A stretch of DNA of 39,555 nucleotides, taken from Sulfurovaceae bacterium. GTDB taxonomy: Bacteria; Campylobacterota; Campylobacteria; Campylobacterales; Sulfurovaceae. The stretch covers positions 1 through 39,555 of the forward strand of contig JADGER010000003.1 in NCBI GenBank assembly GCA_016744315.1. Direction: 5' to 3'. Below the pieces are notes generated by a model, which was not told where the DNA came from, ran no database searches, and saw only the letters and a list, made by a program, of their open reading frames with translations. Numbering within the stretch: the stretch's first letter is position 1; the number at the start of each line of letters is the position of its first letter. This document shows, piece after piece, positions 1 to 39,555 of this stretch. The position numbers and the translations under genes are program-made.

Positions 1-47
1 TCTAATGCTTCTTTTTCTTCTTCTGTTAATGCTTCTACTTTTCTCAT
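1..47 (-). CDS. Partial 5' end of an ORF running off the left edge (MRKVEALTEEEKEAL...); possibly an IS630-type transposase start
   Basis: Reverse complement of 1-47 starts with ATG and stays open for 15 codons to the window edge. The family guess rests only on resemblance to IS630-like N-termini and on its position next to a truncated gene. Confidence 0.3.
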   Translation of the reverse strand, partial: MRKVEALTEEEKEAL

Positions 48-85
48 GATGTTATTTTAGCATACCTTTATGAAATTGGTTTTGA

Positions 86-2050
86 GTGGGTACTTATATT
101 CTTCAAGGTGGTAATAGAAAAAATACCTCTCTTATCCTAGGTAACACGATTTTAGGTGATACTATCTGCAAGAACCTTGAGTATAAAAGTGGTAATACCA
201 TTAATTTTGTCATCTCCTTTTCAAAAGAGGATAATGTAGAACAGATTCAAGGTAGAGAAATAGCTAAGGAGTTCATGCAAGAGTTTATGAATGGATTTTC
301 TGAAGATGAATATCATATTGATATGGTAGAACATAACGATACAGATAATTTACATTACCATATTCGTATCCCTAAAGTAAATTTATTTACAGCTACACAA
401 CTCAAACTATATTGGCACAAGACAGATTTAAATTATAAAAAAGCCGTAATCGATGTCATTTCAAATAAATATAATTTATGTACTGGACTAGATAAGAAAG
501 CAGCTATGCCTAATACCACTGCAAAGCAAGAGCGTATTGATATATGGCGAGATACATTTCATCAACAGCCTTTTGACTTATCCAAAAAAATAGGTCGAGC
601 AGAGGCAGAAGATCAAATAACAAAATACTTTTCTGATGCTATTGAGTCAGGAGTGATAAAGAGTTTGAAAAATATTAAGAGAGAACTCTCCTCTCTAGGC
701 TTCAATGTATGTAATGAGGGCTTTGATAGGGGTAAGGACTTTCATTACCTCACGATAGAAGATGAAAATGGGAAAATAAGACTTAAAGGAGATCTTTATG
801 GCAAAGAGTTTTACAAATATGGTAGAAAAGATAGAAGAGAGACAATTAGCTCTAATAAAAGCTTTGGAGCGAGAAGCCAAAGCAATAGACCAAGCGGAGA
901 CGAAGCTAGGGATACGCTATCAAAAGAGCGTGGAAAACGCTTACAATTTATCTCTACTCAATATAAAAGAGCTAGAGAAAATGCTAAAAAACGATTTAAA
1001 GCAGACACAAACAGCTATGCAGAGTACTTTGATGGAAGAGAACCAGAAGAGATCAAAGATATTATCAGTAGAACTAGACAAAATAATAATACAACAGAAT
1101 TACCTAGAAGAGATAAATATCAAAGTAAAAAACCAAAGCAACAAATCATACGAAATAGTTTTAAAAAATTTAATAAATATCCAAGAGAAAGCAGAAGAGA
1201 CTCAGACCTTTATAAGCAAATTAGCCAAGCAAGAGAAAAGGGGTATAAACACTTTAAATATACTGCTCCTAGGTATTGGTATAGCCTTAGGCGTATTATT
1301 GGCTTATATCCCAACCTCGAAACGAATAGAGCTAAAAAAAGGGGAAATTATATTAGATATAAACGAAAGCCAACTCCATTTTTACAAAGAACAACAAAAA
1401 TATTATTATTGGCTCACGAAAGAAGAAGCATTCAAAATGAAATTAAGCACAGAACAGAAAAAAAAGGAAAACTAGATGACAGAATTAGAAGAGAAATTAA
1501 ATATGACTATGCAAATACAGCAGCAAACATACAACAAAGAGTTAGAGAAAATAGGGAACTTTTATATCCAAGAGATGTCACAACAAAGCAAGATTTATCA
1601 ATCGAACTTAAATCTTTACAAAAAGAATATAGCAGAAGCAAAGAATGTGATAGACAAACAGCAACAAACATTGCAACAATACGAGGAAATATCACAAAAT
1701 TGGCAAATAAGCATCAACAGGACACAATTAAAAGAATTGGAGAGCATGGCAAAGAAGAGGCAAGAATCTTTGAAGAGAGAATTAAACAATTTAGCGGAGG
1801 AGCTAAAGAAATTAAAAGATCAGGAGAAGAATATAGAAAATACAGAAATAATAAGATTGGAGAAATTACTAACATCGTTAAGCGAGGAGATGATCAAGTT
1901 CAAAGCACAGGTAGTAAGCTCACTCAATACATTCGTGGATACTTTCAACAATGTATTGGAAAAATTGGAGAGATGAATTTAGTTCAATTTAAACAAAAAA
2001 GTACTCAAAAAAAGGAAAAAAGAATAAAGAAATCATTAAAACCTCCCTAG
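86..2050 (+). CDS. ColE1 MbeA-like (MOBP/HEN-type) relaxase, apparently 5'-truncated
   Basis: 654-aa ORF. The segments YKSGNTINFVISFSKED, VEHNDTDNLHYHIRIPKVNL, and KNIKRELSSLGFNV...IEDENGKIRLKGDLYGKEF align in order with MbeA-type relaxases as remembered. It starts at GTG directly after an in-frame TGA (83-85) and begins at the region equivalent to MbeA '...TVLQGN'. Confidence 0.8.
   Translation: MGTYILQGGNRKNTSLILGNTILGDTICKNLEYKSGNTINFVISFSKEDNVEQIQGREIAKEFMQEFMNGFSEDEYHIDMVEHNDTDNLHYHIRIPKVNLFTATQLKLYWHKTDLNYKKAVIDVISNKYNLCTGLDKKAAMPNTTAKQERIDIWRDTFHQQPFDLSKKIGRAEAEDQITKYFSDAIESGVIKSLKNIKRELSSLGFNVCNEGFDRGKDFHYLTIEDENGKIRLKGDLYGKEFYKYGRKDRRETISSNKSFGARSQSNRPSGDEARDTLSKERGKRLQFISTQYKRARENAKKRFKADTNSYAEYFDGREPEEIKDIISRTRQNNNTTELPRRDKYQSKKPKQQIIRNSFKKFNKYPRESRRDSDLYKQISQAREKGYKHFKYTAPRYWYSLRRIIGLYPNLETNRAKKRGNYIRYKRKPTPFLQRTTKILLLAHERRSIQNEIKHRTEKKGKLDDRIRREIKYDYANTAANIQQRVRENRELLYPRDVTTKQDLSIELKSLQKEYSRSKECDRQTATNIATIRGNITKLANKHQQDTIKRIGEHGKEEARIFEERIKQFSGGAKEIKRSGEEYRKYRNNKIGEITNIVKRGDDQVQSTGSKLTQYIRGYFQQCIGKIGEMNLVQFKQKSTQKKEKRIKKSLKPP
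798..1475 (+). CDS. MobB/MbeB-like mobilization accessory protein with C-terminal TM segment, nested in the relaxase gene
   Basis: 225-aa ORF in a different frame from the relaxase, with RBS AAAGGAG just upstream of the ATG. It has a coiled-coil N-terminus and the hydrophobic segment TLNILLLGIGIALGVLLAYIP. The arrangement matches mbeB within mbeA in ColE1. Confidence 0.7.
   Translation: MAKSFTNMVEKIEERQLALIKALEREAKAIDQAETKLGIRYQKSVENAYNLSLLNIKELEKMLKNDLKQTQTAMQSTLMEENQKRSKILSVELDKIIIQQNYLEEINIKVKNQSNKSYEIVLKNLINIQEKAEETQTFISKLAKQEKRGINTLNILLLGIGIALGVLLAYIPTSKRIELKKGEIILDINESQLHFYKEQQKYYYWLTKEEAFKMKLSTEQKKKEN
1476..1976 (+). CDS. MobD/MbeD-like coiled-coil mobilization protein nested in the relaxase gene
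   Basis: The ATG immediately follows the TAG of the preceding nested ORF and has an AAAGGAAA RBS-like sequence. The N-terminus MTELEEKL resembles MbeD (MTELEKQL); the rest is coiled coil. Same order as mbeB-mbeD in ColE1. Confidence 0.65.
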   Translation: MTELEEKLNMTMQIQQQTYNKELEKIGNFYIQEMSQQSKIYQSNLNLYKKNIAEAKNVIDKQQQTLQQYEEISQNWQISINRTQLKELESMAKKRQESLKRELNNLAEELKKLKDQEKNIENTEIIRLEKLLTSLSEEMIKFKAQVVSSLNTFVDTFNNVLEKLER

Positions 2051-2132
2051 TCTTTGTTCTTTACTTACTATTAAAAGTCTAGTCAAATTAAATAGAATAA
2101 TTTGCTCTTCTATGATGCTTTTATATTCTATT

Positions 2133-2897
2133 TTAAAGCTCTTTAATTGAAATTATTCCTTGTTTAGCTAAATTATAAAGAGCTTCCCACATCTCTGAAC
2201 TTCTTTTTGCATTAAAATCATTTGAACTTTTTTTATCATAGATTTTCCCATCAGGTGCGATTGACAATATCATATCGTTTAATGTGTTTTTATCTTTCCC
2301 CTTATAGAGGTCAACATTTACACAATTAGCTCTTAAATAAGAGATAAAGGCTTTTTGGCTTGATAAATAGTCATTAGAACCTTTATTATTATCTTTTACC
2401 GTAATCAATAGTCTATCTACTTTTCGACCTATTTTTTGTTCTTTATATACTATTTGAATATCTGTTTTATCTTTTAATTGTTTAACTGCTTTGTCTATAA
2501 TCCTAGTTTTTATATGGCTTGAATATTGATAACTATTAGGTATCTCAAAAAGCTCTCTCAATTTATCAACCTTAATATCAAAAGTTACTGATGTAACGCT
2601 ATCTCTATATCGTGTACCCTCGCTATAGTGGTCTTTACATAGCTCATATAGTCGTATGATAAAAGCACTTCGTAATGGTAGTATATTTGTAATATTATAT
2701 TTTAAAAAGTTATTACCCAATTCCAACAAGTAAGGCTTTAGTTCTGGAGCTATCTTTAAAGGTAACCATTCAGCACACCAAGAAAAACCACAACGAAGTC
2801 CAGAAAACACCAAGAACAGTGAGTATAAAAGCATTTTTAGATATAGTAAAGTAACTGTTTTTAAGAAGAAAATAATCTGCTTAAAATAGAAAACCAC
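2133..2897 (-). pseudogene. Rep_3 (RepE/RepB-type) plasmid replication initiator; WH2 domain retained, N-terminal WH1 apparently lost
   Basis: C-terminal ~190 aa match the Rep_3 WH2 pattern (FLKYNITNILPLRSAFIIRLYELCKDHY...VDKLRELFEIPNSYQYSSHIKTRIIDKAVKQLKD...GRKVDRLLITVK). The first ~50 aa are encoded by the repeat-bounded element at 2759-3037, start at GTG and do not look Rep-like. Confidence 0.65.
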
Positions 2898-3037
2898 TTA
2901 CTCAAATAAGAGATTAAAAAACTAAAAGGCAACCATTCATCTTTAGGTGAAAAATAAATAATAAACTGAAAAGTTTATTATTTAAGCTAAAATACTCCTA
3001 TTATAGATTTTTTGAAGCGATGCTGAATGGTTACCTT
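2759..3037. mobile_element. Short IS remnant or MITE-like element bounded by 17-bp perfect inverted repeats
   Basis: 2759-2775 aaggtaaccattcagca is the exact reverse complement of 3021-3037 tgctgaatggttacctt. A third related end (aaaggcaaccattca) lies at 2925-2939. Confidence 0.65.
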
Positions 3038-3043
3038 AATCTT

Positions 3044-6000
3044 TTAATCATTTTCACAGACCAATACCTTACTTAAACACTTTTTTATCAGTTCAGAATT
3101 CTGTGTAATATATCCATCTTTGACCATATCTTCATGATTACCAAACCCTTCATACACTATATAACTCTGAGAGGTATTGCTTTCCCATGATTGAGAGTAC
3201 TTCTCCATAGTCTCTTTATGTGGGATACCTGCTTTAATTAACGCTATATCCATATCAATCACGCCTTTATTAATCGTAGCATTAGCCATATCAATGAAAG
3301 CATTCATTTTACCATTATCCAACTCTAATCCATCCTCTTTTAACATCTCGAACATGTCTTCTCTCTCTCTTTCACCAAAGCTATTGAGTTCAGTGGTTTT
3401 CCAAGAGTCCAGTAAAATTAATTTTTTGGGTTTTTTAAGATTCTGTTTCTCTAAAGCTTTAATGACTTCAAATCCTAATTGTCCTCCACTAGAATAACCA
3501 AAGAAGCTAAATTCATCTTCTAAAGTATTTAGTAGTTTACAGTATTGCTCTATTCGATTTTTTGCTTCTAAGAATTCAAAGGCATAGATTTTATATTCAC
3601 TTAATTCTTGAGTTAATTTATGCATAAATATATCATCTACAGAATGGAACATGGTTGGGAATACCATAATCACATCTTTTTTATCTTCATTATAGAGTTT
3701 ATAAGGTAGAGAATCTTTCTTTTTTTCTTTCTTATTCCCTATAGTGTTTATAACTATTACCAACTCTTGAATACTTGATTTTTTAAATATCTCTGCTAGA
3801 CTTATCTCTTGGTTAAAATGTTTATTGATATTAGAGATGACTTTAATAGCAGATAAACTATGTCCACCTACTTCAAAGAAGTTATCATCCATACTCACTT
3901 TGTCTACTTTTAGGACTTCACAGAAGATACTTTCTAATTTCTTTTCTGTTTCATTAGAAGCTTCAATATAGACTTTATGATTATCTGCTTCATTTACACT
4001 TGGTAAGGCTTTCTTATCTATCTTTCCATTTGGGGTGAGTGGTAAGCTTTCTAGTTCGATGAAGTAGCTTGGTATCATGTAGCTTGGTAATTTACTTTTT
4101 AGGTGAGCTTTTAGTGCTTCGATGATGTTTTTAGAATCATCATTGCTTAAATCAGTACCTTCTACCACATACGCTATCAACTGTTGTTCTTTAGCTAGAA
4201 CTACTGCTTCTTTGATGCCTTTAAAGCTTAAAATAGAGTTTTCTATCTCTCCTAACTCTATTCTAAATCCTCTTATTTTTACTTGGTCATCTACTCGTCC
4301 TAAGTATTCTATATTTCCATCTTCTTGATATTTAGCAATATCACCTGTTTTATAGATTCGTCCTAATGTTGGATGGTTGATAAAGACTTTGTTGGTCAGT
4401 TCGGGTTGGTTTAAATAGCCTCTTGCTAATCCATCTCCTGCTATGTAGAGTTCTCCTATTGCTCCTAATGGTAGTTGCGTTTGGGTTTGGGTTAGGATGT
4501 ATGCCATTTCATTACATAAAGGTTTTCCAATATTAAGTTCACCCATATCTACTCTTTTAACGGTTGACCATACCGTAGCTTCTGTAGGTCCATACACATT
4601 ATAGAGTTCACAGTCTAATGTTTGTAATTTACTTAATACCTCTTTATTTAACTTCTCTCCACCTATTAAGAGTTTATTCACTCTCTTTAAAGCTTGTGGA
4701 TTTAAATCCATTAAAGCGTTATAGCGTGTAGGAGTTGTCTGTATAATGTCAATAGGATTATTTTCTATCTCTTTAATATTTTCTTCAAGATTATTAGAAG
4801 AAGCGATGATAACTGTTAGGTTAGTAAGTAGAGAAGAAATTAATTCTAATACAGAAATATCAAAGGCTATCGTTGTGATTGCATAGATAGTTTCTCTCTC
4901 TTTAATATTAAACTTCTCTTTCATGTTAGCTGTAAAGGATGTAACATTCTTTTGTGTTAACATCACCCCTTTAGGCTTACCAGTAGACCCAGAAGTATAA
5001 ATAACATAGGCTAAGTTTGAAGCACTGTTAATGATACTTAGGTTCTTAGTCGGGAAAGTATTCTCTCTTCCAAATGATTCAATATCAATAATATTAAGAT
5101 TTAAAGTATTTAAATTACTTATTGCTTTAGCATAATTAGTAGTATCACAAAGCACTAAAGTAGCTTTAGAATCTTCCAACATATAAGCAATTCTATCCTC
5201 AGGATACTCAGGGTCAATCGGAAGATAAGCTCCACCTGATTTAAGAACACCAAGAATAGCAATAATCATCCATTCACTTCTATCAAGCAATATAGGTACT
5301 AAGGTATCAGCTTCTATGTTCTGTGTGTCTCTTAAATAGTGTCCGAGTTGATTGGCTTTTTGGTTCAGTTCTTTATAAGTGAGTTCTCTCTCTTCATAGA
5401 CCACGGCAATATTGTTAGGTGTTTTCTTGACCTGTTCCTCAAAGAGTTCAATAATTGTCTTATCTTTTGGATACTCTTTTTGTGTTTGGTTAAGGCTTTC
5501 TAGTAAGGTTTGTTCTTTGTTTGAAATGATGTTGAGTTCATTCAGTATCGTTGTGTTGCTAATGTTCTCTACAAGTGTCTCTAAGTTCAAAAAGAGTCGC
5601 TCTATAGTTGAAGCATTAAAGAGTGCTGTGTTGTACTCTATGTTTAATACTATCTCTTCTTCTATCTCCATATAGTTAAAGGTCATATCAAACTTAGCAC
5701 TTTTGGTATCAATGACCTGTAATTCAGTTTGGTTATTTGAGAAATTGAGTTCGCTCTGTTCATTGTTCTGTAAAACAATCATCATGTTGAAAAGAGGATT
5801 CTGACTTAAGTCTCGTTCCAAGTCCAGTTCATCTACCAACTTATCAAAAGGATAGCTTTGATGTTCAAAGGCTTCTAATGTCTTTTCTGTAATGGTTGAT
5901 AGATTCTCTTCAAAGCTCTTTGTGTTATCAAGCTTAGTTCTTAGTGCCAAGGTATTGACATAGAGTCCTATTTGGTCAAAGAGTTGTTCATGTCCTCTAT

Positions 6001-9000
6001 TGGCTATTGGGGTTCCTAAGAGTATATCTTCTTGATTGCCGTATTTAGACAAAAGGATATTCGTAATAGTTAAGATTACGGTAAAGAGGGTACTATTTTT
6101 AGTGTAGCTCTTTAGTTTTCTACTCTGTTCTGTATTTAGTTTAAAGTTGAGATGGCTTCCTTCAAATGTTTGGCTACTTGGTCTACTATGGTCTAATGGG
6201 AATTCTAGGGTTTGATGTCCTTTAAGAGCTTTATGCCAATAGCTTTGGTGTTTCTCTAAATAAGCTTCATCTTTTAAGAGAGCGTTTTGCCAAGCTGTGT
6301 ACTCTTTATAGTGAATGGTTAATGGTTTTAGATTGGGTTCCTCTTTATTATCTAAAGCTGTATAGAGTTCTGATAGCTCTTTAACGATAATGGCGATTGA
6401 CCATCCATCAGAAACAATGTGGTGCATATTCACAAAGAGGATATTTCCATTAATAACTTTTAAACTTAGTAACGCATCTTTTTCTAAATCAAAGATGGCT
6501 GTAGCACTTTTAAGTAAGTAATCATTTACTTCATCTTCTTTAAGTTCTAGTACTTCTATAATATCTTCATTTACTTCTTTACTTATAACCTGTCTTACTT
6601 CCCCTGCACGCTCTTTAAAGTTGGTTCTGAGTATCTCATGTCGATTAATCAATCTTGTAACACTCTCTTGGAGTACTTCCATATTAATATTTTCTTTAAA
6701 GCGTAAAGCTTCTGGCATGTTATAGACATTGCTTCCATCTTGCATTTTATCCAGTACCCAAAGTCTTCTTTGGGCATTGGATACCTCATAACTCTCTTGT
6801 GGTTCTAATGGTAGAATCGCGATATGCTCTACTTTGGTTTTAGAGGCTATTAGTTTGGCTAACCCTTGAATGGAGTTATAGATGAACAGTTCTTTTAGTT
6901 TTATCTCTACTGAGAATGCTTTGGATACTTTAGCAATGGTAGTGATGGCTGTTAAACTATGTCCACCTACTTCAAAGAAGTTATCATCCATACTCACTTT
7001 GTCTACTTTTAGGACTTCACAAAAGATACTTTCTAATTTCTTTTCTGTTTCATTAGAAGCTTCAATATAGACTTTATGATTATCTGCTTCATTTACACTT
7101 GGTAAGGCTTTCTTATCTATCTTTCCATTTGGAGTGAGTGGTAAGCTTTCTAGTTCGATGAAGTAGCTTGGTATCATGTAGCTTGGTAATTTACTTTTTA
7201 GGTGAGCTTTTAGTTCTTCGATACTCTCTTTAGTCTCTTCTACCACATACGCTATCAACTGTTGCTCTTTGGCTAGAACTACTGCTTCTTTGATTCCTTT
7301 AAAGCTTAGGATAGAGTTTTCTATCTCTCCTAACTCTATTCTGAATCCTCTTATTTTTACTTGGTCATCTACTCGTCCTAAGTATTCTATATTTCCATCT
7401 TCTTGGTATTTAGCAATATCTCCTGTTTTATAGATTCTTCCTAGGGTTGGATGGTTGATGAAGACCTTTTTGGTTAACTCTGGTTTGTTTAGGTAGCCTC
7501 TTGCTAAGCCATCTCCTGCTATGTAGAGTTCTCCTATTGCTCCTAAGGGTAGTTGGTTTTGAGTTTGGTCTAGGATGTAGAGTTTGGTGTTCGCTATTGG
7601 TTTTCCTATTGGGATGCTTTTATAGGTTTTAGTCTTATCACAATAAAAAGAACTCACATCAATAGAAGCTTCTGTTGGTCCATAGAGATTATGTAATTTT
7701 AGATTATTATCTTCTAATATATCATAAAAACTATTTATCGTATCCAAAGGTAAAGCTTCTCCACTACAGACAATATTTCTTAATGAATTACAATTACTAA
7801 GTTCTTTATTGTAAAGCATGGTAGACAACATAGAAGGTACAAAGTGCATAAAGCTAATCGACTCTTTTTTAATAAGTTCTATTAAGTACTCATTATCTTT
7901 ATGTCCATTAGGTTTAGCAAATACCAACTTGGTACCATATATCATTGGTAAAAGTAGTTCCCATACTGATACATCAAAGGAGAATGGTGTCTTTTGTAAA
8001 ATAGTATCATTACTATCAAGGTTATACTCTTTTTTCATCCATGTTATACGGTTTACTACTCCAGCATGTTCAACCATAACCCCCTTAGGCTTACCAGTAC
8101 TCCCCGAAGTATAAATAACATAGGCTAAGTTTGAAGCACTATTAATAGAGTCTAGATTAGTACTTAAAGCATTGTTCTCTTTTTCAAAAGTTTCAATATC
8201 AATAATATTAAGAGTTAAGGCATTTAAATTACTTATTGCTTTACCATAATTAGTAGTATCACAAAGCACTAAAGTAGCTTTAGAATCTTCCAACATATAA
8301 GTAATTCTATCTTCAGGATACTCAGGGTCAATCGGAAGATAAGCTCCACCTGATTTAAGTACTCCAAGAATAGCAATTATCATCCATTCACTTCTATCAA
8401 CCATAATAGGCATTAAAGTATCAGCTTGAATGTTTTGGGTTTCTCTTAAATAGTGACCTAGCTGATTAGCTTTTTGGTTCAACTCTTCATAAGTCAATTC
8501 TCTGTTTTCATAAACCACAGCGATATTATTAGGAGTCTTCTTGACCTGTTCCTCAAAGAGTTCAATAATCGTTTTATTTTTTGGATAATCGTTTTGCGTT
8601 TGGTTAAAGCTTTGAAGTAAATTTTGCTCTTCGTTTGAAATAATGTTGAGTTCACTCACATTGTTCTGGGGTAAAGTAATAAACGCATCAATTACTTGTG
8701 CAAAAGAGTTTTTAATATTATTTAAAGTCGCTTTACTATAAAGCAGTTCATTGTAGTGGAACTCAATATTAATCGTCTCTAAAGCATGAATCATAATCAA
8801 GAAGTCATAATTGGTTTGAGAGAAGTTTCTAATATTTCCTAGTTCAAACCCTAAAGTATCATCTTCATCTGTTGAGATAGGATAGTTCTCAAATACCATC
8901 AACTGTTTAATCAGATTGTTTTTAAGAGGGGTTAAATTCTGTATCTCAGCTAAAGAATAATGATGATGGTCTTTGGCTACAATAGCACTCTTCATAACCT

Positions 9001-9937
9001 TTTGAAGCAAGGTAATAAAGTTATCTTCATTAGAGAATTGTACTCTAACAGGAATGGTATTAATAAAGAGTCCTACCATCTTATCAATTCCTTCAAGCCC
9101 ATCAACTCTTCCTGATACAGTAGAACCAAAGACAACATCATTACTGTTATTATACTTTGCCATCACAATAGCCCAAATGGTCTCTATTAAAGCATTGGTG
9201 GTAACGGCATACTTTTGAGTCAGTTTTTGAAGTTGTAGGGTCTGCTCTTTACTAATAATCAACTTCTCCTCTTTAGCTCTATACCCTTGCTCTTTGGCAT
9301 TAAGCTTTTTAGGAATGAGTACATCGGTTTCATAACCTTCTAAGTAGTTACTCCAGAATATTTTGGTTGTATCCATATCTTGTTTCTTTAACCATTTAAT
9401 ATAATTACTATAAGGTTTAGCAATAGGTAAGTCAATGGCTCTTTTTGCTTTTAATGCACTATAGATAGTAAAGAGTTCTTCAAAGATTACACCTAGTGAC
9501 CATCCATCGATTAAGATATGATGATTTGACAAGACAATGGTATGAACGTTCTCGTTCACCTTAAAGACTTTTAATCGTAAAGGATTCTCTTTAGAGAGTT
9601 CAAAGTAACGCTCTCTATCTTCTCTCTCAAATCTTTTTATATAAGCTTCTTGCTCCTCTCCCATTGCCACAATGTCTTGATAACTTAAATTAATCTCTCC
9701 TTTTTTTAAAACAACCTGTTTATATTCAGAGACTTGGTCATAGATAAAAATAGTTCTAAGTATGTCATGTCTTTTTATCAGTTCATTCCAACTCTCTTTA
9801 AAGAGTTCTGAACTAAAGTTACCTTCCACATCAAAGCTTATCTGTTCAAAGTAAGGAGACTCATTTGCTTCTTTACTGAAAGAGTGAAATAGTATTCCCT
9901 CTTGTAAAGGGGTTAAAGAATAGATGTTTTTTACCAT
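3044..9937 (-). CDS. Nonribosomal peptide synthetase, C-A-PCP-C-A-PCP-TE (modules 6 and 7)
   Basis: C motifs HHILIDG and HHIVSDG; A motifs YTSGSTGKPKG and YGPTEA, NGKIDKKALP; PCP motifs GGHSL twice; C-terminal thioesterase with GYSSGG. Confidence 0.97.
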   Translation of the reverse strand: MVKNIYSLTPLQEGILFHSFSKEANESPYFEQISFDVEGNFSSELFKESWNELIKRHDILRTIFIYDQVSEYKQVVLKKGEINLSYQDIVAMGEEQEAYIKRFEREDRERYFELSKENPLRLKVFKVNENVHTIVLSNHHILIDGWSLGVIFEELFTIYSALKAKRAIDLPIAKPYSNYIKWLKKQDMDTTKIFWSNYLEGYETDVLIPKKLNAKEQGYRAKEEKLIISKEQTLQLQKLTQKYAVTTNALIETIWAIVMAKYNNSNDVVFGSTVSGRVDGLEGIDKMVGLFINTIPVRVQFSNEDNFITLLQKVMKSAIVAKDHHHYSLAEIQNLTPLKNNLIKQLMVFENYPISTDEDDTLGFELGNIRNFSQTNYDFLIMIHALETINIEFHYNELLYSKATLNNIKNSFAQVIDAFITLPQNNVSELNIISNEEQNLLQSFNQTQNDYPKNKTIIELFEEQVKKTPNNIAVVYENRELTYEELNQKANQLGHYLRETQNIQADTLMPIMVDRSEWMIIAILGVLKSGGAYLPIDPEYPEDRITYMLEDSKATLVLCDTTNYGKAISNLNALTLNIIDIETFEKENNALSTNLDSINSASNLAYVIYTSGSTGKPKGVMVEHAGVVNRITWMKKEYNLDSNDTILQKTPFSFDVSVWELLLPMIYGTKLVFAKPNGHKDNEYLIELIKKESISFMHFVPSMLSTMLYNKELSNCNSLRNIVCSGEALPLDTINSFYDILEDNNLKLHNLYGPTEASIDVSSFYCDKTKTYKSIPIGKPIANTKLYILDQTQNQLPLGAIGELYIAGDGLARGYLNKPELTKKVFINHPTLGRIYKTGDIAKYQEDGNIEYLGRVDDQVKIRGFRIELGEIENSILSFKGIKEAVVLAKEQQLIAYVVEETKESIEELKAHLKSKLPSYMIPSYFIELESLPLTPNGKIDKKALPSVNEADNHKVYIEASNETEKKLESIFCEVLKVDKVSMDDNFFEVGGHSLTAITTIAKVSKAFSVEIKLKELFIYNSIQGLAKLIASKTKVEHIAILPLEPQESYEVSNAQRRLWVLDKMQDGSNVYNMPEALRFKENINMEVLQESVTRLINRHEILRTNFKERAGEVRQVISKEVNEDIIEVLELKEDEVNDYLLKSATAIFDLEKDALLSLKVINGNILFVNMHHIVSDGWSIAIIVKELSELYTALDNKEEPNLKPLTIHYKEYTAWQNALLKDEAYLEKHQSYWHKALKGHQTLEFPLDHSRPSSQTFEGSHLNFKLNTEQSRKLKSYTKNSTLFTVILTITNILLSKYGNQEDILLGTPIANRGHEQLFDQIGLYVNTLALRTKLDNTKSFEENLSTITEKTLEAFEHQSYPFDKLVDELDLERDLSQNPLFNMMIVLQNNEQSELNFSNNQTELQVIDTKSAKFDMTFNYMEIEEEIVLNIEYNTALFNASTIERLFLNLETLVENISNTTILNELNIISNKEQTLLESLNQTQKEYPKDKTIIELFEEQVKKTPNNIAVVYEERELTYKELNQKANQLGHYLRDTQNIEADTLVPILLDRSEWMIIAILGVLKSGGAYLPIDPEYPEDRIAYMLEDSKATLVLCDTTNYAKAISNLNTLNLNIIDIESFGRENTFPTKNLSIINSASNLAYVIYTSGSTGKPKGVMLTQKNVTSFTANMKEKFNIKERETIYAITTIAFDISVLELISSLLTNLTVIIASSNNLEENIKEIENNPIDIIQTTPTRYNALMDLNPQALKRVNKLLIGGEKLNKEVLSKLQTLDCELYNVYGPTEATVWSTVKRVDMGELNIGKPLCNEMAYILTQTQTQLPLGAIGELYIAGDGLARGYLNQPELTNKVFINHPTLGRIYKTGDIAKYQEDGNIEYLGRVDDQVKIRGFRIELGEIENSILSFKGIKEAVVLAKEQQLIAYVVEGTDLSNDDSKNIIEALKAHLKSKLPSYMIPSYFIELESLPLTPNGKIDKKALPSVNEADNHKVYIEASNETEKKLESIFCEVLKVDKVSMDDNFFEVGGHSLSAIKVISNINKHFNQEISLAEIFKKSSIQELVIVINTIGNKKEKKKDSLPYKLYNEDKKDVIMVFPTMFHSVDDIFMHKLTQELSEYKIYAFEFLEAKNRIEQYCKLLNTLEDEFSFFGYSSGGQLGFEVIKALEKQNLKKPKKLILLDSWKTTELNSFGEREREDMFEMLKEDGLELDNGKMNAFIDMANATINKGVIDMDIALIKAGIPHKETMEKYSQSWESNTSQSYIVYEGFGNHEDMVKDGYITQNSELIKKCLSKVLVCEND
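3050..3725 (-). other. Terminal type I thioesterase domain of the second NRPS
   Basis: VIMVFPTMFHSVDDIFMHKLTQEL...FSFFGYSSGGQLGFEVIKALEKQ...LILLDSW; GxSxG nucleophile elbow typical of NRPS thioesterases. Confidence 0.85.
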
Positions 9938-9938
9938 T

Positions 9939-12900
9939 TTATATACCTTTGTTTATAATTTCTAAAAAATTATTTAGTGCTTCAATATCCAAATTATCAG
10001 CATCAATATCACTAGGAGTCAACTCTGTACTCTCTTTTCTTTGACAATGTTCAACCACCTCGACCAAAGAGGCTTTGAGATAATGGGTTAATTGCTCTAT
10101 ACGCTCTTCATTAAATTCAAACTCATCATACGCAATGGACATAGAAAATTGATTGTCTGTAATAATGGCGTTCATGTCCAATTTATACTCAGAAGTGAAA
10201 TCCTCTCCTTCTGAGGCTCCTGCACTCTCTCTTGCCATCTCAAAGAGTTCAGTATTTAAACTGTTATCAAACTCTCCTAAGTAGTTAAAAGATATCTGAG
10301 GGGTATAACTTAATGCTTCTTTACTGATGTATTTAAGTACTCCATAACCTAGCCCTTTATCAGGAATGGATCTTAGAGACTCTTTCATGTGTTTAATCTG
10401 ATGCTCTAGGGTTTGCTCTTGATGATATGCTAACTTTACAGGATAGGCTGTAGTAAACCATCCTATGGTTCTTGAGAGATCTACATCTAGCACCTCTTCT
10501 CTTCCATGTCCTTCTAATGTAATTAATACCTCTTTCATGGAGAAGCTTCTATACAGAGCAAGACTAAGTGCTGTAAGCAGTAAATCATTAATCTGTGTGT
10601 TATAAGCAAAGTTCGACTCTTCTAAAAGATTTCTAGTCTCCTCTTTGGATAACGTAAAGTTGGATGACTTTCTGTTTTTACCTAAGCGTATTACTACTTC
10701 ATTATCACAAGGAACAATTAATTCATGATTAGTAACCTCTTGCCAGTAGGCTAATTGGATTGGAATGGTTTTTACATAACTATTCAAAGCTACTGTATAG
10801 CTTTTAAAAGAATCTGTTTTTAAAGGCAATTGAATGTCTAAACCATTTTTATAATCGTTATAGGCATTATTAAAGTCTTCAAGTAGTATTCTCCATGAAA
10901 CACCATCTACAATCAAATGGTGTAAAATAATTAGCAATCTGTCCTCTTCCTGCTCTGTTTTAAAGAGTACCACTTTCATGAGTGATGACTCTTCTATATT
11001 AAATGAAGCTTGGAAGGTATCGGTTTGGGCTTCTATAGACTCTAAGCTCTTTAACTTGACCACTTCTACATCAATAGGGAAATCAACAGCATGATTTATT
11101 TGGTTAAATTCACCCTTTTTATTCTTTGGATAGTTCACTCTTAGAATATCATGATGTATTTGTAATTTCTTAATAACAATGTTGAGAATCTCCTCAGAGA
11201 TAGACTCCTTCATCTTGAAAAAGACCGATTGGTTAAAATGGTTTTTAGGGGTAGAATTTTCAAAGAACCATTGTTGGATTGGGTTGAGTTCTATCGCTCC
11301 TTCTACACTTATTTGTGCAATAACTCTTGTACTCTTTTCAAGGTACGTTGCCAACTCTTTAATGCTACTGGCTTTAAAGATACTTTTTATATCAAGCTTA
11401 TACCCTTTACTGGCTATTTTAGAAGTAATTTGAATCGCTTTAATAGAGTCTCCACCTATTTCAAAGAAGTTATCTTCTGTTGAAATTTTCTTTATGGTTA
11501 ATACTTCTAAAAAGGCTTCTATTACAATGGTTTCATTTTCATTTTTAGGTTCTATGTATGTTTTACCACTCTCTTCTTGATTGACTTCAGGTAAAGCTTT
11601 TTTGTCTATCTTTCCATTAGGCGTCAATGGTAATGATTCTAACTCTATAAAATAGCTTGGAATCATGTAGCTTGGTAGTTTACTTTTTAGGTGGGCTTTT
11701 AACGCTTCAATGATATTTTCAGAATCATTATTACTTAAATCAGTATCTTCTACCACATACGCTATCAACTGTTGCTCTTTGGCTAGAACTACTGCTTCTT
11801 TGATTCCTTTAAAGCTTAAAATAGAGTTTTCTATCTCTCCTAACTCTATTCTGAATCCTCTTATTTTTACTTGGTCATCCACACGTCCTAAGTATTCAAT
11901 ATTTCCATCTTCTTGGTATTTGACGATATCACCTGTTTTATAGATTCTTCCTAGGTTTGGATGATTGATGAACACTTGTTCTGTGAGTTCTGGTTTGTTT
12001 AGGTATCCTCTTGCTAAGCTGTCTCCTGCGATGTAGAGTTCTCCTATCGCTCCTAATGGTAGTTGCATTTGATGTTGGTCTAGAATGTAAATACTATTAT
12101 TTGAAAGAGATTTACCAATAAGTACTTTTGAAGTGTCTTTGAATTGATAAGAGGTAGCATAAATAGTAGCTTCTGTTGGTCCATAAAGGTTTCTTATATC
12201 TATCTCTTTATCAATAAGAGAATCAATAATATTTTTAGCTATAGGTTCTCCTGCCATATTAAGGGTAGTAACATTAGATAAATTGGCTTTCTCTTCTAAT
12301 AGCAATTTTACTACAGAGGGAACCGTATTAATAAAGATATTTTTATCTTTATGTAAATGATTTAATATATCAATTCCTGATTTTAATACTTTTATTGTTT
12401 TTGATTTAGCTAAGGTAAAGAATATTTCAAAAAGTGAAATATCAAAACAATATGATGTTGCAAAGTACATTAAATCAAATGAAGTATCTTTAAATTCATT
12501 TAATCCCCAAAAGGTGAAAGATGAAAGGTTAGAATGTGTTAACATCACCCCTTTAGGCTTTCCAGTAGACCCAGAAGTATAAATAACATAGGCTAAGTTT
12601 GAAGCACTGTTAATAGATTCTAAATTAGTATCTAAAGCATTATTTTCTTTTCCAAAAGTTTCAATATCAATAATATTAAGATTTAAAGTATCTAACTCAC
12701 TTATTGTTTTAGCATAATTAGTAGTATCACAAAGTAATAATCTAGCCTGAGAGTCTTCCAACATATAGCTTATTCTATCTTCAGGATACTCAGGGTCAAT
12801 CGGAAGATAAGCTCCACCTGATTTAAGTACTCCAAGAATAGCAATAATCATCCATTCACTTCTATCAACCATAATAGGCACTAAGGTATCAGCTTGAATG

Positions 12901-15900
12901 TTCTGTGTTACTCTTAAGTAGTGACCCAGCTGATTGGCTTTTTGGTTCAGCTCTTCATAAGTCAGTTCTCTCTTTTCATAAACCACTGCAATATTATTAG
13001 GTGTTTTCTTGACCTGTTCCTCAAAGAGTTCAATAATCGTCTTATCTTTTGGATACTCTTTTTGTGTTTGGTTGAAGCTTTGGAGTAAAGTTTGTTCTTC
13101 ATTTGAAATAATGTTAAGTTCATTGAGTACCGTTCTGTTACTAATGTTCTCTACAAGTGTCTCTAAGTTCAAAAAGAGTCGCTCTATGGTTGAAGCTTTA
13201 AAGAGTGCTGTGTTGTACTCTATGTTTAATACTATCTCTTCTTCTATCTCCATATAGTTAAAGGTCATATCAAACTTAGCACTTTTGGTATCAATGACCT
13301 GTAATTCAGTTTGGTTATTTGAGAAATTGAGTTCGTTCTGTTCATTGTTCTGTAAAACAATCATCATGTTGAAAATAGGATTCTGACTTAAGTCTCTCTC
13401 CAAGTCCAGTTCATCTACCAATTTATCAAAAGGATAGCTTTGGTGTTCAAAGGCTTCTAATGTCTTTTCTGTAATGCTTGAGAGATTCTCTTCAAAGCTC
13501 TTTGTGTTATCAAGCTTAGTTCTTAGTGCCAAGGTATTGATATAGAGTCCTATTTGGTCAAAGAGTTGTTCATGTCCTCTATTGGCTATTGGGGTTCCTA
13601 AGAGTATATCTTCTTGATTGCTATATTTAGACAAAAGGATATTGGTAATAGTTAAGATTACAGTAAAGAGGGTACTATTTTTAGTGTAGCTCTTTAGTTT
13701 TCTACTCTGTTCTGTATTTAGTTTAAAGTTGAGATGGCTTCCTTCAAAGCTTTGGCTACTTGGTCTACTATGGTCTAATGGGAATTCTAGGGTTTGATGT
13801 CCTTTAAGGGCTTCATGCCAATAGCTTTGGTGTTTCTCTAAATAAGCTTCATTTTTTAAAAGATTGTTTTGCCAAGCTGTATACTCTTTATAGTGAATGG
13901 TTAATGGTTTTAGCTTTGGTTCTTCTTTATTATCTAAAGCTGTATAGAGTTCTGATAGCTCTTTAACGATAATGGCGATTGACCATCCATCAGAGACAAT
14001 GTGGTGCATATTCACAAAAAGGATATTTCCATTAATAACTTTTAAACTTAGTAACGCATCTTTTTCTAAATCAAAGATGGCTGTAGCACTTTTAAGTAAG
14101 TAATCATTTACTTCATCTTCTTTAAGTTCTAGTACTTCTATAATATCTTCATTTACTTCTTTACTTATAACCTGTCTTACTTCTCCTGCACGCTCTTTAA
14201 AGTTGGTTCGGAGTATCTCATGTCGATTAATCAATCTTGTAACACTCTCTTGAAGTACTTCGATATTAAGATTTTCTTTAAAGCGTAAAGCTTCTGGCAT
14301 GTTATACACATTGCTTCCATCTTGCATTTTATCCAGTACCCAGAGTCTTCTTTGGGCATTGGATACTTCATAACTCTCTTGTGGTTCTAATGGTAGAATG
14401 GCGATATGTTCTACTTTCGTTTTAGAGGCTATCAGTTTGGCTAACCCTTGAATGGAGTTATAGATGAACAGTTCTTTTAGTTTTATCTCTACTGAGAATG
14501 CTTTGGATACTTTAGCAATGGTAGTAATGGCTGTTAAACTATGTCCACCTACCTCAAAGAAGTTATCATCCATACTCACTTTGTCTACTTTTAGTACTTC
14601 ACAGAAGATAGATTCTAATTTCTTTTCTGTTTCATTGGAAGCTTCAATATAGACTTTATGATTATCTACTTCATTGACACTTGGTAATGCTTTCTTATCT
14701 ATCTTTCCATTTGGAGTCAATGGTAATGATTCTAACTCTATAAAGTAGCTTGGTATCATGTAGGAAGGTAGTTTACTCTTTAGGTTGACTTTTAACGCTT
14801 CGATGATGTTTTTAGAATCATCATTGCTTAAATCAGTACCTTTTACCACATACGCTATCAACTGTTGCTCTTTGGCTAGAACTACTGCTTCTTTGATTCC
14901 TTTAAAGCTTAAGATAGAGTTTTCTATCTCTCCTAACTCTATTCTAAATCCTCTTATTTTTACTTGGTCATCTACTCGTCCTAAGTATTCTATATTTCCA
15001 TCTTCTTGGTATTTAGCAATATCTCCTGTTTTATAGATTCTTCCTAGGGTTGGATGGTTGATGAAGACCTTTTTGGTTAACTCTGGTTTGTTTAGGTATC
15101 CTCTTGCTAAGCCATCTCCTGCTATGTAGAGTTCTCCTATTGCTCCTAAAGGAAGTTCTTGTTGGTTTTGGTCTAGGATGTATGCCATTTCATTACATAA
15201 AGGTTGTCCAATATTAAGTTCACCTATATCTACTCTTTTAACGGTTGACCATACTGTAGCTTCTGTAGGTCCATATACATTATAGAGTTCACAGTCTAAT
15301 GTTTGTAATTTACTTAATACCTCTTTATTTAACTTCTCTCCACCTATTAAGAGTTTATTCACTTTCTTTAAAGCTTGTGGATTTAAATCCATTAACGCGT
15401 TATACCGTGTAGGAGTTGTCTGTATAATATCAATAGGATTGTTTTCTATCTCTTTAATATTTTCTTCAAGATTATTAGAAGAAGCGATGACAACTGTTAG
15501 GTTAGTAAGTAGAGAAGAAATTAATTCTAATACAGAAATATCAAAGGCTATCGTTGTGATTGCGTAGATAGTTTCTCTTTCTTTAATATTAAACTTCTTT
15601 TTCATATTAGCTGTAAAGGATGTAACATTACTTTGTGTTAACATAACTCCTTTCGGTTTCCCTGTACTCCCAGAAGTATAAATAACATACGCCAAATCAG
15701 AAGAGCTATTGATAATCTCTAAATTAGTATCATCTAAAGAACCTTTTGTACTGTAGTCTAATGCCTCAACATCAACACTTTGTATATTGAGTGTTTGACT
15801 ATAAGTATCAGCCTTATTTCTGTTCTTCATATCACTTAATAATATCTTAGCCTTAGAGTCATTTAACATATAGCTTATTCTATCCTCAGGGTACTCAGGG

Positions 15901-18900
15901 TCAATCGGAAGATAAGCTCCACCTGATTTAAGTACTCCAAGAATAGCAATAATCATCCATTCACTTCTATCAACCATAATAGGCACTAAGGTATCAGCTT
16001 GAATGTTCTGTGTTACTCTTAAGTAGTGACCCAGCTGATTGGCTTTTTGGTTCAGCTCTTCATAAGTCAGTTCTCTCTTTTCATAAACCACTGCAATATT
16101 ATTAGGTGTTTTCTTGACCTGTTCCTCAAAGAGTTCAATAATCGTCTTATCTTTTGGATACTCTTTTTGTGTTTGGTTGAAGCTTTGGAGTAAAGTTTGT
16201 TCTTGGTTTGAAATAATGTTGAGTTCATTGAGTACCGTTGTGTTACTAATGTTCTCTACAAGTGTCTCTAAGTTCAAAAAGAGTCGCTCTATGGTTGAAG
16301 CATTAAAGAGTGCTGTATTGTACTCTATGTTTAATACTATCTCTTCTTCTATTTCCATATAGTTAAAGGTCATATCAAACTTAGCACTTTTGGTATCAAT
16401 GACCTGTAATTCTGTTTGGTTATTTGAGAAATTGAGTTCGCTCTGTTCATTGTTCTGTAAAACAATCATCATGTTGAAAAGAGGATTCTGACTTAAGTCT
16501 CTCTCCAAGTCCAGTTCATCTACCAACTTATCAAAAGGATAGCTTTGGTGTTCAAAGGCTTCTAATGTCTTTTCTGTAATGCTTGAGAGATTCTCTTCAA
16601 AGCTTTTAGTGTTATCCAGTTTGGTTCGTAATGCCAAGGTATTGACATAGAGTCCTATTTGGTCAAAGAGTTGTTCATGTCCTCTATTGGCTATTGGGGT
16701 TCCTAAGAGTATATCTTCTTGATTGCTATATTTAGACAAAAGGATATTGGTAATAGTTAAGATTACAGTAAAGAGGGTACTATTTTTAGTGTAGCTCTTT
16801 AGTTTTCTACTCTGTTCTGTATTTAGTTTAAAGTTGAGATGGCTTCCTTCAAAGCTTTGGCTACTTGGTCTACTATGGTCTAATGGGAATTCTAGGGTTT
16901 GATGTCCTTTAAGGGCTTCATGCCAATAGCTTTGGTGTTTCTCTAAATAAGCTTCATTTTTTAAAAGATTGTTTTGCCAAGCTGTATACTCTTTATAGTG
17001 AATGGTTAATGGTTTTAGCTTTGGTTCTTCTTTATTATCTAAAGCTGTATAGAGTTCTGATAGCTCTTTAACGATAATGGCGATTGACCATCCATCAGAG
17101 ACAATGTGGTGCATATTCACAAAAAGGATATTTCCATTAATAACTTTTAAACTTAGTAACGCATCTTTTTCTAAATCAAAGATGGCTGTAGCACTTTTAA
17201 GTAAGTAATCATTTACTTCATCTTCTTTAAGTTCTAGTACTTCTATAATATCTTCATTTACTTCTTTACTTATAACCTGTCTTACTTCTCCTGCACGCTC
17301 TTTAAAGTTGGTTCTGAGTATCTCATGTCGATTAATCAATCTTGTAACACTCTCTTGGAGTACTTCCATATTAAGATTTTCTTTAAAGCGTAAAGCTTCT
17401 GGCATGTTATAGACATTGCTTCCATCTTGCATTTTATCCAGTACCCAGAGTCTTCTTTGGGCATTGGATACTTCATAACTCTTTTGTGGTTCTAATGGTA
17501 GAATCGCGATATGCTCTACTTTGGTTTTAGAGGCTATCAGTTTGGCTAAACCTTGAATGGAGTTATAAATGAACAGTTCTTTTAGTTTAATCTCTACACT
17601 AAACGTTTTAGACACTTTAGCAATGGTAGTGATGGCTGTTAAGCTATGTCCACCTACTTCAAAGAAGTTATCATCCATACTCACTTTGTCTACTTTTAGT
17701 ACTTCACAGAAGATAGATTCTAATTTCTTTTCTGTTTCATTAGAAGCTTCAATATAGACTTTATGATTATCTGCTTCATTTACACTTGGTAAGGCTTTCT
17801 TATCTATCTTTCCATTTGGGGTGAGTGGTAAGCTTTCTAGTTCGATGAAGTAGCTTGGTATCATGTAGCTTGGTAATTTACTTTTTAGGTGAGCTTTTAG
17901 TGCTTCGATGATGTTTTTAGAATCATCATTGCTTAAATCAGTACCTTCTACCACATACGCTATCAACTGTTGTTCTTTAGCTAGAACTACTGCTTCTTTG
18001 ATGCCTTTAAAGCTTAAAATAGAGTTTTCTATCTCTCCTAACTCTATTCTAAATCCTCTTATTTTTACTTGGTCATCTACTCGTCCTAAGTATTCTATAT
18101 TTCCATCTTCTTGATATTTAGCAATATCACCTGTTTTATAGATTCGTCCTAATGTTGGATGGTTGATGAAGACTTTGTTGGTCAGTTCGGGTTGGTTTAA
18201 ATAGCCTCTTGCTAATCCGTCTCCTGCTATGTAGAGCTCTCCTCTTGCTCCTAAGGGGAGTTGGGTTTGAGTTTGGTTTAGGATGTATGCTTTTGTATTA
18301 GGTATCGATTTACCAATTGAAATATCTTGCTTAACTCTATCTATTTGCTTATAATGGGTCACATCGGTTGCTTCTGTTGGTCCATAGGTATTAAATATAT
18401 TAATATTAGATACTTCTAGAAATCTTTTAAAGAAGTTTATATCTAATGATTCTCCTGCAAAAGCAATATCTTTTAAAGAAGAGAGTGCTTGGTATCCATT
18501 TTGTTTGTTCTCTAAGAGATTCAGTATTGGTTTAAAGGCACTAGGCACACTATTGATGAGCGTTATTTGATGTTTATCTATTAAGTCAATTATATGTTCA
18601 GGATTATAGTATTGACCATCCGACAATATTAACTCTCCTCCATGTACCAAGGGAGCCAATAAGTTTTTAGTGGAAGCATCAAAGGCAAAGGATATGATTA
18701 AAAGAGTTTTATTGCTCTCATTGATATTAAATGTTTCACTGTACCATTGAAGTAGATTAATAAAGGTGTGATGTTCAACCATAACCCCTTTTGGTGTTCC
18801 TGTTGAACCTGAAGTATAAAGAACATACATCAAGTTACTCTTTTTTACTGATACTTTAGGATTTATTATTGGATAATGAATATGTTCATCATTAAACTCC

Positions 18901-21900
18901 TCTATACTAATGATGGTTGTTGTATTAGTAAGAGTAGTCAATTTCTCTTTTAATGCCTTATTGGTTAATACCACTTTAGCTTTAGAGTCTTGAATCATAT
19001 ATTCAACTCTATCTTCAGGATAAGAAGAATCTATTGGTATATAAGCTCCACCTGATTTTAGTACTCCTAGTATGGAAATAATCATCTCTAATGAACGATT
19101 AACATTAACACCTACTAAATCATCAGTACTTATTCCTAATTCAATTAGATAATGGGCTAAACTATTAGCTCTTTGATTAAGCTCTTGGTAAGTAAGTTCT
19201 CTCTCTTCATACACCACAGCAATATTATTTGGACTCTTTCTAACCTGTTCTTCAAAGAGTTCAATAATCGTTTTATCTTTTGGGTACTCTTTTTGGGTTT
19301 CGTTGAAGCTTTTGAGTAAAGTTTGCTCTTCGTTTGAAATAATGTTGAGTTCATTAAGTATGGTTGTGTTATTGATGTTTGCTATAAGCATCTCTAAGTT
19401 CAAAAAGAGTCGCTCTATGGTTGTAGCATTAAAAAGGGCTGTATTGTATTCTATCTCTAATACTATCTCTTCTTCTATCTCCGTATAGTTAAAGGTCATA
19501 TCAAACTTAGCACTTTTAGTATCAATTGCTTGTACTTCTGTTTGATTATTTGAGAAGTTGAGTTCGCTCTGTTCATTGTTCTGTAAGACAATCATCATGT
19601 TAAAGAGAGGATTCTGACTTAAGTCTCGTTCCAAGTCCAATTCATCTACCAATTTATCAAAAGGATAGCTTTGGTGTTCAAAGGCTTCTAATGTCTTTTC
19701 TGTAATGGTTAAGAGATTCTCTTCAAAGCTTTTAGTGTTATCAAGCTTAGTTCGTAATGCCAATGTATTGACATAGAAGCCTATTTGATCAAAGAGTTGT
19801 TCATGTCCTCTATTAGCTATTGGAGTTCCTAAGAGTATATCTTCTTGATTGCTGTATTTAGACAAAAGGATATTGGTAATAGTTAAGATTACAGTAAAGA
19901 GTGTACTCTCTTTGGTAAAGCTCTTTAACTTTCTACTTTGTTCTTGATTTAGTTTAAAGTTAAGATAGTTTCCTTCAAATGTTTGGCTACTTGGTCTACT
20001 ATGGTCTAATGGGAACTCTAAGGTTTGATGTCCTTTAAGGGCTTCATGCCAATAGATTTGGTGTTTCTTTAAGTAGGCTTCATCTTTTAAGAGATTGTTT
20101 TGCCAAGCTGTGTACTCTTTATAGTGAATACTTAATGGGTTTAGCTTTGGTTCCTCTTTATTGTCTAAGGCTGTATAGAGATAGGAAAGCTCTTTAATAA
20201 TAATGGTAATTGACCATCCATCAGAAATAATGTGATGCATATTGACAAAGAGAATATTTCTATTAATCACTTTGACGTCTATTAATACATCTTTTTCTAA
20301 ATCAAAAATGGATGTAGCAGCTTGAAGTAAGTATGCATCTACTTCATCTTCTTGGATGCTTAGTTCTTCTATTACTACTTTATTTACTTTAGCACTTATT
20401 ACTTGTCTTAGCTCTCCTGCACTCTCTTTAAAGTTCGTTCTTAGTATTTCATGTCGATTAATCAATCTTGTAACACTCTCTTGAAGTACTGAGATAGTTA
20501 GATTTGTTTTAAAGCGTAAGGATCCTGGCATGTTATAGACATTGCTTCCATCTTGCATTTTATCCAGTACCCAGAGTCTTCTTTGGGCATTGGATATCTC
20601 ATAACTCTCTTGTAGTTCTAAAGGTAGTATTTCTATATGTTCTACTTTGCTTTTAGAGGCTATCAGTTTGGCTAACCCTTGAATGGAGTTATAGATAAAT
20701 AGCTCTTTTAATTTAATCTCTACGGAGAAGGCTTTGGATACGTTAGCAATGGTACTAATGGCTCTTAAACTGTGTCCTCCTATCTCAAAGAAGTTATCGT
20801 CCATACTAACTTTATCTAACTTAAGTACTTCACCGAAAATTCCAGCCAATTGTTCTTCTATTTCATTGGAAGCTTCTATATAGACTTTATGATTATCTGC
20901 TTCATTTACACTTGGTAAGGCTTTCTTATCTATCTTTCCGTTTGGAGTAAGTGGTAAGTTTTCTAGTTCTATGAAGTAGCTTGGTATCATGTAGCTTGGT
21001 AGTTTACTTTTTAGATGAGATTTTAGTTCCTCAATAATATTACTTTTAGTATTTAAAGCATTCTCTTTTACTACATACGCTATCAACTGTTGCTCTTTAG
21101 CTAAAACAACTGACTCTTTTATACCTTTAAAGCTTAGGATGGAGTTTTCTATCTCTCCTAACTCTATTCTGAATCCTCTTATTTTTACTTGGTCATCCAC
21201 TCTTCCTAAATACTCAATATTTCCATCTTTTTGGTATTTAGCAATATCTCCTGTTTTATAGATTCTTCCTAGTTTTGGGTGAGTAATGAAGACCTTTTCT
21301 GTTAACTCTGGTTTGTTTAAATACCCTCTTGCTAAACCCTCTCCTGCGATGTAGAGCTCTCCTATAGCTCCTAATGGTAGTTGCGTTTGATCTTGGTCTA
21401 GAATGTAGAGTTTGGTGTTCGCTAAGGGTTTTCCGATTGGAATAGTTTTATAGGTTTTGTTTGGGTTTACTTGATACATAGATACATAGAATGTTTCTGT
21501 TGGTCCATAGGCATTAATATATCTAGAATCTTTAGCATGTTTTATTGCATCTGTTACAGTAGCACTTTCTCCTGCTGTAACCAATAAATTAAGTCCTTCA
21601 ATTTTATCGTCTATGGATTGCAGAAATGATGGTGTGATATTTACCATATTGATATTATAATCTTTAATAATAGTATTAAATTGATTAAATACTTTCTCTT
21701 TTTTGGCAGTTACTAGAGTAGCTCCTGAAAACAAAGTTGTTAATATTTCAGATACAGATACATCAAAAGTAAATGTTGTAAATTGAAGTAATCGTACCGT
21801 ATCGTTCATACCATAAACTTCTATTTGATTGAGAACAGCATTAACTATACCACTATGCTCGACCATAACCCCCTTAGGCTTACCAGTAGACCCAGAAGTA

Positions 21901-24900
21901 TAAATAACATAAGCCAAGTCAGAAGCTTGATTAATGATGTTTAGGTTTTTTATAGGGGTATTACTACTCTTATAAGAATCTTCTTTGTTTGAATTACCTT
22001 CTACCTCAATAACATCAACCTTTAACTTATTGCTATATTCTTCTGCTTGTTGATAATTCACTTTATCACAAAGCAATAATCTTGCCTGAGAATCTTCTAA
22101 GATATAGTTAATTCTATCTTCAGGATACGCAGGGTCAATTGGAAGATAAGCTCCACCTGCTTTAAGTACTCCAAGAATAGCAATTATCATCCATTCACTT
22201 CTATCTAACATGATAGGGACTAAAGTATCAGCTTGAATCTTTTGGGTTGCTCTTAAATAGTGACCCAGCTGATTGGCTTTTTGGTTCAGCTCTTCATAAG
22301 TGAGTTCTCTCTCTTCATAAACCACAGCGATATTATTAGGAGTCTTCTTGACCTGTTCCTCAAAGAGTTCAATAATCGTCTTATCTTTTGGATACTCTTT
22401 TTGTGTTTGGTTAAAGCTTTCTAGTAAGGTTTGTTCTTCGTTTGAAATGATATTCAGTTCATTGAGTACCGTTGTGTTGCTTATATTCGCTATGAGCGTC
22501 TCTAAATTCAAGAAGAGTCGTTCTATGGTTGAAGCATTAAAGAGTGCTGTGTTGTACTCTATGTTTAACTCTATCTCTTCTTCTATCTCCATATAGTTAA
22601 AAGTCATATCAAACTTAGCACTTTTACTTTCAATAACTTTTATCTCTGTTTCGTTATTTGAGAAGTTAAGTTTATTTTGTTCAGTATTTTGTAAAATAAT
22701 CATCATATTAAACAAAGGGTTCTGACTGAGGTCTCTCTCTAAGTCCAGTTCATCTACCAATTTATCAAAAGGATAACTTTGATGTTCAAAGGCTTCTAAT
22801 GTCTTTTCTGTAATGCTTGAGAGATTCTCTTCAAAGCTTTTAGTGTTATCAAGCTTAGTTCTTAGTGCCAATGTATTGACATAGAATCCTATTTGGTCAA
22901 AGAGTTGTTCATGTCCTCTATTGGCTATTGGGGTTCCTAAGAGTATATCTTCTTGATTGCTGTATTTAGACAAAAGAATATTCGTAATAGTTAAGATTAC
23001 AGTAAAGAGCGTACTCTCTTTGCTAAAGCTTTTTAACTTTCTACTCTGTTCTGTATTCAGTTTAAAGTTAAGCTGACTTCCTTCAAATGTTTGGCTACTT
23101 GGTCTACTGTGGTCTAATGGGAACTCTAAGGTTTGATGTCCTTTAAGTGCTTCATGCCAATAGCTTTGGTGTTTCTCTACATAAGCTTCATTTTTTAAAA
23201 GATTGTTTTGCCAAGCTGTGTACTCTTTATAGTGAATACTTAATGGTTTTAGGTTGGGTTCCTCTTTATTATCTAAAGCTGTATAGAGTTCTGATAGCTC
23301 TTTAACGATAATGGCGATTGACCATCCATCAGAGATAATATGGTGCATATTCACAAAGAGAATATTCTTATTAATTACTTTTACAGTTATTAATGCATCT
23401 TTTTCTAAATCAAAGATATCGGTAGAAGCTTTAAGTAAGTAGACATCTACTTCATCTTTTTCAAGGGTTAGCTCTTCTATTACTACAGTATTTACTTCTT
23501 TACTTATAACCTGTCTGACTTCTCCTGCACGCTCTTTAAAGTTGGTTCTGAGTATCTCATGTCGATTAATTAACCTTTTTACACTCTCTTGTAGTACTTC
23601 ACTATTAAGGTTCTCTTTAAAGCTTAGTGCTTCTGGCATATTATAGACATTACTTCCATCTTGCATTTTATCCAGTACCCAAAGTCTTCTTTGGGCATTG
23701 GATATCTCATAACTTTCTTGTGGTTCTAATGGTAAAATCTCAATATGTTCTACTTTGCTTTTAGAAGCAATAAGTTTGGCTAAACCTTGAATGGAGTTAT
23801 AGAGAAATAGCTCTTTCAGTTTGATTTCTACTAAAAAAGCTTTAGATACTTTAGCAATGGTAGTGATGGCAGTTAAGCTGTGTCCTCCTATCTCAAAGAA
23901 GTTATCATCCATACTCACTTTATCTACTTTTAGTACTTCACAGAAGATAGATTCTAATTGTTTCTCTGTTTCATTGGAAGCTTCGATATAGACTTTACTG
24001 TTATCTGCCTCATTATGTTGTGGTAAGGCTTTCTTATCTATCTTTCCGTTTGAGGTGAGTGGTAAGCTTTCTAGTTCTATGAAGTAGCTTGGTATCATGT
24101 AAGAAGGTAATTTACTTTTTAGGTGGGCTTTTAGTCCTCCGATGATGTTTTTAGAATCGTCTGAATTTAAATTATTCTCTTCTACCACATAGGCTATCAA
24201 CAGTTGCTCTTTAGCTAGAACAACTGCTTCTGTTATACCCTTAAAGCTTAAAATAGAGTTTTCTATCTCACCCAACTCTATTCTGAATCCTCGTATTTTT
24301 ACTTGATCATCTACTCTTCCTAAATACTCGATATTTCCATCTTCTTGGTATTTGGCGAGATCTCCTGTTTTATAGATTCTTCCTAGTTTTGAATGCTTGA
24401 TGAAGACTTTTTCGGTGAGTTCTGGTTGGTTTAAATAACCTCTTGCTAGTCCATCTCCTGCTATGTAGAGTTCCCCACTAACTCCTAATGGCACTCTTTG
24501 GTTTTCTTGGTTTAAAATATAGAGCTTAGTATTATTAATCGCTTCCCCTATTGGTATAGTTTGATACTCTTTATTGGGGTTGACTTGATAGGTAGTTGCC
24601 GTTATGGAGCTTTCTGTTGGTCCGTAAGCATTAATATATCTCGCTGTTTTTGAATATTTAAGTGCATCTTCTACTTTAGCACTCTCCCCTCCTGTAATAA
24701 TTGTTTTTAAGTTTTCTATATTTTCAATTGAATTAAGTAAACTAGGTGGAATATCCACTATATTTATATTCTCTTTTTGTACCAAACCATTAATGTCTTT
24801 AAGCATTTTATCTTTAGATGCTGTGATTAAAGTCGCTCCAAAGAGTAATGTTATAAAGATTTCGGCTATAGAAGCATCAAACGCAAACGAAGCAAACTGT

Positions 24901-27900
24901 AAAACTTTACTTTCTTGACTCATATTAAGAATTTCAGCACCATAATAAATAATATTAATAGCACTTCTATTTTCGATTAAAACCCCTTTTGGTTTTCCTG
25001 TACTACCAGAAGTATAAATAACGTAAAATAGATTATTTGGTTTAGTAACAATCTCTAAATTTTTTACATTATTAGAGTATTGTAATTCTTGAACATCAAT
25101 TACCTCAATTCCTAAATCAAGACCATATTTTTTACCACTTTGGTTGTTTTCTTTATCAGTTAGTAAAAGATTAGCGCTTGAATCATTCAACATAAACGCT
25201 ACTCTCTCCTGTGGGTACTCAGGGTCAATCGGAAGATAGGCTCCTCCTGCTTTAAGCACTCCAAAAATAGTAATAATCATCCATTCACTTCTGCCCAGCA
25301 TAATCGGTATAATCGTATCGGCTTTGACATTGTGATTCTCTCTTAGAGAATGTCCTAACTGATTAGCTTTTTGATTGAGTTCATGATAGGTTAGTTTTGT
25401 ATTTTCATAGACAACGGCTATGTTATTTGGTGTCTTTTTGACTTGCTCCTCAAAAAGTTCAATAATGGTCTTATCTTTTGGATACGCTTTATCTGTCTGG
25501 TTAAAACTATCAAGAAGGTTAATCTCCTCTTGCGAAACAACATTCACTTTACTAAGTTGTTTATCACTTTGAATCTCTTCTAATATTTCAAAAAAGTAAC
25601 TAACAAACCTCTTAATCGTAGACGCTTTAAATATTTTATGATAATAATCAAAGTCACAAACAAGCTGATTTCCCTTATCAATAATATTGAGTGATAAATC
25701 AAAATCGGCTAAAGAACTGTTTATTGTATACTCTTCAAATCCAAGCTCTTCCAACACCCTAGCACTTCCATCTTCATACGCAAACATCACATCAAAGAGA
25801 GTATTTTTACTTGCATCTCTTTTTATTTTTAACTTTTCTATTAATTTTTCAAGTGGATACTCTTTGTGTTCAAGTGCTTCTAAAAAAGTTCTTTGAATTT
25901 CTTGAAGATATGTTTTAATGCTTATATTTTCCTCTAAAGTAACTCTCATCGCTATTGTATTGACAAACATTCCAACACTATTATGAAACTTCTCTCCTCG
26001 TGTATTGACAGGAACTCCTATCGTGATATCATCTTGTGAAGAGATTCTATTAAGTAGAATTGTAAAGGATGCAAAGAGTAGTGTATTTAAAGAAACATTA
26101 TAGTTTTTCGCTACACATTTGAGTTTTTGGGTTAAAGTTGTATCAATAGTAAAATACTCTTTTCCCCCCTCATAACTTCGAACCGATGGATAGGGACTAT
26201 CAATAGGTAGTGCTAAAGCTTCTGGTACAGTTTTAAATTGATTTAGCCAAAACTTCTCTTGTTTTGAAATATTCTGTTCTAAAATATCTTCATACTCTAA
26301 AGTAAAATCAAAGTAATCATGTAAAGTGCTCTCAATAGCTTGACCTAGGAAAAGTCGTTTAAAGTTTTCTGCAATAATATTAGCTGAAGTTCCATCAAAA
26401 ACAGTATGGTGTACTTTCATGGCAATGAAAAAATCATCTTCTTTTTTAAAAATAGCAACTTGAAAGAGTAGATCATTTTCTAAATCAAAAGGATTAAGTA
26501 CATAGTTAGTTATAATTGACTCTATTGCTTTGTTAGATTCTACCTCTACAACTTCTACTTCAAAATGGTTGTGATTTATTTTTTGACAAATCTCTCCATT
26601 TGTAACAAAAAGATTAATTTTTAAGGCTAAGTTAGCATCAAAGAGTTGCTTGAAAATGGTTTTGGTCTTTTGGATATCTAAGTTTTTTGTTTTCCAAATA
26701 GAGTAAGTGTTATAGAGGCTTTGATTTTCCTCAAGTTGACTAAGGGCGTAGAGTCTTTTTTGAAAAGAGGTGGCTTTTGGGGTTGAGTCCATTTTAGATA
26801 ATACAGAGGTGTTATCTTCTTTGTGTTTTCTTGGTAATTTATTGTCTTTTTGATTTGATTGATTATTGAGTAAATTGATAAGATGTGTTGTTAATTTATT
26901 GATATTGAAATGATCTAAAACAATAGTAGTTGATAAGGATGTTCCAAATTTAGTATTTAAACGATTGGTCAGTTGAATAAGCATCAAAGAGGTCATACCA
27001 ATATTGAAAAAATTTTGTTCATCATTTGGTAGAACACCTAGAAAGAGCTTGATTTCACTTTTGATAAAATCTTTGATGTTATCAACTTCAACAATATATT
27101 CCTTATTAAATCTCTTAATTCGTTCCTCTGCCTCTTTCTTTAGAACCCTCTTAAGAACTTTTCCCGTTTTACTTTTAGGCAAGTGTTCAACAAATTCAAC
27201 CTTGCTAGGTACTTTATAATCAGCTAAATTTTCTCTACAGAAAGTGATAATATCTGCTTCACTAACACTTTGATTTTCTTCTAAAATAATAGCTACTCTA
27301 ACTTCTTCACCCAATATGGGTTCAACTACTCCATAAGCAGATACCTCTTTGATATCAGGATGAGTATATAAAACTTGTTCTACTTCACTAGGATAGACAT
27401 TTTGCCCTCCAACATTTACCATATCTTTTTTTCTATCAACAATACTTAAGTATCCACTCTCATCTATCGTTCCAATATCACCACTGTGAAACCACCCCTC
27501 TTGAAGTGCTTCTTTAGTCTCTTTAGGAAGGTTCCAATAGCCAAGCATTATATTGGATCCTTTGATAGCTACTTCACCTTTTTGACCTTTGGGAAGCCCA
27601 TTTCCATGTTCATCAATAATCTTTATCTCGACTCCTCTAACTGCTTTTCCAACGCTCCCCTCTTTTTCTTCTATATTAGAGTTGTGACAAACCATTGAAC
27701 ATTCACTTAACCCATAATGTTCATGGATAGTAAGTTTAAATTTTTCTTGCCATCGATTAAAGATTTCTTGTGGTAAAGATGCACCTGCTGAAACAAATTC
27801 TCTTAAAGAGCTTAATTCAGTTGGTGTGGTATTTTCTAATAAAATATTATAGATGGTAGGTACACCAAAGAACAAGCTTACTTGATACTTTTGAATTGAA

Positions 27901-28619
27901 TATAGTACTTTTTTGATATTAAACTCTTTTTCTAAAATTAGCGTAGCTCCTGCTGATAGAGTAGAGTTTAATATTGCAATTTGTCCATAGTTATGAAAGA
28001 GAGGTAAAACGAGTATACTTTTATCATTTGTGCTTAAATTGATTTGATAAATAGTCTCTTCTATACTAAAGAGTATATTATTATGTGAAAGCGTTGCTCC
28101 TTTAGGAAAACCAGTCGTTCCTGAAGTGTAGAGAATCACTGCTGGGGTATTTATCTCTACATCTATACTTTTGAATAAAATAGAACTCTCTTTTATTATA
28201 TCACTCAGTACTTTATAGCTTTCCTGCTCTTCTTTTTTATCTATTACAATTATCTCTTCTAAATGAGGAAGTAGAGTCTTATCTATCTCTTGAGCTAAAG
28301 AAGAAGTTGTAATAATTATTTTAGCTTCACAATTGTTTAATATAAACCTTATCTCTTTAGATTTGAGAGTAGGATTTAGTGTAACTGCAATAGCTCCTGA
28401 CTTTAAAAGCCCAAAATAGGAAGTGATAAACTCTGGGGTGCTAGGAAGTAAGAGAGCCACTCTATCACCTATAGCAATATTAAATTGTTTTAATCCATTG
28501 ACTATTTGGTTACTGGTTTGATTGATGTCCTGATAACTAAAAGTTTCATTCTCAAAGATTAAAGCAGTTTTATTTGGCATTTCTTTGGCTATATTTTCTA
28601 AGTTTTGAGCAATATTCAT
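9939..28619 (-). CDS. Giant NRPS (6226 aa): AMP-ligase/ACP loading, five C-A-PCP modules, terminal epimerization domain
   Basis: One N-terminal fatty-acid/aryl-CoA-ligase-like domain, five further A domains with SGSTG and YGPTE, condensation HHxxxDG motifs, PCP GGHSL/GGDSI, C-terminal E domain. RBS AAGGACG before the ATG. Confidence 0.97.
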   Translation of the reverse strand: MNIAQNLENIAKEMPNKTALIFENETFSYQDINQTSNQIVNGLKQFNIAIGDRVALLLPSTPEFITSYFGLLKSGAIAVTLNPTLKSKEIRFILNNCEAKIIITTSSLAQEIDKTLLPHLEEIIVIDKKEEQESYKVLSDIIKESSILFKSIDVEINTPAVILYTSGTTGFPKGATLSHNNILFSIEETIYQINLSTNDKSILVLPLFHNYGQIAILNSTLSAGATLILEKEFNIKKVLYSIQKYQVSLFFGVPTIYNILLENTTPTELSSLREFVSAGASLPQEIFNRWQEKFKLTIHEHYGLSECSMVCHNSNIEEKEGSVGKAVRGVEIKIIDEHGNGLPKGQKGEVAIKGSNIMLGYWNLPKETKEALQEGWFHSGDIGTIDESGYLSIVDRKKDMVNVGGQNVYPSEVEQVLYTHPDIKEVSAYGVVEPILGEEVRVAIILEENQSVSEADIITFCRENLADYKVPSKVEFVEHLPKSKTGKVLKRVLKKEAEERIKRFNKEYIVEVDNIKDFIKSEIKLFLGVLPNDEQNFFNIGMTSLMLIQLTNRLNTKFGTSLSTTIVLDHFNINKLTTHLINLLNNQSNQKDNKLPRKHKEDNTSVLSKMDSTPKATSFQKRLYALSQLEENQSLYNTYSIWKTKNLDIQKTKTIFKQLFDANLALKINLFVTNGEICQKINHNHFEVEVVEVESNKAIESIITNYVLNPFDLENDLLFQVAIFKKEDDFFIAMKVHHTVFDGTSANIIAENFKRLFLGQAIESTLHDYFDFTLEYEDILEQNISKQEKFWLNQFKTVPEALALPIDSPYPSVRSYEGGKEYFTIDTTLTQKLKCVAKNYNVSLNTLLFASFTILLNRISSQDDITIGVPVNTRGEKFHNSVGMFVNTIAMRVTLEENISIKTYLQEIQRTFLEALEHKEYPLEKLIEKLKIKRDASKNTLFDVMFAYEDGSARVLEELGFEEYTINSSLADFDLSLNIIDKGNQLVCDFDYYHKIFKASTIKRFVSYFFEILEEIQSDKQLSKVNVVSQEEINLLDSFNQTDKAYPKDKTIIELFEEQVKKTPNNIAVVYENTKLTYHELNQKANQLGHSLRENHNVKADTIIPIMLGRSEWMIITIFGVLKAGGAYLPIDPEYPQERVAFMLNDSSANLLLTDKENNQSGKKYGLDLGIEVIDVQELQYSNNVKNLEIVTKPNNLFYVIYTSGSTGKPKGVLIENRSAINIIYYGAEILNMSQESKVLQFASFAFDASIAEIFITLLFGATLITASKDKMLKDINGLVQKENINIVDIPPSLLNSIENIENLKTIITGGESAKVEDALKYSKTARYINAYGPTESSITATTYQVNPNKEYQTIPIGEAINNTKLYILNQENQRVPLGVSGELYIAGDGLARGYLNQPELTEKVFIKHSKLGRIYKTGDLAKYQEDGNIEYLGRVDDQVKIRGFRIELGEIENSILSFKGITEAVVLAKEQLLIAYVVEENNLNSDDSKNIIGGLKAHLKSKLPSYMIPSYFIELESLPLTSNGKIDKKALPQHNEADNSKVYIEASNETEKQLESIFCEVLKVDKVSMDDNFFEIGGHSLTAITTIAKVSKAFLVEIKLKELFLYNSIQGLAKLIASKSKVEHIEILPLEPQESYEISNAQRRLWVLDKMQDGSNVYNMPEALSFKENLNSEVLQESVKRLINRHEILRTNFKERAGEVRQVISKEVNTVVIEELTLEKDEVDVYLLKASTDIFDLEKDALITVKVINKNILFVNMHHIISDGWSIAIIVKELSELYTALDNKEEPNLKPLSIHYKEYTAWQNNLLKNEAYVEKHQSYWHEALKGHQTLEFPLDHSRPSSQTFEGSQLNFKLNTEQSRKLKSFSKESTLFTVILTITNILLSKYSNQEDILLGTPIANRGHEQLFDQIGFYVNTLALRTKLDNTKSFEENLSSITEKTLEAFEHQSYPFDKLVDELDLERDLSQNPLFNMMIILQNTEQNKLNFSNNETEIKVIESKSAKFDMTFNYMEIEEEIELNIEYNTALFNASTIERLFLNLETLIANISNTTVLNELNIISNEEQTLLESFNQTQKEYPKDKTIIELFEEQVKKTPNNIAVVYEERELTYEELNQKANQLGHYLRATQKIQADTLVPIMLDRSEWMIIAILGVLKAGGAYLPIDPAYPEDRINYILEDSQARLLLCDKVNYQQAEEYSNKLKVDVIEVEGNSNKEDSYKSSNTPIKNLNIINQASDLAYVIYTSGSTGKPKGVMVEHSGIVNAVLNQIEVYGMNDTVRLLQFTTFTFDVSVSEILTTLFSGATLVTAKKEKVFNQFNTIIKDYNINMVNITPSFLQSIDDKIEGLNLLVTAGESATVTDAIKHAKDSRYINAYGPTETFYVSMYQVNPNKTYKTIPIGKPLANTKLYILDQDQTQLPLGAIGELYIAGEGLARGYLNKPELTEKVFITHPKLGRIYKTGDIAKYQKDGNIEYLGRVDDQVKIRGFRIELGEIENSILSFKGIKESVVLAKEQQLIAYVVKENALNTKSNIIEELKSHLKSKLPSYMIPSYFIELENLPLTPNGKIDKKALPSVNEADNHKVYIEASNEIEEQLAGIFGEVLKLDKVSMDDNFFEIGGHSLRAISTIANVSKAFSVEIKLKELFIYNSIQGLAKLIASKSKVEHIEILPLELQESYEISNAQRRLWVLDKMQDGSNVYNMPGSLRFKTNLTISVLQESVTRLINRHEILRTNFKESAGELRQVISAKVNKVVIEELSIQEDEVDAYLLQAATSIFDLEKDVLIDVKVINRNILFVNMHHIISDGWSITIIIKELSYLYTALDNKEEPKLNPLSIHYKEYTAWQNNLLKDEAYLKKHQIYWHEALKGHQTLEFPLDHSRPSSQTFEGNYLNFKLNQEQSRKLKSFTKESTLFTVILTITNILLSKYSNQEDILLGTPIANRGHEQLFDQIGFYVNTLALRTKLDNTKSFEENLLTITEKTLEAFEHQSYPFDKLVDELDLERDLSQNPLFNMMIVLQNNEQSELNFSNNQTEVQAIDTKSAKFDMTFNYTEIEEEIVLEIEYNTALFNATTIERLFLNLEMLIANINNTTILNELNIISNEEQTLLKSFNETQKEYPKDKTIIELFEEQVRKSPNNIAVVYEERELTYQELNQRANSLAHYLIELGISTDDLVGVNVNRSLEMIISILGVLKSGGAYIPIDSSYPEDRVEYMIQDSKAKVVLTNKALKEKLTTLTNTTTIISIEEFNDEHIHYPIINPKVSVKKSNLMYVLYTSGSTGTPKGVMVEHHTFINLLQWYSETFNINESNKTLLIISFAFDASTKNLLAPLVHGGELILSDGQYYNPEHIIDLIDKHQITLINSVPSAFKPILNLLENKQNGYQALSSLKDIAFAGESLDINFFKRFLEVSNINIFNTYGPTEATDVTHYKQIDRVKQDISIGKSIPNTKAYILNQTQTQLPLGARGELYIAGDGLARGYLNQPELTNKVFINHPTLGRIYKTGDIAKYQEDGNIEYLGRVDDQVKIRGFRIELGEIENSILSFKGIKEAVVLAKEQQLIAYVVEGTDLSNDDSKNIIEALKAHLKSKLPSYMIPSYFIELESLPLTPNGKIDKKALPSVNEADNHKVYIEASNETEKKLESIFCEVLKVDKVSMDDNFFEVGGHSLTAITTIAKVSKTFSVEIKLKELFIYNSIQGLAKLIASKTKVEHIAILPLEPQKSYEVSNAQRRLWVLDKMQDGSNVYNMPEALRFKENLNMEVLQESVTRLINRHEILRTNFKERAGEVRQVISKEVNEDIIEVLELKEDEVNDYLLKSATAIFDLEKDALLSLKVINGNILFVNMHHIVSDGWSIAIIVKELSELYTALDNKEEPKLKPLTIHYKEYTAWQNNLLKNEAYLEKHQSYWHEALKGHQTLEFPLDHSRPSSQSFEGSHLNFKLNTEQSRKLKSYTKNSTLFTVILTITNILLSKYSNQEDILLGTPIANRGHEQLFDQIGLYVNTLALRTKLDNTKSFEENLSSITEKTLEAFEHQSYPFDKLVDELDLERDLSQNPLFNMMIVLQNNEQSELNFSNNQTELQVIDTKSAKFDMTFNYMEIEEEIVLNIEYNTALFNASTIERLFLNLETLVENISNTTVLNELNIISNQEQTLLQSFNQTQKEYPKDKTIIELFEEQVKKTPNNIAVVYEKRELTYEELNQKANQLGHYLRVTQNIQADTLVPIMVDRSEWMIIAILGVLKSGGAYLPIDPEYPEDRISYMLNDSKAKILLSDMKNRNKADTYSQTLNIQSVDVEALDYSTKGSLDDTNLEIINSSSDLAYVIYTSGSTGKPKGVMLTQSNVTSFTANMKKKFNIKERETIYAITTIAFDISVLELISSLLTNLTVVIASSNNLEENIKEIENNPIDIIQTTPTRYNALMDLNPQALKKVNKLLIGGEKLNKEVLSKLQTLDCELYNVYGPTEATVWSTVKRVDIGELNIGQPLCNEMAYILDQNQQELPLGAIGELYIAGDGLARGYLNKPELTKKVFINHPTLGRIYKTGDIAKYQEDGNIEYLGRVDDQVKIRGFRIELGEIENSILSFKGIKEAVVLAKEQQLIAYVVKGTDLSNDDSKNIIEALKVNLKSKLPSYMIPSYFIELESLPLTPNGKIDKKALPSVNEVDNHKVYIEASNETEKKLESIFCEVLKVDKVSMDDNFFEVGGHSLTAITTIAKVSKAFSVEIKLKELFIYNSIQGLAKLIASKTKVEHIAILPLEPQESYEVSNAQRRLWVLDKMQDGSNVYNMPEALRFKENLNIEVLQESVTRLINRHEILRTNFKERAGEVRQVISKEVNEDIIEVLELKEDEVNDYLLKSATAIFDLEKDALLSLKVINGNILFVNMHHIVSDGWSIAIIVKELSELYTALDNKEEPKLKPLTIHYKEYTAWQNNLLKNEAYLEKHQSYWHEALKGHQTLEFPLDHSRPSSQSFEGSHLNFKLNTEQSRKLKSYTKNSTLFTVILTITNILLSKYSNQEDILLGTPIANRGHEQLFDQIGLYINTLALRTKLDNTKSFEENLSSITEKTLEAFEHQSYPFDKLVDELDLERDLSQNPIFNMMIVLQNNEQNELNFSNNQTELQVIDTKSAKFDMTFNYMEIEEEIVLNIEYNTALFKASTIERLFLNLETLVENISNRTVLNELNIISNEEQTLLQSFNQTQKEYPKDKTIIELFEEQVKKTPNNIAVVYEKRELTYEELNQKANQLGHYLRVTQNIQADTLVPIMVDRSEWMIIAILGVLKSGGAYLPIDPEYPEDRISYMLEDSQARLLLCDTTNYAKTISELDTLNLNIIDIETFGKENNALDTNLESINSASNLAYVIYTSGSTGKPKGVMLTHSNLSSFTFWGLNEFKDTSFDLMYFATSYCFDISLFEIFFTLAKSKTIKVLKSGIDILNHLHKDKNIFINTVPSVVKLLLEEKANLSNVTTLNMAGEPIAKNIIDSLIDKEIDIRNLYGPTEATIYATSYQFKDTSKVLIGKSLSNNSIYILDQHQMQLPLGAIGELYIAGDSLARGYLNKPELTEQVFINHPNLGRIYKTGDIVKYQEDGNIEYLGRVDDQVKIRGFRIELGEIENSILSFKGIKEAVVLAKEQQLIAYVVEDTDLSNNDSENIIEALKAHLKSKLPSYMIPSYFIELESLPLTPNGKIDKKALPEVNQEESGKTYIEPKNENETIVIEAFLEVLTIKKISTEDNFFEIGGDSIKAIQITSKIASKGYKLDIKSIFKASSIKELATYLEKSTRVIAQISVEGAIELNPIQQWFFENSTPKNHFNQSVFFKMKESISEEILNIVIKKLQIHHDILRVNYPKNKKGEFNQINHAVDFPIDVEVVKLKSLESIEAQTDTFQASFNIEESSLMKVVLFKTEQEEDRLLIILHHLIVDGVSWRILLEDFNNAYNDYKNGLDIQLPLKTDSFKSYTVALNSYVKTIPIQLAYWQEVTNHELIVPCDNEVVIRLGKNRKSSNFTLSKEETRNLLEESNFAYNTQINDLLLTALSLALYRSFSMKEVLITLEGHGREEVLDVDLSRTIGWFTTAYPVKLAYHQEQTLEHQIKHMKESLRSIPDKGLGYGVLKYISKEALSYTPQISFNYLGEFDNSLNTELFEMARESAGASEGEDFTSEYKLDMNAIITDNQFSMSIAYDEFEFNEERIEQLTHYLKASLVEVVEHCQRKESTELTPSDIDADNLDIEALNNFLEIINKGI
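9950..11330 (-). other. Epimerization domain at the C-terminus of the first NRPS
   Basis: HHLIVDGVSWRIL, EGHGREE, TIGWFTTAYPVKL and SFNYLGEFD are E-domain signatures. The preceding carrier is GGDSIKAIQ, typical of a PCP before an E domain. Confidence 0.9.
26900..28619 (-). other. Loading module: acyl/aryl-CoA ligase-like adenylation domain plus ACP
   Basis: ILYTSGTTGFPKGATLSHNN, LPLFHNYGQIAILNSTLSAGATLIL, HEHYGLSECSMV, GWFHSGDIG...DRKKDMVNVGGQNVYPSEVE, then an ACP with GMTSL. Unlike the downstream amino-acid A domains. Confidence 0.85.
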
Positions 28620-28635
28620 GCTGGTGCGTCCTTAT

Positions 28636-29241
28636 TTATATGTACTGGTTAATTGGAAATTTTTCATGGATGAGCATAATAGGTTTTTTATCCATAATGA
28701 TTTGATATGTGCGACAAAAGAATTGCTCTTTTATTAAATCTGGGTGTTTGATATTTGAGCCATCACACAAGTTATAACTTAAAATTTTACGACGACTTTC
28801 AATATCGTTACTAAGTAGAACTTTACCGATTCCACTGCCCTCTTCATTCAACATTTCGTTGATCTCTTTCGAAAATCTATTTGGTACTAAAAGAGAGCTA
28901 GCATAGGCGTAAATGGTTTGCGTTTCACTTCCTTGAAGTAAAACCGAACGAACGGTTACATTGGTTTCATCAGAAATCTCAAGCCAACTATGGTCATCTA
29001 AGCATAGATTTTTTTCCTGTTGGAGTACCACAATATTAATAGGCTCTAAACTATATGCTTCAATCGCTTTCGTCACAGTACCATCTATTGTCAATAAAAC
29101 TCTTTGAAAAGGCGTTAAACTATGCATATCTATTTCTTGGCTGGAAAGCAGTTTTGTATCTGAAGGAAACAGGTCAGAAAATTCGTTAAAATCAATATAA
29201 TTTGGATTGCTCTCATTGCATATCACTGATAGAGTTGGCAT
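28636..29241 (-). CDS. Chorismate pyruvate-lyase family (DUF98-like) protein, probable 4-hydroxybenzoate producer
   Basis: LTPFQRVLLTIDGTVTKAIEAYSLEPINIVVLQQ, VRSVLLQG, YAYASSLLVPNRF, GIGKVL, FCRTYQIIMDKKPIMLIHEKFP match the DUF98/chorismate lyase pattern as remembered. The 235-aa ORF extends to 29343, but ATG at 29241 has a strong GGAG RBS. Confidence 0.7.
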   Translation of the reverse strand: MPTLSVICNESNPNYIDFNEFSDLFPSDTKLLSSQEIDMHSLTPFQRVLLTIDGTVTKAIEAYSLEPINIVVLQQEKNLCLDDHSWLEISDETNVTVRSVLLQGSETQTIYAYASSLLVPNRFSKEINEMLNEEGSGIGKVLLSNDIESRRKILSYNLCDGSNIKHPDLIKEQFFCRTYQIIMDKKPIMLIHEKFPINQYI

Positions 29242-29467
29242 ACTCTTCTCCTTTGTATGTTTAATAAAATATAAAAGTTTAAATCGTAATATAAAATAAC
29301 ATTCTAAATAGAGAAAAAATTGTGGCAAGAACACTAGACTCAAGATAAACTATGTACTTGACTTTCTCAGTTTTTCATAAGAGGAAATATACAAATATAA
29401 AATAATATTTTGAAATTCTATCATAAAAATTAGCTAAATCCGATAAGAGTCACATGGTAAGTTAAGC

Positions 29468-29686
29468 TTAATAATCAAATAAGCTATAGCGAATAAAATA
29501 AAAAGATGAAAAGATGATTTCGAAGAGTTCAAAATGATTTTCTATATAATTCATTATCACCTCTCCTGATGTCATACAAAAGTATCCTCTTGCCCAAAAA
29601 TCTTTCCCCCAATATTTTTTTCTTAACGAAGTATTAAAAATATATGGGTAAAAAGTCGATGAAGTTTTAATTGCGAAGGCTATTTA
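29468..29686 (-). pseudogene. Remnant of IS200/IS605-family TnpA (Y1 transposase) C-terminal region
   Basis: Reverse translation gives ...TFYPYIFNTSLRKKYWGKDFWARGYFCMTSGEVIMNYIENHFE, matching the IS200 TnpA pattern 'LRKKYWGxxFWARGYFxxTSGxVT'. There is no start codon or upstream HUH region. Confidence 0.75.
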
Positions 29687-29737
29687 CAAAGTAGGGTAGA
29701 ATTGGCTAAGGTGTTCAGATATAGATTTTCATTATAT

Positions 29738-30772
29738 TCATCTATATTTTCCTAAAATTATCTCTAGCTTATTATTAAGCTCTTTTTGTAACTCTGTGTT
29801 TAGTGATAGAGATATCTTTTTTATATTTGATAAGTTATTTTCAATTTTATTAATAACTAAAGTCTTCTCCACTTTCTCTTTGAGTAATTTACTTTGAAAA
29901 TATTTTTTAGCTTCATTGATACTCATCTGCTGAGCTAAAATATCTGTGACTATCATATCAAAAGAGAGATTATCAATATAAGTTTTAGATTGATATTGAT
30001 TAAAAACAAGAGCCATACCAAAAGTAATTTTACTGCTATCAAGTAGTTCTCTAATATATATATCCATATCCAATATAGGTAGATATTTAACTAGATGTCT
30101 CACTGAAGAGAAAACTTGTGTATCTTCAAAAATAGTTTCGACTCTAGGAGCTATCTCTTTGATTTTATCGTTTACTTTAATTGCACCTCTTTGAAAATTA
30201 TTGAGCTGATATAATATTTTTTTAATTTCACTTTGGTCTATATCTAACTCATTTTGAATAAACTCCAACATAAACCGTACTTTATCATAGATACTCAAAT
30301 CCTCTCTTTGTGTATTTTCATGTAATACAAGCATATTAAAATCTATAGGTGCTATTTTCTCTTTTTTGACAATGGCACTAATTACTCTCTCGCCATTATG
30401 CTGTGTTGCCAAGATTCGTCTTCTACCTGATATTTTGGTAAATGTTCCATCACCATTTTCCATCAATACAATAGGTTGAATAAGTCCATTTTTAGAAATA
30501 CTTTTTGCCAATGATTCTATCTTCTGATTATCAATCCCTGTCCTATCGTTAAACTCGGGCATAATTATTTTATTAATCTCTATGGCTCTTATCTCTTCTC
30601 TGTGTTCACTATTTGGCACAAATATAGCACTCGCTTCTATAGGAGACTTTGCTTTATCTCTACTCTTTTGTAGTTTTTTGAGTTTTATTCTATTGGAAGT
30701 AGAGATATTTTTGCCTTGTTTTTCTAGTTGAGCTATCTTTTTTTCAATCTCTTTTAACTCTTCTATAGTCAT
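29738..30772 (-). CDS. parB: ParB-family plasmid partition protein
   Basis: NGLIQPIVLMENGDGTFTKISGRRRILATQHNGE and VLHENTQREDLSIYDKVRFMLEF are ParB/Spo0J N-terminal motifs. Downstream of parA. Confidence 0.9.
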   Translation of the reverse strand: MTIEELKEIEKKIAQLEKQGKNISTSNRIKLKKLQKSRDKAKSPIEASAIFVPNSEHREEIRAIEINKIIMPEFNDRTGIDNQKIESLAKSISKNGLIQPIVLMENGDGTFTKISGRRRILATQHNGERVISAIVKKEKIAPIDFNMLVLHENTQREDLSIYDKVRFMLEFIQNELDIDQSEIKKILYQLNNFQRGAIKVNDKIKEIAPRVETIFEDTQVFSSVRHLVKYLPILDMDIYIRELLDSSKITFGMALVFNQYQSKTYIDNLSFDMIVTDILAQQMSINEAKKYFQSKLLKEKVEKTLVINKIENNLSNIKKISLSLNTELQKELNNKLEIILGKYR

Positions 30773-30788
30773 TTTTTCTCCTATTTAT

Positions 30789-30816
30789 AAATTTACCTAT
30801 GCGTGTAGGTAAATTT
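30789..30816. repeat. Palindrome aaatttaccta-tgcgtg-taggtaaattt between parA and parB
   Basis: 11-bp perfect arms around a 6-nt centre; shares GCGTG centre with the second palindrome at 30853-30882. Confidence 0.75.
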
Positions 30817-30852
30817 TTATTTTACTTATTTTAAGTATATTTCTACAATCTT

Positions 30853-30882
30853 AAAATCTAATCACGCGTGTGATTAGATTTT
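30853..30882. repeat. Palindrome aaaatctaatcac-gcgt-gtgattagatttt overlapping the parA 3' end
   Basis: 13-bp perfect arms around a 4-nt centre, followed by a T run on the + strand. Candidate parS-like site and/or terminator. Confidence 0.75.
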
Positions 30883-31985
30883 TTCTGCTCCAATATTAAC
30901 TTTATTGCATACTTTAACATTGGCTCAAATAGACTCAATGATTCTTTCACTTTTACCTTATAATCAATAATAGATTGTTGCACTGATTGTGAAGAACGAA
31001 TGATTGATGGTGAATATTTGACAATAAAAAGAGAATTTTCATCAAGGTTTAACTTATCAAGAAGAATATCTACAATATCATCAAGAGCATCATTGGCATA
31101 GTTATGATGTTTAGAAAAAGCATTTACAAATATACCATCTATCTCTATTTTTTTACTAAGGTTTTTATTGAGTTCATTAATCTCTTGAATAGTCACCTCT
31201 AAGCCCTCCACAGAAAACTCATCAGCTTCAGAAACCAATAGCACTTTATCCGATGCAAAAAGACTCATCTCCAAAGATAAACCAGAGTAGGGTGGTGTAT
31301 CGATAATGATATAGTCATAATCTTCTTTTATATAGTTAAGAATTTTATCCAAGATAGTATCTGGTCTATTGCTCATTCGCATAAGCTCTAACATCTTTGC
31401 TAATTTTATCTCTGATGGCAAGATATCCAAACTATAACTTTCATTCTCAAAATTAGAAAAAGTAACTATTTTATCTTTGATATAGGATTTCTCTATATCA
31501 TTATTGAGTTTAAATTGTTCAAATATAGATAGTATTGAACGGTTTTTATAAGATACTTTTTTGAAATACCTACTACTTTGAGCTTGTGAATCCATATCTA
31601 CAATCAAGACTTTTTGACCCAACTTTGCCAAAGCTACAGCGATATTGATAGTATTAGTTGTCTTTCCTACACCACCTTTTTGATTGGTTACTGTAATCAC
31701 TTGACAACGATGTGATGCAAAAGATTTAAGTATCTCTTTATTTAGCTCTTTTTGTAAAAAAGCCTCTTTATAGCTAATATTATCATCCAAACTATATTTA
31801 TTGATGATATTTCTATAAGCATAATCAATTAATAGCTCTGTTGTATAGTACCTTTTCCTATGCTCTCCTCCTGTAGTCACACATGGGATAATCTGACTAT
31901 TGAGAAGTATCTTAACCTTTTTTTCATTAACATTAACAAATGAAGCTATTTCATTAGATGAGTTAAATATTCTTGCATCATACAT
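30858..31985 (-). CDS. parA: ParA-family partition ATPase with N-terminal helix-turn-helix domain
   Basis: Deviant Walker A QKGGVGKTTNTINIA, DMDSQAQSS, DYIIIDTPPYSG. The N-terminus IASFVNVNEKKVKILLNSQIIP...GEHRKRYYT looks like a MerR-type HTH. Confidence 0.93.
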   Translation of the reverse strand: MYDARIFNSSNEIASFVNVNEKKVKILLNSQIIPCVTTGGEHRKRYYTTELLIDYAYRNIINKYSLDDNISYKEAFLQKELNKEILKSFASHRCQVITVTNQKGGVGKTTNTINIAVALAKLGQKVLIVDMDSQAQSSRYFKKVSYKNRSILSIFEQFKLNNDIEKSYIKDKIVTFSNFENESYSLDILPSEIKLAKMLELMRMSNRPDTILDKILNYIKEDYDYIIIDTPPYSGLSLEMSLFASDKVLLVSEADEFSVEGLEVTIQEINELNKNLSKKIEIDGIFVNAFSKHHNYANDALDDIVDILLDKLNLDENSLFIVKYSPSIIRSSQSVQQSIIDYKVKVKESLSLFEPMLKYAIKLILEQKKSNHTRD

Positions 31986-32251
31986 TTTAGCCCTTATTTT
32001 TATAACTTCTTCTATTTGAAGAAATTATGTTATTAGTAGAATTATATTTCATAAAATATTAATATATCTTTAAAATAGAAAAATACTAATATGAAAACTC
32101 CAAAATATAGTTATCTGAATTTGAAAAAGAGGCATTTTTAGAGATACCTACTCTATCTGCAGAGCTATTGAGTAGTTACAAATCTTTTTATTTTGTATAT
32201 TCTAATGCCTTTTTATAGTTACTCTTCTGTATAATAAAAGTTGTTTTTAAA

Positions 32252-32312
32252 TTATAACTAAAAAAAGCAATCAAAAAAGTTTAAAATAGCTCTTTTTTGG
32301 TTATAGTTAGAA
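32252..32312. promoter_or_regulatory. Imperfect inverted repeat upstream of the first DUF697-like gene
   Basis: aattataactaaaaaaagc is nearly the reverse complement of gctcttttttggttatagtt. It lies just upstream of the RBS/ATG at 32339. Confidence 0.4.
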
Positions 32313-32338
32313 AAATATAAAATGAAAGTGAGGGAATT

Positions 32339-32893
32339 ATGATTATAAAAGATGAAAAAAGTGACGAAACTGTGGGTATTGAAAGTGAATCAGCTTCAAT
32401 AGAAAATGAAGAAATTGTGGATACTAAAAAGAGAGGTTTAGAGGCTTCTGCGATTATTAAAAATCACATGATGGCTTCGATGGGCTTTGGGGCTGTTCCT
32501 ATTCCTGTGGTGGATTTGATTGGTTTAACGGGAACTCAATTGAACATGCTTCGTAAATTATCTGCCCTTTATGGTCATACTTTTTCTGAAGAGTTAGCTA
32601 AAAAAGCGATTGCTTCTCTATTGGGTGCTGGATTAACTTTACCTATTGCTATGGGTCTGTCAAGTTTGGTTAAGATGATTCCTCTTATGGGTCAAACGGC
32701 TGGTATTGTCTCTTTGGTTACTACTGGGGCTGCTTCTACTTATGCCATTGGTAAAGTTTTTGTAAAACATTTTGAATCAGGTGGAGACTTCTTATCCTTC
32801 TCTTCTAAAAAATCTAAAAAAGAGTTTGAAGAAGAACTTGACAAAGGTAAAAATGAAGCTGCTAATTTAGATAAAAATAGTAAAGTAGCGTAA
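32339..32893 (+). CDS. DUF697/YcjF-like membrane-associated protein, copy 1
   Basis: GFGAVPIPVVDLIGLTGTQLNMLRKLSALYGHTFSEELAKKAIASLLGAGLTLPIAMG resembles the DUF697 'PIPGxD...Q..mi..la.lYG' pattern. Confidence 0.65.
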   Translation: MIIKDEKSDETVGIESESASIENEEIVDTKKRGLEASAIIKNHMMASMGFGAVPIPVVDLIGLTGTQLNMLRKLSALYGHTFSEELAKKAIASLLGAGLTLPIAMGLSSLVKMIPLMGQTAGIVSLVTTGAASTYAIGKVFVKHFESGGDFLSFSSKKSKKEFEEELDKGKNEAANLDKNSKVA

Positions 32894-32947
32894 CTTATAT
32901 AACTAAAGCTACGCACTTTAAAATAGCTAACCCTTTAAAACGATATA

Positions 32948-32993
32948 AAAATATAGCATATTTAGGGGTTAGCACCAAAATATGCTATATTTT
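32948..32993. terminator. Strong stem-loop (16-bp perfect stem, 14-nt loop) between the two DUF697-like genes
   Basis: aaaatatagcatattt (32948-32963) pairs with aaatatgctatatttt (32978-32993). Confidence 0.55.
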
Positions 32994-33207
32994 CGATGAT
33001 AAACTCTCAAAAATTAGAGAACTTTTGAATTGAAATAGAGAAAAAACTCCTCCCCAAATAATCAAACTTCACCCAAGCAGATCTATCTCATAACCTGAGT
33101 TAGAGAAAAAACTCCTTTCTTTACTAAAGAAGAATAGAAAAGTGGCAATGAATGAAGAAGATAAAAATAATGGAAAATATGTTAATATTGCAAATAAAGG
33201 AAACAAT

Positions 33208-33753
33208 ATGAAAAAAGAGACTGAAAGTGATACAACTGTGAAAGCTGAAAGTAAAGAAACTTCAACTAAGAATGAAGAAGTAATTGATGCAAAAAAAAGA
33301 GAAGCAGAGGCTTCTTCTATTATTAAGACTCATATGATGGTTTCTATTGGATTTGGGGCTGTTCCTATTCCTGTAGTGGATTTGATTGGTCTAACGGGAA
33401 CTCAATTGAACATGCTCCGTAAATTATCTGCCCTTTATGGTCATACTTTTTCTGAAGAGTTGGCTAAAAAAGCGATTGCTTCTCTATTGGGTGCTGGATT
33501 AACCTTACCTATTGCAATGGGTCTATCAAGTTTAGTCAAAATGGTTCCAATAATTGGTCAAACAGCGGGTATTGTCTCTTTAGCCACTACGGGTGCTGCT
33601 TCTACTTATGCTATGGGTAGAGTTTTTATTAAACATTTTGAATCTGGTGGTGATTTCTTAAGCTTCTCTTCTAAAAAAGCCAAAGATGAATTTGAGGAAG
33701 AACTTCAAAATGGTAAAAATGAAGCTGCTGATTTAAATACTAAAGTTGCTTAG
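33208..33753 (+). CDS. DUF697/YcjF-like membrane-associated protein, copy 2
   Basis: Near-identical core to copy 1. The listed ORF opens at 33142, but ATG at 33208 (MKKETES...) has an AAAGGA RBS and aligns better with copy 1. Confidence 0.65.
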   Translation: MKKETESDTTVKAESKETSTKNEEVIDAKKREAEASSIIKTHMMVSIGFGAVPIPVVDLIGLTGTQLNMLRKLSALYGHTFSEELAKKAIASLLGAGLTLPIAMGLSSLVKMVPIIGQTAGIVSLATTGAASTYAMGRVFIKHFESGGDFLSFSSKKAKDEFEEELQNGKNEAADLNTKVA

Positions 33754-35393
33754 TGTTTGATGATTTAAAAGACTTTTTAAAAAGAGAAGGTGACTTCTCT
33801 TTTTGGCAAAATGTCATTTTTATGGGAGTAGTCACAGGAATTGCTAATGCTGGACTTTTAGCTGTTGTTAATAGTGCAGCTAAAGCCGTTGAGAATAATG
33901 GGTTAAACTATAGACTTTTTGCTATTTATATTGTAATTTTTTCAATTCTTTATTTGAGTAAACGATACTCTTTAATTAATGCTTCTCAAGAAGTAGAAAG
34001 AATAATAAAGAATGTTCGAGAGAGAATATCTAAAAAAGTTATACAGAGTGAACTTGTGACTATGGAAAAAATAGACTCTTCATCTATTTTTACACGACTT
34101 ACTAAAGATACATCAGTGATGTCACAATCTTCTTTTCAAATAACTAGTGCTGCTCAGAACATAATTATGCTCTTCTTTGCACTGATTTATATTGTAATTC
34201 TCTCTCCAGTCTCATTTTTTGTTATTCTTTTTGCTACGATTGTTATCGTGAGTATGTTTTTTTCTTTTACTAAAATAATGGATGAAGAGTTAACTAAAAT
34301 AGATAAGATTGAGGAAGGATTTATTAGTTCATTGAGTTCCATTGTGCATGGATTTAAAGAGTTAAAGATGAATTCAAAAAAAAGAGAAGACATCAACGAT
34401 GAACATAATATTCTTTTAACCCAATTTACTGATGCTAAAATTAAAAATAGTGCTCGGATAGTAACCGCTATTCTATATGGAGATATATTTGTATATACTT
34501 TATTAGGTTCTATAGTTTTTGTAGTGCCTCATCTAATCTACCAAGATAGTTCTACTGTTATTCAAGTAACAGCTATCACACTTTTTATTGTTGGACCATT
34601 TGAGGCAGTAATCAATGTAACTCCCCTAGTATCTAGAATTAATGTAGCCATTAATAATATGTATGACTTGGAGAGAAGTATAGATAGAGAAAGTAAAAAA
34701 ACTGTTATACTCGATAAGGATCTTGAGGTTATTGAGAACTTTAAGAACATTCAGCTTAAAAATGCAGAGTTTTATTATACAGATGAAGAGGGAAGTAAAC
34801 TCTTTGGAGTAGGACCCATTAATCTGAATATTAAACAAGGAGAGACCATTTTTATTGTGGGAGGAAATGGTAGTGGAAAATCTACCATTGTCAAAATGTT
34901 ATTGGGACTCTATTCTCCTAAACAAGGATCTATTTTTGTTAACAATGAGTTAATTGATGAATATAATCAACAATCATACAGAGATTTTTTTGCTATCATT
35001 TTAACAGATTTTCATCTTTTTGATAGATTCTATGGTTTAAAAGGGGTAGATAGAAAAGCTGTTAATAGATTGTTGATTGAGATGCAACTGCAAGAGAAAA
35101 CTAAATTTATAAATGGTAAATTTACCAATATTAAGCTGTCTACTGGTCAGAAAAAAAGAGTGGCTCTTATTTTATCAATTTTAGAAGATAAAGAAATTTA
35201 TGTTTTTGATGAATGGGCAGCTGATCAAGATCCTGAATTTAGAAAATATTTTTATACGAAAATATTGAAAAGATTAAAAGAGAATGGAAAAACAGTTATT
35301 GCTGTAACGCATGATGATGCTTACTTTGATGTAGCAGACAGAGTATTTAAAATGGATTATGGTAAAATGCTTCCATATAAAAAGGAAAATTAG
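33753..35393 (+). CDS. ABC transporter, TM domain fused to ATPase, resembling cyclic-peptide exporters (SyrD/PvdE type)
   Basis: Six-TM-like N-terminal half, Walker A GGNGSGKST, signature LSTGQKKR, Walker B IYVFDEWAADQDPEFR (the DEWAADQDP form is characteristic of the SyrD/PvdE-like exporter group). Confidence 0.85.
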   Translation: MFDDLKDFLKREGDFSFWQNVIFMGVVTGIANAGLLAVVNSAAKAVENNGLNYRLFAIYIVIFSILYLSKRYSLINASQEVERIIKNVRERISKKVIQSELVTMEKIDSSSIFTRLTKDTSVMSQSSFQITSAAQNIIMLFFALIYIVILSPVSFFVILFATIVIVSMFFSFTKIMDEELTKIDKIEEGFISSLSSIVHGFKELKMNSKKREDINDEHNILLTQFTDAKIKNSARIVTAILYGDIFVYTLLGSIVFVVPHLIYQDSSTVIQVTAITLFIVGPFEAVINVTPLVSRINVAINNMYDLERSIDRESKKTVILDKDLEVIENFKNIQLKNAEFYYTDEEGSKLFGVGPINLNIKQGETIFIVGGNGSGKSTIVKMLLGLYSPKQGSIFVNNELIDEYNQQSYRDFFAIILTDFHLFDRFYGLKGVDRKAVNRLLIEMQLQEKTKFINGKFTNIKLSTGQKKRVALILSILEDKEIYVFDEWAADQDPEFRKYFYTKILKRLKENGKTVIAVTHDDAYFDVADRVFKMDYGKMLPYKKEN

Positions 35394-35394
35394 A

Positions 35395-36240
35395 ATGAGA
35401 TGGACATACCCTTTTTTATTATTATTAATAATGTTATTAGCACTTTTGGTTTTTTGGAAAAATATTGTAGTAACTATTAATGCAGGGGAAGGTGGAGTAT
35501 TATTTAAACGATGGGGTGGAACTGTAGTTGATAAAACTTATGAAGAAGGTCTTTACACCATTTTTCCTTGGGATATTTTAACCCCTTATAATTTAAGAGC
35601 GCAGCAAGAGAAACATGAGTTTGATGTTTTATCAAAGCAAGGCTTAACAATTCATTTGAAAATATCGATTCGTTTTCATCCAGATAAAGAGATGATAGGA
35701 ATATTGCATAAAAATATTGGTCCAGAATATTTAGAGTCAGTTGTTATTCCAGAGATAGAATCTGTAATTAGACGCTACTTTGGACAATTTAATGATGATG
35801 AACTCTATACCTCTAAAAAAGCTATCTTAGAGACTATATTAAATGATTCAACCAAACAGCTATCGGATAAGTTTATTATTTTAGAAGATCTTATTATCAG
35901 AAAGATGGAGTTTCCTTCAGCAATACAAGAGTCAATTCAAAACAAAATAACACAGTATCATAAATTTAAAGCGTATGAGTATAAAGTAGAACGAGAGCGA
36001 TTAGAGGCTAAAAGAAAAATAATAGAAGCAGAAGGTATTAGTCAATATAAAAATTTAATTTCTAAAAATATTACTCAAGAGTATTTACAGTGGGCAGGAA
36101 TTCAAGCTACCTTAGAACTTGCTAAATCTAACAATGCTAAAGTTGTGGTAATAGGCTCTTCAAAAGATGGCTTGCCGATTATTTTGAACAGTGATAGTCA
36201 GAGTGTTCCTTTAAAAAATAAAAATGAGAAGAGTCAATAG
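35395..36240 (+). CDS. SPFH/prohibitin (band 7)-like membrane protein
   Basis: N-terminal TM, then INAGEGGVLFKRWGGTVVDKTYEEGLYTIFPWD, RFHPDKEMIGILHKNIGPEYLESVVIPEIESVIRRYFGQF, and an A/E-rich C-terminal helix. ATG at 35395 directly follows the ABC transporter stop. Confidence 0.85.
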   Translation: MRWTYPFLLLLIMLLALLVFWKNIVVTINAGEGGVLFKRWGGTVVDKTYEEGLYTIFPWDILTPYNLRAQQEKHEFDVLSKQGLTIHLKISIRFHPDKEMIGILHKNIGPEYLESVVIPEIESVIRRYFGQFNDDELYTSKKAILETILNDSTKQLSDKFIILEDLIIRKMEFPSAIQESIQNKITQYHKFKAYEYKVERERLEAKRKIIEAEGISQYKNLISKNITQEYLQWAGIQATLELAKSNNAKVVVIGSSKDGLPIILNSDSQSVPLKNKNEKSQ

Positions 36241-36246
36241 TTAATA

Positions 36247-37467
36247 ATGGAAGAAAATACAAGAAAACAGAATCATTACTTCAGGAATACTTTTCTTTTT
36301 ATACCGTTCGTTCTGCTTGCACTTTTTATAAGTGATAGATTCCTTTTACAATCAGTAGATATGACTTTATTAAAAAAACAACGAAGTGAGTATCTTAGTA
36401 ATTTAGACAAAGACTCTCCTATTGAAATTGGTGTTGTTTGGCCTCTCTTTTTAGAAGAGGGAGATAATTATTTTAAAGAAGGTGTTCTATTTGCACTCAA
36501 AACCTTAAATAAAGATAAACTTTTAGGTAGAAAAATAGAAGCTATTTTCAGAGATGATGAAGGGGAAATAGAGAAGGCTAAAGTAATTGCCAGTGAGTTT
36601 GCAACGAATAAGAATATTGTGGCTGTCATTGCCCATGATGACATAACTTTAGCTATTCCTGCATCTATTACTTATGAATACAGTGGTATTATAATGATTT
36701 CTCCAGCTGTCTCTTCTCCTAACTTTACAAAAATTAACTTTGATTATATTTTCAGAAATACTCCTTCTGATATTATAATTGGTCAAGAGTTAGCAGTTAT
36801 GGCTAAGCGTTTAAATTTTAAAAAGATTGCAGTTGTTAATTCAAGAGAAACCTATGCTGAATCATTAAGTGAAGTTTTTATAGCACAATCCTTAAAAAGT
36901 AATTTAGATGTCATTTATAATAAGAAGTATAATAAAGGAGAAGCTGAGTTTTTAAAGATATTAAATACTTTATCTCCTCGTAGTAATTATTCCATCGATT
37001 ATGATGCAATATTTGTAGCAGGAAATGCAAAAGATGTTTCTCGGTTAATTAGTAAAGCCAGAGAAAAAGGTATTTATGCACCTTTTATAACAGGAGACTT
37101 ATTGGACTCTCCAGAACTCTTAAAGATTGGTAAAGATGCAGAGAATACTATTGTTGCAACTATCTATAACTCAGAACTAATTAGTGAAGAGCTACAAGAC
37201 TTTAAAATTAAATTTAAAAAAGAGTATAACATTCTTCCAGATACTTGGGCTATTCAAGGGTATGATGCAATGATGCTTTTAGCTGAAGCTATTAAAAATG
37301 CTCAATCATTAAATCCATCTCTAATTGCGAGTCAACTTAAATATATGAATAACTTTAAGAGTATTACAGGAACATACTCTTTAACCCCAAAGGGAGACAC
37401 CTTAAATAAAAAAGTCTATTTTAAAGTTGTTAAAAATAAAAAATTTGAATATATAAATATTGAATAA
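36247..37467 (+). CDS. Peripla_BP_6-type (branched-chain amino acid/amide) substrate-binding protein with N-terminal anchor
   Basis: EIGVVWPLFLEEGDNYFKEGVLFALKTLNKDKLLGRKIEAIFRDDEGEIEKAKVIASEF...IMISPAVSSPNFT...FRNTPSD...WAIQGYDAMMLLAEAI. Confidence 0.85.
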   Translation: MEENTRKQNHYFRNTFLFIPFVLLALFISDRFLLQSVDMTLLKKQRSEYLSNLDKDSPIEIGVVWPLFLEEGDNYFKEGVLFALKTLNKDKLLGRKIEAIFRDDEGEIEKAKVIASEFATNKNIVAVIAHDDITLAIPASITYEYSGIIMISPAVSSPNFTKINFDYIFRNTPSDIIIGQELAVMAKRLNFKKIAVVNSRETYAESLSEVFIAQSLKSNLDVIYNKKYNKGEAEFLKILNTLSPRSNYSIDYDAIFVAGNAKDVSRLISKAREKGIYAPFITGDLLDSPELLKIGKDAENTIVATIYNSELISEELQDFKIKFKKEYNILPDTWAIQGYDAMMLLAEAIKNAQSLNPSLIASQLKYMNNFKSITGTYSLTPKGDTLNKKVYFKVVKNKKFEYINIE

Positions 37468-37476
37468 GGAATCTTT

Positions 37477-39555
37477 ATGCTAAAAAAATTACTATTATTT
37501 TCTCTCTTTTCTTTCTCTCTTTTTGCAACAGAAGTGACTCTCTATTCTGAATGTGATGATGAACCTTACTCTTATTGTGAAGAGAATGAAGTAAAAGGGA
37601 TTAATGTAGCAATATATAAAGCTATTTTTTCAAAAATTACTGAATACTCTTTAAATATAAAAGGAATTTCATGGAGTGATGGACTTGAAAAGATGAAGAG
37701 TAAAAAGATAAAAACATTAGGTTCTATGGTCTACAGTCCCAAAAAGCGACCTTTTGTTACAGAATATACTAACCCTTTTATTCACAAAAACCAAGCTTTA
37801 TTTTGTTACGAAACACCTAATCATCCAAAAATAAAATGGCCCGAAGATTTCTATAATTTAAAAATAGCAACGATTAAAGGCTTCTCAAAAGATAAAAAAT
37901 TAACTGAGGCTGTAGCACAAGCTCTAATTCAAGATTTTGAATCAAATTCAACTCAAGGATTAACGAATTTAATTGAAAAAAAAGTAGATTGTTATATAGC
38001 AGATGAAATAGCCACTAAAGGAAAATTAGCTCAATATATTTATAAGAATAGAAAGAATAATGATTCCTTAAAAGTATTAAAAAGTATTAAAAAAATAGTT
38101 TCATTTAAAGGCTCAGGACGACATATTGGTTTTTCAGCTGCACCTTTTTTATTAAAAACAGATTTAATAAAAAAGATTAATATTGCCATTAAAATAATGG
38201 GAAACTCTAAAGAGATAGAAAATATTGTAAATCAAACTTTAGATAGTTATCTTAATCCTCAAAAAAAACAAGTTATTAGAGCATCAATCTATAATTGGGG
38301 AGATTATGTCTCTGACAGAATCCCTTCTTATGGTCTAATAGCTGAAATGGTAGAAAAATCTTTTGAAAATCAAAATATTGAAATTAAATATAATTTTGTA
38401 CAATCAAACTATGCTTCCTTACTAGCAAAGTGGGGTAGAAGTTGTGTTACTCTACCTTGGGTAGAAACAGAAGAGAACGCTCAATATTTTTATTTTTCTA
38501 AATCAATTAAACCTTCTAGTACATATCTATTCTATAAAAAATCTTCGTTTCCAAATGGATTAAAATATAATAAGTTCTCAGATTTAAAAGAGTATAGAAT
38601 AGGTGGAATTAATGGATATTTTTATGAAAAAAAGTTTGAAGATGCTAATTATAATTATACTTCTTTTAAAAATCTAAAAGAAGCTATTCAGGCACTTATA
38701 TTTAATGAGATTGATATTATTCCCTCATCTAAAGATATTTTTCTTAGTGATATTAAAAAGTTCTTTCCTAATGAGAGAGAACTCTTGTCTTTTCATAAAA
38801 AAAGCTTTGTTGATATAAGTATAAGAGCTCTTTTCTCTAAACGATGTGATAATTCAGAATCATTAAGGGATTCCTTTAATCTAGGTCTTGAGAATATTAA
38901 AAAAGATGGAACATTTAAAAGTATATTAGATAAATATAGTATGAACCTAGAAGAATTCTATGGCTTTATGGGAGATGAAGTTGATTCAGATAATGATGGT
39001 GTCTTTAATGAATATGATGAGTGTCCCTATACAAAAGAGGGTGTAAAAGTTGATAAGACTGGCTGTAACCTTATTGAGCCTTATACTATGGATATACTTT
39101 ATACTAAAAATAAATTGGATTTCAAAGGTTATATTCCATCTAAAAAAGAATACAAAGATTTTATCTCAAAAATAAAGAATTTATATCCTAATTTAAATAT
39201 TATTGAAGAGCTAAAAATTGAAAATGGGAAAATTAAAAACTGGACAAAATTCATAGAATATATAATAAGCCCATTAAACAAGTTAGAGACAGCATCTTTA
39301 AAAGTTGTGGATAAGAATGTTACATTACTAGGAACAGTCAAAAGTACTGAAGGTAAAGAACTTACGATAGATATTAGTGAGACTTTATCAACTATAGAGG
39401 CTCAAAGTTGGGCAGAGTTTATAAATAATATAATAAGCCCATTAAATAAGCTAGAGACAGCATCTTTAAAAGTTGTGGATAAGAATGTTACATTACTAGG
39501 AACAGTCAAGAATACTGAAGGTAAAGAACTTAAGATAGATATTAGTGAGACTTTA
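37477..39555 (+). CDS. Partial secreted/periplasmic protein: two SBP_bac_3-like domains, TSP3-type linker, tandem repeat domains; runs off the window
   Basis: ATG at 37477 after AAGGA; signal peptide MLKKLLLFSLFSFSLFA; open to 39555 with no stop seen, absent from the supplied ORF list because it is incomplete. TSP3 motif DSDNDGVFNEYDECPYTKEGVKVDKTGC. Confidence 0.85.
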   Translation, partial: MLKKLLLFSLFSFSLFATEVTLYSECDDEPYSYCEENEVKGINVAIYKAIFSKITEYSLNIKGISWSDGLEKMKSKKIKTLGSMVYSPKKRPFVTEYTNPFIHKNQALFCYETPNHPKIKWPEDFYNLKIATIKGFSKDKKLTEAVAQALIQDFESNSTQGLTNLIEKKVDCYIADEIATKGKLAQYIYKNRKNNDSLKVLKSIKKIVSFKGSGRHIGFSAAPFLLKTDLIKKINIAIKIMGNSKEIENIVNQTLDSYLNPQKKQVIRASIYNWGDYVSDRIPSYGLIAEMVEKSFENQNIEIKYNFVQSNYASLLAKWGRSCVTLPWVETEENAQYFYFSKSIKPSSTYLFYKKSSFPNGLKYNKFSDLKEYRIGGINGYFYEKKFEDANYNYTSFKNLKEAIQALIFNEIDIIPSSKDIFLSDIKKFFPNERELLSFHKKSFVDISIRALFSKRCDNSESLRDSFNLGLENIKKDGTFKSILDKYSMNLEEFYGFMGDEVDSDNDGVFNEYDECPYTKEGVKVDKTGCNLIEPYTMDILYTKNKLDFKGYIPSKKEYKDFISKIKNLYPNLNIIEELKIENGKIKNWTKFIEYIISPLNKLETASLKVVDKNVTLLGTVKSTEGKELTIDISETLSTIEAQSWAEFINNIISPLNKLETASLKVVDKNVTLLGTVKNTEGKELKIDISETL
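39263..39555 (+). repeat. Tandem coding repeat, 168-bp (56-aa) period, continuing past the window
   Basis: taataagcccattaaa...agagacagcatctttaaaagttgtggataagaatgttacattactaggaacagtcaa starts at 39263 and again at 39431 with few differences. Confidence 0.9.

Follow-up and report, generated by a model that had tools for sequence, protein, structure and literature searches.

A peptide exporter operon with prohibitin-like, DUF697 and binding-protein genes in a Sulfurovaceae bacterium: a probable transport module of nonribosomal peptide clusters

Why would a peptide exporter be encoded in one operon with a prohibitin-like protein, DUF697 proteins and binding proteins that lack a permease, and does this operon serve the nonribosomal peptide synthetase (NRPS) genes that lie close to it? 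The question is raised by a stretch of 39,555 nucleotides from a Sulfurovaceae bacterium, called the window in the following. It forms the start of a contig of 57,699 bp and is followed by a scaffold gap (a run of N) that begins at 39556. A preliminary description of the window, made from the sequence alone, had placed six co-oriented genes between 32339 and 39555. All six are present there on the + strand, and all exceed the curated Pfam or NCBIfam cut-offs by which their families were assigned. The features of the window, and of the contig past the gap, are as follows.

3044..9937, - strand: NRPS 2, 2297 aa, C-A-T-C-A-T-TE
9939..28619, - strand: NRPS 1, 6226 aa, with a loading A domain of the acyl/aryl-CoA-ligase type
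28636..29343, - strand: Rv2949c-like chorismate lyase (PF01947, 56.4 bits)
32339..32893, + strand: DUF697 protein a, 184 aa (PF05128, 38.9 bits, cut-off 27.7)
33208..33753, + strand: DUF697 protein b, 181 aa (PF05128, 41.4 bits, cut-off 27.7)
33753..35393, + strand: ABC exporter of the TIGR01194 cyclic peptide exporter family, 546 aa (residues 22-539, 343.7 bits, cut-off 286.2)
35359..36240, + strand: SPFH/prohibitin-like protein with N-terminal membrane anchor, 293 aa (Band_7, PF01145, 70.4 bits, cut-off 23.6)
36247..37467, + strand: Peripla_BP_6 (BP6) protein with uncleaved-looking N-terminal anchor, 406 aa (PF13458, 108.7 bits, cut-off 31.7)
37477..39555, + strand: SBP_bac_3 x2 - TSP3 - tandem-repeat protein, entering the scaffold gap (PF00497 in two stretches, 55.9 bits, cut-off 26.4)
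ending at contig 40840, + strand: OmpA C-terminus of the SBP_bac_3 gene (PF00691, 66.8 bits)
contig 40867-41043, + strand: membrane microprotein, 58 aa (found by neighbour clustering and profile)
contig 41045-41731, + strand: type II thioesterase (TEII; PF00975)
contig 41731-42348, + strand: PPTase (PF01648)

The last five of the six genes are as tightly packed as had been reported: from 33208 onward, neighbouring genes are separated by 0-9 bp or overlap. The two DUF697 copies are 79% identical. Copy b starts with an ATG at 33208 that has an AAAGGA ribosome-binding site, with an in-frame GTG at 33142 as a possible alternative; its predicted model is helical (pLDDT 79.8) and had no match when compared with solved structures. 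The likeness of the exporter to those of nonribosomal cyclic peptides is borne out by its TIGR01194 assignment. This family, which we take to include SyrD, PvdE and YojI, is defined by the exporter, and the SPFH, DUF697, BP6 and microprotein partners lie outside its definition. The "envelope-type repeats" of the sixth gene could be resolved into a TSP3 stretch and 168-bp tandem repeats, which are followed past the window by a terminal OmpA domain. PADLOC identified no anti-phage defence system; its sole matches were ATPase-domain matches on the exporter. The chorismate lyase might supply a 4-hydroxybenzoate starter for the NRPS.

Past the gap, TEII begins 1 bp behind the microprotein gene and is overlapped by the PPTase gene. 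We infer that the window genes and these genes form one continuous operon across the gap; another locus (G021) carries ABC-SPFH-BP6-microprotein-TEII-PPTase without a break and in the same order as the window and its extension. As the operon thus continues into TEII and PPTase, both NRPS accessory genes, it is physically part of the NRPS cluster. That operon and NRPS are linked had been offered as a hypothesis, which gains support from this shared operon, here and in G021. Between the NRPS genes and the exporter operon sits parAB, and the cluster appears to lie on a plasmid.

Genome contigs were scanned for related SPFH proteins with an alignment of 6 sequences, a version with 10 diverse sequences being too variable, which gave 80 SPFH loci from many phyla. 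In a tree of 93 SPFH proteins, 54 group with the window protein (SH-aLRT 99); the tree was made by a quick method, and its deeper branching is uncertain. Within loci that were mostly <25 kb and in many cases cut by contig ends, DUF697 genes were found near the clade SPFH in 38 of 54 cases, BP6 in 35, a TIGR01194 exporter (within about 10 kb) in 28, and NRPS/PKS genes in 24 by strict profiles or 33 when weaker tblastn matches and record annotation were added. The corresponding figure for each of them is 0 of the 36 loci outside the clade, nearly all of which are from Bacteroidota. These generic Bacteroidota SPFH proteins were rejected as members, having no DUF697, BP6, exporter or microprotein alongside.

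The alphaproteobacterial and Pseudoalteromonas branch of the clade is mostly without BP6. Plasmid searches with SPFH and with DUF697 queries matched largely the same records of Azospirillum, Skermanella and Tistrella, on whose plasmids a TIGR01194-type exporter, SPFH and DUF697 occur together, mostly adjoining NRPS genes. The SPFH query also led to Rhodobacteraceae SC52, where the same trio lies downstream of apparent synthase genes including a PPTase. On Tistrella pTM3, the module adjoins an assembly line that has about 11 C domains and 2 KS domains, and these counts fit the didemnin cluster with its 11 NRPS and 2 PKS modules. A DidK-like CAAX motif was sought near the pTM3 module and not found, and identity with the didemnin cluster is not claimed. 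In Pseudoalteromonas, a beta-lactamase-family lipoprotein is encoded between NRPS and module; by analogy with other prodrug peptides, it would fit a maturation step after export. We do not claim these loci as the alterochromide cluster, whose published alt genes include a permease and an ATPase gene that are distinct from each other (altE/altF), and the altN halogenase.

The locus counts of the clade are inflated by near-copies (9 from Chlorobiota, 4 from Pseudoalteromonas), and whole-genome tests were therefore added. Among 250 genomes of the window's order, four have a strong match to the clade SPFH and eight have any condensation (C) domain; all four belong to these eight (Fisher p 4e-7; 1e-5 when the window genome is left out). 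Among 99 Chlorobiales genomes, the clade SPFH (>400 bits) is present in 15 and C domains in 25, and all 15 have both (p 1.5e-11, a statistic that ignores shared ancestry). The SPFH gene lies within about 4 kb of the NRPS in 14 of the 15. Seventeen Chlorobiales genomes have generic SPFH paralogues (174-198 bits); none of these genomes has a C domain, and for this reason the paralogues were rejected as members. The gene-neighbourhood comparison that had been proposed as a check therefore came out in favour of the NRPS link: other genomes show this gene order too, the set of genes is found next to such clusters in several phyla, and the clade SPFH occurs together with NRPS/PKS in two lineages that are independent of each other, most loci having both in cis.

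The exporter is part of this pattern. Of 38 clade genomes, 34 have it; in Chlorobiales it is found in exactly the 15 genomes with the clade SPFH plus one with a fragmented NRPS. In the window's order, 17 of the 21 genomes with a TIGR01194 exporter, all 17 from one family, have neither the clade SPFH nor C domains, and the SPFH thus goes with the combination of NRPS and exporter rather than with the exporter as such. C domains are absent from 4 of the 36 clade genomes searched (4 of the 32 that were reached through loci), two of which are also without the exporter.

Clustering of the neighbouring genes also exposed the microprotein family, for which neither Pfam nor NCBIfam has a model. Its members are two-helix membrane proteins of 54-90 aa with the motif GxNRKxGFWGYFFxSLxLTPxxG. 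A profile of the family matched 42 of the 54 clade loci and 0 of the 36 outside. When it was run on the 250 genomes of the order, strong matches (E <1e-23) came from exactly the four genomes with the clade SPFH, the next best match having an E-value of 2e-5.

Where the encoded proteins would act can be judged from fold and topology predictions. The best PDB sequence match of the SPFH protein is human PHB2 (E 3.6e-19), and human PHB1/2 are the closest match of its predicted monomer model (E 7.8e-19). Positive charges stand in front of the N-terminal anchor, which by the positive-inside rule would place the domain in the periplasm; the rule is a simple one and holds for 38 of 52 clade members only. 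The protein thus resembles the prohibitin PHB1/2 and HflK/C cages in its best sequence and fold matches, its N-terminal anchor and a domain predicted on the outer side. The partner of those cages, however, is an AAA protease, whereas that of the window SPFH would be a peptide exporter. BP6 proteins have an N-terminal anchor or a lipobox, several relatives being lipoproteins, and in two sulfur bacteria BP6 is fused to TSP3 and OmpA domains. The lack of a permease noted in the preliminary description holds for the Liv type: a search for LivH/LivM-type permeases (PF02653) found none in the window's 95.6%-complete genome and was positive in 12 of 14 control genomes. The locus thus does not have the LivH/LivM permeases of a branched-chain amino-acid (Liv-type) importer. 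Judged by sequence features, anchor or lipobox, OmpA fusions and missing LivHM would suit import less well than capture of a product on the periplasmic side of the exporter by proteins tethered to peptidoglycan.

The closest characterized relative appears to be the barnesin A cluster of Sulfurospirillum barnesii, which consists of the NRPS brnE, the PKS brnF, the PPTase brnI and further genes, among them brnBCD, labelled "cyclic peptide transporter" (PMC13096860). One of the related loci (G204) has the order DUF697, ABC, SPFH, BP6, NRPS (C-A-T-C-A-T), PKS (KS-DH-KR-ACP-TE), DUF697, microprotein, PPTase, followed by an SBP_bac_3 gene. Nine of its genes fit brnA-I, and from the gene order we take G204 to be the S. 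barnesii barnesin cluster; brnB-D would then be exporter, SPFH and BP6. The window SPFH and exporter are 40% and 39% identical to those of G204. The window and its contig extension likewise have the order ABC-SPFH-BP6 beside NRPS, DUF697, microprotein and PPTase genes, and beyond such a cluster they have the SBP-OmpA protein, TEII and the apparent plasmid location. The main text of the barnesin paper names the transporter only and does not discuss the nature of SPFH, BP6, DUF697 and microprotein (PMC13096860). Production of barnesin A in E. coli took brnE, brnF and brnI, that is, NRPS, PKS and PPTase genes alone, and the module is therefore not needed for assembly (PMC13096860). The same pair of exporter and prohibitin was noted in Thalassobaculum OXR-137, where it adjoins NRPS/PKS genes and an interaction was suggested in passing, as a single observation without the module or its distribution (PMC12016528). 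Apart from this note, a search of the open-licence literature yielded nothing that links DUF697 or SPFH with nonribosomal synthesis, and in the literature searched we found no experimental study of an SPFH, DUF697, BP6 or microprotein of this type. As the brnBCD label and the Thalassobaculum note exist, the operon, which had been suggested to be undescribed, is not wholly so; its composition, its spread and the microprotein did not turn up in the literature searched. The exporter is thus already known, and it is its conserved prohibitin, DUF697, binding-protein and microprotein partners, taken as a module, that appear to be undescribed.

On balance, we consider it probable that the operon is the transport arm of the adjacent NRPS cluster, i.e. 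a dedicated module for export and periplasmic handling of the peptide. The product would be the cargo, with a cage around the exporter on the periplasmic side and the following division of labour. The exporter would probably carry the completed peptide, capped by an acyl or aryl group, across the inner membrane. The SPFH protein would be held in that membrane by its anchor, with the ring-forming part on the periplasmic side, and would probably enclose the exporter outlet; DUF697 and the microprotein would contribute to this enclosure from within the membrane. The anchored BP6 and the SBP-OmpA protein would capture the product and keep it off the membrane until maturation or release through the outer membrane. 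More tentatively, the exporter may be surrounded in the periplasm by a prohibitin cage of its own, built with DUF697 and the microprotein, which would constitute a conserved compartment for export or holding of nonribosomal peptides in several phyla, a proposal that we regard as possible but short of probable.

Against export speak the exporter's presence in only 28 of the 54 clade loci, the four clade genomes without C domains, the clade branch that mostly has no BP6, the clade members that break the topology rule, and the appearance of barnesin in E. coli, for which the module is not strictly required. This dispensability for synthesis would also suit a protective role, in which SPFH, DUF697 and the microprotein shield or repair the membrane against a membrane-active product, leaving the exporter as the sole genuine transporter. 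Links of SPFH and small membrane proteins to membrane stress are common, and genomes that have generic SPFH paralogues but no NRPS do not have the set. However, protection leaves unexplained the anchored binding proteins with their OmpA tethering and the near one-to-one tracking of SPFH and exporter in Chlorobiales, and we think it rather unlikely. The missing LivHM permease for BP6 could also mean that the binding proteins sense either the product or amino acids and pass this on via the SPFH assembly to control production, and BP6 relatives are indeed fused to or adjoin other binding proteins, with signalling genes in some loci. Such sensing is improbable in our view: the genes conserved alongside the module do not include a kinase, regulator or chemoreceptor, but are those for exporter, thioesterase and PPTase.

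Two further explanations concern the NRPS itself. The close linkage to the NRPS genes, the organisation of membrane domains by SPFH proteins and the Thalassobaculum suggestion (PMC12016528) could be taken to mean that the SPFH protein gathers the megasynthase at the membrane. This is very unlikely, given a domain predicted to be periplasmic and the assembly of barnesin in E. coli without these genes (PMC13096860). Mere coincidence on a plasmid, with no relation to the NRPS, could be read from the position of parAB between NRPS and operon, as plasmids can collect unrelated genes. It is hardly credible in view of the co-operonic TEII and PPTase, the co-occurrence in two independent lineages and the exporter pattern in Chlorobiales.

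How large or membrane-active nonribosomal peptides pass the envelope of Gram-negative bacteria without harm to the producer is poorly known, and the module described here marks clusters that face this problem. It provides DUF697 and a subfamily of bacterial prohibitins with a role that can be tested, and adds a microprotein that had been overlooked. The module can serve as a genome-mining marker for exporter-linked NRPS/PKS clusters, and it is directly testable in the barnesin producer and perhaps in Tistrella.

The window's loading adenylation (A) domain, of the acyl/aryl-CoA-ligase type, is adjoined by a chorismate-lyase-like gene, which suggests that the peptide is capped with 4-hydroxybenzoate or another acyl group. 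On L045, the continuation of the same contig past the scaffold gap, a methyltransferase and a NodU/TobZ-type carbamoyltransferase encoded downstream of the PPTase are possible tailoring enzymes. These genes are followed by a type I restriction-modification set.

Window 27119-28619, loading A domain
Window 28636-29343, chorismate-lyase-like gene
L045 5105-7902, methyltransferase and carbamoyltransferase

The last gene in the window contains 168-bp tandem repeats with a 94% match (window 38900-39555; L045 2357-3057), which likely caused the scaffold gap at the window end and may vary in number.

At three other SPFH loci, the module's Peripla_BP_6 protein (BP6) has as its fusion partner either TSP3 repeats with OmpA or a peptide-binding domain of the SBP_bac_5 family. 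A different BP6 fusion, with cluster members also in L041, L058 and L080, ends in a region whose several hydrophobic segments and YPFDCQ motif recall pentameric ligand-gated channels; a Pfam search gave no channel match.

L062 10767-13028, L063 1453-4110 and L076 4315-7059, BP6 with TSP3 and OmpA, or with SBP_bac_5
L076 7063-9321, BP6 with hydrophobic C-terminal segments and YPFDCQ

In Pseudoalteromonas, a gene for a beta-lactamase-family lipoprotein, a candidate prodrug-cleaving peptidase, sits between the NRPS and DUF697-ABC-SPFH. The module of genome G004 (L047) is adjoined by another gene set and no NRPS, the NRPS genes of this genome being on other contigs. The SPFH homologue of L055 is 85% identical to that of the window and was assigned to a MAG with the label Flavobacteriaceae BB24, into which its contig was probably mis-binned.

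L092 5358-6725 and L105 5564-6967, beta-lactamase-family lipoprotein
L047 5846-10975, PLP decarboxylase, two radical SAM-like genes, SDR and FGE-sulfatase-type gene

Because the window encodes a relaxase, a replication initiator and both partition proteins, its NRPS cluster appears to be carried by a mobilisable plasmid.

Window 86-2897 and 29738-31985, MobA/VirD2-like relaxase, Rep3 initiator, ParB and ParA

Since condensation domains were found in only 8 of the 250 genomes surveyed from the order, such a plasmid-borne NRPS cluster is unusual for this group.
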